Source: Streptomyces chattanoogensis
GTDB lineage: Bacteria > Actinomycetota > Actinomycetes > Streptomycetales > Streptomycetaceae
Assembly: GCF_001294335.1 (NCBI RefSeq)
Contig: NZ_LGKG01000137.1
Location: 1-64,000 of the forward strand
Direction of reading: 5' to 3'
DNA: 64,000 nucleotides
Part shown: positions 1 to 64,000 of the stretch, piece after piece
Layout of the letters: each line of letters begins with the position of its first letter
Position numbering within the stretch: position 1 is the stretch's first letter
Program-made: the position numbers and the translations under genes
The notes under the pieces: generated by a model
The model's input: the letters and a program-made list of their open reading frames with translations, nothing else
Database searches by the model: none
What the model was told of the DNA's origin: nothing

Positions 1-57
1 CGTCCGGTCGGGGAGCAACGGCTCGATTCGCCTCCACTGCACATCAGTTAACGGCAT
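1..57 (-). CDS. IS5-type transposase, N-terminal end only
   Basis: Reading the complement from the ATG at 57 gives 19 codons that run off the left edge. They begin MPLTDVQW and continue to RRIEPLLPDR, the typical opening of IS5-family (DUF4096) transposases, L-T-D-x-Q-W-x-R-I-x-P-L-L-P. The rest of the gene and the other end of the element lie outside the window, so completeness cannot be judged. It shows that an insertion sequence borders the left side of this accessory region. Confidence 0.75.
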   Translation of the reverse strand, partial: MPLTDVQWRRIEPLLPDRT

Positions 58-218
58 ACCCAGACCAACGACCGACTGATCCAAACGAAACTGCCTAGTG
101 CGCTCGTGAAGAGTGAGTGGAGTGCCTTGGCGGCGGAGCGGGAGGTGCTCACCGCGCGAAGCGCCGAGTTGAGTTGCTCGCGTGTTCAACTTGCCTGTGC
201 TGTGGGAACATTGACCAC

Positions 219-662
219 ATGAGCGACCTTGGCGCAAGGTCTTGGCGGTCGGTGGCGTGGCGGGTGGCGGTCCCGGTCCTGGTCTTCGCGGGCAGCACGA
301 CGGTGGTCATGACTCTCAGGTTCTCCTGGACCCCGCGAGCCGACAGTGACCGGTGGGCTGTGGCGATGGTCGTTGCCGTGTTCCTCAGCGGCTTGGTGGG
401 CAGCGTCTTCGAGTGGGTCCGCGGCAGCAGCACGCCCGAGACCGGCCCGGCCTCGACCGATAGGCAGGAGGTCACCGCAGGCCGGGACAGCGAGAACATC
501 GTGGCCCGCGGGGATATCGGCGTCGCCGGGACAGGCGCGCCGGGACCGGCCGTGCGAAACAGACCGGCGGCGCCGCTCGATCAGCGCGTGAAGTCGGGCC
601 GCCGCAGCCGGAACATCGTGGCCGGCGGAAACGTCGCGCTCCCGCCGGAGGATAGGGAGTAG
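219..662 (+). CDS. Two-segment membrane protein with NIVA-type motifs
   Basis: No named family recognised. From the ATG at 219 (147 residues) the protein has two hydrophobic segments near its N-terminus (about residues 11-27 and 42-60), then a hydrophilic tail. The tail contains two similar motifs, AGRDSENIVARGDI and SGRRSRNIVAGGNV. A related motif occurs early in the next gene, 6 bases downstream, so the two are probably co-transcribed and may act together. The open frame extends upstream to 117, but that part is arginine/cysteine rich and does not look coding, hence the later start. Function unknown. Confidence 0.5.
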   Translation: MSDLGARSWRSVAWRVAVPVLVFAGSTTVVMTLRFSWTPRADSDRWAVAMVVAVFLSGLVGSVFEWVRGSSTPETGPASTDRQEVTAGRDSENIVARGDIGVAGTGAPGPAVRNRPAAPLDQRVKSGRRSRNIVAGGNVALPPEDRE

Positions 663-668
663 CAGCCG

Positions 669-1589
669 GTGGGTGACGGGGACCGCCGAGAGGTGCGTCA
701 GCAGGTGTGCTCCGGCAAGGGGAGTGTCAATACCCTGGCTGCGGGCGACGTGGGCGACGTACATGTGACGAACAACTACTACAGGACGAAATGGGCCGGT
801 GCGGTAGCTTTCGCCGTGGTCGTCGCCTTCGGCGCGGTCTACTACCTCACCGGCAACCCGGATGTCAGGGACGCGTGGGCCAGTGGCCCGCCTCTGCGCG
901 TCACGGTCCAGACCAGGGACAGCGTCGTGAACCACAACGGGGCGTGGTTCTTCCCGGGAAGGCTGCTGAGCGGCGGACAGACGCTCCGCACCGACCAGGT
1001 GGCCGCAGTCATGTCGAAGCGGTCCGACAAGGTGGACACCTACGAGACCACCACGCAGGTGACTCTCGAGGGCAACCGCAGCCACACCGTCGACATTACG
1101 GGCATCCACATCAAGGTCCGCAGCAAGGTCACCCCGGCTCCGGGCGGGACCCTGCTCGTCTATCCGTCCCAGGGTGAGGACACCAACATCAAGATCGGGT
1201 TCAATCTCGACGAACCGGTCCCCGTCCCCCGCAACGCCGATCGCGAGGGGGAAGCGTTCGGCGGACGCTACTTCGACGACCACTCGGTCTCCGTCAAGGA
1301 GGGCGAGATCGTGAACTTCGGTTTCACCTTCGAGACCGTCAAGTGGGATGTCACCTATGACATCGTGCTCGACGAGGTCATCGACGGCGAGCACACCACA
1401 CAGACAGTGACCAACGGGTCCCGGCCGTTCCACACCAGGGGATTCGCCTCGGCCTACGACCAGACGGTCGCCCCGGACAGTCAGGACGGCGCCTTCGCCG
1501 TCACCGACCGCGCGAAGGCGATGGAAGCGATGTGCGGCACGCCCTGCACGGTCCGGCTGGCCCAGGGCACCGCGGCCACAGCGAAGTAG
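669..1589 (+). CDS. Membrane-anchored protein with NTLAAGDV motif
   Basis: 306 residues from a GTG start. The short N-terminal part carries SVNTLAAGDVGDVHVTNNYY, resembling the NIVA motifs of the preceding protein. One transmembrane helix follows (about residues 41-59), then roughly 240 residues predicted outside the cytoplasm by the positive-inside pattern, rich in beta-type sequence. It lies 6 bases after the previous gene and 11 bases before the next, which is also membrane-anchored, suggesting a three-gene unit. Family unknown. Confidence 0.55.
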   Translation: MGDGDRREVRQQVCSGKGSVNTLAAGDVGDVHVTNNYYRTKWAGAVAFAVVVAFGAVYYLTGNPDVRDAWASGPPLRVTVQTRDSVVNHNGAWFFPGRLLSGGQTLRTDQVAAVMSKRSDKVDTYETTTQVTLEGNRSHTVDITGIHIKVRSKVTPAPGGTLLVYPSQGEDTNIKIGFNLDEPVPVPRNADREGEAFGGRYFDDHSVSVKEGEIVNFGFTFETVKWDVTYDIVLDEVIDGEHTTQTVTNGSRPFHTRGFASAYDQTVAPDSQDGAFAVTDRAKAMEAMCGTPCTVRLAQGTAATAK

Positions 1590-1600
1590 GTGGGGAGCGG

Positions 1601-2614
1601 GTGAAGCCGGCCAGGATGAGCACGAACCGCAGGATGACGCTGGTGCTGGTCGTCGCCGTGATCGTGGCTGGGCTCGCCGGGTACCTGGCGAGACAGTGGG
1701 ATGCCGGGGCTCCGGACTCCGCCACCCCGCACGCTAGCGCGACCAGCCGCACCCGGGCGAGGCCCACCGCCATACCGAGCCCCAGTACGACCAGCGATAA
1801 GCCGTCCGCCTGGTGCGCCGCCGCACCGAACGTGGTCACCGTCCCGCCGCCGAAGGTCGAGCTGCTGTTCTCCACCGCCACCTGGCGCAGCTGCACGACC
1901 AAGGTCACGCGCAGTGGAGCCGGAAAGGGAGGCATCCAGTACAAGGTCGACGCGACGCTGCCGGTCTTCTGGTCAGCGAACCCGGCCGTCGATGCGCTCA
2001 ACTCGGAGATCAGGAGCCGCATCGACGACGACGTCAAGGGCTTCCTCGCCGCCGTCGACGAGAGCACGTCCGACGCGGCTCAGGACGCGGCCTTCACCCT
2101 CTCCGAGCAGCCCAGGATCAACCAGGTCGGCCGACTGGCCGTGATCCAGTTCACCGGCCAGGTATATGTCGGCGGCTCCCACGGTGGAGTGATCGACAAC
2201 TGGATCAACATCGACACGGACACCTGGACGATCCTGGGCAAGGACCAGATCCTTCTTCCCGCCGCCCGGCAAACCGCGGGTGCCACCAGGCTGGCCAGGC
2301 TGATCGCCCCGAAGATCAGAGGCATGAACGGCGGCTCCTGCACCACGGACGCGGAAACCCTCCTCGCCGGCGGCCAGACGCCCGAGGGAACGGTCACGCC
2401 CAGCAGCTATCAGAAGAACATGGAGATGGGCTTGCAGTTCGGCGGCCAACTCGTCGTCGACTTTCCCCCTTACTACCTCTTCGCCTACGGCTGCGGCATC
2501 GGCTCCGCCACGCTCGAACTCCGCGATCTCAGCGGCCTGATCAACCCGGACACGGCCGCCCTGGCCACGGCAACCGTCACACCCGAGGTGCCCCCTTCAC
2601 CCTTCAGCGGCTGA
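1601..2614 (+). CDS. Membrane-anchored DUF3298-like (RsiV-type) protein
   Basis: 337 residues from the GTG at 1601, which has a GGGGAG ribosome site just upstream; an ATG at 1616 is an alternative. A transmembrane anchor (VLVVAVIVAGLAGYLA) is followed by a Thr/Ser-rich linker. The folded region matches the pattern of DUF3298 (RsiV-like) domains: paired acidic helices (LNSEIRSRIDDDVKGFL), then GQVYVGGSHGG, INIDTDTWTILGKDQIL and FPPYYLFAYGCG. In RsiV this fold binds lysozyme outside the cell; whether this protein binds a wall hydrolase is inference. It ends the three-gene membrane cluster. Confidence 0.6.
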   Translation: MKPARMSTNRRMTLVLVVAVIVAGLAGYLARQWDAGAPDSATPHASATSRTRARPTAIPSPSTTSDKPSAWCAAAPNVVTVPPPKVELLFSTATWRSCTTKVTRSGAGKGGIQYKVDATLPVFWSANPAVDALNSEIRSRIDDDVKGFLAAVDESTSDAAQDAAFTLSEQPRINQVGRLAVIQFTGQVYVGGSHGGVIDNWINIDTDTWTILGKDQILLPAARQTAGATRLARLIAPKIRGMNGGSCTTDAETLLAGGQTPEGTVTPSSYQKNMEMGLQFGGQLVVDFPPYYLFAYGCGIGSATLELRDLSGLINPDTAALATATVTPEVPPSPFSG

Positions 2615-3024
2615 ACCGAGGGCGCTGGGGTCCTGTTGAACCGCGAGGGCCGTTCGCTCGTTGTGTCGTCTGGCGGACCTGTCAGCACGAGCAGGCTCGT
2701 TGACATCCAACCTAGTCGGCCCAGGTCCGCGGGCTGCACACGACTCACTTCGCTGTCAAAGGACAACGGCTTGGCCTCGCCGCCCTGGTCCAGCAACACC
2801 CGCCCTCCGTCGATGGCGGCTTGCCTGGCGCCCTCCGCCGGCTGCCCTTCGTACACGCGGATGCTTCGCTGCTGAGGCCGGACGGAGGCCAGGGGTGCCA
2901 GGCGAGCGAGTGCCGGATCCGTCGCGTGGGCAGAGGAGACGGGGGAGCCACCGCGTCGCACCCCGGAATTAGGGGGAGGCGACGTCTGTGCGACGCACAG
3001 CGCTATCCGGTGGGTCGAGGTGCG
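2615..3024. other. Gap between convergent units, no feature seen
   Basis: About 410 bases between the end of the plus-strand membrane-protein unit and the end of the minus-strand nucleotide operon. Short open frames exist on both strands but none has a ribosome site or a believable composition. No strong hairpin was found. Confidence 0.4.
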
Positions 3025-3330
3025 TCAGCCCTCGCGTACGCGGACAGGCACTCCTTGCTCGTCGCACCTGTACTCACGCCGCGCGTTCTTTTCAATCTTG
3101 AGGGTGACCTCGTGGTCGAGATCGATGCCGTTCATCTCGGCCAGGGCCGCCACGTACAGGAACACGTCGGCCAGTTCCTCACCGAAGTCCGGCAACCGTT
3201 TGCGCCATGCGGTGAACGCCTCACCAACCTCGGCGTTCAAGAGGCCGAACTCCAAGGCCACGTCTGTGGTGTTGAACCCCTTGAGGTTCTTGTTCTCCCA
3301 GGCGAGCTTCTGGGCGGATCCGATCTCCAC
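3025..3330 (-). CDS. MazG-like nucleotide pyrophosphohydrolase
   Basis: 101 residues. The pattern E-V-G-E-A-F (residues 35-40) followed by F-G-E-E-L-A-D-V-F-L-Y (about 49-59) is the metal-binding EEXXE/EXXD arrangement of the all-alpha NTP pyrophosphatase (MazG/dUTPase-like) superfamily, which hydrolyses (d)NTPs to monophosphates. The length fits single-domain members. It is the last gene of the minus-strand operon beginning at 8757, 80 bases after the kinase gene, which suggests control of a (d)NTP pool or of a pathway intermediate. Substrate unknown. Confidence 0.7.
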   Translation of the reverse strand: MEIGSAQKLAWENKNLKGFNTTDVALEFGLLNAEVGEAFTAWRKRLPDFGEELADVFLYVAALAEMNGIDLDHEVTLKIEKNARREYRCDEQGVPVRVREG

Positions 3331-3410
3331 GACTCCTCCGGCGGCGGTACAGCAGGTGCTCTCGCAGCCTAGCGGGAGCAGTGTGCCGGCGCGCTGGCTT
3401 CGTCAGGCCG

Positions 3411-3911
3411 TCACCCTGCCGAAGGGAGTTCGAGGGCTGTGGTGTCGAGGGTGAGCACACGGGTGTAATCCGCGAGAGTCGAGAAGACCCTCTCGTAGCC
3501 CGTTACCAGGGCGGACACCTCCTCCAGGCTGACAGCCTCCCCGTCGCGCGAGAGAAGCCGCTGACGGATGACGGCCGGAGGCGCGGTCAGATGAATGAGC
3601 ACGCCGGAACGCTCGATCACGCTCTCGGTGAGATCGATGGCCTGGCTCCAGTTGATCCGGGACCGGCCCCGATGCAGGGGGCCGTAGACCAGTTCGCTGA
3701 TGAAGCACCGGTCGAAGAGGATGCGCCCGGTCCCGGCGAGGATGTTTCTGTAGCGGCTCGCCAGGTCGAGGTGGTCGGGAGTCTTGGGAGAGTGCACCAC
3801 AGCGAAGCCGTGGTCCGTCGATAAGCGTTCGCCGAGTGTGCTTTTGCCAACCCCGTCGCAGCCTTCGAGGACCAGGGTCTGGTACTCGCCGGCGATCTCG
3901 TCGAGGTTCAT
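3411..3911 (-). CDS. Thymidylate-kinase-like P-loop nucleotide kinase
   Basis: 166 residues. A Walker A loop GCDGVGKST lies at residues 17-25, as in thymidylate kinases (EGxDGxGKST). FDRCFISELVYGP (about 66-78) corresponds to the DR(Y/F) nucleotide-binding motif, and an arginine-containing lid lies near 113-120 (RQRLLSRDG). The protein is shorter than TMP kinase (about 210) and resembles small dNMP or deoxynucleoside kinases. Its start overlaps the end of the deoxyribosyltransferase gene by 4 bases, giving translational coupling. Role inferred: phosphorylation of the nucleotide made by its operon partners. Confidence 0.7.
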   Translation of the reverse strand: MNLDEIAGEYQTLVLEGCDGVGKSTLGERLSTDHGFAVVHSPKTPDHLDLASRYRNILAGTGRILFDRCFISELVYGPLHRGRSRINWSQAIDLTESVIERSGVLIHLTAPPAVIRQRLLSRDGEAVSLEEVSALVTGYERVFSTLADYTRVLTLDTTALELPSAG

Positions 3912-4861
3912 GCCGCCAGCCAGGACAGGACGGCGTCGCCGCTATCGAGGTGGGCGTCGGCGGCGTATTGGATCATGAGGTTCCGCCAGTTGGGCTCCCG
4001 GCCGTGGGCATGAGTGAAGGTCGGTCGCGGCTGGAAGGCCGCGATCCGTACGCCGCTGGCCGCAGCGGCACCGATGAGCAGAGCGGTTCCCGGTGGCGTC
4101 TCCGGGCCGGAGACGTCTGCCAGCAGCCGGGCAGACGAGCACGCCGCGGTCAGGTCAGCAAGGGCCCCTGCCACGGGGTCCGCAGCCGCAAACCGCTGCG
4201 GTACCACTACGGTGTGGCCGGCATCCACACACGCTTTGGCCAGGTGATCTCGGCCCAACGCCGTATACGGCGACGCCTCAACATAGATGGGTGCGCCGAT
4301 GACCGCAGGAGGGCCTACGAGCTGAGGGGCGCGATCCGGCAGATCGAGCAGCGCGTCGACGGTTGCGTCGAGTGCCGTGTTCATCTGGGCCAGGTTGCGC
4401 GACCGGAACCCCGTGAACCGGGAATGGGCCGGGGCCGACGGCAGGGTCGGCGGTCCGAGCCTGGTGATGCGCACGATGCGGGCGGCCACGGCTTGAAGGA
4501 GAGGGTCGGGGAATTCAAGGCTGGGGCCGGCCTCGGTCAGTGAGTAGGTCTGGAAGTCGGTGGTGAGCACGATGACCGGGACGCCGGAAGCGGCGGCGTA
4601 TCCGATCTCCATGCAGACCCCGTCGTCGAGGCTCGGGCCGTGGAGGAGGGCGACCATGGCTTCGAGGCGGCCGAGGCGTTCGCGGTCCAGCTCGAACAGG
4701 CGGCGCCCCTTGACCTCGGCGACCAGGTCCTCCTCGTCGGTGTCGCAGAACGGCAGGAAGACGCGCTCGGGACCGACCTTCGCGGCGAGTCGCTGGGCGA
4801 GATCGGCGGCGAGAGCACGGTCGTGTGCGGCAAAGAGCCGATGGGCTATGTAGACGGACAC
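3908..4861 (-). CDS. Nucleoside 2-deoxyribosyltransferase-family protein
   Basis: 317 residues, about twice the size of the classic enzyme. The N-terminal half fits the family: MSVYIAHRLF start, then FCDTDEEDL, and DDGVCMEIGYA with the likely nucleophile Glu85 (family motif DxGTxxEIGYA), which moves deoxyribose between bases through a covalent sugar-enzyme intermediate. The C-terminal half (about 130-317) repeats a similar layout (APIYVEASPYTALGRDHLAKA near 188-208; PGTALLIGAAAASGVR near 256) and looks like a second, degenerate copy. It sits between a PfkB kinase and a dNMP-kinase-like gene, consistent with salvage or base exchange. Substrate unknown. Confidence 0.75.
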   Translation of the reverse strand: MSVYIAHRLFAAHDRALAADLAQRLAAKVGPERVFLPFCDTDEEDLVAEVKGRRLFELDRERLGRLEAMVALLHGPSLDDGVCMEIGYAAASGVPVIVLTTDFQTYSLTEAGPSLEFPDPLLQAVAARIVRITRLGPPTLPSAPAHSRFTGFRSRNLAQMNTALDATVDALLDLPDRAPQLVGPPAVIGAPIYVEASPYTALGRDHLAKACVDAGHTVVVPQRFAAADPVAGALADLTAACSSARLLADVSGPETPPGTALLIGAAAASGVRIAAFQPRPTFTHAHGREPNWRNLMIQYAADAHLDSGDAVLSWLAA

Positions 4862-4886
4862 CGGGAGAGGCCCCCAAGTCGGTGGG

Positions 4887-5705
4887 TCAGGCGCGGCGAG
4901 GCGCGGGGATGGGAAGGGATGGGGCCGCGACGTACCGGGCTGCGGCTGCAGTCGCTTCTGCCAGAGCCTGGACGGTCGTCGCGCCTTGCGAGCGGTGGGC
5001 CAGGAAGGTCCCGGCCAAGGTGTCCCCAGCGCCGGTGACCTCGCGCGGAAGATACGGCGGGGGAACTGCGGAGGCGCCCTGTCTCCCGAAGTGCCGCACC
5101 ACTGCGGCGCGGGGGCCGTCGGTGACGATCACCTCCGGGAGCGTGCTGGTGTCGACCACCCGTTCCACGAGCTGGTACTCGGCCGCGTTGACGAACACGG
5201 TGGTGGCCTTCGGCAGCCAGTGGGCAGAAGCACGGATCATCGCTTCCGCGCTCGGCAGGAAGAAATCCACGCTGAAGTCGGCCCCGTTCCCGGCGAGTCG
5301 GCCCAGGACCGCTTCCACGTCCAGCGGGCGGCGGCAGCAGACGTGGTAGGTGCCGCGGGGGTGCAGGTCCACGTGCCTGAGCGCGTGCCCGGTCACGCCC
5401 TCGGCGACGCCGTAGTCCGTGCGTACCGCCACCAGCTCGCCCTGCAGGTCGTACTCCAAGTCGAAGGTGGTGGACGTGCCGTCGGCCTGGATGCGCGCGG
5501 ACCAGTCGATCACGTCCAGTCCCGGCGCCTCCGGAAGGTGAGCGAGATCGCTGCCGAGAACGCAGACCGGGGCGGCCGGGCGGCCGGCCTTTGCCGCTGC
5601 CATCGACAGCAGCAGAGCCGCGCCACCGAGCCTGGCCCCACCCCGGTGGTCGGGGTAGTGGGTCCGGTCCCGGCTGATGTTGCCGATCACGTCGAGCCGT
5701 TCCAC
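4887..5705 (-). CDS. PfkB-family carbohydrate/nucleoside kinase
   Basis: 272 residues, close to the small end of the ribokinase/PfkB family. N-terminal sugar-binding GGARLGGAALLLSMAAAKAG (about 22-41) matches PfkB signature 1; VTGAGDTLAGTF (GAGD at 225-228) is signature 2 with the catalytic Asp228. The family phosphorylates sugars and nucleosides such as ribose, adenosine and fructose-6-phosphate. Placement next to a nucleoside deoxyribosyltransferase makes a nucleoside or deoxyribose substrate likely, but this is inference. It starts 17 bases after the HhH protein gene ends, in the same operon. Confidence 0.8.
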   Translation of the reverse strand: MERLDVIGNISRDRTHYPDHRGGARLGGAALLLSMAAAKAGRPAAPVCVLGSDLAHLPEAPGLDVIDWSARIQADGTSTTFDLEYDLQGELVAVRTDYGVAEGVTGHALRHVDLHPRGTYHVCCRRPLDVEAVLGRLAGNGADFSVDFFLPSAEAMIRASAHWLPKATTVFVNAAEYQLVERVVDTSTLPEVIVTDGPRAAVVRHFGRQGASAVPPPYLPREVTGAGDTLAGTFLAHRSQGATTVQALAEATAAAARYVAAPSLPIPAPRRA

Positions 5706-5721
5706 GGTCTCCCCCAGCGGG

Positions 5722-6546
5722 TCAAGCAGGACGGGTGTGGTGTGCGCAGTCGACGACCTTGGTGCAGACCGGTCGCTGACGGCAGAGTTGTGGGGCCGGG
5801 CCGTTGAGGTACAGGCGCTTGAAGTAGATCAGGACGAGGTGCGCCCACCAGGTGGGCTCCACTCCCTCGGGAATGGTGACCTGGTATCCGTGCTGGGAGA
5901 CCAGCGAGCGGAACTCGGCGGAGCGGGCGTGCACGGCCGCCTCAAGGACGTGGCGCATGCGTTCGTGGGCCACGGCACCCGAGGGAAGGGCGATGCCCAG
6001 CGCTGGTGCCAGCTTGGTGACCATGCCGGAATCCACCGGAATGATGCCGCAGTGATACCCGCGTGCGGTCAGCAGCGCGCACTGGGCCACCTTGTACGAC
6101 GCCCCCCGTACACGCTCGGCGAAGTCGAGGACCAGGCCGTCGCAGTCGGCCGACTCCGAGGTCGGGTCGATGCCGTCCTTGTCCCAGCCAAGGAGAAGCT
6201 CGGCAAGGGAGCGCAAGTACTCGACCCGGGTCTGCGGCAGGCCGATGGGTCGCACCAGCGCGGCGAGTTCGGCGTCCGTAGCAGTGACGAGGTTGTCGAA
6301 GCCCTGGGCGTTCGCCGAGGCGATCACTCGCGCATAGGTCTCCACCATCCGGTAGGAGACCCGGGTGGACCAGCCAGCGGCGAGCATGCGCACCCGCGGG
6401 TCGCTGATCGAGGTCGGCCACCACCGGTTCTCGTCATGGTTGGCCTCGACCTCGGCCTGTACGTCCGGCAGGCTGGCGGCGCGAGCGACCAGCCGGTGGA
6501 CGCGCCGGATCTCAAGCGTCTTCGCCTTCGCGCGTTCGGTCGTCAT
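5722..6546 (-). CDS. HhH-GPD-like DNA glycosylase-type protein
   Basis: 274 residues. Residues about 95-180 follow the helix-hairpin-helix GPD pattern of endonuclease III/MutY: a helix at IGLPQTRVEYLRSLAELL, then GASYKVAQCALLTARG with Lys152 and PVDSGMVTKL with Asp172 at the positions of the catalytic Lys and Asp. The C-terminus has three spaced cysteines (255, 261, 267), reminiscent of but shorter than the four-Cys iron-sulfur loop of EndoIII. The family excises modified bases. In a nucleoside-modifying operon it could be self-protection or a base-release enzyme; that is speculation. Overlaps the upstream gene by 4 bases. Confidence 0.6.
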   Translation of the reverse strand: MTTERAKAKTLEIRRVHRLVARAASLPDVQAEVEANHDENRWWPTSISDPRVRMLAAGWSTRVSYRMVETYARVIASANAQGFDNLVTATDAELAALVRPIGLPQTRVEYLRSLAELLLGWDKDGIDPTSESADCDGLVLDFAERVRGASYKVAQCALLTARGYHCGIIPVDSGMVTKLAPALGIALPSGAVAHERMRHVLEAAVHARSAEFRSLVSQHGYQVTIPEGVEPTWWAHLVLIYFKRLYLNGPAPQLCRQRPVCTKVVDCAHHTRPA

Positions 6547-7253
6547 GGACCGACTCCAGCACAGGCGCGGGCAGCCAGGAGCGCGATTGCGAGATTGGAC
6601 GAGAACACCGGCTTCCCGAACCGGTGCTCCAGTTCAGTGATCACCGGCAGGGTGTGCCACCCGGTGCATGACAGAACCACCGCTTCGGCAGACAGGACTG
6701 CCTCCTTGGGTAGCTGCTCCACCAGACGAAGGATCCGATCCGGGGTGACATCGGGGTAGCCGTCGTCCAAGCCGAGGCTCCCATGAGCCAGGACCTCGAC
6801 GCCGGCCTCGGCGAGCGCCGTGCCTTCCGCCTCTGTCACCTGGGCGGGATAGGGCGTGACCAGTACCACGCGCGAGACGTCCGCCTCGGCCAGAGCGCGC
6901 AGAAGGGCGTCGAAGGCGGTGGACACGCCGCTCGGCAGCGGCGGACCGTCAGTGAAGCCCGCCGACGTGCACGCCAGGATCACCCCGTCGAGCGGAATAT
7001 GGGACAACGAGTCCAGCGCCTGCGTTGACGCTTCGCGAAGCCCGTGCCAGAACGAAGCGTCGACCGCCGTCGTCCTGGAGGCGGGTACCAGCCGCGCGTG
7101 GTGGAAGACCGTGTTCCGCAGGCCGAGGCGGGCCAGCTCGGTCTCCACCGCGATGTTGGCCCAAGGCAGCAGCAACCCGATGCGGACGGCACGATCCGCC
7201 GCCGCGTCAAGGGCTGCCAAGGTCGCGAGCGCGCCGTCAGGAAGCGGCTGCAA
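6543..7253 (-). CDS. Asp/Glu racemase-superfamily protein
   Basis: 236 residues. Two cysteine motifs, ILACTSAGF (Cys95) and VLSCTGWHT (Cys196), are the paired catalytic cysteines of the Asp/Glu racemase, maleate isomerase and arylmalonate decarboxylase superfamily. IGLLLPWANIAVETEL near the start resembles the maleate isomerase subgroup (IG..P..N...E.E). These enzymes use cysteine thiols to isomerise, racemise or decarboxylate small acids. Overlaps the radical SAM gene by 17 bases and the HhH gene by 4, so the three are translationally linked. The substrate cannot be read from the sequence. Confidence 0.75.
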   Translation of the reverse strand: MQPLPDGALATLAALDAAADRAVRIGLLLPWANIAVETELARLGLRNTVFHHARLVPASRTTAVDASFWHGLREASTQALDSLSHIPLDGVILACTSAGFTDGPPLPSGVSTAFDALLRALAEADVSRVVLVTPYPAQVTEAEGTALAEAGVEVLAHGSLGLDDGYPDVTPDRILRLVEQLPKEAVLSAEAVVLSCTGWHTLPVITELEHRFGKPVFSSNLAIALLAARACAGVGP

Positions 7254-8757
7254 CGCGTTCTCCGTAGATCATGCGGGGCGCATGGCCCGTGACCACGAGA
7301 TCGGCAGTCGTCCCGATCGGGACGACTGTCTCGCGCTCGACGATCTGGATGGAGTACGAGCCCAGCCGTCGCCACCAGGTGCCGCCTTTGCCGATGAAGT
7401 ACGAATGGAGACCGGGCACCTGCAACCCGGTCGGGTAGACTCGCTCCTTCATCGGCTGGTCCCAGGTGAAGTCGATGTCCGCCTTCCACGAGGGGAAGTG
7501 CTCGGCCGACGGCAGCGGTTCCAGCTCACCGAGTGCGGCCAGCGGCGTGCCCGGGAAGGCCCGGGCCAGGCGTACGTTCGTGCGGTGGCACAGCAGGCCG
7601 GCATCGAGGATCCCGGCCAGATTCCGCAGGTTCGCCGCATGGGTGCCGTGGGTCTCGCCGGGCAGACCGTAGATCAGGTTGAGGCCCGGGAGCAGCATCG
7701 GCAGACCGCCGGGGCCGCGGGCAGCGCCCGCCTCGTTCACGTGCTCGACGGCACGCATCAGGATCTCGGGCGTGCAGGTGAGGTTGTTCCGCTCGATGAC
7801 CACGGGGTCGAAGCTCTCGATGCCCATCGGCGCGCAGTTGCCCTCGGTGCAGTAGTCCGCCACCAGCTTCGCGATGCGCAGGCCCACAGGCGCGGCCGCG
7901 GCCAGGGGGTCCGCGTTGTCGATGTGGAGCACCTCCAGCTCGGGACAGCGTTCCCGGATTCCGCCCAGCAGGGCGCGGATCGCTTCCTCGTCCCTGTTGC
8001 GGTAGGAGAAGAAGCAGGTCTGCTGGCCGAGGCGGAAGTTCCGGACCCCGGCCGCGTAGAGCTGGGCTGCCTCGGCGACGACGTCGTCGACCTCGCGGAA
8101 AGCGACGAGGCGCGACTTGGCCGGCTCGTTGCAGAAGTCGCAGAACTTCCGCCGGGTGCAGCCGCGATACAGCTCCAACTCCGCGATCGGGCGCCAGGGC
8201 ATCTGCTCGACCAGGCCGGTGAACGAGTCGCGGTCGCGTTCCATCTGCGCGTAGTCGGCGGCGCGACGGCTGCCGAGCAGAAGATCACCGGACGTCACGG
8301 TGTGGGTGTGCACTGCGTCGAACAGTCCGGCGTACTTGGCAGGCATGGCCAAGGCATAGGTGGACAGCGGTCCGAGCAGGTATCGGCGTCCTCGCGCACA
8401 GGCAAGCGCGCGGGCGATCTCCTCCAATGACCCGTTGACCGCGTGCAGATGTACGGACGGAACGGCGTCTCCGGCTACGACAACGACGATCTCGGCATCA
8501 CGCAGGAGCTGAATGGCGGCGTCGCGATTGGCGGTGGTCGAGTACGTCAGCGGATCGCTCTGGGGCGGCTCGACGGCAGGTCTGCCACCTGCCAGGCACC
8601 ACCGGACGTCGTCGATGGTCACGTACCGCACGTCCGCCTCCGGCCGAGCACGCCGGAGCGCCGACCAGGCGTTTCGGACATAGGTCGACAGGTATGGCGG
8701 TACACCGAGGCCACTCGGCTCGACGGTGAAGCAGTCCAGGATCACTACAGGCCGCAT
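7237..8757 (-). CDS. Radical SAM protein with CX5CX2C cluster
   Basis: 506 residues, first gene of the minus-strand operon. An N-terminal Rossmann-like region (1-185) is followed by LYRGCTRRKFCDFC at about 197-209 with cysteines 200, 206 and 209. The spacing is CX5CX2C rather than the usual CX3CX2C, but the surrounding pattern and a later GIESFDPVVIERNN (about 360) and NLIYGLPGET (about 407) are classic radical SAM barrel motifs. The C-terminal 60 residues resemble a TRAM-type substrate-binding domain. It probably performs the radical step of the pathway; reaction unknown. Residues 1-4 with an ATG at 8757 look like the natural start. Confidence 0.75.
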   Translation of the reverse strand: MRPVVILDCFTVEPSGLGVPPYLSTYVRNAWSALRRARPEADVRYVTIDDVRWCLAGGRPAVEPPQSDPLTYSTTANRDAAIQLLRDAEIVVVVAGDAVPSVHLHAVNGSLEEIARALACARGRRYLLGPLSTYALAMPAKYAGLFDAVHTHTVTSGDLLLGSRRAADYAQMERDRDSFTGLVEQMPWRPIAELELYRGCTRRKFCDFCNEPAKSRLVAFREVDDVVAEAAQLYAAGVRNFRLGQQTCFFSYRNRDEEAIRALLGGIRERCPELEVLHIDNADPLAAAAPVGLRIAKLVADYCTEGNCAPMGIESFDPVVIERNNLTCTPEILMRAVEHVNEAGAARGPGGLPMLLPGLNLIYGLPGETHGTHAANLRNLAGILDAGLLCHRTNVRLARAFPGTPLAALGELEPLPSAEHFPSWKADIDFTWDQPMKERVYPTGLQVPGLHSYFIGKGGTWWRRLGSYSIQIVERETVVPIGTTADLVVTGHAPRMIYGERVAAAS

Positions 8758-8967
8758 GCTGTTCTCCCTCCAGAGCCGGGGGCGTCGGCGGCACTCCAGC
8801 GGCGTCCTTGCCGGGAAGGCCGTCGGCCCGCAGCCCTCTCAGTCTCAGGGCTGGCGGGGTTCCAGAGGAGGGAGCAGCAGGGTTGTTCGGTTGTACGGGA
8901 GTTGTTCTTTCATGGCTCTGTGTCGAAAGGCTGGGACAGAGGGTGATCCGCAAGGCATCATCTCTGC

Positions 8968-10353
8968 ATGGGTAGTGCAAGGGGGGCCGGCGAAGCCAAC
9001 GCCGCATTCGCGGCTGTGCTCTTGGAGGCCGGTTGTTCGCACGCGGCCTTGGCCCGCAAGGTCAACGAACTGGGTGCGCTGCAGGGCGAAGTGTCGCGCT
9101 ACGACAAGGCGTCGGTGACCCGCTGGCTGCAGGGGATGACCCCGAGGAAGCGCGCGCCCGAGTTCATCGCCGCCGCTCTGGCCAGCTTCTTAGGACGTCC
9201 CGTCACCCCCGTTGACATCGGCTTCGCAGAGCAGCCCCAGAGGCCAGTGGTTGCACGGGCCTTGACGTACCGTGAAGACGTGGGTGAAACACTGCACACG
9301 CTCGCGGAGCTGGGCTCCACCGACATCGCGAGGCGCAGTCTCCTCGGCGCGGCGCCGTTCGTCGCGACTGCCCTCATCGACCCGCAACGGCAGTGGCTCC
9401 TGTGGCTTCTTGAAGACGAGCAGGCTCCCCGGCTCGCCGCGGTCGCTGGCAGCGGCCCCGTCAAGCAGGTCCAAGCGATGATCGAGATGTTCGATGAGAT
9501 GGACAACCGCTTCGGCGGTGGCGGAGTCAGGGCGAGCATCGTGCACTACCTGAGCACCGAACTGGCCCCCATGCTGCAGCAGCGCAACATGCCCACGCAC
9601 CAGCGCCGACTCCTCTACACCTCGGCCGCGAAACTGGCCGCGATGGCTGGCTGGTGCTCGTACGACTCCGCCGATTACGGACTTGCAGAGCGTTACATGA
9701 TCCAGGCGCTCAGGCTGTGCGCCGAAGGCGGCGACCGCGTACTCGGCAGGCAGATCCTGGCAGGCATGTCTCACCTCGCCACCAGCCTTGGCAACCCTGC
9801 CGAAGGCGTCTCGCTGGCGCGTGCGGGAATCGCGACCGCCAAGTCAGCGGGCAGCCCGCTGGGACTCATGCGCCTGCACGCCATGGCTGCCCGCGGTTAC
9901 GCCGTCCTCGGCGACTCTCGCCGGGCCAGTGCCTCTCTGCACGCGGCCAGCGGAAGGCTGGAAGTCAGCCGGGGGCCTGCTGAGGAATCGCCGTGGGTCC
10001 GTTTCCTCGACCACCACTATCTGGAGGCCGAAGCCGCCTTGGTCCACCGCGACCTCGGCGAGGCAGGTCAGGCCGAGCGCCTCGCCACGGCGTCCGTCGC
10101 GGCGAACAGCGACCGCCGCCGTCGCCAGGCGATCAGCCGCTCGGTGCTCGCGACAGCATTCCTCCAGCAGGACCGGTTGGACGAGGCGGTCGGCACCGCG
10201 AGCAACGCCCTGGACCTGCTCGCTGGCGTTCACAGCGAGCGCTCCGTCCAAGCCCTGCGCGACTTCCGTGCACGTCTTGCGCCTCACAGAGGTGAGGCGA
10301 TCGTGCGCGACTTCGAACGGAAGGCCCGGCCCGTACTCGGCACAGCGGCCTGA
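8968..10353 (+). CDS. Helix-turn-helix regulator with helical-repeat domain
   Basis: 461 residues. The N-terminal 75 residues have the layout of Streptomyces HTH regulators (NAAFAAVLLEAGCSHAALAR, then YDKASVTRWLQGMTPR as the recognition part). The rest is all-alpha with TPR-like repeats (for example HLATSLGNPAEGVSLARAG and RDLGEAGQAERLATASVAAN), as in pathway-specific regulators of secondary metabolism that sense a ligand. It is divergent from the radical SAM operon across 210 bases, so it is the obvious candidate regulator of that operon. Some members of this family act as quorum or metabolite sensors; the ligand is unknown. Confidence 0.75.
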   Translation: MGSARGAGEANAAFAAVLLEAGCSHAALARKVNELGALQGEVSRYDKASVTRWLQGMTPRKRAPEFIAAALASFLGRPVTPVDIGFAEQPQRPVVARALTYREDVGETLHTLAELGSTDIARRSLLGAAPFVATALIDPQRQWLLWLLEDEQAPRLAAVAGSGPVKQVQAMIEMFDEMDNRFGGGGVRASIVHYLSTELAPMLQQRNMPTHQRRLLYTSAAKLAAMAGWCSYDSADYGLAERYMIQALRLCAEGGDRVLGRQILAGMSHLATSLGNPAEGVSLARAGIATAKSAGSPLGLMRLHAMAARGYAVLGDSRRASASLHAASGRLEVSRGPAEESPWVRFLDHHYLEAEAALVHRDLGEAGQAERLATASVAANSDRRRRQAISRSVLATAFLQQDRLDEAVGTASNALDLLAGVHSERSVQALRDFRARLAPHRGEAIVRDFERKARPVLGTAA

Positions 10354-10363
10354 CCACCTCGGC

Positions 10364-11173
10364 TCAGTACCCCTCCGGCGTTGGTGCGTTCTGGCCCTTG
10401 TCGACGGGGAGATTGACCCCCGTCACCCCTCGCGATTGCTCCGAGAGCAGGAACGCGATGACGTCGGCCACCTCCTCCGGCCGCACCAGCTCCCGCCCCG
10501 GGAACTCGGCGCGGAACCGGTCAAAGGCCGGCGGATCCTCCTGGCGCATCCGGTCCCACCGCTTCCCCGGGATGAGCATCGACCCCGGCGAAACCGCGTT
10601 CACGCGGATGCCATCCGCAGCCAGCTCCCGTGCGAGGCACGACACCATGTGGATTTGGGCTGCCTTGGCCGCGCCGTACTGCGCCTGCGGGCCTGGTTTC
10701 CAGCCGGAGACCGAGGACACCACGATGATGGGGCCACCGCCAGCGGCCCGCAGGTGCGGGGCGCTCGTAGCGACCAGCCGAGCGAAGTGGCCGGCGTTCA
10801 TATCCCAGGTAGCTGACCAGTCCTGAGCCGTTGCCTCGGTAATTCCTCGGCCACGCGCTCCTCCCGCGCACGCGACGACGCCGTCCAGGCCGTCCAGCGC
10901 TGATGCGGCCTCCTCCACAAACCGCTCCAGTAGCTCCGGCACGGCGACGTCCAGGGGCTGGGTGAACAGGGTGTCGGGCGAATCGAGCGAACTGCGCAAT
11001 GCCTCCAGCGGCTCGGGCCGCCGGGCACACGTTGCGACGCGGGCTCCCTCCGACAGCAGCAGGCGTACGACGTGCTCCCCCAGCCCCCGGGAACCGCCCG
11101 TCACCACAATCCGGCGGCCAGCAAACCGCCCCGTCGCCGCCCGCGGCCTGCGGTCGTGTCCTGTGTCAGTCAT
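10364..11173 (-). CDS. SDR-family oxidoreductase
   Basis: 269 residues, normal for a classical short-chain dehydrogenase/reductase. The NAD(P)-binding motif TGGSRGLGEH lies near residue 24; the active site is VVSSVSGW ... YGAAK (Ser, Tyr and Lys at about 151, 165 and 169), and the later RVNAVSPGSM is typical. The C-terminus, GVNLPVDKGQN, resembles the VTGxxLxVDGG end of the family. It converges with the regulator gene (10 bases apart) and diverges from the 11.5-kb operon. Substrate unknown; it could serve either flanking cluster. Confidence 0.85.
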   Translation of the reverse strand: MTDTGHDRRPRAATGRFAGRRIVVTGGSRGLGEHVVRLLLSEGARVATCARRPEPLEALRSSLDSPDTLFTQPLDVAVPELLERFVEEAASALDGLDGVVACAGGARGRGITEATAQDWSATWDMNAGHFARLVATSAPHLRAAGGGPIIVVSSVSGWKPGPQAQYGAAKAAQIHMVSCLARELAADGIRVNAVSPGSMLIPGKRWDRMRQEDPPAFDRFRAEFPGRELVRPEEVADVIAFLLSEQSRGVTGVNLPVDKGQNAPTPEGY

Positions 11174-11537
11174 CCGTACAACCTCTCACCAACTGTGCCG
11201 ACCTGCGTGGCCACAAACATCCTCCGTGCCCTCTTCTTACCGGGCCGCCTGGGCGGTTCTCTTGTGGACGTTCCCGGTCCGGGGACAACCGTGCAGTCGG
11301 CCAGCCGACCCCGGGCCCGCAGATCGGGAGACCGCACCAACCCCGGATGGCCGTCTGCCACTGCTGTACCGCCGAGCCCGGGGCCGGCGGCCCGAATCAC
11401 GAAACGAGCGAGAGCCAGCGACCGCACCCCGCGCTCCTCTCCCAACTCGGGAGGCACATCGTGTCCCAGGCATCACCTCTGCGTAACAGACTCACGTTGG
11501 CCGACACCCCCAACGCGGTCGGCTTGGCACGGTCGCG
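11174..11537. other. Divergent intergenic region
   Basis: About 360 bases between the SDR gene (minus) and the ATPase-domain gene (plus); it must hold both promoters. The sequence is arginine/proline-rich in every frame and no ORF with a ribosome site was accepted. No convincing -35/-10 pair was fixed by eye. Confidence 0.35.
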
Positions 11538-12011
11538 ATGATCGTCGGAACAGTCGAGGATCTGGGGCTTGCATCCGAGGCCGTACGAGACGACCTGATC
11601 CTCTGCATCAAGCGTGACCCCAGGCCCGAGGGACACCCCACCCCGGAGCACGAGGGCCGGTGGGTCTGCCGCCTCCGCCGGATCAGCACGGCCAAGCTGT
11701 GCCACTGGGGGATCCCCGGCCTTGTCGACGACGCCGAAAGTGCGATCAGCGAACTCGTCACCAACGCGCTGGTATACGGGACGGGTGACCGGGTCGCCTT
11801 CCGGTTCCTCCTCGGCGCCGACGTGCTCGCGCTCGAAGTGGACGACGGTTCCCCCGAGCGAGCGCTCGTCAACACAGCGGACCCGGACGACGAGAACGGC
11901 CGCGGCATGTTCATCGTCAGCGCGCTCTGCACTCTGTGCGGCGTGAGTCCCGACGGAACCAAGACCTGGTGCACCTTCAAGATCCCCACCACCCCGCGGA
12001 GGAACCGATGA
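11538..12011 (+). CDS. HATPase_c anti-sigma-type ATP-binding protein
   Basis: 157 residues. The pattern AESAISELVTNALVYGTGD (N box, about residues 70-88), LALEVDDGSPERA (G1 region) and DENGRGMFIVSALC (G2 region) matches the GHKL ATPase fold of SpoIIAB/RsbW-like anti-sigma regulators, which are very common in Streptomyces. It has no other domain. It is the first gene of a chain of overlapping genes ending just before the RiPP precursor, and its stop overlaps the next start (ATGA). The partner protein is unknown. Confidence 0.75.
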   Translation: MIVGTVEDLGLASEAVRDDLILCIKRDPRPEGHPTPEHEGRWVCRLRRISTAKLCHWGIPGLVDDAESAISELVTNALVYGTGDRVAFRFLLGADVLALEVDDGSPERALVNTADPDDENGRGMFIVSALCTLCGVSPDGTKTWCTFKIPTTPRRNR

Positions 12012-12481
12012 CTGCTGCAACCAGCCTCGCGCGGCGGACGCCCTCGCGAGACGACACTGTGGAGAAGGCCAAGCGGGTCGGCGACCGCGCCACCATCGAG
12101 CGGTTCGTGGCTGGGCTGAAGGAATCGTTGGCCGTCGACTTGGTCGCCCTTGCCCATGTCGAAGACGACATCGACGCAGCGCTTGGTGAACGCGGGCTGG
12201 CCGCCAACGAGATCACTCCGTTGTCTCTGCGGCTGCGCAGCGCAGTCGCCCAGCTCGTTGACCTCGTGATGCAGGAAACGAACGGCCGGCCCCAGGGCAA
12301 GGTCGCCGCCGCGGTCCTCCGCTCCTGTCATGCCTTGGAGGAGGCGCTGCCGGCAGAAGGCGCTGAGGCTCTGGGACACCTACGACGCGTTGCGCTGGCC
12401 GCCCAGGACATCCTCGATCAGGACGTGATCGACGAAGACGTGCTGGACCGCGCGGCGAGCCTGGGCGGTGAAGCCCCATGA
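12008..12481 (+). CDS. Hypothetical helical protein
   Basis: 157 residues from the ATG at 12008, which overlaps the previous stop. Sequence is strongly alpha-helical, acidic and lacks cysteine motifs or membrane segments (for example ERFVAGLKESLAVDLVALAH and QVIDED-like acidic repeats near the end). No family recognised. The overlap on both sides (ATGA at 12008 and again at 12478) shows it is part of a translationally coupled set. Confidence 0.65.
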   Translation: MTAATSLARRTPSRDDTVEKAKRVGDRATIERFVAGLKESLAVDLVALAHVEDDIDAALGERGLAANEITPLSLRLRSAVAQLVDLVMQETNGRPQGKVAAAVLRSCHALEEALPAEGAEALGHLRRVALAAQDILDQDVIDEDVLDRAASLGGEAP

Positions 12482-12624
12482 GGCTCCAAGTCGCCTCTCG
12501 CCCCGCAGTGTCCTACTGCGCTGAACTCCCTCTCCACCGGTTCGAGGTGGACCCCCGAAGCGGGCCGGTGGAGAGGGGCACCAAGGACGGGCTGAAACTG
12601 CTTTGCGAGGAGGCCGCGTCGTGA
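12478..12624 (+). CDS. Small protein (48 aa)
   Basis: An ATG overlapping the preceding stop (ATGA at 12478) opens 48 codons starting MRLQVASRPAVSYCAELPLH and ending CEEAAS; the stop overlaps the next GTG (GTGA at 12621). Precise overlap at both ends and GC-rich third positions argue that it is translated. No signal peptide or known motif; two cysteines. Function unknown. Confidence 0.6.
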   Translation: MRLQVASRPAVSYCAELPLHRFEVDPRSGPVERGTKDGLKLLCEEAAS

Positions 12625-13025
12625 CCCGGATGACGTTGCTGGAGGCCATCACCGCCGCGGTGTGGGGTGACGAGCCTGGAGACGAACTTGCGATTCTTCG
12701 TGAGGACGCCGAACAGGTCATCCGCGACGCACGCGCATCCCTGAATCACCCGGATGCCAAGAACCCGGCGGGCATGAACGTGCCGAGGGTGGAGGCGGTC
12801 ATCGCCAACCTCCTGCCGTACTGCCAGGCCCATCTGGACCCCTCCAGAGCGAACACCGTGGCCAGGACTGTCGTCGAGCATGCGCACGACCTCGTCAGCG
12901 GCACCCACAGCAGCTGGTGTTACCCGGCACGGCGGCGGCTGCGCATCCTGCTGTACTCCGCCAGCCGGTTGCTCGCCCTGACGCGGGCCGGGCCCGACAG
13001 CGGCACCCCTGGAACTTCACCTTGA
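12621..13025 (+). CDS. Hypothetical helical protein
   Basis: 134 residues from the GTG at 12621, preceded by GCGAGGAGG and overlapping the previous stop. Predicted all-alpha; a central PYCQAHLDPSRANTVARTVVEHAHDL and an Arg-rich stretch RRRLRILLYSASRLLAL near the end. The frame is open further upstream (12603), but the coupled GTG is preferred. No family recognised. Confidence 0.6.
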   Translation: MTRMTLLEAITAAVWGDEPGDELAILREDAEQVIRDARASLNHPDAKNPAGMNVPRVEAVIANLLPYCQAHLDPSRANTVARTVVEHAHDLVSGTHSSWCYPARRRLRILLYSASRLLALTRAGPDSGTPGTSP

Positions 13026-13050
13026 CCAGCCCCACTTCCGGAGACTTACG

Positions 13051-13242
13051 ATGTGCCAGCATCACCCCCCGTGCCCCAGTGCAGAGGCTTCTGATCGCGA
13101 GGCCGCGCAGGTCCTGTCCAGCCACCCCGAACAAGGGTGGACGCTGCTCTGCAACGGCGTCCTGCTCTTCGAGGACACAGGCGAACTGCTGCCGAACGGG
13201 CAGATCATCGCACCGCGCCGCGCCGCGGCGGTCCCGGCATGA
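13051..13242 (+). CDS. DUF5999-family small protein
   Basis: 63 residues with a good ribosome site (CCGGAG, 9 bases before the ATG). The sequence from MCQHHPPCPSAEASDREAA to GWTLLCNGVLLFEDTGELLP and a final IIAPRR is the pattern of DUF5999, a small family frequent in Streptomyces, often beside regulators. The Cys and His at the start (C-x-H-H-P-P-C) may bind metal. Its stop overlaps the next ATG. Molecular function is not established. Confidence 0.75.
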   Translation: MCQHHPPCPSAEASDREAAQVLSSHPEQGWTLLCNGVLLFEDTGELLPNGQIIAPRRAAAVPA

Positions 13243-13919
13243 GCCGACTGATGGCCCGCCCCACGTTCGTCCCGTACATCACCACCCGCGTCGGCGAGGA
13301 ACCCGCCTCGGCGGCGACGCTGGGCGTGAGGCCCGGCCCCAACGGTGGCCTGTACTACGCGGACGAAGGACCGCGGGACCGGGATGCCCGAGGCGTGCTC
13401 TGGGCCCGCTGCTCGCAAAGCCGCCTCGGCAACACCCTCCATGGCAAGCCCCGTTGGCGCGACGTACACCCAGCACGTCAACGGGAGTGCATGGAGAAAC
13501 TGCTGTGCCAGGGGTGCGTCCAGCAAGCCAGCCGGACCTCCCTGGGGTACCTCTTCCTCGCCTCACCGCCGCCCGACACCACGTCGAACGACTGGGTCGA
13601 GGGGTACCGCACCGCGCAGCCGCCGCTCTGCCTGGAGCACGCGGTCATCGCGACCGAACAGTGCGGACACCTCTTGAGGGAAGGCGTCGTTGCCCTCCGC
13701 TCACGGGTGCCCCGCCTGTACGGCGTGCTCGGCATGTACTACCAGAGCAGGGGGCTCCAAGCCCCCGAGCCCGTCAAGCCGGACGCAGAGGACGACGTCC
13801 CACCCCTCTCGTACAGGGACCGGCGGCTCATTCCTTGGATCTTGGCGTCACAGCTCGTGCGCGAGCTGCGTGGCGTCACAATCGTCAACCTCGAAGAGGA
13901 GATCGAAGCCCGTGTCTGA
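13239..13919 (+). CDS. Hypothetical Cys-containing protein
   Basis: 226 residues from the ATG overlapping the DUF5999 stop (13239). Contains RARCSQSRLG, LLCQGCVQQA (CxxC, about residues 88-91) and PLCLEHAVIATEQCGHLL, a spacing that could form a zinc site. Similar cysteine-bearing proteins of unknown function accompany small regulators in Streptomyces, but no family can be named. It overlaps a tiny downstream ORF by 8 bases. Confidence 0.6.
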   Translation: MSRLMARPTFVPYITTRVGEEPASAATLGVRPGPNGGLYYADEGPRDRDARGVLWARCSQSRLGNTLHGKPRWRDVHPARQRECMEKLLCQGCVQQASRTSLGYLFLASPPPDTTSNDWVEGYRTAQPPLCLEHAVIATEQCGHLLREGVVALRSRVPRLYGVLGMYYQSRGLQAPEPVKPDAEDDVPPLSYRDRRLIPWILASQLVRELRGVTIVNLEEEIEARV

Positions 13920-14022
13920 CTTCATCCACCGGCGCCTGACCGAATCCGGCGTGACGTTCCGGCCGCGGGGCATGCGCTACTCGCGCCGGCCGCGCGGCAG
14001 CGGCCTGCGGCCCCCGCGCTGA
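13912..14022 (+). CDS. Very small basic protein (36 aa)
   Basis: GTG start at 13912, overlapping the end of the previous gene by 8 bases; 36 codons beginning VSDFIHRRLTESGV and ending in an Arg/Gly/Pro-rich tail. It is the last ORF before the 287-base leader of the peptide gene. The overlap supports translation, but the composition is low-complexity and it could be accidental. Confidence 0.4.
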   Translation: MSDFIHRRLTESGVTFRPRGMRYSRRPRGSGLRPPR

Positions 14023-14309
14023 CAGCCCGCACAGGCGGGGCCCCTTGCAGATCCTGCAAGGCATTTGCACGCCCTGCTAATCGACCACCACGGCCGTCGC
14101 GCTGATGGTGCTCTCGAAGCGGCACCACCGGCACGAAGTGGATCGTCGCCGACCACTGCATCCTCACCCAGGGCTGAATCCCGAGACTTCCCGCCCCGGC
14201 CAGGGACGGGCAGGCGGGCCCGCAAGGGCGGGCCCGCGGCACCACCGGCATGCGGGCAGCAGGCGCCCGCACTGTCCGCAATCACAGCACGCAACGAAGG
14301 AGAAGACCC

Positions 14310-14414
14310 ATGGAGTCCAAGTCCGGAATCGCCGCCGCCAGCACCTCGGCCGAGGAGACCGAGAACATCACCGCTCCCGTGGTGGTGGCCGTCGACGTCG
14401 AGGACGAGGAGTAG
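14310..14414 (+). CDS. Candidate RiPP precursor peptide (34 aa)
   Basis: 34 codons with a good ribosome site (GAAGGAGAAG, 8 bases before the ATG). The peptide starts MESKSGIAAASTSAEETE, continues NITAPVVVAV and ends DVEDEE, so it has an Ala/Ser/Glu leader-like half, a short hydrophobic stretch and an acidic tail, with no Cys and no Lys after residue 4. It directly precedes TfuA-like and YcaO genes, the pair that installs backbone thioamides, and is separated from them by a strong hairpin, the usual arrangement for a highly expressed precursor. The modified residues and cleavage site cannot be read; a C-terminal core is inference. The 287 bases upstream hold further GC hairpins but no accepted gene. 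Confidence 0.7.
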   Translation: MESKSGIAAASTSAEETENITAPVVVAVDVEDEE

Positions 14415-14439
14415 TCCCCGTTTCGCGCGTCCTGACCTA

Positions 14440-14483
14440 GGGCGCCCCTCCCCGGCCCCGCCCGGGGCCGGGGAGGGGCGCCC
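14440..14483 (+). terminator. 20-bp perfect hairpin between peptide and tfuA
   Basis: Left arm 14440-14459 and right arm 14464-14483 are perfectly complementary (20 bp) around the 4-base loop GCCC. It lies 25 bases after the peptide stop and 25 bases before the TfuA-like start. No T-tract follows, as is usual for Streptomyces terminators. Likely role: partial terminator or 3-prime stabiliser giving much more peptide than enzyme mRNA. Confidence 0.75.
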
Positions 14484-14508
14484 CTCGCGCTTGACCGTGG
14501 AGGTCACA

Positions 14509-15780
14509 GTGATTCATGTGTTCGTCGGGCCGACGCTGCCCAGCTCCGAGCCACCACTCGCCGCGCCGGGCGTACAGGCGTGGCCGCCGGTTGGGCACGG
14601 CGACCTGTTCGATCCCGCGATCCGCAGCGGTGACACGGTGGTGATCATCGACGGGGTGTATCACCAGGCGCCGGCGCTGCGACATAAGGAGATCCTGGCC
14701 GCGATGGGCCAGGGAGTGAAGGTGATCGGTGCGGCGAGCATCGGCGCGCTGCGCGCGGCTGAACTGGCGCCATACGGGATGCTCGGCGTCGGACACATCT
14801 ACGCCGCCTACGCCAGGGAGGAGATCAACGGCGACGACGAGGTGGCGGTCGGGCAGGCCCCGGACGGGGAGTTCGGAGCGCTGACCTGGCCGGTGGTCAA
14901 TCTCCGGCACATCCTTCAGCTCACCCAGTCGGCTGGGGTGATCGACGGCGAACGGGCCGCCAAGATCCTTCAGGCGCTGCGGGCGGTCTACTACCCGCAG
15001 CGCACATGGGCCGCCGTACGGGCCGTGTGCCGCCGCCTGGACGAGACGGAGTTCGCCGGGTGGCTGGCCGCACAGCTTGAGCAGGACCGGCACTTCGGCG
15101 ACCTCAAGCGCGCCGACGCCCTCGAAGCCGTACGCACCGCGCTGGACGACGGCACAGCACCACAGACCGATGCCCCGCTGGAACCCGCGGCGTGGGAAAC
15201 GACGTACTTCCGACGCTGGTCCAACGCCTTCGCCCGCACCTGTGTGGACAGGCTGGAACTGTCCACCGAGGACCGCCTCGTTTACCAGCAGGTTTTCGAC
15301 CCGGCGTTCGCCAAGACGTGGGCCGCCTACCTCGGACACCGCTCCCTGAACCCCGCCGACGGCGCGGCGGGTTTGCCGCTGGAGGCGCGGCTGGCCCAGG
15401 TCACCGGCGGCGGCCTGGGCGCCGACCGCGTGTTCCACCCGCCGATCGACCTGCGCGACGAGCAGACCGTGGCCCTACTGCTGGCCGGCGAGACCGAGCA
15501 GGACCGCCGGGCGGTCGCCCGCTACGCCGACGCCCTTGTTGGGGAGCGCCGCACCCGGCCCGGGTTCACGGTCGCAGCGGTGCGCGATGACCTCACCCGC
15601 CAGCTCCTGATGCGGGTGTGGCAGTGCTCTGAGCAGGAGTTCGACGCGGAGGCGTCCGCGCGCGGGCTGGTCTGCGGGGCGCGCGCCGTCGTGGCGGCCA
15701 AGCGGCTCGTCCCCGGGCTGCTTCAAGAGATGAGAGAGACGACGACCGAGCGGACGGAGGCGGCCGGTGTTACGCGGTGA
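14509..15780 (+). CDS. TfuA-like protein
   Basis: 423 residues from the GTG at 14509 (GGAGG at 14499-14503). The N-terminal 200 residues show the TfuA core: IHVFVGPTLPSSE, DTVVIIDGVYHQAPALRHKEIL and GAASIGALRAAEL, with the conserved G-A-A-S-x-G-A-L-R-A-A-E-L motif, then a long variable helical C-terminal part. TfuA proteins partner YcaO enzymes and deliver sulfide for thioamide formation, as in methyl-coenzyme M reductase modification and thioamidated RiPPs. The gene overlaps ycaO by 14 bases, which fits a TfuA-YcaO complex. Confidence 0.85.
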   Translation: MIHVFVGPTLPSSEPPLAAPGVQAWPPVGHGDLFDPAIRSGDTVVIIDGVYHQAPALRHKEILAAMGQGVKVIGAASIGALRAAELAPYGMLGVGHIYAAYAREEINGDDEVAVGQAPDGEFGALTWPVVNLRHILQLTQSAGVIDGERAAKILQALRAVYYPQRTWAAVRAVCRRLDETEFAGWLAAQLEQDRHFGDLKRADALEAVRTALDDGTAPQTDAPLEPAAWETTYFRRWSNAFARTCVDRLELSTEDRLVYQQVFDPAFAKTWAAYLGHRSLNPADGAAGLPLEARLAQVTGGGLGADRVFHPPIDLRDEQTVALLLAGETEQDRRAVARYADALVGERRTRPGFTVAAVRDDLTRQLLMRVWQCSEQEFDAEASARGLVCGARAVVAAKRLVPGLLQEMRETTTERTEAAGVTR

Positions 15781-16918
15781 CGGACTGGTGGCGCTGCCGG
15801 GCACGGTGCGCGCCCGGACGCCGGAGGAGACATGGGAGGCGCTGGTCGAGTGCCTTGAGGACAAGTTCGGCATCACCCGGGTCGCAGAACTGACCGGCCT
15901 GGACTGCATCGGCCTGCCGGTCTTCACGGCGATCCGGCCCACGTCGCGGACCCTAAGCACGTCACAGGGCAAGGGCGCCACCGCGCTGTTGGCGAAGGTA
16001 TCGGCGGTGATGGAGGCGATCGAGCTGTGGCACGTCGAGCAGCCGCTTCCCGTCGCCGCGCGCGGCCCGGCCGCCGAGGTCGCCCCCGACTGCCCCGTGA
16101 CGGTGCTACCGCTGACTGTCCCGTATCCCGAACGCACCCTGGCTCAGGTGGTGTGGGAGTGGACCCCCGGCACCGGCCTGGTCAGTGGCAGCAAGCGGCT
16201 GCTTCCGGTCGACCTGGTCCGCCGCCGGGTACAGCGACCCGAGTGGAGCCCGGATCTGCTGCGTGCGACAAGCACCGGTCTGGCGTGCGGCAACACCCGC
16301 GACGAGGCCCTGCTGCACGCCCTGTTCGAGGTCGCCGAGCGGGACGTGCTGTTCCAGGATGGCCAGGTGGGCGGGCGGCGACGCACCCTCATCACGCCCG
16401 GAACGGTCGACGACCCCCACGGCCGCGAGGTTGTTGGGCGGCTGCTGGCTGCGGGCATGGCGCTGGAGATCGCGCTGGTGGACGGCCCGTATGGGCTGCC
16501 GGTGTGCGTTGCCTACCTGTGGTCGGAGGACTACCCCGTCGTCTTCGCCGGCGGCGGCTGCCACACGTCCCCGGCAATCGCGCTGACCCGGGCGCTGACC
16601 GAGGCCGCGCAGTCCCGGCTGGCCGCCATCGCCGGAACCCGCGACGACCTTCCCAGCGACCCAAGCAGCTTCGACACCCCGCCCTTCCGCCCGGCGCCCA
16701 CCACGGGGCGCGCGCCGTGGCGGGAGGCAACCGGCCACTTCACCGGGGCGGGCGGCGGTTTCGCCGAGCAGGCCGGGGCGGTGGCGCAGCGGATCGCGCA
16801 CGTCACCGGGCACGAGCCGGTGGCCCTGGATCTGTTCGCCCTGGACTCCCCCGTTCATGCCGTGCAGGTCGTCTGCCCCGGCACCCGTTCGCGGACCAGG
16901 AGGTCAATGCCCCGATGA
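15767..16918 (+). CDS. YcaO-family cyclodehydratase/thioamide synthase
   Basis: 383 residues from a GTG with CGGAGG upstream. ATP-site motifs are visible: TSQGKG (67-70 QGKG), SAVMEAIE (79-86) with the SxxEAxE pattern, and further acidic residues at FEVAERD (about 187-193). YcaO enzymes phosphorylate a backbone amide oxygen; with TfuA they produce thioamides rather than azolines. The last 12 residues (CPGTRSRTRRSMPR region) look unlike the usual end, where another frame reads PFADQEVNAP, so a frameshift or altered C-terminus is possible. Overlaps tfuA by 14 bases and the methyltransferase by 4. Confidence 0.85.
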   Translation: MLRGDGLVALPGTVRARTPEETWEALVECLEDKFGITRVAELTGLDCIGLPVFTAIRPTSRTLSTSQGKGATALLAKVSAVMEAIELWHVEQPLPVAARGPAAEVAPDCPVTVLPLTVPYPERTLAQVVWEWTPGTGLVSGSKRLLPVDLVRRRVQRPEWSPDLLRATSTGLACGNTRDEALLHALFEVAERDVLFQDGQVGGRRRTLITPGTVDDPHGREVVGRLLAAGMALEIALVDGPYGLPVCVAYLWSEDYPVVFAGGGCHTSPAIALTRALTEAAQSRLAAIAGTRDDLPSDPSSFDTPPFRPAPTTGRAPWREATGHFTGAGGGFAEQAGAVAQRIAHVTGHEPVALDLFALDSPVHAVQVVCPGTRSRTRRSMPR

Positions 16919-17769
16919 ACCCCACCACCACGGCGAAGCCGCCTGCCGAGAAGCGCTCCGCCCAGTACGACGCCTTCCATACTGCCCGCGCCCGCACCGA
17001 TCTGGTCGCCCGCCTGTACGCCGCGGCGATGGGCGAGGACTACCCCGCCGAGGTCGCTGCCTCCAGCTCGTGCGACTGGCCCCTGCTGGGACTGATGACC
17101 ACGCGGCTGCGGATGCGGCCCGGCCAGCTCTTGGTGGACGCGGGCTGCGGCACCGGAGGCATCGGCCTGTGGCTGGCCCGCGCCCTCACCCTGCGCCTAG
17201 AGAGCTTCGACCTGTCCCCGGTCGCCGTCGCCCAGGCCGCCGACCGCCGCACCCACTTCGGCATACCGGCCCAGCGGGCCGTCTTCCACGTCGCCGAGTT
17301 GGAAGACACCGGCCTGCCCGACGGCTGTGCCCACGGCATCGTGTGCGTGGACGCCCTCGGCGGCGCCGACGACCGCGACGCGGCACTGCGTGAACTCGGC
17401 CGCGTCCTGGCCCCGGGCGGCCGGCTCGTGATGACCTGGGCCTCGCGGCGGGACACCGCCCCCGCCTGGCCGGAGCGGGCCCGCGCCGCCGACCTCACGG
17501 TCGAGCACGTGGACGAGCGGCCCGCCGAGCCCGCACTGTGGGAGCGGCTCTACCGGCTGTGGATCGCCCACGCCGACGAGCTACACAGCGAGTTGGGCGA
17601 GACCCAGGCCGAGCGCATGCTTCGCGAAGCGCATCAGGTGCTGCCCGCACTGTCGGGCCGCCGCGCCGTAGTGCTGACCCTGCGGCGCCCCGCGAATGCC
17701 ACAGACAGCCGTGGTGCGGCCGATACGATGACTGGGCCCGGACGCCATGACGAGAGGACCCCGCAGTGA
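16915..17769 (+). CDS. Class I SAM-dependent methyltransferase
   Basis: 284 residues; the ATG overlaps the YcaO stop (ATGA). SAM motif I VDAGCGTGG lies at 74-82, followed by ESFDLSP (acidic residue for the ribose) and a motif IV region HGIVCVDALGG. The N-terminus (about 1-60) contains QYDAFHTARARTDLVARLYAAAMG, resembling helical caps of small-molecule or peptide methyltransferases. Probably methylates the peptide or a group added to it. GTGA overlap couples it to the GpsA-like gene. Confidence 0.8.
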   Translation: MNPTTTAKPPAEKRSAQYDAFHTARARTDLVARLYAAAMGEDYPAEVAASSSCDWPLLGLMTTRLRMRPGQLLVDAGCGTGGIGLWLARALTLRLESFDLSPVAVAQAADRRTHFGIPAQRAVFHVAELEDTGLPDGCAHGIVCVDALGGADDRDAALRELGRVLAPGGRLVMTWASRRDTAPAWPERARAADLTVEHVDERPAEPALWERLYRLWIAHADELHSELGETQAERMLREAHQVLPALSGRRAVVLTLRRPANATDSRGAADTMTGPGRHDERTPQ

Positions 17770-18779
17770 ACCAGCGCCATTCGGCCCGTGCTGCGGTGTT
17801 CTCGGCCGGGTCCTGGGGCACCGCCGTGGCCAAGATCCTGGCCGATGCCGGCACCAGCGTCATCGTGCACGCCCGACGGGATGAGATCGCCGACGCGATC
17901 AACACCCAGCACCGCAACCCCGGCTACTTCCCGGACATCGAGCTGCCCGCCGCCCTGACCGCGACGACCGACCCGGCCGCCGCACTCGCGGGCGCGGACT
18001 TCCTGGTGCTATCGATCCCCGCGCAAAGCCTGCGGACCAGCCTCGCCGCATGGGCGCCGCACATCGGACCCGACACCGTGATCGTGTCGCTGATGAAGGG
18101 AATCGAGCAGAGCAGCCATCTGCGGGCGAGTCAGATCATCACTGAGGTGACCGGCGTGAGCGCCAACCGGGTGGCGGTGCTGTCCGGGCCGAACCTGGCG
18201 CGCGAGATCATGGACGGGCAGCCCGCCGCCGCCACCGTCGCCTGCGCCGACGAGGACGCCGCCCACCGCTTCCAAAAGGCGTGCCACACCGGCTACTTCC
18301 GCCCGTACACCAGCACTGATGTGACCGGCTGCGAGCTGGGCGGCGCGGTGAAGAACGTCATCGCCCTCGCGGTCGGCATCGCCACCGGCATGGGCCTGGG
18401 CGACAACGCCACAGCGATGCTCATCACCCGCGGGCTGGCGGAGACCACCCGCCTGGCTGTGGCCATGGGCGCCAACCCAGCCACCCTCGCCGGCCTGTCC
18501 GGCACGGGCGACCTGGTCGCCACCTGCTCCTCCCCACTGTCGCGCAACCGCACCTTCGGCACCCACCTCGGCAAGGGGCTGAGCGTCGAGGAGGCGACGG
18601 CCGCCACCCGGCAGACCACCGAAGGCGTCAAGTCCGCCGAAGCGATCCTCGCCCTGGCCCGCGCCCACGACGTTGAGATGCCGATCACGGAAGTCATCTC
18701 CGCCCTGCTGCACGAGAAGGTCACCCTCAACGAGGCCGCCGCCGCGCTGATGCAGCGGCCCCCCAAGCCCGAGCGCTGA
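17766..18779 (+). CDS. GpsA-like glycerol-3-phosphate dehydrogenase
   Basis: 337 residues, the normal length of NAD(P)-dependent glycerol-3-phosphate dehydrogenase. FSAGSWGTAVAKILADAG is the N-terminal dinucleotide fold (usual G-A-G-S-W-G-T-A; here the first Gly is Ser), and later VSLMKGIE, GPNLAREI, GGAVKNVIALAVG with the catalytic Lys, and SGTGDLVATC are all present. GpsA reduces dihydroxyacetone phosphate to sn-glycerol 3-phosphate for phospholipids; a biosynthetic-cluster copy suggests a glycerol-derived substituent or an altered substrate. GTG start overlaps the methyltransferase stop. Confidence 0.85.
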   Translation: MNQRHSARAAVFSAGSWGTAVAKILADAGTSVIVHARRDEIADAINTQHRNPGYFPDIELPAALTATTDPAAALAGADFLVLSIPAQSLRTSLAAWAPHIGPDTVIVSLMKGIEQSSHLRASQIITEVTGVSANRVAVLSGPNLAREIMDGQPAAATVACADEDAAHRFQKACHTGYFRPYTSTDVTGCELGGAVKNVIALAVGIATGMGLGDNATAMLITRGLAETTRLAVAMGANPATLAGLSGTGDLVATCSSPLSRNRTFGTHLGKGLSVEEATAATRQTTEGVKSAEAILALARAHDVEMPITEVISALLHEKVTLNEAAAALMQRPPKPER

Positions 18780-18848
18780 CCCCCGGCGCCCCGCCCGCGC
18801 GGGCCGCCCACCCACACCTTCACCCTCCCCACCCGGAGGTTCCTGCCC

Positions 18849-19205
18849 ATGCACACGTCTGTGCTGTCTGCTGTCCAGATCGCCATCTCCCTCGGCCTGG
18901 TCGCGTGGATGATCACCGGCTTCACTCCCCTGCCCGGCCGCTGGCTGCGCTGGAAGATGTTCTGCCGAGCCACCTTCACGATCATCTCGCTCACCGGCAC
19001 CACCAAGGACGGCCGCACCGAGCCCGTCAACGTCTACGACCACCTCTCCCCGGGCAGCTTCATCCTCGGCCCACCCCAGCTCCAGACGATCCTCGACCAC
19101 CTCACCTCAAGCGGCCGGTACGACCGGATCGACGGACACGGCCGCGTCCTGTCCGCCCGCGGCGAGCAGACCGTAGAAGTCAGGGGCAGCCGTGTGGTTC
19201 TTTGA
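18849..19205 (+). CDS. Small membrane-anchored protein, HTTM partner
   Basis: 118 residues. One N-terminal membrane segment (VQIAISLGLVAWMITGF, about residues 9-25), then a basic stretch and a soluble beta-type domain (EPVNVYDHLSPGSFILGPPQLQTILDHL). A ribosome site GGAGG precedes the ATG. The last 14 bases overlap the HTTM gene, implying coupled translation and a membrane complex. No family recognised. Confidence 0.6.
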   Translation: MHTSVLSAVQIAISLGLVAWMITGFTPLPGRWLRWKMFCRATFTIISLTGTTKDGRTEPVNVYDHLSPGSFILGPPQLQTILDHLTSSGRYDRIDGHGRVLSARGEQTVEVRGSRVVL

Positions 19206-20046
19206 CGCCCTCGCCTCCGGCTTCCAGCACCCCACCGACCCCGGACACCTCCAGTGGTTCCGGATCATCTTCGGTGCCGTGCTCACCGCGCGGTTCTCCC
19301 TCGCCTTCGGCCAGGGCGGCTGGGACCGCCTCAACCCCGGCTCGCTCAGCGCCTACCTCGCCGAGCAGCGCCTCGGCCCCGCCCGAGCCCGTCTCCTGAT
19401 CACCTTCTACCGCCCCGCGCTGATCGCCCGTACGGCCGCCGCCCTCGCCCTGGCGCTCGGCCTCGCCCCCCGCCTCGCGCTGCTGGTCATCCTGCCCGGC
19501 GCCGCCATGGAGCTGCTGTACCTCAAGAGCCCCAACGCCATCCGCTACACCCTGCTGACCGGCACATGCCTCCTGTTCGCCAGAAACCTCGGTCACAGCC
19601 CCATCGTCGAGCACGGCCTGAGCACGGCGAACACCTGGGCGCAGTGCCTCCTCGTGCTGATCACAACTGACATCTACTGGAACAGCGCCTGGCAGAAACT
19701 CCGTTCCGCCCAGTTCCGCAGCGGGCTCTACCTCGCCCAGTGGGTCCACACCTACACCCAGGTCAGGGACCAGTTGCCTTACCGGCGCCAGTTCGCCGTA
19801 CCCGGCCTCGTCCGCCGCCACGCGGGCAACCTCACCGCCCGGGACGTCCGCCGCTGGCGCGCGGTCGCGGCCACCGTCATCACGGCGGAGATCACGCTGC
19901 CGCCCGCGCTGCTCATCGAGCAGACGATGCCGTACGCGGTCGTCGCTGGCATCGCGATGCACGCCGCCTTCACCTGCCTCAAGCCCCGCCAGCTCATCAC
20001 GTTCTCCGGCCTCACCCTTGGCACTTACGTCGCCTTCGCGGCCTGA
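19192..20046 (+). CDS. HTTM-domain membrane protein
   Basis: 284 residues from GTG with about five to six hydrophobic segments (near 27-40, 75-108, 117-134, 146-162, 215-262). The opening FFDALASGFQHPTDPGHLQWFRIIFGAVL and the motif RLNPGSL resemble HTTM proteins, bacterial relatives of the membrane domain of vitamin-K-dependent gamma-glutamyl carboxylase, also common in epoxidase-like and unknown roles. Here it ends the peptide operon; the peptide tail is Glu-rich, so a membrane-bound tailoring reaction is conceivable but unproven. Confidence 0.65.
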   Translation: MWFFDALASGFQHPTDPGHLQWFRIIFGAVLTARFSLAFGQGGWDRLNPGSLSAYLAEQRLGPARARLLITFYRPALIARTAAALALALGLAPRLALLVILPGAAMELLYLKSPNAIRYTLLTGTCLLFARNLGHSPIVEHGLSTANTWAQCLLVLITTDIYWNSAWQKLRSAQFRSGLYLAQWVHTYTQVRDQLPYRRQFAVPGLVRRHAGNLTARDVRRWRAVAATVITAEITLPPALLIEQTMPYAVVAGIAMHAAFTCLKPRQLITFSGLTLGTYVAFAA

Positions 20047-20093
20047 CTGTCCCTCCGCCGGCCGACAGGGCGCCATCGAAAGCAAGCACGCCG

Positions 20094-20405
20094 CTATCGG
20101 CCGCCGGTCGAACGGATTAACTCCGTCACGTCTCGGTCGCTCCGCAGGGAAATCTCGGTGGCGAGGGCCGCCACCTGTCCGGCCATCACCATCAGCAGGT
20201 TGGGCAGAATGCACTTGTCATCAGACCCGGCCGCGGCAATCCGAGCGTGGGACTCAGCCAGTTCGGTGGCGAACTTCTCCTCGATATCTGCCCCCTCTGC
20301 CTACGGGGACCTGGTCGCTGGAAGGGTGATGTGGTCCATGCCACAGTCGGCCATAAGGCAGGCCAGCGACGGGCCTCCTGGTCGAGGGGTCACGTCGACA
20401 TACAT
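20094..20405 (-). pseudogene. Small gene interrupted by in-frame TAG
   Basis: On the minus strand an ATG at 20405 with a clear ribosome site (GAAGGAG) opens 34 codons (MYVDVTPRPGGP...) to a TAG at 20301-20303. The same frame then continues for 68 coding-looking codons (ADIEEKFATELAESHAR..., LPNLLMVMAGQVAAL..., DVTELIRSTGGR) to a stop at 20094. No new start lies soon after the TAG. Simplest reading: one gene of about 103 codons broken by an amber mutation. Family unknown. Confidence 0.5.
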
Positions 20406-20543
20406 GTGGACTCCTTCACAGGGTGCAAGAGTCCTGCACATCCGACAGCGCTGGTCCGCGTGGCGCCGACGGGCCTACTTCGCTCAACTGAGGCGCCCAG
20501 TAGAGCCTCCACCAGCCACCAGGCCCGGTCTACCGTGTCACCC

Positions 20544-21371
20544 ATGACAGCTCTGATCATCGGTGGCAGCGGCTTCCTGGGGGCCGAACTGATCCGGCAG
20601 GCGAGAGCAGCCGGGCACGCTACGGCCGGGACGTACACGACGAAGCCCGGCGACGCCTCCCCGATCGCGTGGCATCCACTCGATCTGCGGGACGTGGGAA
20701 GCCTGGCCGCCGTCGTGGCCGAGGTGGACCCGCACATCATCATCAACGCATCGAGCGGCGGGACTGACTGGGCCATCACGGCAGCAGGGCCTATTCATCT
20801 CGCGATGCTGGCCGCCAAGCACGGAACCCGCATGGTCCACGTGTCGACCGACGCCGTGTTCTCCGGTGCCGCAGTGCATTACGACGAGTCTGCTCTCCCG
20901 GACCCCATCACTCCATACGGCGCAGCCAAGGCTGCGGCAGAGACCGGGGTCCTCGCCGTGCATCCGAATGCTGTCGTCGCCCGCCCGTCGCTGATCATCG
21001 GCTACGGGCGTTCCGAGCACGAACAGCTCGTGCACGGACTCGCCTCCGGCGCCGTCGACGGCGCCTTGTTCACCGACGACATCCGGTGCCCTGTGCACGT
21101 CGCCGACCTGGCGGCCGCCCTCTTGGAACTGGCGTCGAGTGATGTGGCCGGCATCCACCATCTCGCAGGGCCTGACGCCCTCAGCCGTCACGAACTCGGC
21201 GTCCTCATCGCCAAGCGGGACGGTCTTGACGCCTCCCGCCTGCCTGCGGGCCTGCGGGCGGACAGCCGTCTTCTCGGAGCCCTCGACGTGCGCCTCAACA
21301 GTCAGGCGACCCAGCGACAACTGCGCACCACGCTGCGCGGCGCCCGGCAGTTCCTGCGTCCCGGTGTGTAA
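20544..21371 (+). CDS. NAD-dependent epimerase/dTDP-4-dehydrorhamnose-reductase-like
   Basis: 275 residues from the ATG at 20544. GGSGFLGAELIRQARAAGH is a Rossmann NAD(P) site; HVSTDAVFSGAAVHYDE (family: STDYVFDG...YxE) and TPYGAAKAAAE with Tyr-x3-Lys are the RmlD/extended-SDR active-site signatures. Such proteins reduce or epimerise sugar nucleotides; some act on other substrates. It stands alone after the RiPP cluster and converges with a regulator gene. Confidence 0.8.
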   Translation: MTALIIGGSGFLGAELIRQARAAGHATAGTYTTKPGDASPIAWHPLDLRDVGSLAAVVAEVDPHIIINASSGGTDWAITAAGPIHLAMLAAKHGTRMVHVSTDAVFSGAAVHYDESALPDPITPYGAAKAAAETGVLAVHPNAVVARPSLIIGYGRSEHEQLVHGLASGAVDGALFTDDIRCPVHVADLAAALLELASSDVAGIHHLAGPDALSRHELGVLIAKRDGLDASRLPAGLRADSRLLGALDVRLNSQATQRQLRTTLRGARQFLRPGV

Positions 21372-21375
21372 CGAA

Positions 21376-22053
21376 CTACCGGTAGTTCACCCAATAGGGC
21401 GGGCCATCGGACCAGCTCCGAGTCCTGTCGGCCGAGTTCGCTCCAGCGCTCAATCGCGGTGTAGACCGGCCCCAGGGCGCCACCCGCGTCGGTGAGTATG
21501 TAGGGGGCACCGTGCTGGGTTCCGGACCGGGCCGCCAGTCCATCCTCCGGAATCGCTCCAGACGCCTCGCGGTGTAACCGGTCTGTAGTCCTGCCTTTTG
21601 GGCGATGCGAAGGATTGACGTCGGCCCAAGTTCGTCGAGCGCTTGGACCACAGCGGTGGACCTGCGCGGGTACAGCCGCCGGGCAGCGTCTTCGACGCGC
21701 TCAGCAGTGGTCGCTGCACCGATCGACAGGTGTAGCCAGGACCACTCGAACAAGGCTTGGCGAACTGGGGCGAGAGCGCAGCCACGGTCGGTGAGCTGGT
21801 ACGCAACGGCAGTGTGGTCGCCGGTCCGGGTGACCAGGCCATCGGAATGCATCTGATTGAGCAGACGATAGACGTTCGTGACGTGCGGCAGGCGCGCGGC
21901 GATGTCACACACGCGCATGGGAACACGCTGTGGGGTGAGGATCTCCACAACCGGGGCAGTCCACCTGCGCGCTGCGACGCGCAACGTCTCTTCGACACGC
22001 TGCGCGTTGACTGAGCAGAGCTGGGTGGTCGCGGGCGGAAAGGTGCTTGCCAT
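21376..22053 (-). CDS. Dual winged-helix (HxlR-like) regulator, frameshifted
   Basis: 225 residues as read. The first domain (about 15-115) is a winged helix of the HxlR/MarR type (RWTAPVVEILTPQRVPMRVCDIAARL ... DGLVTRTGDHTAVAYQLTDRG). A second similar domain starts at RRSTAVVQALDELGPTSILRIAQKAG but after RRLERFRRM the frame turns to non-coding sequence. One base away the minus strand reads LAARSGTQHGAPYILTDAGG and ALGPVYTAIERW, the expected wing and C-terminal helix, so a single-base deletion near 21542 has shifted the end. Restored, the frame would end at 21302, overlapping the convergent epimerase gene. Possibly inactive. Confidence 0.65.
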   Translation of the reverse strand: MASTFPPATTQLCSVNAQRVEETLRVAARRWTAPVVEILTPQRVPMRVCDIAARLPHVTNVYRLLNQMHSDGLVTRTGDHTAVAYQLTDRGCALAPVRQALFEWSWLHLSIGAATTAERVEDAARRLYPRRSTAVVQALDELGPTSILRIAQKAGLQTGYTARRLERFRRMDWRPGPEPSTVPPTYSPTRVAPWGRSTPRLSAGANSADRTRSWSDGPPYWVNYR

Positions 22054-22080
22054 GACCTCAAGTCCTTTTGAGCAGGGTGC

Positions 22081-22500
22081 TCAGGTTCGTGAACGAGGTT
22101 GGGTGTGGCGAGCCAGGAATGCGCGTTCGGGATCCGAGAGGCGCCGGGGGCGAGCAGCGTCCAGGTTGTACGCGACGATCGTGGTTGTCGCCTCGGCATA
22201 CAGCTGATCGGCGTCGCGGATCTCGTAGGCCAGCTCGAAGGTCGCGGCGCCGCTCTTGGCGACCCAGACGTGCACGTCGACGGGCTCGTCCCGGTAGCGC
22301 AGTGGTGCTCGGTAGTCGATGACGGAGCGGCTCACGACGAACGCGTTCTGGCGGCGGCCCTCTTCATCTGCGGGGAGGACCTCCTGGAACATCCGCGTCC
22401 GCGCTTCCTCCATGTACCGGAGATACAGCGCGTTGTTGATGTGCCCGTACGCGTCGGCGTCGGCCCAGCGCAGGGGGCAGGGGTAGGTGTACCTGTGCAC
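22081..22500 (-). CDS. Acyl-CoA thioesterase, 4HBT hot-dog fold
   Basis: 139 residues from the GTG at 22500; the frame runs further upstream but the extra 30 codons look non-coding. RWADADAYGHINNALYLRYMEEAR is the hallmark active-site helix of 4-hydroxybenzoyl-CoA-type thioesterases (D-x-G-H-x-N-N). Length matches the family. It hydrolyses acyl- or aroyl-CoA thioesters. No obvious metabolic partner adjoins it; it lies between two regulators. Confidence 0.85.
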   Translation of the reverse strand: MHRYTYPCPLRWADADAYGHINNALYLRYMEEARTRMFQEVLPADEEGRRQNAFVVSRSVIDYRAPLRYRDEPVDVHVWVAKSGAATFELAYEIRDADQLYAEATTTIVAYNLDAARPRRLSDPERAFLARHTQPRSRT

Positions 22501-22626
22501 GAGAGGGTTCTTTCTGCGGGAAGGGCTGGGATGAACTGCGGCAGGCATGGCCGTTGCCACGACTGCTGCCGCGTATGTCCGGGGTGCCATGGCACGGCGT
22601 GGAGTTCGGGAGGAGGCGACCTAGAC

Positions 22627-23997
22627 CTAGGCGACCTGGCAATGCGGCTTCGACGGGGCTCCGTCGGCCCACAGCTCTCCCAGGACCGCACGGAGCACTC
22701 GCTGCTCCACGTCGCGTTCCCCGATGAGCTCTCCGATGCGCGCGGCGGCTGCCTCAGGCTCGGCCGGCAACGCAAGGCGTACCAACCGCTTCATCTCGGC
22801 GAAGCACTCGCCTTCCAGGGCCTCCCACGGCACCCGCGCTATCACGGTGAGCGGCGAGACCTCCGTGACGCCCCAGTACCCCGGCGACTCCTCCACAGCC
22901 CAGACCACGTTGCGCTTGGAGGGCGAGAGCGTCAACTGGGCATCGGGCCCCATGAGGCGGCTGATGGCGGGCAGGCGGATACCATCCTCTCCGGCCCGCG
23001 CCGCGGCCTTGTCCGCGCTGTTCACCACGAGGCGTGCGGTGCCGACGGCATCGGACCGGAGCCGGTCGGCCTCGGCGATCCGCTCCTGGGCTCGGTGCCG
23101 CTCGCGTGCCGTGTTGTGCGTTTCATCCGCCCAGGCGTTGCGAGGGCCGCCCAGGGCGTCGCGTTGAGCGTCCCCTTCGGCTTCCACCCAGGTCATGACG
23201 ACGAACCGGCAGTCGGGCATGATCGCGGGGTAGGCGACGTGGCTGACGATCTCGATCGTCTTGTAGCCGAGCGTCGGCACGGTGGCGAGGAACACGTGTC
23301 CGTCACGGTGCTCGACCCGACCGGTGTCCGACTCCCAGATCTGCAGGACTTCCGGGTTCTTCTTGACGTCCGCGATCAGTTCTTGGAGATCGGGGTCGTC
23401 GCCGTGGGTGGTCTCTGCGAACCGGAGCATGCGTACGAAGACGGCGGCGTGTTTGTGCCAGTCGTGGTAGGTGGCACGCCCTTCGGCGGTGGTGAGAGCC
23501 CAGCGGATCAGATTGGCCCGAGGCTCCATCACCCACGGCCACAGCTCGGCCATGGCCTGGTTGTAGGCCAGGATGTTCCAGTTGCGGTCAGACAGATAGG
23601 TGGGACTGGGCATCTGCCGGTCGATGAGCAGGCGCAGCGCGCGCGCCAGCTCGGGGTGACTCTCCGGTGCCGTTGCCCGGACGTAGGCGCCCACGTTGTA
23701 GAGCAGCAGCGCGTGGCGGTCGTCGCTGTCGAGTTTCAGGACGGCGGCCAGGGCGTCGCACTGGGCCTTCGAGAACCGGGGCGGCATTGCCCCGGTTTCG
23801 ATGTCGCGGTACTTGCGTACGCACATGCCCAGAGCCCTGGCGACCGGGGGCTGTGTGATGCCGGCGGCCTTCCGCCACCGCTTGAGCATCCCCCCGAACC
23901 CCATGTACTGCCCGGCGAACTGTCCGGTCGGCAGCATGGAAGGGATCCCCCCTTTGTCAGCGCTGTTGCTGCTGCGGGCTCGCCGCTTTGCGGACAT
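22627..23997 (-). CDS. XRE regulator with MmyB-like domain
   Basis: 456 residues from the ATG at 23997, preceded by GGGAGGGG; upstream open frame is ignored. Residues about 35-100 are a helix-turn-helix (LKRWRKAAGITQPPVARALGM, YRDIETGAMP). The following 180 residues match the MmyB-like ligand-binding domain (NWNILAYNQAMAELWPWVME, GRATYHDWHKHAAVFVRMLRF), which binds fatty-acid-like ligands in family members. The C-terminal 150 residues are a helical extension. It is autonomous and lies at the left boundary of the mobile element. Confidence 0.75.
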   Translation of the reverse strand: MSAKRRARSSNSADKGGIPSMLPTGQFAGQYMGFGGMLKRWRKAAGITQPPVARALGMCVRKYRDIETGAMPPRFSKAQCDALAAVLKLDSDDRHALLLYNVGAYVRATAPESHPELARALRLLIDRQMPSPTYLSDRNWNILAYNQAMAELWPWVMEPRANLIRWALTTAEGRATYHDWHKHAAVFVRMLRFAETTHGDDPDLQELIADVKKNPEVLQIWESDTGRVEHRDGHVFLATVPTLGYKTIEIVSHVAYPAIMPDCRFVVMTWVEAEGDAQRDALGGPRNAWADETHNTARERHRAQERIAEADRLRSDAVGTARLVVNSADKAAARAGEDGIRLPAISRLMGPDAQLTLSPSKRNVVWAVEESPGYWGVTEVSPLTVIARVPWEALEGECFAEMKRLVRLALPAEPEAAAARIGELIGERDVEQRVLRAVLGELWADGAPSKPHCQVA

Positions 23998-24263
23998 GAG
24001 CCCCTCCCTCTTCTCTCGTCGTGCTGACGAGGAGGCGGCCTGTTTCCGGGCATGAAAAAGGAGGGTCAGCGCAAACGCCGACCCCCCGCCCTGCCGTCTC
24101 CCCACTAAAACCATACGCAACATTTGGGCGATCTTGACCACCTGTGGCACCGGCCACATACCACACGGAATGTCTCGTCGATTTCCGAACCAGCGCCGCG
24201 GATTACCCGGAGGCGTTCACCGCAGAATCAGGCACCTCTATCGGCGAATCATGATCAACCTGC

Positions 24264-24289
24264 AAAAGCGGCAAATGTGTGCCGCTTTT
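24264..24289. terminator. Bidirectional hairpin terminator
   Basis: AAAAGCGGCA (24264-24273) and TGCCGCTTTT (24280-24289) form a perfect 10-bp stem with a 6-base loop. The A/T ends serve as T-tracts on either strand, a classic intrinsic terminator. A weaker hairpin lies at 24063-24084 (GGGTC...GACCC). Both insulate the MmyB regulator from the rep operon. Confidence 0.75.
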
Positions 24290-24720
24290 CGTTTCCGCCC
24301 AACCCGACCGGTCTAGACCAGAGTTGAAGGGCTTGCCTGCAGGGCGCCAGATCGCTCCATTCCGCTTACACGGCAAGCGACTTACGACCTCGCAGGCGAC
24401 CCGATAGACGCGCACCACCCGGGAAATCTATGCGCGTAAACCGGACAAAAGATCGACGTTGACGCCCCCTTAGAGGCTTGGCTTAAATCTTTCTGACCAG
24501 CCGGTTCGACGGGCCGTTGCCGCATGAGACACAGGGGGGCGCAGTGAAGATCATCTCCGGGATGCTCGGGGCGGTCCGGCTGCTGCCCATCTCCCGGCCA
24601 GCTGCCTCCACCCGCAGGCGCAGGTGCCGACGCCCTCCCTCTGCGACTTGTACGTCGTCCTTTAGCTAAGTCTGGATCTTCTTGCGGCACCCGCATATGT
24701 TCGTCGTCCCTCGCCGGGCA
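24290..24720. other. Gene-free stretch upstream of rep operon
   Basis: No gene with a ribosome site was found on either strand. GC content is lower than in the neighbouring genes (for example near 24420-24490 and 24645-24690), as expected for a promoter or attachment region. No tRNA or clear att repeat was recognised. Confidence 0.35.
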
Positions 24721-24946
24721 CCCTGCCCGGCGGCAGACGCCAGAAGGAGCAGCATGCGGTTCACGCAGACCGGCCGGGCCGGGTAGCCCGGAAAACAGCG
24801 ACGGCGCCTGAGAGGTGCAACTCCCAGACGCCGAACGCCCAATGGAACTCCTGCCTGTGCAAGGGCCGGAGATTTACCCACCTTCACCGCACCGGACCTT
24901 CCAAAACACGTCCCGGCGCGGGCTTCACTTCAGAGGAGAGTGTTGC
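24721..24946 (+). promoter_or_regulatory. Conserved leader copy A (rep operon)
   Basis: Blocks shared in the same order with the leader at 62653-62861: CTGCCCGGCGG (24723), a short ORF with a strong ribosome site (GAAGGAG then ATG at 24754, 10 codons, stop 24784-24786), GAGGTGCAACTC (24812-24823), ATTTACCCACC (24872), ACACGTCC (24906) and GGCTTCACTTC (24921), then a start codon at 24947. Spacing between the last three blocks and the start is nearly the same in both copies. Probably a regulatory 5-prime leader of the mobile element; mechanism unknown. Confidence 0.6.
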
Positions 24947-25075
24947 ATGCCCACTGCCCTGCGCAAAAGGCCGGTCCGCCCGGCCAGCGCGGCAGATTGC
25001 CCCCCTTCCGCCACCCCTGGCCGCGGGCCAGACCGGCGGAGCCCGCTCCGGCACAGTGGCGGAGGTGGGGTCTGA
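24947..25075 (+). CDS. Small protein after leader (42 aa)
   Basis: ATG at 24947 with AGAGGAGAG upstream; 42 codons starting MPTALRKRPVRPAS and ending Gly-rich. Its stop overlaps the replication gene start (TGATG at 25073-25077), so it can couple translation of that gene. Low-complexity and basic; it could be a translational leader rather than a functional protein. A comparable tiny ORF follows the second leader copy. Confidence 0.5.
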   Translation: MPTALRKRPVRPASAADCPPSATPGRGPDRRSPLRHSGGGGV

Positions 25076-26133
25076 TGGCACGCATCCGCACAGTCAAGCC
25101 GGAGATGTTCGAGTCGGAGTCGCTGGCCGAGTGCTCAGTGACCGCGATGCTGACCTTCATCGGGCTCCTGACCCAGGTCGACGACTCCGGCCGGCACCGC
25201 GACCATCCGGCCATCATCGCCGGGCGGTTGTGGTCGCTGCGTCCGGAGCACACCGCCACGCACGTCGCCCGTGATCTCGAGGAGCTGGCCTCCGCCGGGC
25301 TGGTGTGCCGCTACACCGGGTGCGACGGGAAGACCTGGCTGCACATCGTGACGTGGGAGCAGCACCAGAAGATCAACAAGCCGACCGCGTCGCGTCTTCC
25401 GCGGTGCCCCAGCCACCAAGCGCGGCACAAGTGCGGGAAATGCCAGGCCGCCGCCTGCCCGACCAAGCGGGCAGAGGTTCCGGCCCCGGATGCCTCGACG
25501 CCTACCGGAGGACTCCCGGAGGAGTCCGGTAGCCCGCTCGCTGGGCTCCAGAGCCAGGTGCCCAGTGCCGGCGCCTCGGCTGGCACCACGGACTCCCCGT
25601 CGGCGCCCATCGGCGACGACACGGTCGCCGCTGCGGAACCGCTTGGGAAAACTGCAGGTCAGACAGCACTACCGGAGGGCTCCCGGAGGACTACGGGAGG
25701 AGGACGGGAGGAGTCACGCCCTGGATCTAGGATCTTGGATCCTGGATCATTCCTTACGGGGCGCGAGGCGCCCGCGCCCGACACCCCCTCGGCATCGATC
25801 TCGGCCAAGCAGCTGGTGGCCGAGTACGTCCGGGGCTGCAACCGCCGACCGCCGGAGGACTTCCTCGGACACCTGGGCCGGAAGATCAACGCCCTGCTCG
25901 ACGAGCGTTTCGAGGTGGGCGACATCCGCGCCGCCCTGGACCGGCTGCGGGCCAAGGGCCTGAACCCCAGCGTCCTGCCGAGCCTGGTGAACGAGGTCGT
26001 CAACGCCTCGCCGCCCGCCGCCTCACCGCTGTCGTCCGCCTCCGGCGCGGGGCCCTGGGCCAGCACTGGCTCCACCTACACCCCGTACCTCAATCCCACC
26101 GCCGAGCCGACGACGTTTGGAGGCCGCCTGTGA
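25075..26133 (+). CDS. Replication-initiator-like winged-helix protein
   Basis: 352 residues. The N-terminal 130 residues (MARIRTVKPEMFESESLA, LTFIGLLTQVDDSGRHRDHP, ELASAGLVCRYTG, HIVTWEQHQKINKPT) match a helix-turn-helix protein common in actinobacterial phages and integrative elements that resembles DnaD/initiator proteins. A Ser/Pro-rich linker with a four-Cys cluster (CPSHQARHKCGKCQAAAC) follows, and a C-terminal helical domain near 243-310. Its position just before a DnaC-like ATPase supports a role in replication initiation. GTGA overlap with the ATPase gene. Confidence 0.65.
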   Translation: MARIRTVKPEMFESESLAECSVTAMLTFIGLLTQVDDSGRHRDHPAIIAGRLWSLRPEHTATHVARDLEELASAGLVCRYTGCDGKTWLHIVTWEQHQKINKPTASRLPRCPSHQARHKCGKCQAAACPTKRAEVPAPDASTPTGGLPEESGSPLAGLQSQVPSAGASAGTTDSPSAPIGDDTVAAAEPLGKTAGQTALPEGSRRTTGGGREESRPGSRILDPGSFLTGREAPAPDTPSASISAKQLVAEYVRGCNRRPPEDFLGHLGRKINALLDERFEVGDIRAALDRLRAKGLNPSVLPSLVNEVVNASPPAASPLSSASGAGPWASTGSTYTPYLNPTAEPTTFGGRL

Positions 26134-26885
26134 CCCGCGCCCGCTACGCCGACCCGCAGCCCGCGGTCTCCGACCGGCTCCGTGAGCGGCTGGAGGCCAA
26201 GCTGGCCGAACGCGGCCTGGACCTGGACCGTCCGCTGCCGGACACCCCGGAGCCGATCCCTGCCCTGGAAGCCGCCCAGGCGCGCATCCCGGTCGACTAC
26301 CGCGCGGCGGTGCCGGAGCACCCGGACGTCACCGCGTGGGTGCGCACCATCGCGGACAACGCCGTGGCGCCGAACACCGAGGGCCTCAACCCGCACTACG
26401 GCTCCACCGGGCGCCGCCGGATCGCGCACGGCCCCTCGCTGCTGCTGTGGGGCGCCACCGGTACGGGCAAGACGCACCAGGCGTACGGGGCGATCCGCGC
26501 CCTGACCGCCGCCGGCTGCGGCGTGCAGTGGCACGCGGCCACCGCCGCCGACCTCTACGCGGACATGCGCCCGCGGACCGGAGTGGACCCCGAGCACATG
26601 CTCCGGCAGATCGTGCGCGTCCCGCTGCTGCTGCTGGACGACCTGGGCGCGGCCAAGCCCAGCGAGTGGACCGAGGAGATCACCTTCCGGCTGATCAACT
26701 GGCGCTGCCAGAACCGGCTGCCCACCATCTTCACCAGCAACATGCCGCCCGTCCGCACCAGCGAGACGCCCGCGCGCCAGCCCGTGCTGCGCGACAAGGT
26801 CGGCGACCGCGTGCTCTCCCGCCTGTCCGGCATGTGCACCGCCGTCGAGTTCACCGGACCCGACCGCCGCTTCCAGCGCCGCTGA
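26130..26885 (+). CDS. DnaC/IstB-like helicase-loader ATPase
   Basis: 251 residues. Walker A GATGTGKT (108-115) and Walker B VPLLLLDDLG (about 164-173) plus sensor-like TIFTSNMPP (about 203) are those of DnaC/IstB AAA+ ATPases that load replicative helicase. The N-terminal 95 residues form a linker that could contact the initiator. GTG start overlaps the end of the initiator gene, so the two are made together. Confidence 0.8.
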   Translation: MTRARYADPQPAVSDRLRERLEAKLAERGLDLDRPLPDTPEPIPALEAAQARIPVDYRAAVPEHPDVTAWVRTIADNAVAPNTEGLNPHYGSTGRRRIAHGPSLLLWGATGTGKTHQAYGAIRALTAAGCGVQWHAATAADLYADMRPRTGVDPEHMLRQIVRVPLLLLDDLGAAKPSEWTEEITFRLINWRCQNRLPTIFTSNMPPVRTSETPARQPVLRDKVGDRVLSRLSGMCTAVEFTGPDRRFQRR

Positions 26886-27023
26886 CCGGCCTGACGCAAC
26901 CGAGCCACCGCCGTGCGGTCCGCCACCGCACCCCTGCCCCGCCTCGCCATACCCCGCCGCGCCCGGCCACCGCCGGTGCTGCCCTGCCCGCCCGGCTCGA
27001 CGAGGCGATTTCCGGAGACTTCC

Positions 27024-27653
27024 TTGCGCTACATCACCACCAACGACTCCCCGGCACCCGCCCTTCGGGGAATCGCCGACCACAGCTGGCAGTCCCGGGG
27101 CCTGTGCCACGGCATGGACCCGGCTGACGCCGACGAGCTGTTCTTCCACACGCCCCGTGACCACGAGGCCATCGCCGAGGCCAAGCGGACCTGCGCCACC
27201 TGCCCGGTCAAGCGGGACTGCTTCAACTACGCCCTCGACAACCAGATCCGCCACGGCATCTGGGGCGGCCTGACGGCAAAGGACCGCCAGCCCTGGCTCG
27301 CGAAGCTGAGCAAGCGCCTCGACTACAGCCGCGTACGCGCCGCCCTCCAGGGCCGCGACGTGCACCTCAGCACCTCCGAACGCAGCACGTTCATCCACCA
27401 CGCCAATCTGCGCGGGTGGAGCCCGGAGCGCGTGGCCTACCTCCTGAGCGCCGACCTCGACTGGATCCGCGACCTGATGCGCGAGGCCGGCTACGTCGTC
27501 GAGGACCGGGACCGCTACTGGGACCTGGACGAGGAGAGCGACACCACCGACGGCGGCGAGCACCCCCAGGACGACAGCGAGGTCCCCACCCCGTCCGAGC
27601 CCCGCCAACTGCAGACCCACGCCCTGATCGCCTCCCTCGGAAAGGCCGCATGA
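27024..27653 (+). CDS. WhiB-family iron-sulfur regulator
   Basis: 209 residues from a TTG with CCGGAG 7 bases upstream; the longer open frame to 26913 is not favoured. Four cysteines C28, C57, C60 and C66 (GLCHG, CATCPVKRDC) and GIWGG (78-82) are the diagnostic WhiB pattern, which binds a [4Fe-4S] cluster and sigma factor. A C-terminal extension of about 125 residues (RDVHLSTSERSTF, WSPERVAYLLSADLDWIRDLM resembling a helix-turn-helix) is unusual in length. Inside a plasmid-type operon it may control replication or transfer genes. ATGA overlap with the next gene. Confidence 0.85.
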   Translation: MRYITTNDSPAPALRGIADHSWQSRGLCHGMDPADADELFFHTPRDHEAIAEAKRTCATCPVKRDCFNYALDNQIRHGIWGGLTAKDRQPWLAKLSKRLDYSRVRAALQGRDVHLSTSERSTFIHHANLRGWSPERVAYLLSADLDWIRDLMREAGYVVEDRDRYWDLDEESDTTDGGEHPQDDSEVPTPSEPRQLQTHALIASLGKAA

Positions 27654-29161
27654 CCCACCCCACCGCTGCACACCTCGCCGTCGCCCCCGTCGGAGCCTGG
27701 GACCGCCTCGCCATCGTGGCCCTCGGCTCCGCCGGCTGCGCCCTCAGCTACGACGCCCTGCAGCAGATGGCCGTCGCCATCCACGTCCGCGGATTCCTCA
27801 CCTACCTGTTCCCGCTCGTGATCGACGGCTTCATCGCCTACGGGGTACGCGCCCTGCTGGTCCTCTCCCAGGCCCCGCTGCGCGCGCGGCTGTACGTGTG
27901 GACGCTCTTCGGCACCGCCACCGCCGCGAGCATCTGGGCCAACGCCCTGCACGCGGTCCGCCTCAACCAGCAGACCACCCACTCCGGTCTGCGCCTGGGC
28001 GACACGGTGGTCGCCGTCCTGTCCACCCTCGCCCCGCTCGCCCTGGCCGGCGCGGTCCATCTGTACATCCTCATCACCCGCCACCACCCGGGTGCCGGGG
28101 GGCCTGCGGACCGTCCAAAGAAGGCTCCCAAGAAGCGGAGGACGAACCTGGTCCGGCGCATGCGGACCAAGCTCCGTCGAAAGAGCAATGGGCAGCGGAC
28201 CACGGCGGACCTCACCGCGCGGACCACGGACCACCGACCCGAGCCTGGCGCACTGGACGAGCGGACCGATTCTGCTGTGGACCACGAGCACCGACCGGCC
28301 CCGGAGCCTGGTCCGGGGCGCGCGGACCACAGCCCTTCAGCGGACCAGATGCCGGACCACGAGCGCCCGCGGACCATGGAACGACCCACCGAAGCGGCCC
28401 CTGCGGACCACGACGCCACGCGGACCATCCCTGCCCGGGACCACGCGGACGAGCCTGGAGACCACGATGCGCCCGCTGCGGACCAGCAGCTCGCCGCTGG
28501 TCCGCAGGAGGCCGACCGCGAGAGGCGGACCAGCAACGCCGCGGGTCAAGCGGCTCCTAGCCCGCATGGTCCGGCGGACCCCGAGCGCGGACCGGCCGAG
28601 GGGTCTGGTCCGGCGAGCGCGGACCAGGGCGCCCCGGCGGACCAGATGTCGGACCGCGAGCACCCGCGGACCACGGACGACGCCGTGCGGACCACGGACC
28701 AACCGGCCGTTGCCGCCCCTGCGGACGACGCCACGGCTGCGGACCAGCGGACCAACCCTGCCCCGGACCACGCGGACCACGACGGAGACCACGACGCGGA
28801 CCAGCCGGGGGACCACGACGCGCCCACCGCGAACCAGCCTCTGGACCAACCGGCGGACCAAGACGATGACGGCTCCTCGGGCGGACCGCAGGGGGCGCGG
28901 ACCACGGGCCACGGCGCCCCAGCTCCGGACCAGCGGACCAAGCCCGCGGACCAGGACGACGAAGTCCCGTGGGAAGTGAAGGTCGAGGTCGCCCGCCGAG
29001 CCGCCCTCCAAGAAGGGCTGATGAGCCGCCGGATCATACGACCGCACCTGCGGCGCAACAACATCAGCATCAGCAACGAGCACTTCCGCGTGCTCCAGGA
29101 CCAGCTGTACGCGGACCCAGCGCTCGCGCACCTGCCCCGAGACAAGAGGAGATCCCGATGA
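27650..29161 (+). CDS. DUF2637 membrane protein with repeat-rich linker
   Basis: 503 residues. The N-terminal 145 residues carry four hydrophobic segments (near 20-40, 48-65, 84-100, 120-142), the DUF2637 layout of Streptomyces plasmid spread/transfer-associated membrane proteins. The middle (about 155-430) is low-complexity, rich in A-D-H, A-D-Q, R-T-T and D-H, because the DNA is packed with GGACC. The last 60 residues (WEVKVEVARRAALQEGLMSRRIIRPHLRRNNISISNEHF) look like a small helical DNA-binding domain. Start overlaps whiB. Role inferred: element maintenance or spread. Confidence 0.7.
   Translation: MTHPTAAHLAVAPVGAWDRLAIVALGSAGCALSYDALQQMAVAIHVRGFLTYLFPLVIDGFIAYGVRALLVLSQAPLRARLYVWTLFGTATAASIWANALHAVRLNQQTTHSGLRLGDTVVAVLSTLAPLALAGAVHLYILITRHHPGAGGPADRPKKAPKKRRTNLVRRMRTKLRRKSNGQRTTADLTARTTDHRPEPGALDERTDSAVDHEHRPAPEPGPGRADHSPSADQMPDHERPRTMERPTEAAPADHDATRTIPARDHADEPGDHDAPAADQQLAAGPQEADRERRTSNAAGQAAPSPHGPADPERGPAEGSGPASADQGAPADQMSDREHPRTTDDAVRTTDQPAVAAPADDATAADQRTNPAPDHADHDGDHDADQPGDHDAPTANQPLDQPADQDDDGSSGGPQGARTTGHGAPAPDQRTKPADQDDEVPWEVKVEVARRAALQEGLMSRRIIRPHLRRNNISISNEHFRVLQDQLYADPALAHLPRDKRRSR
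28108..28955 (+). repeat. GGACC-rich array within DUF2637 gene
   Basis: By eye 38 copies of GGACC (most as gCGGACCA) on the plus strand against 5 of the complement GGTCC, in about 850 bases. The motif falls in all three codon phases (GCG-GAC-CAC, CGG-ACC, GGA-CCG), so protein selection cannot explain it. Candidate binding array for an element protein. Confidence 0.8.
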
Positions 29162-29349
29162 AGACCTGCGAGCGCTTCCAGACCCTGAAAGCTGGCTACG
29201 AGCAGGACATCACCTACCTGCGCAACCACTCCCAGCGCAGCACGGGCACATCGGCGGCGAAGACGAGCGCGACCAACGCCCTAGCCGTGAAGACCCGCAT
29301 GGCCAAAGCCCTCGGCCGACACTTCGAGCGCTGCCCAATATGCGGATGA
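29158..29349 (+). CDS. Small hypothetical protein (63 aa)
   Basis: ATG overlaps the DUF2637 stop (ATGA). Sequence MKTCERFQTLKAGYEQDITYL, Ser/Thr-Ala-rich middle, ending HFERCPICG with CxxC. No family recognised. Likely translated by coupling. Confidence 0.6.
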   Translation: MKTCERFQTLKAGYEQDITYLRNHSQRSTGTSAAKTSATNALAVKTRMAKALGRHFERCPICG

Positions 29350-29371
29350 CGAGGCCGTAACCGCAGGTCAA

Positions 29372-29683
29372 ATGTCCTATGCCATCCCTGTGACGCGGTG
29401 GCCCGGCCTGATGTCGGGCCACCGCCCCGACCCTGGAGGGCCCGCCATCCGCTCCCGCAACTCCCGCACCTCGATCCCTACCACAGCCGAGGCGAGCGCC
29501 TGGGCAGAGGTCCTGGTCCGCCGCCGCCTCCTGCACGCAACAGTCCTGGCCCCAAGCGGTCAATGGCTCGTCCAGACCTCGTCCCAGGCGCCCGTCCGTG
29601 TCCTTGACGGACCGGCCGACATGGTCGACCTCGCCGCCGACATCCAGCACCACACCCGTACCACGAGGACCCGCACCCGATGA
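29372..29683 (+). CDS. Small hypothetical protein
   Basis: 103 residues from the ATG at 29372; an in-frame ATG at 29414 region is an alternative. The central part EASAWAEVLVRRRLLHATVLAPSGQWLVQT looks like a genuine folded core; the ends are Arg/Thr-rich. Stop overlaps the mobC start (ATGA at 29680). Function unknown. Confidence 0.5.
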   Translation: MSYAIPVTRWPGLMSGHRPDPGGPAIRSRNSRTSIPTTAEASAWAEVLVRRRLLHATVLAPSGQWLVQTSSQAPVRVLDGPADMVDLAADIQHHTRTTRTRTR

Positions 29684-30342
29684 CGAATCCGAACGATCCC
29701 CAGCCCCACGCGCAGGGTGAAGGGAAGACCAACTCGACCTCAGCGCGAGCAAGTTATCCCAAAAGTAGTACTCCCATCGGGAGTACTACTTTTGAGGGTC
29801 CCGCCCCGGGGGTGGCGGGAGCGGATCGGCAGCGGGGGGCGCCGATCCGTCAGGCTGCGACCGAGGGCGGACCGCATCCTGAAGGGGACAAGACCCACCC
29901 GTGTCACAACCCTGCCTGCGCGCACAGCACGCCGACCAAGCCGTCCGCACGTAACCGCACGCGCAAGGACTCCGAGAACAAGCGCATCCACCTGCTCGCC
30001 ACCCGCTTCAACGACACCGAGAAGTCCGACGTACTCGCGGGCGCGGCTGCGTGCGCGCTGACTCCGTCCGGCTTCCTTGCCCACGCCACCCTGCGCGCCG
30101 CGCGGGACCTCACCCGGACCGCTGCCGAAGTCGCCGGCGAACGTGAAGTGATCGCCGAGCTGTTCGCCCTGCGCCGCCACCTCGGGCAGATCGGCAACAA
30201 CCTCAATCAGGTGGCCAAGGCGACGAACTCCGGTGCCGACGTTCCGCACGCCAAGGCCGTCCTCGATGCCGTCCGCAAGGCCGCCCGGCGCGTGGATGCC
30301 TTCACGCAGTACTACCTCGACACCGAGACGCGAGCCGGATGA
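29680..30342 (+). CDS. MobC-like relaxosome protein
   Basis: 220 residues. The C-terminal half (about 105-215) has the MobC pattern: RIHLLATRFNDTEKSDVLAGAAACALTPSGFLAHATLRAAR, then LFALRRHLGQIGNNLNQVAKATNSG, the conserved N-N-L-N-Q-(I/V)-A motif. MobC bends oriT and helps the relaxase nick. The N-terminal 100 residues are Pro/Ser-rich, and their DNA contains the perfect palindrome at 29760-29794, so the translated start may be later. Start of relaxase overlaps by 4 bases. Confidence 0.85.
   Translation: MTNPNDPQPHAQGEGKTNSTSARASYPKSSTPIGSTTFEGPAPGVAGADRQRGAPIRQAATEGGPHPEGDKTHPCHNPACAHSTPTKPSARNRTRKDSENKRIHLLATRFNDTEKSDVLAGAAACALTPSGFLAHATLRAARDLTRTAAEVAGEREVIAELFALRRHLGQIGNNLNQVAKATNSGADVPHAKAVLDAVRKAARRVDAFTQYYLDTETRAG
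29760..29794. other. 16-bp perfect palindrome, candidate oriT
   Basis: Arms CAAAAGTAGTACTCCC (29760-29775) and GGGAGTACTACTTTTG (29779-29794) around ATC. The AT-rich arms stand out in GC-rich DNA. It is about 0.5 kb upstream of the relaxase and inside the 5-prime part of mobC, the usual location of a transfer origin. Nick site not identified. Confidence 0.55.
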
Positions 30343-32069
30343 TCCCCCGAGTCCACAAGCGCGGTTCGCGCACCATCGGCCTGCTCGCCTATCTCTACGG
30401 GCCCGGCCCCCACGAAGAGCACATCGACCCCCATCTCGTGGCGGCCTGGGACAGCTTCGCCCCCGACCCCGGCCGCGATCCGCAGGCCACCTACGAAGAC
30501 CTGCAGCAGCTCCTGGACCAGCCGGTCGAGGCGCTGTCCCCGTCGCGCCGCCCGGCCAAGCACGTGTGGCACCTGTCGGTGAGGGCCGCGCCCGACGATC
30601 CGATCCTGACCGACGAGCAGTGGGCAGACATCGCCCGGCGCATGGTCGCGGCAACCGGCATCGCGCCGGCCGACGACAGCGCAGGCTGCCGCTGGGCGGC
30701 CGTACGCCACGCGGACGACCACATCCACATCATCGCCACCCTGGTGCGCGAGGACGGCCGCAAGCCACGGCTGAACAACGACGCCAAAGGCTCCCAGGCC
30801 GAAGCTCGCCTGATCGAAGCCGAGTACGGCCTCAAGCAGCTCAACACCGGTGACGGAACCGCAGCCAAGCGTCCGACGAGCGCCGAACGCCACAAGGCCG
30901 AACGGGAGGGCAGGGATCTGACCCCGCGCGAGGAGCTGCGCGAGACCGTCCGCCGAGCGGTGGCCGGCGCCCAGGGCGAGGAGGAGTTCTTCGGCCGGCT
31001 CTCCGCGGCTGGCCTGCTGATCCACAAGCGCACCGCCCCCTCCGGTGACCTGCTCGGATACAAGGTCGCACTGCCCGATGACCGCAACGAAGAAGACGAA
31101 CCCGTCTTCTATGCGGGCTCCACCCTCTCGCCCGACCTGTCACTGCCCCGCATCCGCGAACGCTGGTCCACCGACAGCGAGGCGGGCCCGCGCACCGAGA
31201 CGTCATCGCAGAGGGCCGCCGGGGCTGCTGCGCCGAGCGGTCCGGCTTCGGCGCGGCGCCGGGCGGCGAGCGCGGCGTGGCAGGCGGTACTGGTCATCGA
31301 CCACGGCGAGGACACGGTGGCCGCCGCGCACATCGCCGCGGCCGGGGAGGTCCTGGACGCACTCGCCAAAACCTCCGCCGCACACACCCGTAAGCAACTC
31401 CGCGAGGCGGCCTTCGTTTTCGAGCGAGCGTCCCACTCCCACGTGAAGGCCGAGCGCGGCCACGACCGCGCCCTGCGCCAGGCCGCCCGCGACCTCGTCT
31501 ACAGCGGCCCCGCCCTCGGGCGCGGAGAGGACGGGGCCACCACCGCCCTGGTCATCGACATGCTGTTCTTCCTTGTCACCGCCGCCGCCCACTGGCACGG
31601 CAAGAAGGAACACGCCCAGCAGGCCGCAGCCGCCCGCCAGGCAGGCGAACACCTGCGTGCCGCCTACCGGGTCGCTGCCCAGCACCCGCTCGCTGTCCTG
31701 CAGCACCGGGGCCGCCGCCTGCCCCAGCCGCTGCATCGCCGCCAGGTCGCACACCTGCGTGAGGCAGTGCCGGAGCTGGCGGAGCAGATCCTGGCCGAGC
31801 CCGGCTGGTACGCCCTGGCCGCCACCCTCGCCGACGCCGAGGCCGCCGGCCACGAGCCCGCCGCCCTGCTCGCCGAGGCCGTCGCACGGCGCGAACTGGA
31901 CACCGCCGACTCCGTCAGCGACGTGCTGGTGTGGCGACTGCGGCGGTTGGCCGATCTGCCCGCCGATGCCTCCGCGATGCCCGAGCACGACACCACTACG
32001 CCGCAGACCACCGGACGCCCGAAGCGGCCCTCGGCCGACCGCGGCGACCGGCCCCGCAAGACGAGATGA
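30339..32069 (+). CDS. Relaxase (MOB, VirD2-like)
   Basis: 576 residues. The three-histidine metal motif is clear: RHADDHIHII with His124, His128 and His130. The N-terminal GLLAYLYGPG supplies Tyr18 and Tyr20 as candidates for the nicking tyrosine, and the LSVRAAPDD strand precedes the helix as in MobA/MobP relaxases. The C-terminal 300 residues are helical, Ala-rich with no helicase motif. It cuts and covalently carries the transferred strand. ATGA overlap with mobC defines a relaxosome operon. Confidence 0.85.
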   Translation: MIPRVHKRGSRTIGLLAYLYGPGPHEEHIDPHLVAAWDSFAPDPGRDPQATYEDLQQLLDQPVEALSPSRRPAKHVWHLSVRAAPDDPILTDEQWADIARRMVAATGIAPADDSAGCRWAAVRHADDHIHIIATLVREDGRKPRLNNDAKGSQAEARLIEAEYGLKQLNTGDGTAAKRPTSAERHKAEREGRDLTPREELRETVRRAVAGAQGEEEFFGRLSAAGLLIHKRTAPSGDLLGYKVALPDDRNEEDEPVFYAGSTLSPDLSLPRIRERWSTDSEAGPRTETSSQRAAGAAAPSGPASARRRAASAAWQAVLVIDHGEDTVAAAHIAAAGEVLDALAKTSAAHTRKQLREAAFVFERASHSHVKAERGHDRALRQAARDLVYSGPALGRGEDGATTALVIDMLFFLVTAAAHWHGKKEHAQQAAAARQAGEHLRAAYRVAAQHPLAVLQHRGRRLPQPLHRRQVAHLREAVPELAEQILAEPGWYALAATLADAEAAGHEPAALLAEAVARRELDTADSVSDVLVWRLRRLADLPADASAMPEHDTTTPQTTGRPKRPSADRGDRPRKTR

Positions 32070-32150
32070 ATTCCGAAGTTCGCGAGTTGCGGCAGGTCAG
32101 GACGCTGGGGCACTCTCCCTGTGGCCGACAGACGACGAAAAAGGAGCCGC

Positions 32151-32597
32151 ATGTTCCGACGACGCGCTCGTGACCGAGAGTTCCGCGAAGCCCAGCTCGC
32201 GGGCCATGCGCTGCTGCAGATGCACGCGAACCAGCCGGCGCCCGACTTCGCCCGCCCGGCCACCGCGTCGGCACCGGCCGCGCCCATCACCGAGGAGGTT
32301 CCCGACTTCCTGCCGCCGGACCTGCGGGTGCCCTCCCGCGACGAGGTGGAGGGAATGATGATGCGCTGGGAGCAGCCGCTCGTCCTCGACGGCGAGGTGC
32401 GCGAGTGCCCGCAGTGCGGCGCATACCGGGACTGGATCGTTTTCAGCATGCGCGACGACACGATCTGGCTGCGCTGCCGGGCTGGCCACAACACCGCGGA
32501 GCCGCGCCTGGACGCAGCCTGGTACAACCGCAACTCCGGTCCCGTCGACGCCTTCCACCCCACCCTCGAAGAGGGCCTGCGCCACTGCGGCCACTAA
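32151..32597 (+). CDS. Hypothetical zinc-ribbon-like protein
   Basis: 148 residues from the ATG at 32151 (AAGGAG upstream; an earlier GTG is not used). Basic N-terminus (MFRRRARDREFREAQ), then ECPQCGAYRDWIVF and LRCRAGHNTAEPRLDAAWYNRN with Cys/His spacing suited to a zinc site. Follows the relaxase gene by about 80 bases in the same direction. Family unknown. Confidence 0.65.
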   Translation: MFRRRARDREFREAQLAGHALLQMHANQPAPDFARPATASAPAAPITEEVPDFLPPDLRVPSRDEVEGMMMRWEQPLVLDGEVRECPQCGAYRDWIVFSMRDDTIWLRCRAGHNTAEPRLDAAWYNRNSGPVDAFHPTLEEGLRHCGH

Positions 32598-32680
32598 CTA
32601 CCCGTAACCCCTACCCCGCCGGCAGCGGAACCGCGTCGGCCCAGTCAGCCCATCCGCTCCGCACCACCTAGGGGTTTCGC

Positions 32681-33376
32681 ATGCGCCGTGACACCACCAC
32701 CATCCTCGCCCTGAGCACGCTCGCGGCTCTGGCCCTGGCGGGCTGCTCCACCGACAGCTCCACGTCCTCCGCCCCGTCGGCGACGGCAGCGTCCGCGCCC
32801 CACACGGGCAAAGACACGGCGGCAGCCAAGCCACTGTCCTCGGCCGCGCTGAGCAAGCGGCTCCTGAACGAGAGTGACCTGGGCGAGGGCTACACCCGGA
32901 AGCGGCAGCGCCCCGCGGCGCACGACGACGTCACGGTGATCGGCTGCCCGGCGCTGGAGAAGCTCGGCGGCGACGCGGCCACCGGCGCCAGCCTCGAATT
33001 CCCTCGCAAGGCGAAGGCGTCCTTCACGTACGCCGGCGGCAGCAACTCCGAGGTGAGCGAGGAGCTGTACAGCGACACTGCATCGAAGCTGTCCAACGGC
33101 ATCGGCAAGATCTTCGGCGCGATGGCCTCCTGCCCGAAGTACCAAGTCGTCTCGGGCAGCACCGCCATCGACATGGCCACCCAGACGACCACCGCCCCTG
33201 ACCTTGGCGAGGAGCGGTGGAGCCAGCTGCTCACCTACTCCGCCGGCGGGCAGCGCAGCGTCGTCAAGCAGACGGCGATCCGCACCGGCAACGTGCTGGT
33301 GATCGTCTCCGGCTCGCCGGGGCTGGTGGACGCTCACCTGGACAAGGCGCTCGACAAGGCCCAGGGCACCAGCTGA
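32681..33376 (+). CDS. Secreted lipoprotein
   Basis: 231 residues with a signal peptide and lipobox LALAGCST (Cys21), then a Ser/Ala-rich spacer and a folded domain from about 52. The domain has a pattern often seen in actinobacterial surface lipoproteins (RLLNESDLGEGYTRKRQR, VIGCPALEKLGG, with Cys88 and Cys145 that could pair). No enzymatic motif. On a conjugative element a lipoprotein may give surface exclusion or sensing; that is inference. A strong terminator follows. Confidence 0.75.
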   Translation: MRRDTTTILALSTLAALALAGCSTDSSTSSAPSATAASAPHTGKDTAAAKPLSSAALSKRLLNESDLGEGYTRKRQRPAAHDDVTVIGCPALEKLGGDAATGASLEFPRKAKASFTYAGGSNSEVSEELYSDTASKLSNGIGKIFGAMASCPKYQVVSGSTAIDMATQTTTAPDLGEERWSQLLTYSAGGQRSVVKQTAIRTGNVLVIVSGSPGLVDAHLDKALDKAQGTS

Positions 33377-33385
33377 TCACACCGC

Positions 33386-33435
33386 AAGCAGCGCTGCCCC
33401 TTGCCCGTAGGTACGGGCAAGGGGCAGCGCTGCTT
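33386..33435 (+). terminator. 24-bp perfect hairpin after lipoprotein gene
   Basis: Arms 33386-33409 and 33412-33435 are perfectly complementary with only two unpaired bases, starting 10 bases after the lipoprotein stop. Exceptionally long stem without a T-tract, as in Streptomyces. Confidence 0.85.
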
Positions 33436-33708
33436 ACACCGGTCGCCTCCGGCAGAACGGCGGCGCCACGGAAGAGCGGCAGAGGGCATAGGCAGTGGGC
33501 AGGTAGAAAGGCGGCCGGGCACCGTTCCCGCATAAGGGCTCGAGGGCCCGAGGTGAATTCCTGGGTGTGTTCCCGGCCGCCCATCTACCCGTCCACATCC
33601 GACCGGGCTGTACCGGCACGTGCGCTGATGCACACTGCCTCAGCCGATACGCAAACTTCACCGGGCAGGCCGATGCCGCTGCCGGAGGGGCCAGGGGAAA
33701 TACGCAAA

Positions 33709-33735
33709 CCCGGCAGGCTCAAAGAGCCTGCCGGG
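33709..33735 (-). terminator. 12-bp hairpin downstream of 33768 gene
   Basis: CCCGGCAGGCTC (33709-33720), AAA, GAGCCTGCCGGG (33724-33735): perfect stem with a 3-base loop. It lies 33 bases past the stop of the minus-strand gene at 33768. Confidence 0.7.
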
Positions 33736-33767
33736 CAACGTAGTTATGGCGCCGTCACCATGAGCAC

Positions 33768-34661
33768 TCACGAGGGCACTGGGTTCGAGTCCGCCTCTGC
33801 GATGGGCCGCTGGATCGTGACCAGGCGCTCGCGCCGTACGCGGATCTCGGCGATGCGTTCCTCGGCGGGAAGATAGACGAGGAGGTCGGTGTGGCTTGCC
33901 CTTCCTCGGTCGGCCATGGCCACAACGAAGTGCGTCTGGGCGCATCCCGACAGGGTGTACACGTCGCCGGACCTGAGGGAGCTGGCGCGGTCGTCGAACA
34001 CGTCGAGCGTGCGGTTCGCCCACTCGGCAGCCTTTGCCTGCATGTGGGGCAGGGTGTAGGTCTGGCGGGAGATCTCGGCCTCCTCCCAGTGGAGTCGGCA
34101 CGGCGCGCATTCGTTGGGGGCGCCCGGGTTGGGGCCGGCCAGCTGCCGCTCGCAGTAGGCGTTGCCGGTCACGGAGTTCCGGTGGTGCCCAGTCACCAGA
34201 TTCGTTCGGCCCCTGGGGGTCCACAGCAGGCTGTCGTCGCCGTGGCACGGCTCGCCGCCGGGCATGACCAGCTCGCCTGCCCGTTGCCGGAAGCGGTCGA
34301 GGGCCTCGCTGAGGCGGGTGCAGTTGGCGCATACGCGCCGAGCAGAGGAGCGGCGGACTTCGAGCGGCTTGCCGCAGTAGCCCAGCAGGTGGCCCGGGAT
34401 CGGCCGGTGCGCAGTGGCGCTGGCGCCCGTGCCGACGGCGGGCCGGGCATCCGGCTCACCGCCGGGGTGCGGCGGCGTGGCGAGAATGAGCCAGGCTCGT
34501 GCACAGCTCTGGCACTGGGAGTGTGCCGTGTGCTCGGCGATGGGCGCGAGATCGGCTGAGTGCGTGGCGCACGCCGTCAGCGGCTCGGTATCGAGCAGGA
34601 CTCCGTGGTGGGCGGTCCCGTTCGTGGGGCCGATGGCGAGCCGGATCAAGGGCAGGGACAA
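33768..34661 (-). CDS. Cysteine-rich hypothetical protein
   Basis: 297 residues from a TTG at 34661 with a perfect AGGAGG 5-6 bases upstream; longer frames have no ribosome site. Several Cys pairs: CQSCARAW, GYCGK, CANCTRLSEAL, CERQLA...CAPCRLHW (CxxC units about residues 76-79, 132-135, 188-191), suggesting zinc binding. The last 80 residues contain a beta-strand-rich segment (SGDVYTLSGCAQTHFVVAMADRG). No family recognised. It is the last gene of a minus-strand group with DUF317-type proteins. Confidence 0.65.
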   Translation of the reverse strand: MSLPLIRLAIGPTNGTAHHGVLLDTEPLTACATHSADLAPIAEHTAHSQCQSCARAWLILATPPHPGGEPDARPAVGTGASATAHRPIPGHLLGYCGKPLEVRRSSARRVCANCTRLSEALDRFRQRAGELVMPGGEPCHGDDSLLWTPRGRTNLVTGHHRNSVTGNAYCERQLAGPNPGAPNECAPCRLHWEEAEISRQTYTLPHMQAKAAEWANRTLDVFDDRASSLRSGDVYTLSGCAQTHFVVAMADRGRASHTDLLVYLPAEERIAEIRVRRERLVTIQRPIAEADSNPVPS

Positions 34662-34710
34662 GCAAACCTCCTGGAGGTAGACGTCAGGTGGGTGTGGGCG
34701 GGCGGTGGAT

Positions 34711-35169
34711 TTAGATGAAGTCGAAGCGGCCGGGCAGGGTGGCAAGCGTGCGTGCATCCTCGGCCGCTCGTTCGGCCTCCACCCGGGCATGCGTGATCGC
34801 GCAGGCGCCGTACTCGAGCTGGTTCAGCTCGCCGGCCTCGGTGCACCGGCCGTCTTCGATGACGTACCGGGCTACTGTGCGGACCGGGCCCGCGTCGGTG
34901 GGCAGGTCCGAGACCAGCGACAGCACCGATGCCCCGCATCGGTTGCTCGTGTCCGAGAGGGCCTCGTCCACAAGGCGCGTGAGCCGGTCGAATCGCTCCC
35001 CGCTCACGGGGCCGAGCGCGAACCAGTTGCTGCCCAGGTAGAGGACTTCCGCGAGTGCCTCCCGGTCGATGACGGGCCGTATGACGTGCAGGTAGTGCCG
35101 CCCCGGCCCGGCCGCCGCGATGGCGTCGGCGACCGCGAGCCGTCCAGGGGACATCTGTGAAACCGACAT
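34711..35169 (-). CDS. Hypothetical protein
   Basis: 152 residues from the ATG at 35169, preceded by AAAGGACCC; the longer frame upstream is not used. Predicted alpha/beta (RHYLHVIRPVIDREALAEVLYLG, GASVLSLVSDLPTDAGP). No family recognised. Between a Cys-rich gene and a DUF317 gene on the same strand. Confidence 0.6.
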   Translation of the reverse strand: MSVSQMSPGRLAVADAIAAAGPGRHYLHVIRPVIDREALAEVLYLGSNWFALGPVSGERFDRLTRLVDEALSDTSNRCGASVLSLVSDLPTDAGPVRTVARYVIEDGRCTEAGELNQLEYGACAITHARVEAERAAEDARTLATLPGRFDFI

Positions 35170-35236
35170 GGGTCCTTTCAAGGGGCCGATCGTCCGCCAT
35201 GTAGCGAACGCCGGTGGCTGGCGTGGATGCCGCTCG

Positions 35237-35923
35237 TCAGCTGCGGCGGACGACGGTAAGCCGCCCGTCGGCGCTGTCCGGCAGCGTGCGCCGCGGCACC
35301 GGCACCGGTGAGGCGAGCGAGGAGGCGAAGGCGGCGACCAGGTCGTGCGGAACGCTCGCACTGAAGCTGGCACACCACTGGTATGGGGCGCCCAGGACGG
35401 GTTCTGCCCATGCCTGCCAACCGGCAAGGTCCTCGCGCGGGTCCGCGTCGTGGATGAGCGGCGGCAGCGGCTCCAGGGAGACGTGGGTGGAGAAGGCGGG
35501 ATCGTTGGCGGTGGTGTGCGGACGGTCCAGGTCGCGGATCCAGCCCTGCGCGCTGAGTGCCGTCAACACCGCCTCGGGGCTCGCGAAGCCGACGTCGGGC
35601 GCATCGCGGGCGTCGAGGGCGACAAGGAGGTCGGCGAGTGCCTCGTGCGGCACGCCGGCGGTGAAGTACGCGTTCCACTCCGTCATGGCCGCCTCGGTGT
35701 GGGGGCGGGCGGACAGCTGCCAGGCCACGGGCAGTCCGCCGAGTTCGAACGGGTAGCTGGCGAGGATCCACTCGGCGCCGCGCAGCTCGTCCGGGCTCAC
35801 ATAGAGAAGGGTGTTGCGGGAGGTCGGCCACATGCGCCATCCGAGCCCGCTGAGGGTGTCGCCGATTCGCTCGGCGAGGGCGCCGTCGTCACCGGCCAGA
35901 TGGCGCGGCGTGACCCAGTACAC
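35237..35923 (-). CDS. DUF317-domain protein
   Basis: 228 residues from the GTG at 35923. YWVTPRHLAGD (residues 2-12) and GWRMWPTSRNTLLYVSPD (about 29-46) match DUF317, a Streptomyces plasmid-borne family with repeated copies of this fold; WIRDLDRPHTTANDP and LGAPYQWCASFSASVP form the second half. The coding frame seems to continue upstream (PIDPFHPDAPDP) to a stop near 36060 without a normal start codon, so the true N-terminus is uncertain. Function unknown. Confidence 0.65.
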   Translation of the reverse strand: MYWVTPRHLAGDDGALAERIGDTLSGLGWRMWPTSRNTLLYVSPDELRGAEWILASYPFELGGLPVAWQLSARPHTEAAMTEWNAYFTAGVPHEALADLLVALDARDAPDVGFASPEAVLTALSAQGWIRDLDRPHTTANDPAFSTHVSLEPLPPLIHDADPREDLAGWQAWAEPVLGAPYQWCASFSASVPHDLVAAFASSLASPVPVPRRTLPDSADGRLTVVRRS

Positions 35924-35999
35924 CGGGTCCGGCGCGTCGGGGTGGAAGGGGTCGATGGGGTGGTGCGGGTGCAGGGGCGCCTCCGTGGGTTCGGGGTGG

Positions 36000-36497
36000 T
36001 CACTGTCCGCCGCTGGGGCGGGTGCCGCGCCGTCGGCGCGGGGGTGGGTCAGTCGGCTGGTGCCAGGTCAGCGCGACAGCAACGTCGGGGGGAAGAGGCC
36101 CGAACTGCTCGGTCTCCTCGGGCTCCCTGATGAACACCACCGGCCGACCGCTCTCGTCGCGGGCGCCGACCACGTCGCCCGTGCGGTGGGACATGGGGAA
36201 ATCGGGGTTGATGGCGAGGCGGACCACGGCGTCGCGCCCGCAGGCGGACAGAAGGTCGAGCAGCTCGCCGACGGACAGCTCCGGCGAGGGCCCGAACTGC
36301 TCGGCCCCCTTGGACTCGGCGATGAACACGACCGGACGGCCGGTCTCGTCACGGGTGGGGACCACACCCCCCAGGCGGCGGGCCGTGGGGTCGAAGGGGT
36401 TGATCCTCAGGCGTACCACCGTGTCGCGGTCGCTGGCGGACAGGCGGTCGAGCAGCTCGCCGACGGTCGGCTCCGGCAGGTCCAAGGCATTCTCCAA
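36000..36497 (-). CDS. Protein with two tandem repeats
   Basis: 165 residues as read from TTG at 36497. Two copies of an about 57-residue unit: VGELLDRLSASDRDTVVRLR ... TRDETGRPVVFIAESK and VGELLDLLSACGRDAVVRLA ... ARDESGRPVVFIREPE, each followed by EQFGP. The frame is open upstream (RLTLLFVRDATLPLLLGG) to the end of the preceding gene, so the start is uncertain. Located between two DUF317-type genes; function unknown. Confidence 0.55.
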   Translation of the reverse strand: MENALDLPEPTVGELLDRLSASDRDTVVRLRINPFDPTARRLGGVVPTRDETGRPVVFIAESKGAEQFGPSPELSVGELLDLLSACGRDAVVRLAINPDFPMSHRTGDVVGARDESGRPVVFIREPEETEQFGPLPPDVAVALTWHQPTDPPPRRRRGTRPSGGQ

Positions 36498-36575
36498 GCA
36501 GTAGCGGGCGGGTTCGCCGCCCAGCAGCAGGGGCAGGGTTGCATCACGTACGAACAGCAGGGTGAGGCGGACAGA

Positions 36576-36929
36576 TCACAGCGGCCGAGCGGTGGCCAGT
36601 ACCTGGGCCACCGCTGTAGCGATGATCTCCGCTGGGGTCTCGGTGTCGAAGGACATCCGGTACCCGGGGACCTTCGCGGTGCCGGTCACAGCGATCACCC
36701 AGCCCTCGCCGTCGTCGCCGGGCCGGCCCATCGGGAACCAGCCGAGGTAGAACCGTCCGTCGCGAGAGTTGATGTGGACATCCGCCCGGTCGTCCACGAC
36801 GAGCTTGAAGCCAGCGTCCGTGAACTGGTCGATCACCTCCTGCGGCTGGCCGGGGCCGAGTTTCCAGGAGCGGGGCCGCAGAGCCTCAACCGTCGTGGCG
36901 AATCCGGGTGGGGCGACTTCAACAGTCAT
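36576..36929 (-). CDS. DUF317-like single-domain protein
   Basis: 117 residues from the ATG at 36929 (AGAGAGG 8 bases upstream; ATG at 36935 is an alternative). ADVHINSRDGRFYLGWFPMG, GEGWVIAVTG and MSFDTETPAEIIATAVAQVL resemble the second half of DUF317 proteins, like the one at 50717. First gene of the minus-strand group; the paired boxes at 37428-37461 lie about 500 bases upstream. Confidence 0.6.
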   Translation of the reverse strand: MTVEVAPPGFATTVEALRPRSWKLGPGQPQEVIDQFTDAGFKLVVDDRADVHINSRDGRFYLGWFPMGRPGDDGEGWVIAVTGTAKVPGYRMSFDTETPAEIIATAVAQVLATARPL

Positions 36930-36969
36930 CGGCATCACCTCTCTGACCTGGGGTTCCGGGGAAGGTCGT

Positions 36970-37962
36970 CTACGTTGACATGCCCCTGCAGCTTCCACCA
37001 GTCCTTTCGGGATCTTTCCTGTCTGCCCCCGGCGAACTGGCGAAAAAGTGGATGGAACCGCCGCAGCGCTCGGGCTGGGCATTGCCACGCTTCCGGCGCG
37101 TACCCGCCACCGCTCTCGCTCCCGACGCCACATGCGGCCCGCCGCACTCCGCACCGCAAACTTCATCCTGCGCCCCGGCGACCACGGACGATCTACCCGC
37201 CATCGAACGCGGATAGAGGAACGAGCAGCACCGCCGATATCTCGGCGAACCTGCGAGCGAGGAGGGGATCTCCATACGACGCCGCCGGCTGCCGGGCACA
37301 CCTGGCGCCTTCGGGCCCACGGACAGGGGCGCGACCGGAGGTTCAGTGGTGGTAATGCCGCGCCAGGAGCTAACCGCCGTGATCGCCGCGCCGTTCGGGC
37401 TGACGCTGCTGCCGGACTCCGATGTCCCGTACCGTCGAAGGTTGATCGTGTGCCACCGAAGCCTGAGCAGAGGAGGAGATCGTTGGACCCCAACTCCCCC
37501 TCGCCGGGCAGCCGTTTGTCTCTCCTGCTCCTCTTGCCAGTACAGCACGAGGAAGAGCGCAAGGAGGAGATCGTCGGACAGCAACTCCCCCTCGCCCGGC
37601 AGCCGCACTCGATTGGGGCGGGTACCGAGTCGGTCGTAGAAGATTTCGAGCGAGCCGATGGCACGTACGCGGCTACAGAGTTGGTCGTATCTCAGTTCAT
37701 GAGGGCCTATGCGCAACAGGCGGGAGGCGAGCTTGCTGTGTTCACAGCTCCACTGTCCGACGGTGCGAGGCAGGCCAGCCCACCGGCTGTAGGTGATTTC
37801 AGCGGTGCTCACGGCGCGCAGGCGCGTGCCGAGACGGTCGTATTCGAGCTTCCATGAACCGAGGGTGCGGGGCCGGCTGCCCAGCCGGTCGTAGGTGATT
37901 GTCGCATCACCGATTCCACGCAAACGGGTTCCGACCATGTCATATGTCAGCTCGATGTCCAT
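36970..37962 (-). CDS. YDRLGTR-repeat protein, disturbed C-terminus
   Basis: From the ATG at 37962 (GAGGCGGCGC upstream) the first about 150 residues are five to six copies of a 21-24-residue repeat with core Y-D-R-L-G-(T/S)-R-x-R-x-(I/L)-G. Then VRLPGEGELLSDDLLLALFL and VLYWQEEQERQ, a plausible natural end. Beyond about 37510 the frame stays open to 36970 but becomes Arg/Ser-rich and crosses a regulatory box, so it is probably not coding. An imperfect 42-bp direct duplication (37467-37506 and 37562-37602) repeats the RLPGEGEL segment in another frame and may have removed the original stop. Function unknown. Confidence 0.45.
   Translation of the reverse strand: MDIELTYDMVGTRLRGIGDATITYDRLGSRPRTLGSWKLEYDRLGTRLRAVSTAEITYSRWAGLPRTVGQWSCEHSKLASRLLRIGPHELRYDQLCSRVRAIGSLEIFYDRLGTRPNRVRLPGEGELLSDDLLLALFLVLYWQEEQERQTAARRGGVGVQRSPPLLRLRWHTINLRRYGTSESGSSVSPNGAAITAVSSWRGITTTEPPVAPLSVGPKAPGVPGSRRRRMEIPSSLAGSPRYRRCCSFLYPRSMAGRSSVVAGAQDEVCGAECGGPHVASGARAVAGTRRKRGNAQPERCGGSIHFFASSPGADRKDPERTGGSCRGMST
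37428..37461 (-). promoter_or_regulatory. Paired CTTCG(G/A)(T/C)GG(C/T)AC boxes
   Basis: On the minus strand CTTCGGTGGCACACG (37461-37447) and CTTCGACGGTACG (37440-37428), the second followed by GGACATCGGA. The same pair occurs in the other orientation at 38237-38300. Likely binding sites of one regulator. Confidence 0.45.
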
Positions 37963-38236
37963 GCGCCGCCTCACTTCTGGGAAGGACGCCGCGCTGGCCG
38001 GGGCCGGTGGTGCGGGGCGGACCCCACGAGTGCACCCAGACTGCCGGACCCTTCCGCATAGGACTAAGCCGCGAATCATGACGGTCAGCGACTTCTCCGC
38101 GAAGGCCGGATCCAGCCTCGCACTTTCGACCACCTCTCGCACGACGGCAATCTGGGGGCCTCGCGGCATGCCCGCCGACCAGAGTTGCGCTCGACCTTGA
38201 GGTGGCTGACCTGCTGAGTTGACTGAAGCGGTCAAA

Positions 38237-38300
38237 CTTCGATGGCACGAACCTCGCGGTCATCCCCTTTCAGTGACAACGCTCAATCTCCGATGGCACG
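38237..38300 (+). promoter_or_regulatory. Paired CT(T/C)CGATGGCACG boxes
   Basis: CTTCGATGGCACG (38237-38249) and CTCCGATGGCACG (38288-38300), the latter followed by GGACATCCGA. They lie 54-117 bases upstream of the DUF6233 gene start. Compare 37428-37461. Confidence 0.45.
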
Positions 38301-38353
38301 GGACATCCGATGCCGACGAGGCAGCGAGCACCAGGAAGCGTAATATCGAACAC

Positions 38354-38692
38354 GTGCGCGACACATCTCCTCTGCCTGACGACCTGTCTCGGCTCAGCGT
38401 GATCGCGACCTACCTCCAGCTGGAGCTGAACCGCGTGCACCGCCGCATTGTCGAGGTCGAGCAGCAGGAGGCTGCACGCAAAGCCTCCGTCCGCGCAGTG
38501 CCGCCGCCGGACTGGACGGTACAGCTGAACGTAGGCGCCGACCCACGCCCCGTGGCCGTCCATCACGGTGAGTGCACGAAGGGACAGCCCAGGGTGCGAC
38601 CGATCACCCGGCGCGACGCCATCGAGGCGCTGGCCGCCGGCGTGGAGGCGTGTGGGCTGTGCCGCCCCGACCGCGAACTCCGGATCGACTGA
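38354..38692 (+). CDS. DUF6233-family protein
   Basis: 112 residues from the GTG at 38354. PLPDDLSRLSVIATYLQLEL, RRIVEVEQQEAAR and VHHGECTKGQPRVRPITRRDA ... GVEACGLCRPDREL match DUF6233, a Streptomyces family often present in several copies with mobile-element genes. The Cys/His residues (HHGEC...CGLC) may bind zinc. Paired sequence boxes lie directly upstream. Function unknown. Confidence 0.75.
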   Translation: MRDTSPLPDDLSRLSVIATYLQLELNRVHRRIVEVEQQEAARKASVRAVPPPDWTVQLNVGADPRPVAVHHGECTKGQPRVRPITRRDAIEALAAGVEACGLCRPDRELRID

Positions 38693-38756
38693 GCTCCCTG
38701 CGCGGGAATGCAGCCCGGGCCCGGGGGATTATGTGGCTGAGAAGAAAGGTTCCGCC

Positions 38757-38933
38757 GTGACGACACCCGCCCCCGCACCGACCACCGCGCCGCTGTCCTG
38801 CCCGCCTAAAGAGATCGGACGCTGCGCCGCCTGCCAGCAGCCCTGCCACCGCTACGGTCATGGCGCCAACCCGCTGTGCGCCTCGTGCCGCGCCAAGGTC
38901 GAAGCCAAGCGGGCCAAGGCCCCAGTCTTGTAG
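38757..38933 (+). CDS. Small zinc-ribbon protein (58 aa)
   Basis: GTG at 38757 with GAAAGG 8 bases upstream. Two Cys knuckles, GRCAACQQPC and PLCASCRAK, after a Thr/Pro-rich N-terminus. Typical of small plasmid zinc-ribbon proteins. Follows the DUF6233 gene by 64 bases. Confidence 0.6.
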   Translation: MTTPAPAPTTAPLSCPPKEIGRCAACQQPCHRYGHGANPLCASCRAKVEAKRAKAPVL

Positions 38934-39084
38934 CCACCACTGCCGGTTCCCCGCCTGTCCGTCACCCGCCCAACACGGCACACCGCCGCAGATCGCGGGC
39001 CGGGGAACCACCAGCAGCATCGATCAGCGACGCTCACTCTGCCGCGTCGCGTCGCCAATGCATCCGGCCTCTGGGTATCTCGGG

Positions 39085-39297
39085 TCAGTCAGCTTCGGCA
39101 CCCCAGATGTCAGGCCCGCCGCCACGCCACTCGATCATTGGGTCGTCCAATCGAACTTGCTCAGGATCCAGGCCGGCCCGACGGAGGAACTCCAGAAGAT
39201 CAGCGGGACCATACGCGAGGCCCAGACTCTGGCCGTCAACACGCACACGACGCCCGCCCGTCGGTGACGGCGGGTGCACGACGACACGAGCATCCAT
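39085..39297 (-). CDS. Small hypothetical protein (70 aa)
   Basis: ATG at 39297 preceded by AGGGTGGGGGT. Sequence MDARVVVHPPSPTGGRRVRV, then DGQSLGLAYGPADLLEFLRRAGL and a Trp-containing acidic end. A compact, believable small protein; the longer frame to 39465 is not used. Family unknown. Confidence 0.5.
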   Translation of the reverse strand: MDARVVVHPPSPTGGRRVRVDGQSLGLAYGPADLLEFLRRAGLDPEQVRLDDPMIEWRGGGPDIWGAEAD

Positions 39298-39457
39298 ACC
39301 CCCACCCTGCGCCCCGCACCACCAGCGATGCACGCCGAGAACGACCGGCTGAACCAGCGGCCTGTCCGGTGAGTCGGCACTCGGGCTGTCCGGCATGAGG
39401 GCCCGCGGTGTGCCTCGCGGGCCGTCACGGCGGCGGGGGTGCATCGTTGAGCGGGGC

Positions 39458-39769
39458 ATGAGCACGGATGCGACAGCTATGGCCCGAGCGCTGGAGCGGG
39501 ACGCGGGCGCTCTGCTGGCCGACTACCGCGCGGGGATGTGGACGCCGTCGTCGCAGGAGCGAGGCTTGGCGGAGGACCTTGCACGGGGACATTGGAGCGG
39601 GTCGTGGTTCCGGGAGGGCCTCAGGGGCGCGCCGGTCGAGGTGCGGGTCGGACGGCTGGCTGATGTCCTGGATCCGGCAGCCTCGGTCCTGGAGGAGGCG
39701 GGTGGATTCTCTGGCCGCGCGGTGCTCCTGCTGCGGCAGTTGTTGGATGCCATCTCCCCCGAACCGTGA
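39458..39769 (+). CDS. Hypothetical protein (103 aa)
   Basis: ATG at 39458. Mostly helical (MARALERDAGALLADYRAGM, DLARGHWSGSWFREGLRG, SGRAVLLLRQLLDAI). No motif recognised. It stands alone, with about 200 bases of apparently empty sequence after it. Confidence 0.5.
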   Translation: MSTDATAMARALERDAGALLADYRAGMWTPSSQERGLAEDLARGHWSGSWFREGLRGAPVEVRVGRLADVLDPAASVLEEAGGFSGRAVLLLRQLLDAISPEP

Positions 39770-39973
39770 TTGCCCCGCTCGTGGGCAACAGCTGCTCCCC
39801 CAGCCCCGGCGGAAGCAGGAAGCGCGAATCGGCCGTCGGGACCACCCGTACGGCTGGCGCCCCGGGCGTGATGCCGCGCTGCTCGCCTTGCGTCGGCTGA
39901 CTCGCTCACGGTCTTTGGCGCCCGCGACCGCTCCTACCTGTTCCCATCGATCACCGGATCAGCCAGCGTCACG

Positions 39974-40453
39974 TCACTGGGGCTTGGGGTTCGGCTCCTT
40001 GGGCGGGAAGTGCTGGTCGAGGATTTCGACCCACTTGTCGAGGACCACGAAGGCCGCGGTGTTGGCGCCCTGGGCCTGGACGAGCTGGGTGAGAGCAGCG
40101 ACGAAGGGGGCCGCCGCGGTGTCGCCCGCGGCCAGGGCGGCAGCAGCCTGGAGGCATTGATGCGCTGCGGGGAACGATGCCTGCGCCCAGGCATTTCGCT
40201 GCTTGGCACGCCGGGCGCCGTCTTCGCCCATGATGCGTTCGATGAGGTACGTCGGGCACTCCGGCACGTGCCAGATCTCGGTGAACCCCTTCTCGGTGTC
40301 GACCCAGGAAATGCGAATGTTGTCCTCTGCCGGCCCTCCACCGCAGTCTGAGCAGTCGACGCGGTTGATATCAGGCCGGTCGGCGTCGGGTTCAGTCACG
40401 ATGCGAGGGCCCTTCTCGGATCCGCCGGGGCCCGGGACCGGGCTACCGGACAT
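39974..40453 (-). CDS. Hypothetical Cys-containing protein
   Basis: 159 residues. VDCSDCGGGPAEDN (CxxC near 34-37), HVPECPTYLIERIMGEDGARRAKQ, and an Ala-rich helical C-terminus. Divergent from the phosphotransferase gene across about 100 bases, so the two may share a regulatory region. Family unknown. Confidence 0.6.
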   Translation of the reverse strand: MSGSPVPGPGGSEKGPRIVTEPDADRPDINRVDCSDCGGGPAEDNIRISWVDTEKGFTEIWHVPECPTYLIERIMGEDGARRAKQRNAWAQASFPAAHQCLQAAAALAAGDTAAAPFVAALTQLVQAQGANTAAFVVLDKWVEILDQHFPPKEPNPKPQ

Positions 40454-40555
40454 GTCGACACTTCCTGCCAGGACCGTCCATCCAACGTCCCGCGAGCCCC
40501 ATGGTCAACAGTCAGAACCTCTACCGTGGGACGCTGGACGCCTGAAGGGGGACTG

Positions 40556-41422
40556 ATGTATGCACCGGCGGATGAGCCGACCCGTGCCCGTATGGAGGCC
40601 GCGCTCGCCCACGCCGCCGACCTCTTCGGCGAGGCCCGTGGCGACGGGCCGATCGCCTGGGGCTGGCAAGGGTGCACCATCGGCCGCCGCACCGGCGCCT
40701 ACTGGCTGCGCGTCGCCTCCGGCAAAGGCACCCGCCCTCCCGCGCCCAAGCACGGCGAAGGCGCCATCGGAGCCCAGCAACTCGTCCCCGCCGAAGTACC
40801 CCGCCCCCGCCTGCACGACCACACCCGGTGGGCCGCCGACGGCTATGCCTACGAGGCTGAGCTCGCCGACTGCCTCACCACCCCCGTCATCTCCCCGCAC
40901 CGCTGCGACATCACGCAGGACCCGGGCCTGCCTGACCAGTGGTGGGCCGACCTCCGCCGTGCCCTCGATGTGCTCGCCAAGGCGCCCGGGGGCCGCACCA
41001 CGGTCCGTGACCGCTGGGCGCAGCGGGCCTTCCCGCACTTCCTTGGCGTCACCGCACCGGAGATGATCGAGCGCACGACCGGCCACGGCGACCTTCAGTG
41101 GGCCAACCTCACCCAGCACCCGCTAACCGTCATCGACTGGGAACGCTGGGGACGTGTCCCCGTCGGCTTCGATGCCGGCACCCTGCATGCCGCCAGCCTC
41201 GGCGTTCCCGCCGTCGCCGCAATGGTCCGCGAGGTCTTCGACGACATCCTCACCACCGACGCCGGACGTGTGGGGGAGCTGTGCGCGCTCGCCGAGATGC
41301 TCCAGGCCGTCGCCCGCGGCTTCTACCCCCGCCTCGCTGATGCTCTCGCCAGCCGGACGGAGGAACTGACCGGCGTCCGGCCACCCCAGGCCCCGGCGGC
41401 CGAACTGCCACAAGCCGAATGA
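40556..41422 (+). CDS. Aminoglycoside-phosphotransferase-like protein
   Basis: 288 residues from the ATG at 40556 (AAGGGGG upstream). The kinase catalytic loop is TTGHGDLQWANLTQHP (H-G-D-x-x-x-x-N) and the metal site is TVIDWERWG (I-D-W-E), both typical of APH/choline-kinase-like enzymes. Length is as expected. Substrates include antibiotics and small metabolites; here unknown, so resistance cannot be claimed. Confidence 0.8.
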   Translation: MYAPADEPTRARMEAALAHAADLFGEARGDGPIAWGWQGCTIGRRTGAYWLRVASGKGTRPPAPKHGEGAIGAQQLVPAEVPRPRLHDHTRWAADGYAYEAELADCLTTPVISPHRCDITQDPGLPDQWWADLRRALDVLAKAPGGRTTVRDRWAQRAFPHFLGVTAPEMIERTTGHGDLQWANLTQHPLTVIDWERWGRVPVGFDAGTLHAASLGVPAVAAMVREVFDDILTTDAGRVGELCALAEMLQAVARGFYPRLADALASRTEELTGVRPPQAPAAELPQAE

Positions 41423-41573
41423 CGGGCCAGGCCCGGCGATCCCCGTCTCCAGTCCCTTAGCATCCTGCAACAGACCGTCGATTCGGCCAGCTCGAGACGG
41501 TAGGGCATGGCCTGCTCGCCTCGGCCGGATTTTGGCTCGACTCCCCGCGCATAGCGCTTCCGGACATGCCAAA

Positions 41574-41602
41574 GCCCCCGGAATCGCGAGGATTCCGGGG
41601 GC
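41574..41602. terminator. 12-bp hairpin terminator
   Basis: GCCCCCGGAATC (41574-41585), loop GCGAG, GATTCCGGGGGC (41591-41602), a perfect stem. A closely similar hairpin follows the paralogous gene at 44978-45016, so it belongs to the LAXTG gene ends on the minus strand and may also stop the plus-strand transcript. Confidence 0.75.
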
Positions 41603-41624
41603 CAGGTTCGGTGGGCCAGGTGTG

Positions 41625-41925
41625 TCAGTTATTAGCGGAGCCGTCGTCGTTGGAGTCGTCCACACGGCATCGGCGGGCAACGATGAATGCGCCCGCACCA
41701 GCAGCGAGGAGCAGTCCGGCACCGCCGAGCAGCCACGGAGTGGCATCGGCACCGGGGACGGCGCCCGCGGGCGAGAGCCCCTCAGGCGTGGGCACCGCGG
41801 TGCCCGAGGTGGCCTCGTCCGCGACAGAGGTGTCAGAAGGCGAGGTGGACGGGGACGACTGTCAGGAGGTGCCCTCGCCCTTACCGGGCTTGTCAGGCGT
41901 CGGCTTCGTCCCACGATGGTGGGGG
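41625..41925 (-). pseudogene. Decayed LAXTG surface-protein tail
   Basis: Minus-strand translation reads KPTPDKPGKGEGTS, an in-frame TGA, then QSSPSTSPSDTSVADEATSG ... ADATPWLLGGAGLLLAAGAG and AFIVARRCR, ending at the stop 41625-41627. The C-terminal membrane helix and basic end match the paralogue at 45038 (same TPWLLGGAG), but the LAxTG signal is altered (LSPAGAVPGAD) and the stop interrupts it. Remnant of a sortase-anchored protein. Confidence 0.65.
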
Positions 41926-41982
41926 GACCCAGCCTCCGTACCGATTTCGCCACCCCGCACCGGCCAACGGTGCGAGGAGCAT

Positions 41983-42441
41983 TCAGCCGAGCTGCTCCTC
42001 CTCATAACGCAAAACTCGCTCGACATGACCAACTAGAGACGCTTCCAATTCACTTACTCCACTTCCATGGAGTTCCACCAGAGGCAGCTCCCACTCAACT
42101 CCCTCTCGAATGTTCGCCATGAGTCCGCTACCCGCCGGCACGATCGCCTGCCGCAGCCACCCCGCGAAGTCGGCCGCTTCGGCAGCAGTGCAGTCCTCAA
42201 TAGCAACGCCATTGGGTTCCACTCCCACCATCCCTTCAGCCGTTTCCCCAGTGGACGTGCCGAACTGGAACGAGAGCGTCTCGCCCGTGTAGTGCCCGCT
42301 CCACGCATGGACAGGGGCATCAGGTTCTTTCGCCTGCAGCGCATCGGCGAAGGAAGCGAAGGTTAGCCCCCACCCCTGCGGCTCGCCCTCAGGAGGGCTG
42401 AAGATGAACATGGTTCGAAAATCGGCGGCATCTTCACTCAT
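41983..42441 (-). CDS. Probable immunity protein to adjacent toxin
   Basis: 152 residues, acidic (many E/D), encoded 30 bases downstream of the toxin gene on the same strand, the standard toxin-immunity order. Sequence features: FIFSPPEGEPQGWGLTFASF, VHAWSGHYTGETLSFQFG, AADFAGWLRQAIVPAGSG. The layout recalls the Imm52-type families paired with REase-fold toxins, but the exact family is not certain. Expected to bind the toxin C-terminal domain in the cytoplasm. Confidence 0.65.
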   Translation of the reverse strand: MSEDAADFRTMFIFSPPEGEPQGWGLTFASFADALQAKEPDAPVHAWSGHYTGETLSFQFGTSTGETAEGMVGVEPNGVAIEDCTAAEAADFAGWLRQAIVPAGSGLMANIREGVEWELPLVELHGSGVSELEASLVGHVERVLRYEEEQLG

Positions 42442-42471
42442 GGCAAGGTTTCCTAGACTCCAAGATCATGA

Positions 42472-44052
42472 CTACGGCACGTACCTGCCGTAGCCTTTGA
42501 CTCCGTGAGCGACGAGCAGCGCGTCCCAGTACGGGACGGCATCGGGGTCGTTGGTAGCTACTTCCACGCCGCGTAGTCGACCCGCATGGCCTGGGTACTC
42601 GATCGCCGCTTTATACTTGTAAAGCTCTTTTTCGTCCTTTTTGTGAAGCACCTTCTCTTGGAAATTGTCACCGTTCTCCAGGTCGTCAAGATTGCGGTAC
42701 GTGCATCCGGGACGCTTAACGAACTTCGCCTCCACCGCCATTCCGTCTGTATCACGTACGCCGTCCACCATCAATGTGCCTAGCGGGGACTTGCGCGGAT
42801 CGATGGGTACCTCCTTCTCGGGGTAGCCCGCCGTACGACGTTGGTAGTCCTTTTCCGCCTGTGTACCGCCGGAAAATCCACCGTCGCGGAGACTGTTTGC
42901 CCATCGCCGGAAACTCTGTCGCTCAGTGGGTGTCAGCGGCGGGAAGCGCGGGTCCGGAGGGATTGGAGGTGGCATCGCCGGACGGTACAGGTTCGGATCG
43001 GGCTTGGTGTACCCGGCTGGGATCATGATCGGGCTGCCGGGTGCCACTGGTACTGGTAGTGGTGGAAGGCCCGGCAGGATCGGCTTGGGCATCCAGGGGC
43101 CAGGGGTCGGCTCGGGGACTCGTACGCGCGATTGCGAGGAGTCCAAGCTGTGTCCCAGGCTGGCGAGGTCCATGATGCGGCCGTCGCCGGAGACCGCGTC
43201 ATGGAGACCGCCGTCCTCGCCGTTGCCGCCGAACATGGGGTTGTCCCAGACGGATTCTCCGCCGAACTCGAAGATCGCGTCGGAGATGGTGTTCTTCCAG
43301 GACTGGCTGCTTGCGGTCTCGATGTGGTCGGCGTATCTGTCGCAGGCGTTTGCGATCTGTTGGCATGCGGCTGGGAGGTTGGCCAGCAGAGTGCATGACG
43401 ACTCGGCCTTGGCGGGAACATCGTCGTGCCCCACGAATTTAAGGAAGAAGGAGCCTATCGCTTCTGCGGTCTTCCCTTCCTGGTTGCGGGCTGCAGTCCT
43501 CCAGCACTCTCGCGCGTCAGAGTAGATGCGTTCCGTGATGTTCCTGGCCTTTCGCCAGGATCGCGCCACGGATCTCAGCTTGGCGGGGTCGCCGCGGAAG
43601 CGGTCGCCGTCGATGACTATGTCGCTCGTCGTCGTCTCGCCGATAACTTCGGGGAGTTCGTTCCCACGGCCGCGGGGTGCAGGCGCACAGTTCGCCGACC
43701 TCGCAGGTCCGGTACCCATGAGGGATTCTGCCGCGTTGCGCCGCCCGATGGCGGAGAGCATTTCTTCTGCAACCTTGCTCTCTGTCGCCATGTAGTTGTT
43801 GGCCGTCTGCAGCATCCCCTCACTGCCGCGTCCCATGATGTGTGCGGCTTCGCCTATTTGATTCACCGTCGTTTGTGCCGCGCTGTGGTAGACCGCTGCA
43901 AAAGCCCGTCCAGCGTCGTCATCGCCTGCCATGCCGGCCTGTTCGTCCAGCTCCCTCAGCAGCGCGAGCACCAGCTCGATGAGCAGCTCGTTGAGGGTGT
44001 GCATCCCCCAAGAGGAATTGATCAGCTCAACCGCATTTGTCCGAAATGACAA
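42472..44052 (-). CDS. Polymorphic toxin, ESX-like N-terminus, REase-fold C-terminus
   Basis: 526 residues. The N-terminal about 300 residues are helical with spaced W-x-G-like elements ([31 protein letters not shown]), as in type VII (ESX) substrates. A Pro-rich linker (about 315-375) precedes a C-terminal domain with [39 protein letters not shown] and RPGCTYRNL, resembling Tox-REase-5-type nuclease toxins in which D...E-x-K form the active site (DG...EAK). An immunity gene follows. Likely a DNA-cleaving toxin used against competitors. Confidence 0.75.
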
Positions 44053-44270
44053 GCCTCACCCCCGGTTTACACGCGAGCCGTCCAGTGTGCCATTGGCCAC
44101 GGGCGGCCCCTTCCCTAACCGGTAGCAAATGGCCACATGTTCGACTGGGGTTTCAGTGGCGTCCGACAAGGGGCATGGTGCGCAGCCGGGGGCGGCGGAG
44201 AGCCGGCCACTGCGCAGACCGCTGCCGGTTGGTGACGGTAACCGGGGTTGACTGCCCTCGTTTGCCAGAT

Positions 44271-44669
44271 ATGACCACGTATGCGGAAGGCGCTGTCTGG
44301 AATCGCGAGCGGGACGACGAGTACGTCTGCGGGAACGCGGTGCATCACGTCAGCTACCTGCTCACCTTGGCGAATTATCGGGTCCTGAAGCCCGGCGACG
44401 ATCAGAACGAGTTCGGGCTAGTCGTCGAGTTCGCCCCAGAGGGGCTGCTCGTTGGGGACGCGGTCGTAGTCAACGTCAACATTCCGGATCTCTCGCGCGT
44501 CCATCCGGTGCCACGGAAGCTCGCCCGCTACAGCGACGTGCACCGCAGGCTCGCCGAACACACACTGTGCGCTCTGGAAAACCTGTTCGCCGAAATCGGG
44601 CCGCAGCACGATATCAGGGCACATCGCCATCCCGACCTGCCGCTCTTGGTACTCGACGTGCCCTGCTGA
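44271..44669 (+). CDS. Hypothetical protein (132 aa)
   Basis: From the ATG at 44271: [60 protein letters not shown], ending [11 protein letters not shown]. Alpha/beta, no motif known. Divergent from the toxin gene. It may be a second immunity or an orphan; nothing in the sequence decides. Confidence 0.55.
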
Positions 44670-44977
44670 CCGCCGCACGCGCAAGGTTGTAGCAGACCGT
44701 TCTCGGAGTTCCGCACGATTGCGCGCGTTCTGGATGTTGACTGTGGTTAAACCAAAGCCCCGGATCGCGTGGACTCCGGTGCCGAATTCGGGACAGCCCC
44801 TCCCGACTGCTGGCCAGCACTCCACTGCCTGCGGCGCTTAGCGTTCGTCTGTACAGCGGTGCGGCCGCAACGGCTACGTATGAGGCTCGGCGGCGCCAGC
44901 GGGTTCGTCTCCGTGCCGGGCTGACAGGCAGGGGCGTCGGCGGCGCGGTCCGCGCGCTACGCGCGGCAGGACTGACG
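44670..44977. other. Gap, no gene seen
   Basis: About 300 bases between the 44271 gene and the paired terminator of the SpaA-type remnant. No ORF with a ribosome site was accepted. Confidence 0.35.
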
Positions 44978-45016
44978 AAGGCCCCCGGAATCGTGGGGGC
45001 GGATTCCGGGGGCCTT
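44978..45016. terminator. 15-bp hairpin terminator
   Basis: AAGGCCCCCGGAATC (44978-44992) and GATTCCGGGGGCCTT (45002-45016) with a 9-base loop. It ends the minus-strand LAXTG remnant and is nearly the same as the hairpin at 41574-41602. Confidence 0.8.
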
Positions 45017-45037
45017 GCGAGGTGGTTGGTCAGGTTG

Positions 45038-45759
45038 TCAGCTGTCGGCGGGGCCGTCGTCAGTACAGCGCCGGCGGGTGGCGATGACCGCTCCGCCTCC
45101 CGCAGCCAGCAGCACTCCGGCACCGCCGAGCAGCCACGGTGTGGCGTCAGCGCCGGTGTGGGCGAGGGAGCCTTCCGGAGGGGCTGCGGTGCTCGACGCG
45201 CTCTCGTCCGCCGACGGGTTGCCCGAAGCGGTGACGGACGGGGACGGTGTGCCCTCGTCCTCGTGCGGAGTGCCGGAGGTCGGCTTGTGCGAGGGCTTGG
45301 CCGGGCTGGTCGTCTCCGGTGAGGTCGGCGGGGTGGTGGGCATGGTCGGCTGCTCCTTCTTGGTGTTGGCGAGCGTGACGGTGACCGAGTCATCGGGCTT
45401 GGCGGCGAACTTCACTGGCTTGGCATCCATCTGGTAGCCGGTGGGGGCCTTGTCTCGGTGGCCGTGTAGTTGGTGCCGGTGCGGGAGGAGATGGGGAGCT
45501 TGACCTTTGCTGTGCCGTCCTTGCTGGTGGTCAGTGTGACCGTTTCACCGTCATCACCTGCCGGGGTGATGTTGATGACCGCCCCAGCAAGCGGCTCGCC
45601 ACTACCCTTGTCGGTCTTCTTGACGATTAGTTCGGCGGGCTTGAACGGATCGGTGATCGTCAATGGAGTGTCGGTGCCGGTCGTGACGATGACGTCCTGG
45701 TCGTCGACCGTGTCGTGCAGCTTGCTGCCGCTTGTCGGGACTCCCGTGAGTTCACTCCG
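45038..45759 (-). pseudogene. Truncated, frameshifted SpaA-type LAXTG protein
   Basis: The N-terminal fragment (45412 side) reads TGTDTPLTITDPFKPAELIV, KKTDKGSGEPLAGAVINITP and TSKDGTAKVKLPISSRTGTNYTATET, a Cna_B (SpaA-type) domain; one base later the next frame reads the expected KAPTGYQ-like end then MDAKPVKFAAKPDDSVTVTL. So one base is missing near 45455. The second frame continues through a Thr/Pro-rich stalk to LAHTGADATPWLLGG, an LAXTG sortase-E signal, a membrane helix and an RRR tail. The gene also lacks its true start, being cut near 45760. Surface-anchored pilin/adhesin-like remnant. Confidence 0.7.
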
Positions 45760-45902
45760 TTTTGTGCATCGTCTCCTGACCTGCGGCGCTGGTGAGCGGG
45801 GGTTCACTCGATCGCGTGGAGAGTTCGACGTTGCGTCGGGATTCCTGAAGATATGCCGCTCTATCCATGACGCATGGTCGTTCGCAGTGAGCTGAGGCGT
45901 CG

Positions 45903-46625
45903 GTGACGCTCGCGGTCGTCCGGTCGATCGGGACGCCGCAGCGGCTACAGACAGCACAGGAGTACGAGGATTTCGAGCAGGAGCTGGTGGACCAGTTTCT
46001 GCTGGCCGGAGTTGGCGCCGGGTTAAGCGACGGCTCCATCGCCGACGACCGCTGGCAGATCTTCGAGTTCGTGCGGTTCCTCGGCCGGCCAGTGTGGACG
46101 ACGGGCCCGGAGGACGCGGACCGATTCCTTGCGGAGCAGCGCAAGGTGAAGCGGCTGGCTCACAGCGCGGTCCAGAGCAAGGCGTGGACTCTCGCGCAGT
46201 TCTTTGACTTCCTGATCACCCGCTACCAAGGGGATGTGCACGCGCTGACCGGCCACGTGCTGGTCCAGCCGATCGACGAGTTCAACCGCCCGGCTAAGAG
46301 CGAGTACGGAACGCCACGGATTCCGCCGTCCGAGGCGGAGGTGGACCAGCTGTTCGCTGGATGGCGGGAGTCGCTGGGCCAGGCCAGGAAGTTCCTGCCA
46401 GCCGCCCGGGACTACATGGTCGCCTCGCTGTGGCGACGGGTCGGCACGCGAATCGGCGAGACGCTCAAGCTAGACATCCGCGACTGGCGCCCGGACCTGG
46501 GCGACTTCGGCAAGCTACACGTCCGGCACGGTAAGGGGAGCCGCGGCCGGGGGCCTAAGAGTCGCCTGGTGCCGGCCATCAGGGTTCTCTACGGCACCGC
46601 AGAGCCGCCGCCCCCACCGAGTTGA
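45903..46625 (+). CDS. Tyrosine recombinase/integrase, truncated
   Basis: 240 residues from GTG. N-terminal SAM-like DNA-binding part (SIADDRWQIFEFVRFLGRPVW, VQSKAWTLAQFFDFLITRYQ) then the start of the catalytic domain: WRRVGTRIGETLKLDIRDWRP with the first active-site Arg and GKGSRGRGPKSRLVP with the Lys region. The H-x-x-R and Tyr boxes are missing; the frame ends in PPPPPS after RLVPAI. Probably a broken integrase that abuts the cut SpaA gene, marking a past insertion. Confidence 0.7.
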   Translation: MTLAVVRSIGTPQRLQTAQEYEDFEQELVDQFLLAGVGAGLSDGSIADDRWQIFEFVRFLGRPVWTTGPEDADRFLAEQRKVKRLAHSAVQSKAWTLAQFFDFLITRYQGDVHALTGHVLVQPIDEFNRPAKSEYGTPRIPPSEAEVDQLFAGWRESLGQARKFLPAARDYMVASLWRRVGTRIGETLKLDIRDWRPDLGDFGKLHVRHGKGSRGRGPKSRLVPAIRVLYGTAEPPPPPS

Positions 46626-46666
46626 GAGGCGAGCAACTACTGAACATGTCGCTACGCTCACTGGAC

Positions 46667-48373
46667 ATGACACAACCGAACCCTGACCCGTATCCGACCC
46701 CGCCGGACTGGCCGCACTGTGGTCACGGTGCCCAGCCTGAGACCGATCCGGTCGGCTGCCGAGGTCGGCGTGTCGAGCCGTATGCCGAGTGCCTGGTCCA
46801 TCTCAAGGACGCCGATCGCTCCGCCTACCTGGCTGACTTGCGAGCCGGTGCCGACATCGACCACTGCGGCACCCGGTTGAGCAGGGAACTATTGGATGAG
46901 TTACTCTCCGCGATCAAGGACCCCACCACCAATCGGCCCCGCTTAGGCAGGGCCGATTTCAGTCACGCCCAGTTCGACGGAGACGCTGAGTTCAGCGGCG
47001 TGGAGTTCGGTGGCGCCGTGTCGTTCTGGAGCGCGAAGTTCACTGATGACGCCGCGTTCGCCGAGACACAGTTCGGTGGCAACGCCTGGTTCAACGAGGC
47101 AAAGTTCGGTGGCAAATCCTTCTTCACCAGGGCCGAGTTCAGCGGCCATGCCATCTTCCACAAGGTGAAGTTCGGCGGCGACGCCCACTTCGGCACAACC
47201 AAATTCAACGGCAGCGCCGGGTTTATGAACACTCAGTTCAGCGGCTATGCCTTCTTCAACGGGTCGAACTTCGAGCGTGGTGGATCGATCGGACCGCTGG
47301 TGTGCAATGGTCAACTACAACTTGCATACGCCACGTTCGGAGCAGCCGTGACCATTGAGGCGGCTACACCAAGCGTGCTGTGCCTGCAGACGCGGTGGGC
47401 CTCCACCGCCGCGCTGCGCCTGCGGAACGCTGCCGTCGATCTAAGCGACGCGGTCATGGAATACCCGGTGAGCATCGCCGCCCGCCCCCGGCCTTTCACC
47501 TCCTCCGACGCAGATATACCCGAGGCTGACCTGGGGAATGCCCGTGTGCAAGTGGTGTCGCTGCAGGGGGTGGATGCCGCGCACTTGGTGCTCAGCGACG
47601 TCGACCTCACCGGCTGCCGGTTCGCCGGGACCGTCCACCTCGACCAACTACGGCTGGAGGGGCGATGCCCCCTACCCACCACACCCTCGGGGCTGCGCTG
47701 GCGCGGCCCGTGGCCGGTGCGCTGGACGCCACGCCGGACGCTGGCCGAGGAGCAGCACTGGCGCGCCGCTGAGGGCACTGCCCCAGACGGCTGGACGCCT
47801 GCGGCAGAGGGGGTGGACGTGTTGGAGCCGGCAGCGCTGGCACCGATGTATCGGCAATTGCGTAAGGCGTTCGAGGATGGCAAGAACGAACCCGGGGCCG
47901 CCGACTTCTACTACGGCGAGATGGAGATGCGCCGCCACGACCACGACGCCACCCGCACCGAGCGTGCCCTGCTTGTCTTGTACTGGGCGCTGTCTGGCTA
48001 CGGGCTGCGGGCCTCCCGCGCCCTCGGATGGCTGCTGGCATCCATGCTCGCCACCGTGCTGGTGCTGATGCTGTGGGGCCTTCCACGCGACGATCCAAAG
48101 CCGACCAGCACTGGCACCGTCACGCGTCACAGCATCACAATGAAGACCGACACACCCGATCCGGTCAATCCCGATGGGCCGTACCGTGAGCGTCTATCGA
48201 CCGACCGGTTCGAGAAGTCCCTGCGAGTAGTGATCAACTCAGTGGTGTTCCGCTCCTCCGGCCAGGACCTCACCACAGTCGGCACCTACAGCGAGATGAC
48301 GGCCCGCCTCGCCGAACCCGTCCTACTGGGTATGGCCGTCCTCGCCATCCGCGGCCGCGTCAAACGCTCATAG
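46667..48373 (+). CDS. Pentapeptide-repeat membrane protein
   Basis: 568 residues from the ATG at 46667, which is preceded by TACGCTCACTGGAC, suggesting a leaderless transcript; an ATG at 46646 is an alternative. Residues about 85-190 are imperfect 10-residue repeats A-x-F-x-x-x-x-F-G-G/S-G (for example EFSGVEFGGAVSF, KFGGKSFFTRAEF), forming a right-handed beta-helix. The C-terminal half has a helical linker (MYRQLRKAFEDGKNEPGAADFYY), two membrane segments (WLLASMLATVLVLMLWGL and LLGMAVLAIRGRV) flanking a loop, like ion-channel-type pentapeptide proteins. Role unknown. Confidence 0.7.
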   Translation: MTQPNPDPYPTPPDWPHCGHGAQPETDPVGCRGRRVEPYAECLVHLKDADRSAYLADLRAGADIDHCGTRLSRELLDELLSAIKDPTTNRPRLGRADFSHAQFDGDAEFSGVEFGGAVSFWSAKFTDDAAFAETQFGGNAWFNEAKFGGKSFFTRAEFSGHAIFHKVKFGGDAHFGTTKFNGSAGFMNTQFSGYAFFNGSNFERGGSIGPLVCNGQLQLAYATFGAAVTIEAATPSVLCLQTRWASTAALRLRNAAVDLSDAVMEYPVSIAARPRPFTSSDADIPEADLGNARVQVVSLQGVDAAHLVLSDVDLTGCRFAGTVHLDQLRLEGRCPLPTTPSGLRWRGPWPVRWTPRRTLAEEQHWRAAEGTAPDGWTPAAEGVDVLEPAALAPMYRQLRKAFEDGKNEPGAADFYYGEMEMRRHDHDATRTERALLVLYWALSGYGLRASRALGWLLASMLATVLVLMLWGLPRDDPKPTSTGTVTRHSITMKTDTPDPVNPDGPYRERLSTDRFEKSLRVVINSVVFRSSGQDLTTVGTYSEMTARLAEPVLLGMAVLAIRGRVKRS

Positions 48374-48515
48374 CCCACCGACGCACAGCCTTGCCATCGA
48401 TGCTGGTGCTACTGCAGATGTCAGCGTGCAGGTCAGAACTCCGCCCCGTTGAAAGTCTTGGCAATCCGACAGTGGGTTCGGCAGGCCCAGACGAACCCGG
48501 GCCCGCCGGGTACCG

Positions 48516-48902
48516 TTATGGCCGCACCACCCGTCGGTTCGGCTTCGCGTCCTCTTCGGAAATCGCGAACCCCCGGCTCTTGGCGACCTCCTTGAGGCGG
48601 TATACCCCCGGCGCGAGGTCCGCGAATGCCAGCTGTCCTTCCGCGTTGGTCTTTCCGCTGCCGGCCTCCTTGCCCGAGGAGTCGAACAGGGTGAATGTGG
48701 CGCCGGCGAGGACGTCGCCGGCGGGGTCCTTCTTCAGAATGGCGACGCCACCGGTCTCGGCCGCATTGCGCGGAGCGGTAGACGTGGACGGTGTCGGCTC
48801 GGGGCTCTGGGCCGAGGCCGCCGGGGCCCAGATCAGGGTGCCGGTCACCGCGGTGGCGACACCTACGGCAGCGGGAAGGCGGCGGACAGAACGGATGCGC
48901 AA
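48516..48902 (-). CDS. Secreted Cna_B-type small protein
   Basis: 128 residues from a TTG at 48902 with AGGAGAG upstream. A signal peptide (MRIRSVRRLPAAVGVATAVTG... AASAQ) is followed by a Ser/Thr/Pro linker and one Cna_B/SpaA prealbumin-like domain (GGVAILKKDPAGDVLAGATF, TLFDSSGKEAGSGKTNAEGQ, PGVYRLKEVA). No sortase signal, so it is released or bound otherwise. First of the long minus-strand array seen from the left; it may be a surface component of the transfer apparatus, which is inference. Confidence 0.7.
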   Translation of the reverse strand: MRIRSVRRLPAAVGVATAVTGTLIWAPAASAQSPEPTPSTSTAPRNAAETGGVAILKKDPAGDVLAGATFTLFDSSGKEAGSGKTNAEGQLAFADLAPGVYRLKEVAKSRGFAISEEDAKPNRRVVRP

Positions 48903-49062
48903 GAAGAGACTCTCCTGGGTGGATGAGGGCAGAACTGCCCATCGGTGCGTGGGTGTGAGGCCGGTGTCGGCGTACACGTGAACGTGCCCAATCACGTACG
49001 GATGAACGCGCTCAGTTCGTGGAGGCGCCCAGCAGCACCGCTTCGGGCACGGGCGAACGCCG

Positions 49063-49611
49063 CTAAGGGGTTGGGGCGATGGGCGGCGGAGGCGGCGGGC
49101 CCGGTGGCGGGGGTGGGAAGCGTGGTCGGGCTGGAGCAACTCCAGTGGCGGGCGGTGGTGGCGGTGCCGGCGCCCCCCACCGAGGACGGTTGGGCTGCCG
49201 GGGCCGGAGCTGTGGCGGGGCCGGGGGCGGCGGGCCCGGTGGCGGTGGCGGAGGCGGTTCTACCGCCGGCAGCAGCGGCCCACCCGCGCACAGCCGAGCA
49301 ATGGTCAGCTCGGCGCGGCGGCGTGCGATCGGGGCATCGTCGCGTTCGTAGACGAGCCGGATGCCGAACTCGGCGAGATTCTCGGTGGCGAGCAGCCGGT
49401 AGCCGAGCGCGTGGGCGATCTCCTCGATCCGGCGCCGATTCGAGGCGATGGCACGGCCAGGCAGCAGCTCGACGCAGGCTCGGCCGTCGAAGCGCGCGCG
49501 TATCTCGTCGTCCTTCACCTGACTCCGCTCCCGGGAAAAATCGGCATCCACCCAGCCGCTCCACACCACGATCGTCGCACGCGCCCGTCTCTCGCGAGCA
49601 CCCAGGCGCAC
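49063..49611 (-). CDS. Hypothetical protein with proline-rich tail
   Basis: 182 residues from GTG. An N-terminal about 110-residue alpha/beta part (RRARATIVVWSGWVDADFSR, RRIEEIAHALGYRLLATENLAEFGIRLVYERDD, RRRAELTIARLCAGG) precedes a tail of Pro runs. The first part resembles a small DNA/protein-binding fold, but no family can be named. Part of the minus-strand array. Confidence 0.55.
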   Translation of the reverse strand: MRLGARERRARATIVVWSGWVDADFSRERSQVKDDEIRARFDGRACVELLPGRAIASNRRRIEEIAHALGYRLLATENLAEFGIRLVYERDDAPIARRRAELTIARLCAGGPLLPAVEPPPPPPPGPPPPAPPQLRPRQPNRPRWGAPAPPPPPATGVAPARPRFPPPPPGPPPPPPIAPTP

Positions 49612-49673
49612 ATCCGGCTGAGCACGTTCATCTGTACCTGCCTGAGCACTTTCGCAAGTACACCGACAGCCGG

Positions 49674-50171
49674 TCAGCGGGTGCGGCCGGGTGCCGGGCT
49701 GGGTGGCGGGGCCACCGGTGCTGAGCGGGGGCGGGATGGAGTGGTGGTCGCGTAGCGTCGGGCGGCAGCTCGGACGAACTGCTGTTGTTCCTCGACGGGC
49801 CGCTGCTCGATGTGGGCCAGGCCCTGGCCGATGGTGGGGCCGAAGGGCGATCCCGCGGTGAGTCCAGCGGTCTCGACGATCTGGGCGGCGGCTTCGCCTT
49901 CGACAAGGAGGCCGTACTCAGCAGGAACTCCGAGCATGAAGGGGACCTCCTCCCGCACGCCACTGAGGGCCTCGGTCAAGGTCATGCCGTCGTACATGAC
50001 GCTCTCGACCAGATCGAGCATGGTCAGCGTGGCGCTGTGTAGCCGGTCGCGGAAGGCGGGGTCGGTGAGCCAGAAGCCGTTCGGCCCCGGTGGCGGGGCG
50101 GGCTCACTGGCCGCAGGGGTGTGTGGCTGCGGAGGGCGGCGGCGCGAGGGCAGCCAGCGTGGTGGAGGCAT
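49674..50171 (-). CDS. Hypothetical helical protein
   Basis: 165 residues from the ATG at 50171; upstream open frame is Arg/Pro-rich and not used. Pro-rich start, then GFWLTDPAFRDRLHSATLTMLDLVESVMYDGMTLTEALSGV and GLAHIEQRPVEEQQQFVRAAARRYA. No family recognised. Confidence 0.55.
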   Translation of the reverse strand: MPPPRWLPSRRRPPQPHTPAASEPAPPPGPNGFWLTDPAFRDRLHSATLTMLDLVESVMYDGMTLTEALSGVREEVPFMLGVPAEYGLLVEGEAAAQIVETAGLTAGSPFGPTIGQGLAHIEQRPVEEQQQFVRAAARRYATTTPSRPRSAPVAPPPSPAPGRTR

Positions 50172-50194
50172 AGGGCTTCGTGTACTGGTGATGG

Positions 50195-50686
50195 TCAGCG
50201 GGTGCGTACGACGCCGGTGCCGGGTGCGATGGCTGGAAGGACGGTACGGGCCGCCGTGGGGCGGGCTGAGGCAGGTGCTGATGCGTCGGGGAACCAGATA
50301 AGGGCGTACTGCCTGATCGCCGTGCGCAATCCGGTGCCCTGCGCGCCCTTCCACGGCGGTTCGCCGGTACGCGCGCCGTTCCAGTCGCGGAAGACCGCGT
50401 ACCCGTCCTTGCCGGCCGCCAGGTCGCGGGCGGCGTCCCGGCGGGCGAAGGTGCCGTGGTCGGCGAAGGGAAGGATGGCGGTGTCGAGGACACCCTGGTT
50501 GGGATGGATGACGCGCAGGCGCAGCCCGTCGTACTCGCCGTGTCGGATGGTGGGGGCGAAGTCGATCCGCAGTCGCAGTGGCGAGTCCGGGTGGGGGGTG
50601 GCGTAGTAGGAGTTGCCGACGACGGCGTGGTCGTCGAAGGGCAGCGTGACGACGCTGTCGAAGAACTGCTGTACGTATAGGGACAC
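50195..50686 (-). CDS. Hypothetical beta-rich protein
   Basis: 163 residues. FFDSVVTLPFDDHAVVGNSYY, LRLRIDFAPTIRHGEYDGLRLRVIHPNQGVLD, HGTFARRDAARDLAAGKDG. Compact, mainly beta. No family recognised; 24 bases before the gene at 49674 in transcription order. Confidence 0.55.
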   Translation of the reverse strand: MSLYVQQFFDSVVTLPFDDHAVVGNSYYATPHPDSPLRLRIDFAPTIRHGEYDGLRLRVIHPNQGVLDTAILPFADHGTFARRDAARDLAAGKDGYAVFRDWNGARTGEPPWKGAQGTGLRTAIRQYALIWFPDASAPASARPTAARTVLPAIAPGTGVVRTR

Positions 50687-50716
50687 TTATTTGATGTTCT
50701 CGTTTGGAAGGGTCGT

Positions 50717-51550
50717 TCAGCGGCGGGGGCCGCTGCGGCCGGCGGGGAGAGCGGGTGGGAGCGTGGTGGTGCTCCAGCGGGGGACGCTGCGGGTGCCGAG
50801 TGCCGGTGCACGGTGTGCGGCTCTCGCGCGCTGAATGTCGAGGGGGGTGGGTGCAGCGGGCTTCGACGCCTGCACAGGGGAGAGTTGGGCGAGTTTCGCG
50901 AGGCGGGGGTTGAGGTTGTCCTTGTAGCGGGCGATGGGGGTGGGGTCGACGAAGGCGGCGGCCGTGGCGGCGATCAGATGCTCCGGGGTGCGTGCGGTGA
51001 AGTGCGCCTCAGCGCGGGTGCCCCAGCCTGGGGGCCCAGCCCACAGCGTCACCAGCTCCGCATCAGGGTCGGCGCTGACGACGTCGATGCTCGCTCCCGC
51101 CAGCTGGTCCGGGGAGACGATCTCCACCTTGCCGCGTGCAAGCGGTTTGCGCTTCCAGCTCGCGTCGAGCAGGGGCTGTACCGCGTCAGTCCACCGGTAC
51201 GACCGAGAGTTGAGGAAGGTGTCGCTGTCCTCGTCCCACTCGCCTGCCAGGGCTGTGGTGAGGCCGCGGACGATCTCGGGGGGCATGTTGTCGTTGAAGC
51301 TCGCTGTCCAGCGGGCCGCGGAGACAGCGTTTTCGGCCGCGCTGATCCTCCACACGTCGAAGTCGTCGCCGAACCAGCCGATCTTGATGCGGTGGTCCGG
51401 GGAGGTGATGAGGAGCTGGCAGTGTCCATCCATGTGGTGGTGCGGCCAGTGGGCGACGGGCTCGAAGCTGGGGTCGCCGATGCCGCCCAGTCCGGCGAGG
51501 TAGCGGGGGAAGACGTAGACGTCTCCGTCGGTCGTGGTGGGGTCGGTCAT
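50717..51550 (-). CDS. DUF317 protein, two domains
   Basis: 277 residues. YVFPRYLAGLGGIGDPSF opens the first DUF317 unit (CQLLITSPDHRIKIGWFGDD, WRISAAENAVSAARWTASFN), and DTFLNSRSYRWTDAVQPLLDASWKRKPLARG ... SPDQLAGASIDVVSADPDAEL with LVTLWAGPPGWGTRAEAHFT the second. Streptomyces plasmids typically carry several DUF317 genes, this being the third in the window. Pro-rich C-terminus. Function unknown. Confidence 0.7.
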   Translation of the reverse strand: MTDPTTTDGDVYVFPRYLAGLGGIGDPSFEPVAHWPHHHMDGHCQLLITSPDHRIKIGWFGDDFDVWRISAAENAVSAARWTASFNDNMPPEIVRGLTTALAGEWDEDSDTFLNSRSYRWTDAVQPLLDASWKRKPLARGKVEIVSPDQLAGASIDVVSADPDAELVTLWAGPPGWGTRAEAHFTARTPEHLIAATAAAFVDPTPIARYKDNLNPRLAKLAQLSPVQASKPAAPTPLDIQRARAAHRAPALGTRSVPRWSTTTLPPALPAGRSGPRR

Positions 51551-51579
51551 GGGTAAATCCGTCAGGGTCGGGCGCGGAG

Positions 51580-52797
51580 TTAGCGGGTGGCCATCGGGTG
51601 CGCGGCGGACGCGGCGGGGCGGGGAAGGGCGGTCGTGGCCAGGTGCGGCGCCGACGGCGCGGCGGGCGGAGGTACGAGTTCGGCCAGGACCTGCCGTTTC
51701 AGCGTGCCGCGCTCGTTGGAGTTCAGGGCGTCCGCGTCGAGGCGGCCGGGGCTGCTCTCGAAGGGGCGCAGTCGGTGGCGGATGTGGTCGTAGGCGTCGG
51801 GGTGTGCGTCGGCCAGGCGGTGAAGGGCCTGGTCGAAGGCGCGGCGGTGGGCTTGGTGGTCGGGCTCGTCCTGTTCCCGCTCGGTGATGGTCTGGGCGTA
51901 CTGGCGGGCGGTGCGTGCGTTCTCAGCAGTGCGCTGCTGGACCGCGACGAGGAACCTTCTGGCGTTGAGGACGGCGAAGGCGGCCTGCCTGGGCATCGCG
52001 TCGAGGTCGGTGGTGAGCGGGCCGAGGACACTGGGGCTGGAGGCCCCGGCCAGTGGGGCGGTCATCTCGGCCAGTTCGTCCAGCGCTGCGCGCCAGCGTC
52101 GCAGCAGGAGCGGGTGGCGTAGTTCGACGGTGCGCTCGTCCTGTTGCCGGGCATCGTCGGCGACGGCGTTACGGAAGGCGAGGGGGCTCTTGCCGAGCAG
52201 CGCGTGGACGGCCGGGGTCATGGTGGCGAAGAGGAAGCCCTCGGCGCAGCCCCATTCGATCGCGTCGAACACGTCGGCTGCTTCGGGCCGTGCGGCGCGG
52301 GGCTCGAGCTGGGCGGCGGCGTACTCCTGGTCGAGCAGCTGCTGGAAGTGGTCGGGGAAGGCGCGGCGCAGCCAGATGCGGGCCGTGGCGGCGGAGTCGG
52401 CGTCCACCTGGTGACCGGCGGAGTCGCGGTGCTGGGTGCGGCGCCGGTCGGCTTCCTCGGACCGGGCCTGGTTGAGGGAGGCGCGGATCTGCTGGAGCTG
52501 GTGCGTGGTGCGTTCGGCGCGCGGGTCGCCCGTCCAGGTCATGCGCTCGGAGGCGACCTGCATCTCGCCCTCGGCCCACTGCAGCGCGTCGACGAGGTCG
52601 TCGCGGAAGTGGGGTCCGTGCAGCAGCTTGCGGGAGCTGCGCGGCAGGTGTCCGATCGCGTCCGCGATGGCGGCGGTGACGAGGTTACGGAAGCTGGCCT
52701 GGAGCAGGGGCTGCAGCATCGCCGCGCCCATATGGGCCACGTCGTTGAGGAGGAGCGGACGCCGCTCGGGCTGCGGCGAGCGGGACGGCTGGGGCAT
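51580..52797 (-). CDS. Hypothetical alpha-helical protein
   Basis: 405 residues, almost entirely helical and Ala/Arg/Gln-rich (LLQASFRNLVTAAIADAIGH, THQLQQIRASLNQARSEEAD, RRAFDQALHRLADAHPDAYDHIRHRL). No motif or membrane segment. It is the largest unassigned protein in the minus-strand array and might be a structural or accessory transfer protein; this is a guess from context. Confidence 0.6.
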   Translation of the reverse strand: MPQPSRSPQPERRPLLLNDVAHMGAAMLQPLLQASFRNLVTAAIADAIGHLPRSSRKLLHGPHFRDDLVDALQWAEGEMQVASERMTWTGDPRAERTTHQLQQIRASLNQARSEEADRRRTQHRDSAGHQVDADSAATARIWLRRAFPDHFQQLLDQEYAAAQLEPRAARPEAADVFDAIEWGCAEGFLFATMTPAVHALLGKSPLAFRNAVADDARQQDERTVELRHPLLLRRWRAALDELAEMTAPLAGASSPSVLGPLTTDLDAMPRQAAFAVLNARRFLVAVQQRTAENARTARQYAQTITEREQDEPDHQAHRRAFDQALHRLADAHPDAYDHIRHRLRPFESSPGRLDADALNSNERGTLKRQVLAELVPPPAAPSAPHLATTALPRPAASAAHPMATR

Positions 52798-52874
52798 GGC
52801 GGTGGTTCCTGTTCAGCGAGCGCGAAGAACGCGGGGCGGAGCCGGAGGGCAGGTCAGATGCGGTGTGTGCCGGT

Positions 52875-53213
52875 TCAGGGGGTGCGGCGGCGGCGCAGTT
52901 TGAAAGCGCCGGCCCAGTGGGGGTGATCGGCGATCAGCTTCCGTGCGTACAGCGCGGTGTAGTTGTTGTTGAGTCCGCGCATGCCGTGCGGCAGTCGCCA
53001 GCGCAGGGCTTCGAACAGGTCCTTCAGACCGATGCGGGTGGCCCCGGCCGCGAGCCGCTCGGCCGTCAGCTGTTCCAAGGCCCGGTAGACGTATGGGTGC
53101 TCGGCGTCGAAGGCGAGGAACTGGTCGGTGATCGTGGGTCTCGATCCCGCGCGCGAGGACGGGCGGGACACCGGTTTGACGGCCTGGCGTGGGGCGGCGG
53201 GGGTCGTGGGCAT
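52875..53213 (-). CDS. Small hypothetical protein
   Basis: 112 residues from the ATG at 53213, which has GGAG 9 bases upstream; the ATG at 53228 is an alternative. DQFLAFDAEHPYVYRALEQL and GLKDLFEALRWRLPHGMRGLNNNYTALYARKLIADHP have the look of a phage-type small protein seen in several prophages. Basic end. No molecular function known. Confidence 0.6.
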   Translation of the reverse strand: MPTTPAAPRQAVKPVSRPSSRAGSRPTITDQFLAFDAEHPYVYRALEQLTAERLAAGATRIGLKDLFEALRWRLPHGMRGLNNNYTALYARKLIADHPHWAGAFKLRRRRTP

Positions 53214-53264
53214 CGAGTTGATCTCCATGGGAACGGGCAGCAGGGCGTCGACGGGCAGGGAGGG

Positions 53265-54488
53265 TTAGGCGAGACGGGTGCGAAGGCGCGCGAAGGTGAG
53301 GCCGAGGCCGAGGGCCTGCAGGAGGGCGCAGGCAGTGATCACGTGGCCGAGCTGGGCGGGCGGCACGGCGGCGACGAGGAGGCCGGCCAGCGGGAAGGGC
53401 AGCAGGAGCAGGAGGATCGTCAGCGAGAGGGTGGCGCCGAACACGCCTGCGGGGATGAGGTGGGAGCGCAGGGTGCGCAGGACCACCGTCATGCCGCCTT
53501 CCCCGGCCATGAGCACCGCGATCAGTACGAGGTACGCGGTGTAGGTGTGGGTGAGCGAGACGGCCAGGCACGCGGAGGCGGCGATGGCGGCGGAGAGGGC
53601 GCCGACCGGCCACAGGCCATAGCGGTCGATCGAGCGCCTGCACAGGGCGACCGCGGCGAGGGAGGTGCCGGCGGCCACCGACCAGATCAGGCCCACATCC
53701 GTGCTGGAGTGCCCGAGCTGCTTGACCACGATCACGGGGGCCGCTGCCTGGAGAAGGCCGATCGCCAGGTTGGACACGGTCAGCCCGGTTACCAGCCAGC
53801 CCAGGGCGGGCAGCGACCGAAGGGTCCTCCAGCCGGTGCGCAATCCCTTGAGTACGGGCTCGGGGCCTGCGTCCTGGTGTCGTGCGTACTGCCGAGGTGC
53901 GAAGGCGCACGCGAGCAGGGAGAAGGCGGCGATCGTGGTCAATATCCCGGCTGTCCCGAAGCGTTCCAGCAGCAGGCCGGCGAGCGCGGGCCCGGCCAGG
54001 GTGCCGGACTGGTCGATGCCCAGGAGCACCGACTGGACGCGGTGGGCCCGTTCACCGGCCTGGCGGCTGGCCGCCCCGCCCGCCGTCTCCGCGGCGATGT
54101 AGGAGAACTCGGTGAGCACGCCGGTGGAAGCGGCGAGCAGCATGACGGCGACCGTGGTGCCGAACCCGCTGTCCAGGTGCGGCAGGACGAGGGCTGCGGC
54201 CAGGACCGCCACGGCCCGAGCCGTGGAGGCCAGGCGCATCACGCGGGTGGTGCCGTGGCGGTCGACCATCGCCCCGGCGAGGGCGAACGCGCCCAGGCGC
54301 GGGATCCACTCCAGAGCGAAGGCGAGGCCGGTCAGGGCCGCGGAATCGGTGGTGGCGAGCACCAGCAGGGGGATGCCGTACGTCGTCATGGCGAACGCGG
54401 CGGCGTCCATGCTGCGCGGCAGGTAGATGCCGCGCAGCAGGGTGGGGACCGGCCGGCGGGCATGCCGGGGTCCGACACGGCATCTCAC
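53265..54488 (-). CDS. MFS transporter
   Basis: 407 residues from the GTG at 54488, overlapping the previous stop by 3 bases. About ten to twelve hydrophobic segments and the loop 2-3 motif GAMVDRHGTTRVMRLAS are typical of major-facilitator exporters (MFS_1/EmrB-like), together with SRQAGERAHRVQSVL in the middle and a GLRTGWRTLRSLP loop. It is unusual inside a transfer-gene array; together with the two winged-helix genes upstream, a regulated export function is likely. Substrate unknown. Confidence 0.8.
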   Translation of the reverse strand: MRCRVGPRHARRPVPTLLRGIYLPRSMDAAAFAMTTYGIPLLVLATTDSAALTGLAFALEWIPRLGAFALAGAMVDRHGTTRVMRLASTARAVAVLAAALVLPHLDSGFGTTVAVMLLAASTGVLTEFSYIAAETAGGAASRQAGERAHRVQSVLLGIDQSGTLAGPALAGLLLERFGTAGILTTIAAFSLLACAFAPRQYARHQDAGPEPVLKGLRTGWRTLRSLPALGWLVTGLTVSNLAIGLLQAAAPVIVVKQLGHSSTDVGLIWSVAAGTSLAAVALCRRSIDRYGLWPVGALSAAIAASACLAVSLTHTYTAYLVLIAVLMAGEGGMTVVLRTLRSHLIPAGVFGATLSLTILLLLLPFPLAGLLVAAVPPAQLGHVITACALLQALGLGLTFARLRTRLA

Positions 54489-55066
54489 GCAGCGCGCTCC
54501 ATGCCATCCTCTGCGTCGCCGGCACGGGAGGCCACGTGAGGCAAGACCTGTGGATTCGCCTGGAGCCACTCGGCCAGCGCAGCCTGCGGACCGCCGAGGG
54601 CGAAGACCGCATCGGTGCTGAGGACGACTCCCCTGTCCACAAGGAGTCCGGCCGACTCGCCCATCCGGTCGGCATCACGCACGTCGGCCGGAACCTGGCC
54701 GAGCAGCTTCAAGGTGCGCTGGACGCGCGTGACGAAGTCGCTGGCGGCGGTGGGGTACTGGTGAGCGCGGGCCCAGCGTGCGGCGGTGTCGTACACGCTG
54801 GCGAGGTCTTCGCCGCTTGGGGTGAGCCGGTAGCGGACCAGTTCGTGCTCGTCGCAGGAGACCACGCCGAAGTCGCGGGCTCTGTCGAGGGCGTGGCGCA
54901 GTTGGGGCAGGGCAAGGTCGTCGAATGTGTTCTGCAGGCTGCCGCGGCGGCGGCTGATGGGGCCGTTGTCGTCGATCTCGCTCACCAGCCGGATCAGGCC
55001 CGGCAGGGACAGTGCCCTGATGGCGCGGCGCACCTGGGGGTGGTTGACGTTTGCGACGCTGGTCAT
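54485..55066 (-). CDS. Regulatory helical protein, winged-helix-like
   Basis: 193 residues from the ATG at 55066 (ATGA overlap with the regulator upstream). HPQVRRAIRALSLPGLIRLVSEI, LALPQLRHALDRARDFGVVSCDEHELVRYRLTPSGEDLASVYDTA resembles a winged-helix effector domain. Between an HxlR-type protein and the MFS gene, so probably part of the same control module. Second half lacks motifs. Confidence 0.6.
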   Translation of the reverse strand: MTSVANVNHPQVRRAIRALSLPGLIRLVSEIDDNGPISRRRGSLQNTFDDLALPQLRHALDRARDFGVVSCDEHELVRYRLTPSGEDLASVYDTAARWARAHQYPTAASDFVTRVQRTLKLLGQVPADVRDADRMGESAGLLVDRGVVLSTDAVFALGGPQAALAEWLQANPQVLPHVASRAGDAEDGMERAA

Positions 55067-55962
55067 CGGCGCGGGCCTCCTGCCGACGGGAGGGAGAGGG
55101 GGCGGGCCGGTATCTGGTGCGAGAACAGGTCGCCGGCCTTCCAGGTCGTGGCCGGGGCGTGGGTGGACAGCGCCGGGGCCGCTGCCGGTGCAGCCGGGGC
55201 TGCGGGTGCCGGCAGGCGGGAGGGGGTGGTGAGCCACGGTCCGGACCGGGCCTGGGCCGGGGACGGTGTCTGGCCCCACAGCGGATGGGTGTCCGCGTCG
55301 GCCAGCGGGCGTCCCGCCGCCCAGACGGAGAGGGCCCGGTAGACCGGAGCGAGCGCCTGGCCGTTGGCGGTCAGCTCGAAGACAATCCCGTCCTTGCGGA
55401 CCAGGCCGTCCTCGACCAGGCGGTCCAGCTGCGGATACACGTTGCTGAGCCGGTAACCGGGCATGGCCTCGGCGGCCAGTGCCTTGGCGCTCGATGCGCC
55501 GCGGGCCTTAAGGGCCCACAACAGCGGTGTGGCATGGCGAGGGCCGAGCAGTGCCAGGGTGTCCTCGATGTTCTGGGCGGGCGCAACCTGTGTCGCGCGC
55601 TCCAGCTCCCCGGTGGCCTTGTTGCGCACCAAGGGCTTTTCCAGGTGCGCCTCGCCCCAGGCGGCGATCACGGTCAGGACGGGCATCAGGTCGGCGCCGC
55701 GCCCGGTCAGGCCGTAGGTGACGTGCCCCGGGGCGATTTCCGTGCGCTCGACCAGCCCGGCGTCGGTGAGCTTGCCCAGCTTGGGGTGGAGCGTGCCATC
55801 CTTGAGCCACGGAAGGCGCGGCTTGATCTCCGCGTAGCGCAGGGGCTGGGCGGACAGCGTCATCAGGATCCATGCGCTCCAGCGCGGGGCGATCATCTCC
55901 AGCGACTCGGTGACGCGCGAGACGTCGGCCGGGGTGGAGCGGGGCAGACCGGTGGTGGCCAA
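55063..55962 (-). CDS. Dual HxlR-like winged-helix regulator
   Basis: 299 residues. Domain one: PRWSAWILMTLSAQPLRYAEIKPRL ... LTDAGLVERTEIAPGHVTYGLTGRG; domain two: TPLLWALKARGASSAKALAAEAM ... RLVEDGLVRKDGIVFELTANGQALAP, each a HxlR-type winged helix, followed by an Ala/Pro-rich tail. It is the intact counterpart of the frameshifted regulator at 21376. Likely represses its own operon (with MFS). Confidence 0.75.
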   Translation of the reverse strand: MATTGLPRSTPADVSRVTESLEMIAPRWSAWILMTLSAQPLRYAEIKPRLPWLKDGTLHPKLGKLTDAGLVERTEIAPGHVTYGLTGRGADLMPVLTVIAAWGEAHLEKPLVRNKATGELERATQVAPAQNIEDTLALLGPRHATPLLWALKARGASSAKALAAEAMPGYRLSNVYPQLDRLVEDGLVRKDGIVFELTANGQALAPVYRALSVWAAGRPLADADTHPLWGQTPSPAQARSGPWLTTPSRLPAPAAPAAPAAAPALSTHAPATTWKAGDLFSHQIPARPLSLPSAGGPRR

Positions 55963-55992
55963 AGGGGGTACTCCTCAAGCGGGGCAGGCAGG

Positions 55993-56403
55993 TCAGCGGG
56001 TGTGGGTGGCGGCGGGCGCCGGTGCGCAGGCCGGTACCGCGGGTCCGGCCGGCGGCGGCGAGGCCGCGGTGGGAACGCGGTGCAGGCTGGAGAGGACGGC
56101 GCTCACGGTCTTGGCGTGGGCATCCCGGGTGGCGACGGATTCGGCAATCCGGCGGGCGCAGTCGAGAAGGTGACCGGCCTCGAACTTGCCGATCTCCCTT
56201 TCCGGGTTGGTCAGTTCACGCAGGCGCAGCAGTTGGAAGTCGATGTTGCGTTCGGCGAGCTGCAGATCGGCGTGGGCGCTCGTCAGGGCGGCGAGCATGG
56301 TGCCATGGGGGTTGGCGCCGGCGTGGGCTTCGAGCGCGGCCAACGGCTGGCCGTACAGGTCCTCGATGCGTTCGGCGATGGTCTGTGAGGTGGCGTAGTG
56401 CAA
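55993..56403 (-). CDS. Hypothetical helical protein
   Basis: 136 residues from a TTG at 56403 (AAGG upstream). DLYGQPLAALEAHAGANPHG, NIDFQLLRLRELTNPEREIGKFEAGHLLDCARRIAES, Ala/Pro-rich end. No family; close in style to the next two genes, so a small paralogous group is possible. Confidence 0.55.
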   Translation of the reverse strand: MHYATSQTIAERIEDLYGQPLAALEAHAGANPHGTMLAALTSAHADLQLAERNIDFQLLRLRELTNPEREIGKFEAGHLLDCARRIAESVATRDAHAKTVSAVLSSLHRVPTAASPPPAGPAVPACAPAPAATHTR

Positions 56404-56415
56404 TCGGCGGGGCCT

Positions 56416-56856
56416 TCAGGGTCGGCGGGCCCGCACCGCCCCGGCACGGGCGGATGCTGGGGCGGGCGGGACCGTGGTGATCTTCGGCTGGGTGAACTGC
56501 ACAGGCTTCTCCGGGCGCTGGCTGGGCGACGGCATGGTGCGCAGCAGCTCGCCGAGGGCAGCGACGTAGCCGTCGCGGCCATCCAGTGCCGCCTCCAGCC
56601 AGGCCGCGTCCATGCGCAGGTCGTCGGCGGACAGTTCGCCCAGGTCGCGGTCGGCGGCGCTGGCCTGGTGGACGCGCTCACGGACCCGGGCGACCTGTTC
56701 CTCGGCTACGGCAAGGAAGCTGCGCAGCTCCATGGCTCGCGTCAGGGCGGCGGACGCGCCAGGGCCTTGCGCCTGCTCGTACATCTCGTTCACCGAGGCG
56801 CCGAAGGCTTTCTCCAGCAGAGCGTCCTGGCTGGTGGGCTTGTGCATCACGCTCAC
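56416..56856 (-). CDS. Hypothetical helical protein
   Basis: 146 residues from the GTG at 56856, overlapping the previous stop (GTGA). ALLEKAFGASVNEMYEQAQGPG, RSFLAVAEEQVARVRERVHQA, AAWLEAALDGRDGYVAALGELLR. Coiled-coil tendency; Pro/Ala-rich tail. Part of a three-gene set with the genes at 55993 and 56853. Confidence 0.55.
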   Translation of the reverse strand: MSVMHKPTSQDALLEKAFGASVNEMYEQAQGPGASAALTRAMELRSFLAVAEEQVARVRERVHQASAADRDLGELSADDLRMDAAWLEAALDGRDGYVAALGELLRTMPSPSQRPEKPVQFTQPKITTVPPAPASARAGAVRARRP

Positions 56857-57311
56857 CGCGACACCCCCTGCACCGGTACGGACTGCGCAGGAGCCGGACG
56901 TGGCGCCGCAGTGGTCTGCAGGGCCGGGCCCCGGCGGGGTGCCGAAGTGGCTCCGCGCCAGGCGCCTGGGCCCCGCCGTCCGACGGAGTGGGGGTCGAGG
57001 TAGTGCCGCACGACCATGGCCCGCCCGTCACGCACCGCCACGGCGGCATTGACCTGGTGGGCCAATGCCATGGCCGGGTCGTCCAGTTCAGCCGGCGTAC
57101 TGTCGAGGACCACGACGAGAGCGTCCTCGGCTTTCTCCAGCGCCTCCTGGGCCTCGGTGAGCAGGCCGTACCACTTGACGACGGCGGTGGCATCATCGTT
57201 GGCGCGCGGCGCGGCGGCCACCGCTCGGCGCAAATCGGCCAGCGGCATCTGGAAGCGGTCCTCGATCTGCTGGGTGATGACGCCCATCACGTCGTCGGCC
57301 GCGTCGAGCAC
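56853..57311 (-). CDS. Hypothetical helical protein
   Basis: 152 residues from the GTG at 57311 (AAAGGAGCTTGCT upstream). ITQQIEDRFQMPLADLRRAV, LTEAQEALEKAEDALVVVLDS and a Pro/Arg-rich tail. The pattern helix-hinge-helix resembles the two genes downstream. Family unknown. Confidence 0.55.
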   Translation of the reverse strand: MLDAADDVMGVITQQIEDRFQMPLADLRRAVAAAPRANDDATAVVKWYGLLTEAQEALEKAEDALVVVLDSTPAELDDPAMALAHQVNAAVAVRDGRAMVVRHYLDPHSVGRRGPGAWRGATSAPRRGPALQTTAAPRPAPAQSVPVQGVSR

Positions 57312-57403
57312 AGCAAGCTCCTTTCAAATCCCAGTAATTCGATCGGCGAAGAAAAGGGAGGCCGGGGCCGTGGCGGGAGGAAATCCCGCCACGGCAGAGC
57401 GGA

Positions 57404-57748
57404 TTAGTGGAGGCAGGTGTAGACGGTGGGGTAGACGTAGGTGCCGGAAACCCAGCCCGTAACGCCGGTCTTCTTGTCGGTGATGTAGACCCAGGAACCG
57501 TCCTTGGTCGTCTTGTGCACCGAGAACTTGTGGCCCTTGTAAAGCACACCGAGGGCCGTCGACTTCGACGACGCCTTCGAGCGGATAGTCACCGCGGAGG
57601 TGTGGACCTCGTAGGGGCCGATCTTGTCGCACTCGCCGTAGGCGACAGCGGCCGTCTGGGGTGCGGCGTTTGCGGCCGTGGCGGAGACGAGCGGGAAGGC
57701 GAGGGCGCCGAGAACGGCGGCAGAGACAGCTATGCGGGTGGAGCGCAT
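57404..57748 (-). CDS. Secreted SH3b-domain protein
   Basis: 114 residues; ATG at 57748 with GGAGG 9 bases upstream. Signal peptide (RIAVSAAVLGALAFPLVSAT...NAAP, about 1-29), then an SH3b domain: TSAVTIRSKASSKSTALGVL, YKGHKFSVHK, DGSWVYITDKKTGVTGWVSG, ending with a Cys at 112. SH3b domains bind peptidoglycan. In a transfer region it may target the cell wall. Controlled by the nearby palindrome (57837-57861). Confidence 0.8.
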   Translation of the reverse strand: MRSTRIAVSAAVLGALAFPLVSATAANAAPQTAAVAYGECDKIGPYEVHTSAVTIRSKASSKSTALGVLYKGHKFSVHKTTKDGSWVYITDKKTGVTGWVSGTYVYPTVYTCLH

Positions 57749-57836
57749 GGGAAATTGACCTCCATGAAAGGGGGGAAGGAAATGGGGAAACAGACCCGGG
57801 CTGGTGCCGTGCGGGTCGTGTACAAGAGTCCGGAGA

Positions 57837-57861
57837 ATCCCCGGTTTCGCTAACCGGGGAT
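57837..57861 (-). promoter_or_regulatory. Perfect palindromic operator, copy 1
   Basis: ATCCCCGGTT (57837-57846), TCGCT, AACCGGGGAT (57852-57861): 10-bp arms with a 5-base spacer. About 90 bases upstream of the SH3b gene start. Near-identical copies at 61544-61568 and a half-site at 62608-62632. Confidence 0.65.
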
Positions 57862-57950
57862 GTGCTGCTATGTTTCGCACTTGCTCCAGGGAGGGGCCCT
57901 CGGATTCACCGTGCGCGTAACCGTGCGGTGGGGTGAATACGGCAGCGCAT

Positions 57951-58676
57951 TCAGCGACTTGGGCCGTTCCGAGGTGCGGGGGGCGCGGGAATCGAGGGCT
58001 TCGTGGGCAGTGCGGTGCGCCGGGCCGCCGGCGGAGCAGTCGGCAGGAGGACGCCCTGTCCCGACCAGTGCGCCTCCCACCAGTCGGTGGCCTCCTTAAA
58101 GGTCGTGAAGGTGCCCTCGCGCAGGGTGTGCGTCCAGGTGTCGGTGTCGACCTCTTCCAGCAGCACTCGGAAGGGGACGGGGGCCTTCTCATCGATGGCC
58201 CGCAGGAGCACCGTGGTCTGCATGGAGTCCGGATTGTCGTCGGTGTAGCTGGTGACGAGGGCGAAGTGGTCGCAGTCGGACATCAGACGTTCTTCCAGTG
58301 CCGTGGTGGCCTCGTCGGCCGCGTCGGGGCCCATGTCGGCGCGTAGGCCGATGGACTCCTTCGGGCAGCCGCGGGCGATCAGCCAGCTCTGTGCCATGGA
58401 CGGCAGGGGAAGCGGCGTGTGCTGGAAGCGGAAGGTGCGGGCCTGCACATCGCGCTGCAGATGGAGCGCCACAAGCTGCGGCTCCCCAGGGATGCCCCAG
58501 GTCACCGCGCCGTTGTGCAAGACGAAGTAGCTGTGCTGGTCGTCAGGGGTGTGGTGCTCGGCGAGCACGGTGAGTTCGCGGTGATCGATCTCGATGTGCT
58601 GCCAGAAGCACTCCGCGACGCGGTCGTTGACGGCCTCGTACCCGTCGAGGCGGAAGTCGGGGGTGGATGGGGGCAT
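57951..58676 (-). CDS. Hypothetical protein
   Basis: 241 residues. FRLDGYEAVNDRVAECFWQH, HHTPDDQHSYFVLHNGAVTWG, MAQSWLIARGCPKESIG, SCDHFALVTSYTDDNPDSMQT, then a Pro/Ala tail. Mixed alpha/beta; no family. Upstream neighbour of the SH3b gene in the same direction. Confidence 0.6.
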   Translation of the reverse strand: MPPSTPDFRLDGYEAVNDRVAECFWQHIEIDHRELTVLAEHHTPDDQHSYFVLHNGAVTWGIPGEPQLVALHLQRDVQARTFRFQHTPLPLPSMAQSWLIARGCPKESIGLRADMGPDAADEATTALEERLMSDCDHFALVTSYTDDNPDSMQTTVLLRAIDEKAPVPFRVLLEEVDTDTWTHTLREGTFTTFKEATDWWEAHWSGQGVLLPTAPPAARRTALPTKPSIPAPPAPRNGPSR

Positions 58677-58717
58677 AGGTGCTTTCGGTGCGGGACGCGC
58701 ACGAGGTGATGCCGTGT

Positions 58718-59413
58718 TCAGCGTCGGGCGTGGGAGGGGGCGGGCCAGGCCCCGGGACGGAGCACGGGAGCGGTGGCGGGCGGCCGGGCTGAGTGCGGCG
58801 TGGCCAAGACGGTGCGGCCGGTGTCGGTCAGGGTGACGGGCTGCCCGGCGTGGACCGGGTGGGAGGTGTCGCGCACCACGAGGCCGGCCTCTTCGAGGCG
58901 TTGCAGCTGGCTGTAGGGAACGCGGGCACCGGAGGCGGTGACGACCGACAGTCGCTGCGTCAGAAGGTGTTCGTGCAGCTTGGCGCCCTGCGCGATGGCG
59001 AGCAGCGTTGCGAGGTCCGGCGCGGGCAATTCCGGTGCGCCGTGCGGGGGCTTGTCACGGCGGGCAGCCTCGATGGGCTCTAGCGCGGCAACGACCTGGG
59101 TCTGGCACAGGTCCCGGTCGGCGGCGGCATCCTCTAGCTGGCCGACGGTGCGGTCGATGCGCTCGAACAGCGCCTTGTCGACGGGGAACTCGCCGGAGGA
59201 GAGCCGGTTGAGGAGAACGCGGAAGTAGGTGACGGAGGTCTCGGCCTTAACCAGAGCGTGGTGCGCGTCGACCAGGCGGGTGCGGGGCCCGTCGAGCAGT
59301 TCGCGGTCGCGGTGCTCCCACAGCTGGTCGATGCCGTGGCCGACGGCCGCCTCGATGCGGTGATCGAGCGCCGTTGGGGCCTGCGTCACCGGGGGCGGTG
59401 GCTTGCTGGGCAT
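58718..59413 (-). CDS. Hypothetical helical protein, winged-helix-like end
   Basis: 231 residues from the ATG at 59413 (AGGAG upstream). ALDHRIEAAVGHGIDQLWEHRDREL, ALFERIDRTVGQLEDAAAD then, near the end, KLHEHLLTQRLSVVTASGARVPYSQLQRLEEAGLVVRDTSHPVHAGQPVTLTDTG, which reads like a winged-helix domain with a ligand-sensing loop. Regulatory role inferred. Follows the frameshifted remnant at 59447. Confidence 0.6.
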   Translation of the reverse strand: MPSKPPPPVTQAPTALDHRIEAAVGHGIDQLWEHRDRELLDGPRTRLVDAHHALVKAETSVTYFRVLLNRLSSGEFPVDKALFERIDRTVGQLEDAAADRDLCQTQVVAALEPIEAARRDKPPHGAPELPAPDLATLLAIAQGAKLHEHLLTQRLSVVTASGARVPYSQLQRLEEAGLVVRDTSHPVHAGQPVTLTDTGRTVLATPHSARPPATAPVLRPGAWPAPSHARR

Positions 59414-59446
59414 GAAGGGAGGGCTCCTGGAGGTGTCACGGGGGGG

Positions 59447-59750
59447 GGCCGGAGCGCGGCCGGCATCTCGCCGAGGGGCAGGTGAACGTCGAGGTGAGCG
59501 CCCACGTGGGTGAGCCGGGTCGGCCCGAGGCGGCGCGCAGAGGAGCGCGATCGGTTCGCCGTCGGCAATCGAGCCCGAGGTAGCTCTCGGCATGGGCCAG
59601 CAGCCGTACGAAGTCGCGACGGAGGACGTGGGGACGGGCCCCATCGGCGGTGCAGATTCGCTGCGGAATAGCGCTGGTGGAAGGCGTCGAACGAGCTCCA
59701 GTCGGTCTGCGTCAGCCGGTGGAGGCGGGCCAGGGCAGTTGCCGTCAGCA
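59447..59750 (-). pseudogene. Frameshifted gene remnant
   Basis: In the 330-base gap the minus strand carries coding-like stretches that hop between frames: LARLHRLTQTDWSSFDAFHQ (first frame), HVLRRDFVRLLAHAESYLGL (second), IADGEPIALLCAPPR (third), and THVGAHLDVHLPLGEMPAAL (first again). Each has GC-rich third positions and none has its own start, so a single gene with two or three indels is the likely source. Family unknown. Confidence 0.5.
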
Positions 59751-60344
59751 GGAGCAGCCCGGCAGCGCCGCCAGCAGATCAATGCGCCGGTACGCCTTGC
59801 AGCGGCGCTCGTTCACGGTGGCGTCGCACAGACGGATGCCATAGCCGCCCAGCAGCTGGGCGAGGTGCACCGGGGAGAGGTAGTTGTCCGGCCACCCTGT
59901 GTCGGCAACGTCCGGCCCGCTGCGCAGAGCGCGCGAGAGGTCCGCCGCGGACATGACGTCCGGATCATCTGCGGCGGCGAAGGCATCGAGGCAGTAGTGG
60001 ACGATGGTCCGCGGCTGGCTCGCACAGCACCCGGCCTCGTCGTCCTCCGCAGTGCCTGACGGGCCGTTCTCGCCTGCTGCGGCACGGCAGCAGGGCATGG
60101 ACAGCAACTGGTTCAACTCGGCTTCGTACTTGAGGCGTTCGACAAGGAGGGACGCGAAGCGTTCGGGCTTCTCAATGGCCGACACGCCCTCGGTGTAGTC
60201 GCCGATCAGCTCGTCGAGTTCTTCGTCCATCTCCCAGCAGCTCCAGGCGACGTCCAAGATGAGCTGATGGTGCGGGTTGGCGCGTGGGGGCTCGATCGAC
60301 AGCGCGGCGGAGACTCGGTCGAGGATGAAGGGCAGATGTGTCAA
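59745..60344 (-). CDS. Hypothetical protein, DUF3631-like C-terminus
   Basis: 199 residues from a TTG at 60344, overlapping the previous stop (TTGA). Central Cys-rich part (SMPCCRAAAG, DDEAGCCASQPRT). The last 70 residues, ALRSGPDVADTGWPDNYLSPVHLAQLL, GGYGIRLCDATVNERRCKAYRRIDLLAAL, recall the C-terminal winged helix of DUF3631 proteins (L-x-P-x-x-L-A-x-x-L ... K-G-Y-R-R). Placement in the plasmid array; role unknown. Confidence 0.6.
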   Translation of the reverse strand: MTHLPFILDRVSAALSIEPPRANPHHQLILDVAWSCWEMDEELDELIGDYTEGVSAIEKPERFASLLVERLKYEAELNQLLSMPCCRAAAGENGPSGTAEDDEAGCCASQPRTIVHYCLDAFAAADDPDVMSAADLSRALRSGPDVADTGWPDNYLSPVHLAQLLGGYGIRLCDATVNERRCKAYRRIDLLAALPGCSC

Positions 60345-60829
60345 CGAATAGGGCCTTTCAGGGGTGTTGAGGGAGCGGACCGGGGAAGACCGGGCGCCGC
60401 GTAGGGAGGCGGTCCCGGCTTGGGGACGGGTCGGCGCGTGTCCAGCTGCGGGGAACGCGCGCGGGCGGCGTGGGCGAGCGCACTCATCGGAGGCCGGGCG
60501 ATGCCCAGGCGCTGACGAGCGGTGTTGTACACCTCGTGCCGTTCACGCGGACCTACGGCCACCACGTGGATCTCGGTGCGGTGGGCCGCCCCTGGTGGCG
60601 CCGGCCGCTGGGCGTACACGACCCTCCATGCATTGCGGTGATCGACGTAGAGCTTGCGATAGCCCGCGAGTTCCTCGGTCAGCCTGGCCCCGAACAGTCG
60701 GGCGTTGACGACGTCCTGGAGCTGGGCGAGCGCCAGGTCGCGGATGTCGCCGGGTGCCTGGAGGAGATCGGTCAGGGCGCGCGGGTCGAAGGAGAGACCG
60801 AAGGCGGGCCGGTGCTCGGGCCCGGTCAT
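60341..60829 (-). CDS. RelE/ParE-like protein with proline-rich tail
   Basis: 162 residues; the ATG overlaps the DUF4913 stop (ATGA). LFGARLTEELAGYRKLYVDHRNAWRVVYAQR and IHVVAVGPRERHEVYNTARQRLG follow the RelE/ParE fold (K-L-...-R-V-x-Y ... H-x-V). No antitoxin gene lies adjacent, and the tail is long, so it may be a repurposed member rather than a toxin. Part of the minus-strand array. Confidence 0.6.
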   Translation of the reverse strand: MTGPEHRPAFGLSFDPRALTDLLQAPGDIRDLALAQLQDVVNARLFGARLTEELAGYRKLYVDHRNAWRVVYAQRPAPPGAAHRTEIHVVAVGPRERHEVYNTARQRLGIARPPMSALAHAARARSPQLDTRRPVPKPGPPPYAAPGLPRSAPSTPLKGPIR

Positions 60830-61482
60830 CCGGCGGCCTGGTCCGCCTCGCCGTGCTCCGGTTTGTCCTCAGTGGCAGGGCTGGAGGAGCGGGCGGAGGG
60901 CGTGGGACCGGGCAGCAGGCGGTGCGCGGGACGGTCCGGGTCGGTCATACAGGCCGAGAGCGGTCCGCCCGGAGCGCGCACGTGGGCGAGGCAGTGGGTG
61001 AGGAAGTCGCGGTGCCACACGAACATGCCGCTGGGCCCGGCCTCGGGGTCCTTGTGCTGCTGGTAGGCCATCCAAAGGGCGTGCAGCCAAGCGACGACGT
61101 CGTCGTGCTCCTGCCACTTCTTGCACCACGGGGCCGCGGTGGTGACCTCGGCTCCGTAGGTGTCCATGAGGAAGCCGTCCACCCAGTCGGTCAACGCATC
61201 GATCTCGTCCTCGTACTCCTCGCCCTCCAGTTCCAGGATGGGGCGCGGCTCCGGCGGCGGCGCCTGGGAAGGCATCCCGGGCATCCCCGGAAGGCCGGGC
61301 ATGCCGAACGCCGCGAAGGGCGAGGGATCCGGGAGTGCGGAGAGGCTGTCGAGCTGCCGGGCCTGCTCGGCCGACTGGTCCAGGAGCTTGCGGACGCTGG
61401 CCTCGATGCTCTCCAGATTCGAGTCCGGCAACCGGACGGGTTCCATTTCTCCGTCGTCCGGGAGGTCTATGGATTCAGGCAC
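60826..61482 (-). CDS. DUF4913-like protein
   Basis: 218 residues from the ATG at 61482 (AAGGAGGCC upstream). YEDEIDALTDWVDGFLMDTYG, PWCKKWQEHDDVVAWLHALWMAYQQH and MFVWHRDFLTHCLAHVRAPGGPLSAC are the DUF4913 pattern (W-x-x-W, C...W...HD...L-W ... W-x-R-x...L), a family carried by actinobacterial conjugative plasmids. Gly/Met/Pro-rich region near residues 58-75. First gene of the four-gene unit; the palindrome at 61544 lies 62 bases upstream. Confidence 0.7.
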   Translation of the reverse strand: MPESIDLPDDGEMEPVRLPDSNLESIEASVRKLLDQSAEQARQLDSLSALPDPSPFAAFGMPGLPGMPGMPSQAPPPEPRPILELEGEEYEDEIDALTDWVDGFLMDTYGAEVTTAAPWCKKWQEHDDVVAWLHALWMAYQQHKDPEAGPSGMFVWHRDFLTHCLAHVRAPGGPLSACMTDPDRPAHRLLPGPTPSARSSSPATEDKPEHGEADQAAG

Positions 61483-61543
61483 GAAAGGGGCCTCCTTGAA
61501 GCCGCGGCCGGTGGGGGTGAATTACGGCTCCACGATCCAGAGA

Positions 61544-61568
61544 ATCACCGGTTTCGCTAACCGGGGAT
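61544..61568 (-). promoter_or_regulatory. Palindromic operator, copy 2
   Basis: ATCACCGGTT (61544-61553), TCGCT, AACCGGGGAT (61559-61568); one mismatch from the perfect copy at 57837. Sits 62 bases upstream of the DUF4913 gene start. Confidence 0.6.
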
Positions 61569-61650
61569 CCCGTGCTATAACGCTTCGCGCGGCACGGGGG
61601 ACGACGAGCCGAGAGGCCGCCATCGCCCCGTGCCCGGCGACGGACCGCGC

Positions 61651-62406
61651 TTAGGCGGACAGGACGAAGTCGTCCTGGGAAAGGTTCTGTTGCACGGCTT
61701 CGGTAAGCCGATCGGCGGCAATTTCGGCGTACTCACGGGTCTTCTCCACCCCTATGAATGAGCGGCCTTCCAGCAGGGCCGCGACGCCGGTGGACCCGGA
61801 GCCGGCGGTGAAGTCCAGGACGGTGCCCTGCTCGGGACAGATCTTCACCAGTTCCCGCATCACCTCGACCGGTTTCTGCGTGATGTGCTTCCTCGCCTTG
61901 CCCGAGGGCTGCGAGGCGGAGTAGAGCCCCGGCAGGTAGACGGGGTTCCGAAATCCGTCGATCGCGCCCTTCGAGCCCCAGATGATGAATTCACAGTTCT
62001 GAGTGAAACGCCCCTTCTGGGGGCGGGCCTGGGGCTTGTGCCAGGCCAGCACGCCGCGCCACAGCCAGCCGGCTGCCTGCAGGGCGTCCGTCGTCGTCGG
62101 CATCTGACGCCAGTCGGTGAACAGCAGCGCGGTGCCGCCGGTCTTGGTGAGCCGATGGGCCTCGGTCATGATCTGGGTCAACCAAAAACCGTATGAGCGC
62201 TGGTCCATGTTCTCGCCGGTGAAGTCCGGCAGCGTGTGCTGCGCGTCAGCCGAGGTGTACTTCTGCCGGGCGCTGCGGCTGGTGCGCTCCTTAGCCGTCC
62301 GTCCGCCGGAGTTGTACGGCGGGTCGGTGATGACGGAGTCCACGCAGTTGTCCGGCAGCTCGGCGAGAACGCTCAGTGCGTCGCCCTGGTGCAGGGAAAA
62401 AGGCAA
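61651..62406 (-). CDS. DNA (adenine-N6) methyltransferase, beta class
   Basis: About 251 residues using a TTG at 62406; no ATG or GTG is available near a sensible N-terminus, so the start is uncertain. FSLHQGDALSVLAELPDNCVDSVITDPPYNSGG gives motif IV (DPPY) near the start; KICPEQGTVLDFTAGSGSTGVAAL gives motif I (F-x-G-x-G) at the C-terminal end, so the order is IV to I, the beta class. It methylates adenine (or N4-cytosine) in a specific site. No restriction gene adjoins it, so it is an orphan, possibly protecting the element during transfer. Confidence 0.8.
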   Translation of the reverse strand: MPFSLHQGDALSVLAELPDNCVDSVITDPPYNSGGRTAKERTSRSARQKYTSADAQHTLPDFTGENMDQRSYGFWLTQIMTEAHRLTKTGGTALLFTDWRQMPTTTDALQAAGWLWRGVLAWHKPQARPQKGRFTQNCEFIIWGSKGAIDGFRNPVYLPGLYSASQPSGKARKHITQKPVEVMRELVKICPEQGTVLDFTAGSGSTGVAALLEGRSFIGVEKTREYAEIAADRLTEAVQQNLSQDDFVLSA

Positions 62407-62607
62407 AGGGATACCCCAATTCGGGTCAGGTGACAGGAGAGTGAGTCGCTCCGGATCGCAAAGAGACCCCGGGCGGGCGGGCAGACGGCGGGCATGGCGA
62501 TGCCCGTGGCCCGCGATGCGGGGTGCGAGGGGAGAAGCCAAAACTCTAGGGCACGATTCCCGGTGGAGCGCTATCGCGCCGAAATCCCTTGAAATAGAGC
62601 CTTGATC

Positions 62608-62632
62608 ACGAATGATTTCGGCAACCGGGGAT
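62608..62632 (-). promoter_or_regulatory. Operator half-site, copy 3
   Basis: AACCGGGGAT at 62623-62632 with a degenerate left arm and TCGGC spacer. It lies between the methyltransferase gene (minus) and the second conserved leader (plus), so it can act on both. Confidence 0.5.
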
Positions 62633-62652
62633 CGGGGCTTACTGTTTTGGAA

Positions 62653-62861
62653 CTGCCCGGCGGACACCGCCGATGGCTGCTTCCCACTCCCCTGCCTTCA
62701 CGGAGGTTCCCCCTTGTCCTGGCACATCTGACCTGACCGACGCGCGGCGCGAGGTGCAACTCGCAGCGTGCGTCGGGGCCCCGATTCACCCACCATCGGC
62801 CGCCGCGGCCTTTCCACCAACACGTCCGCGCGGCCGGGCCTTCACTTCCAAGGACCCTGTT
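62653..62861 (+). promoter_or_regulatory. Conserved leader copy B (transfer operon)
   Basis: Same order of blocks as at 24721-24946: CTGCCCGGCGG (62653), a ribosome site GGAGG with a 5-codon ORF from a TTG (62714-62731), GAGGTGCAACTC (62751-62762), ATTCACCCACC (62783), ACACGTCC (62820) and GCCTTCACTTC (62838), then a start codon at 62862. Distances from the last blocks to the start are nearly equal in both copies. Confidence 0.6.
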
Positions 62862-62921
62862 GTGACACCTCTTTACCCTCCCCTGCCTGAAAACCGGCCG
62901 CCGGGAGGCGGGCCGGATTGA
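62862..62921 (+). CDS. Tiny ORF after leader (19 aa)
   Basis: GTG at 62862; 19 codons starting VTPLYPPLPENRPPGGG. Its stop overlaps the start of the next gene (TTGA at 62918-62921). Mirrors the small ORF at 24947 after the first leader copy. Probably a translational coupler rather than a functional protein. Confidence 0.45.
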   Translation: MTPLYPPLPENRPPGGGPD

Positions 62922-64000
62922 AGGCGATAGCCGCCGGCATCGGCGTCGTCGTCCTCTCCCCGCTCCTGCTCGCCGGCACGGCCACGATGATGGCCTCCTC
63001 CAGCGCAGCCGCCCAGGGCGCCACCTCATCTGAGTGCCTCAACGGCATCGACTCCGACACTGTCGCCAAGCAGGTCACCAAGATCCTCGATGGGGCGTCC
63101 AGCAAGAACGTCCACATCAAGGGCCTGGACCTGCCCACCGAGCAAGTCCCCAACGCCCGGACGATCGTCGCCACCGGCCTCTCGCTCGAGGTGCCCAAGA
63201 AGGGCCAGATCATCGCGCTCGCCACCGCGATGCAGGAATCCCGCCTGCGCAACCTCAACTACGGCGACCGGGACAGCCTCGGCCTGTTCCAGCAACGCCC
63301 CAGCCAGGGCTGGGGCACAGCCCAGCAGATCCGCGACCCGGTTTACGCCTCCGGGGAGTTCTACAAGCGCCTGCTCAAAGTCAGAGGCTGGCAGCAGATG
63401 GCGGTCACCCAGGCCGCCCAGGCCGTCCAGGCATCCGGCTTCCCCGATGCGTACGCCAAGTGGGAGGACCTGGCCACCGCCCTGCAGAAGGCCATCGCCG
63501 CGACGTTCCCGAGCACCGGCAAGGACAAGCCCACCAAGGACAAGGAGTCCGCGAGCGGCACCACCGGCTGTGCACCGGCCAAGGACGGCTCGTCCTACGG
63601 GCGCATCCCCGAGGGCTCCGTACCGAAGGGATACATGATCCCCAAGGACGCCGATCCCAAGGCCCGCAAGGCGATTGACTGGGCGATGCACCAGCTCGGA
63701 ACCCTGTACCAGTGGGGCGGCAGCTGCACCGCCGCGCACGGGCCCGACCCGATGGGCCGCTGCGACTGCAGCAGTCTGATGCAGCAGGCGTACGCGCACG
63801 CCGGGATCAAGCTCACCCGCACCACGTACACGCAGGTCAGTGAGGGCAAGGCGGTCTCGCCCAAGGACCTCAAGCCCGGCGACCTGATCTTCAGTCGCGG
63901 CACCGCCACCCGGCCCGAACACGTCGGCATGGCGCTCGGTGAGGGCCTGGTGATCGAGGCTCCCAGGACCTCAAAACCGGTCCGGATCACTCCCCTCAAG
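62918..64000 (+). CDS. Transglycosylase-like plus NlpC/P60 peptidase, partial
   Basis: Starts with TTG (GGGAGG 9 bases upstream) and runs off the right edge after 361 codons without a stop. Membrane/signal segment (about residues 1-27, GIGVVVLSPLLLAGTATMM), then a lysozyme-like region with ATAMQESRLRNLNYGDRDSL and GLFQQRPSQGWG, and a C-terminal NlpC/P60 domain with the catalytic Cys in GRCDCSSLMQQAY and His in RPEHVGMALG. Such two-domain hydrolases open the wall for the mating channel of Gram-positive elements (compare Tn916 Orf14 types). First large gene of the plus-strand transfer operon. Confidence 0.85.
   Translation, partial: MKAIAAGIGVVVLSPLLLAGTATMMASSSAAAQGATSSECLNGIDSDTVAKQVTKILDGASSKNVHIKGLDLPTEQVPNARTIVATGLSLEVPKKGQIIALATAMQESRLRNLNYGDRDSLGLFQQRPSQGWGTAQQIRDPVYASGEFYKRLLKVRGWQQMAVTQAAQAVQASGFPDAYAKWEDLATALQKAIAATFPSTGKDKPTKDKESASGTTGCAPAKDGSSYGRIPEGSVPKGYMIPKDADPKARKAIDWAMHQLGTLYQWGGSCTAAHGPDPMGRCDCSSLMQQAYAHAGIKLTRTTYTQVSEGKAVSPKDLKPGDLIFSRGTATRPEHVGMALGEGLVIEAPRTSKPVRITPLK

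Follow-up and report, generated by a model that had tools for sequence, protein, structure and literature searches.

A probable thioamide-type RiPP operon of Streptomyces with an operon-bound GpsA and a membrane pair that looks like a split gamma-glutamyl carboxylase

What is made by an operon that opens with a 34-residue peptide, continues with a TfuA-YcaO pair and closes with a glycerol-3-phosphate dehydrogenase homologue and two membrane proteins? This question is raised by a locus in the window, that is, the whole stretch of 64,000 nucleotides of Streptomyces chattanoogensis DNA analysed here. The seven genes described by the first-pass annotation are all found between 14310 and 20046 on the plus strand, in the order that it gave:

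14310-14414, plus strand: precursor peptide of 34 aa, ATG start with AAGGAG in front; sequence MESKSGIAAASTSAEETENITAPVVVAVDVEDEE
14440-14483, plus strand: hairpin between precursor and tfuA, 20-bp perfect stem and 4-nt loop, z -5.94
14509-15780, plus strand: TfuA-like protein of 423 aa, GTG start; PF07812 at 143.6 bits, over cut-off
15767-16918, plus strand: YcaO of 383 aa; PF02624 at 187.2 bits, over cut-off
16915-17769, plus strand: class I SAM methyltransferase of 284 aa; Methyltransf_25 at 55.4 bits, over cut-off
17766-18779, plus strand: GpsA-type NAD(P) glycerol-3-phosphate dehydrogenase of 337 aa; PF01210/PF07479 (NAD_Gly3P_dh_N/_C) at 165/177.2 bits, over cut-off
18849-19205, plus strand: sm, membrane protein of 118 aa without family; modelled with a single membrane helix plus a small alpha/beta domain
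19192-20046, plus strand: HTTM-like membrane protein of 284 aa; PF05090 below cut-off, GGCX membrane-domain fold in the model

Because of the overlaps between TfuA and YcaO (14 nt), YcaO and methyltransferase (4 nt), methyltransferase and GpsA (4 nt), and sm and HTTM (14 nt), the seven genes are read as one operon, its end being set at 20046 since the genes 3' of HTTM vary among loci. The contig that carries it has 155,566 bases and a relaxase gene is located at 30339-32069 of the window; on these two grounds, the operon probably sits on a mobile Streptomyces replicon. An Rfam search of positions 8000-22000 gave no match.

A TfuA search of 392 Streptomyces genomes found a match in 69 of them; among the full-length matches, seven genomes have >=65% identity and seven have 45-51%, two of the latter with one in-frame TGA each. 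In PLSDB, TfuA matches 352 records. In 28 of them the match covers >=80% of the protein, at 62-74% (18 records), 48-51% (nine) and 39% (one, from Amycolatopsis). The loci compared come from 17 of these 28 records, taken with their annotation (14 linear and three circular), and from 19 genome regions, with genes located by tblastn. Clade A, to which the window belongs, comprises 22 loci; TfuA, YcaO, methyltransferase, GpsA and sm occur in all of them and HTTM in 20; the two exceptions are L043, which lies at a contig end, and L042, where sm is cut. Moreover, the HTTM of L039 and L068 is altered or shortened in translation. Clade B comprises nine loci with TfuA, YcaO, methyltransferase and GpsA and without sm and HTTM. 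Loci outside both clades hold a smaller subset of the operon genes. Given these counts, the view of the first-pass annotation that GpsA and HTTM are non-standard members needs correction: GpsA occurs in both clades, as a lineage of its own in the tree described below, and HTTM in nearly all of clade A. The chromosomal copies of the operon lie partly near chromosome ends (G094, G193 and G090).

The precursor is encoded by a small ORF that is preceded by a ribosome site and lies 40-150 nt upstream of tfuA, and related peptides were found in 33 loci, of which three are partial or reduced (L046, L051 and L053); L001, cut by the contig start, was omitted from the alignment. The peptide is present in 22 of 22 clade A and eight of nine clade B loci. 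The first-pass annotation had named lack of conservation of the 34-codon ORF in related loci as refuting its proposal, and the comparison did not refute it: among the 31 loci that hold TfuA, YcaO, methyltransferase and GpsA, 30 have the peptide and L003 is the one that lacks it. Beside the TfuA of L003, L048, L052, L054-L057 and L075, no related peptide was found. In clade A, the N-terminal half is variable and the C-terminus VVVAVDVEDEE is almost unchanged, the variants being QDVFDEE (L065, L067), IDVDDEE (L071), VVI (L041, L069, L072) and an extension (L044). In clade B, the C-termini read VVRSEDVEQEECYTF, VRIEDVEDEGP and similar, so that the motif common to both clades is roughly VVxxxDVE(D/Q)E.

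For the last 11 codons of 21 clade A loci (all but L044, with its C-terminal extension), differences at the first, second and third codon position amount to 8.1, 3.3 and 28.5%; 532 of the codon differences are synonymous and 204 are not. On the other hand, the N-terminal part differs by 40, 28 and 31% at the same positions in 19 motif-filtered clade A peptides (L044, L065, L067 and clade B left out). This pattern argues for a C-terminus that is translated, nearly fixed and under purifying selection, and for a leader that drifts. In many antibiotic RiPP families, the core varies and the leader is kept. Since here the C-terminus is fixed and the leader drifts, our reading is that the operon yields one conserved molecule and not a diversified antibiotic, although a tail kept for recognition would give the same picture.

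According to PMC13185837, TfuA-YcaO pairs have thioamidation as their established chemistry. The best PDB match of the YcaO is the archaeal MJ1094 (6pe3, E 2.7e-27), azoline-forming YcaOs following at E 5e-10 and weaker, and the sole PDB match of TfuA is another TfuA protein (6xp8, E 8.2e-26). Also, both proteins match the NCBIfam models for McrA thioamidation below their cut-offs, as expected. For the methyltransferase, the nearest solved structure is MitM (E 1.3e-13). TfuA and YcaO side by side, each scoring over its family cut-off, the conserved precursor and the closeness of the YcaO to MJ1094 support the assignment as a thioamide-type RiPP operon made by the first-pass annotation. By analogy with the thioviridamide core, the hydrophobic stretch VVVAV is presumably the thioamide site. 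The TfuA-YcaO pair is common to this operon and to thioviridamide-like thioamitides, whereas the tailoring genes differ. Moreover, the AviCys-type ring of thioamitides requires a Cys in the precursor, and Cys is missing from the window peptide and from the other 21 clade A peptides, so an AviCys-type ring would be absent. The absence of Cys noted in the first-pass annotation holds in this way for clade A and not for the family, because seven of the 11 peptides of clade B have the C-terminus EC[YF]TF.

The GpsA of the operon is a full-length family member (NF000942 at 448.9 bits against a cut-off of 257, with the Pfam N and C domains) and is 63% identical to the other GpsA of the same genome. 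K111, K196, D249, T253, R260 and N261, which in known enzymes are the catalytic and phosphate-binding (G3P/DHAP) residues, are kept in >=21 of the 22 copies from clade A and in >=8 of the nine from clade B. In an unrooted tree, 32 copies (22 from clade A, nine from clade B and L106) split from 12 housekeeping copies with support 100/94; clade A alone has support 100/99 and clade B is not one group. Judged by residues and tree, the enzyme is an operon-bound lineage with intact active-site residues. The kept active site fits G3P chemistry, in line with the glycerol-derived modification suggested in the first-pass annotation, and equally a spare, perhaps resistant, GpsA, and two uses were weighed. 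In the biosynthetic one, the enzyme would supply G3P or reduce a DHAP-like group for the product. In the other, the peptide would inhibit the housekeeping enzyme and the operon copy would be a product-insensitive spare that confers self-resistance. A second, housekeeping-like full GpsA in every one of the 12 cluster genomes searched, the kept catalytic residues, the 117 of 123 family-wide invariant positions shared by operon and housekeeping copies and the separation in the tree would all suit such a spare target. However, the six substitutions relative to the housekeeping copy of the window genome (A/T, A/S, S/T, P/A, A/T and I/L) are mild and indicate no altered binding site, and the strict coupling to the operon in both clades is equally expected of a biosynthetic enzyme. 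Self-resistance is an explanation that we hold to be rather unlikely.

For the two membrane proteins, family searches gave little. sm has no family in Pfam (16 members, E up to 10) or in NCBIfam (four members). The window HTTM scores 19.6 bits against PF05090, below the curated cut-off of 27.7, and this family matches 14 of 15 HTTM relatives at E <10 (best 4.8e-4). By sequence, the HTTM profile matched only two designed proteins in the PDB, over ~40 residues, and one SdpB gave no match there. In a protein database at E <=1e-3, 201 sm clusters and at least 234 HTTM clusters were found (7998 candidates scored for HTTM); among the 120 clusters listed for each, the named ones are mostly Streptomyces. 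Despite the low PF05090 score, the HTTM call is firmed up by the structure model, which shares the fold of the GGCX membrane domain (Foldseek, VIA-align). Against a viral structure library, the model has no match at E <=0.001; two matches, of which one carries the name HTTM, reach a probability of 1.00. Lys169 of HTTM is invariant (30 of 30 sequences) and pairs with a lysine of SdpB in the profile alignment; judged by its motif rather than by a residue alignment, it may correspond to the catalytic Lys218 of GGCX. The Glu pocket of human GGCX consists of His160, Asn159 and Tyr395, with His160 binding Glu, as described in PMC12589487, and no counterpart of these residues is evident in HTTM when compared by eye rather than by residue alignment. 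Also, human GGCX, the enzyme that modifies glutamates of clotting factors, is one protein, whereas sm and HTTM are two and far smaller, with 14-19% identity over aligned residues. On the modelled fold, sm and HTTM look like a two-piece version of this vitamin K-dependent carboxylase, related to it but split. For the membrane-localised modification suggested in the first-pass annotation, the GGCX-like HTTM together with sm is therefore a candidate.

In an alternative scenario, sm and HTTM would serve immunity or export, in a position that resembles that of SdpA and SdpB in sdpABC operons, and would not catalyse anything on the peptide. The SdpA-SdpB loci of four Streptomyces genomes have the same gene order, a small membrane-anchored protein adjoining an HTTM protein, with a different peptide and different other enzymes. 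The HTTM profile also reaches a probability of 80% against SdpB and two other HTTM proteins (six together), being 16% for SdpB alone and 0.1% for the two other HTTM proteins alone, and the absence of both genes from clade B would agree with such a role. Nonetheless, sm shows no profile link to the four Streptomyces SdpA (hhalign probability 0.3%), and the GGCX fold with its invariant lysine argues for catalysis, so that the immunity or export role is doubtful. An assignment of sm as DUF5819-like, after the small partner next to other HTTM proteins, is likewise not supported (profile probability 0.2%).

The sequences around the precursor could also bear on regulation. Between precursor and tfuA, the hairpin has z <=-2.8 in five of eight loci folded and -0.08 to -1.13 in the other three. 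In an alignment of 18 loci, 95.7% of cells are paired; covariation is weak, with three cells changed on both sides, a value reached in 19 of 500 shuffles. The 22 clade A stretches, folded without control, gave -39 to -70 kcal/mol. With weak z in three of eight loci and weak covariation, no conserved RNA structure is claimed. The hairpin may raise the level of the precursor over that of the enzymes.

Moreover, 18 of the 22 loci of clade A have a divergent NsdA-like HTH/TPR gene at a distance of up to 3 kb, and four of the nine of clade B have one at up to 4 kb, as located with a profile built from nine of the loci searched, which are related and not independent. By analogy with the peptide-binding TPR regulators of Firmicutes, the product might be a signal sensed by this neighbour, and the operon a plasmid-borne communication module. 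Of 10 such neighbours tested, eight score above the cut-off of NF053720, and the window's own genome of 9.13 Mb has 14 NsdA-type genes that do so, so that chance neighbours should be rare, with the same reserve about related loci. A CCCCCA/GGGG repeat block between regulator and precursor, seen by eye in 11 of 12 aligned loci, and the fixed peptide core would also fit a signal. However, four of the clade A loci lack the divergent neighbour, and the window is one of these four. The closest NsdA gene of the window (8968-10353) lies 4.2-5.6 kb away in the other strand sense, within a block (3076-11294) that has an 83% match on a plasmid of Streptomyces sp. NBC_01237; since this is a block of its own, that gene is judged unlikely to be the operon regulator. 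In addition, a literature search that covered few subscription papers found none joining NsdA, tetratricopeptide and Streptomyces, so that no peptide ligand is documented there. We consider a signalling role improbable. Finally, it is very improbable that TfuA-YcaO thioamidates a different protein, the peptide being a by-stander or regulator: archaeal YcaO-TfuA pairs do modify the large protein McrA (PMC5589413), but the peptide always comes first in the operon, is under purifying selection and is clade-matched to the enzymes.

The reading that we prefer is a RiPP operon that combines a thioamide, a group from the methyltransferase and GpsA, and a tail modification by sm-HTTM, and we give this whole proposal a probability of about 0.5. 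From the families, TfuA and YcaO would install one or more thioamides in VVVAV of the precursor. Then, the SAM methyltransferase and GpsA would add or supply a small group, with G3P/DHAP chemistry favoured because the GpsA active site is kept. In clade A only, HTTM and sm would act at the membrane on the acidic DVEDEE tail, using menaquinol; judging from the modelled fold, the reaction could be gamma-carboxylation or another one begun by a strong quinone-derived base. Last, the N-terminal half would be removed, leaving one conserved product.

The precursor family is probably RiPPER 'Network 2', as compared by description and not by peptide sequences. This network comprises 25 Streptomyces peptides, six of them annotated before, whose genes open a conserved operon with TfuA and YcaO, and in this respect, it resembles the short, mostly unannotated peptides seen here; its description mentions neither GpsA nor a GGCX-like pair in the part of the source available (PMC6511847). 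A literature search that covered few subscription papers found none joining a TfuA-YcaO operon with GpsA or a GGCX-like pair.

The presumed fixed product would be encoded on many Streptomyces plasmids. Bacterial HTTM proteins are widespread and, to our knowledge, their chemistry is unsettled; the operon places one of them beside a 34-residue peptide with an almost invariant glutamate-rich end. In the most specific form of this scenario, suggested by the fold and in our view unlikely as it stands, sm-HTTM would be a minimal menaquinol-using carboxylase that gamma-carboxylates or activates the DVEDEE glutamates of the thioamidated peptide, giving a bacterial Gla-type RiPP. If true, this reading would tie bacterial HTTM chemistry to a defined small substrate.

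The CCCCCA...GGGG repeats lie in a conserved block 190-420 nt 5' of tfuA, between the precursor gene and the divergent NsdA-type regulator gene. By eye, this block is recognizable in 11 of the 12 aligned operon loci (L040, L042-L044, L060-L064, L068, and L002), being absent from L059, and it is a likely operator. Two of these loci, L042 and L043, are operon copies within a single genome, G245; the first carries a truncated sm, the gene for the small membrane protein, and in the second the TfuA match falls in two adjacent pieces. Also, the third GpsA of genome G152 (L106, C869:12330-13328) clusters in the tree with the operon copies of clade B, the loci lacking sm and HTTM, with a support of 100/100, and perhaps belongs to a second operon in this genome.

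In the TfuA of the window (14509-15780), the Pfam TfuA match covers residues 48-166 and NF033432 covers residues 2-209, with ~200 further residues C-terminal to the matched part. More distant TfuA proteins, of 35-38% identity, are found at loci L052 and L056, where a different candidate precursor, MAEVI(L/V)(D/E)TASDVxEL...ITDSEVRD, is located 87 nt 5' of tfuA.

Apart from the operon, three other features of the window were noted:

3025-11173, minus strand: gene block
30339-32069: relaxase (PF03432 match)
42472-44052: WXG100-like stretch and Tox-REase-2 domain within one protein

The block comprises deoxynucleoside kinase-like, nucleoside deoxyribosyltransferase, PfkB kinase, HhH-GPD-like, arylmalonate decarboxylase-like, and radical SAM genes, followed by an NsdA-family regulator and a short-chain dehydrogenase. 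Its gene content resembles that of a pathway making a nucleoside-like compound. A plasmid from Streptomyces sp. NBC_01237 carries a stretch that matches window positions 3076-11294 at 83%. The Tox-REase-2 protein is probably a bacterial competition toxin. Finally, the relaxase suggests that this region is mobile or derived from a plasmid.
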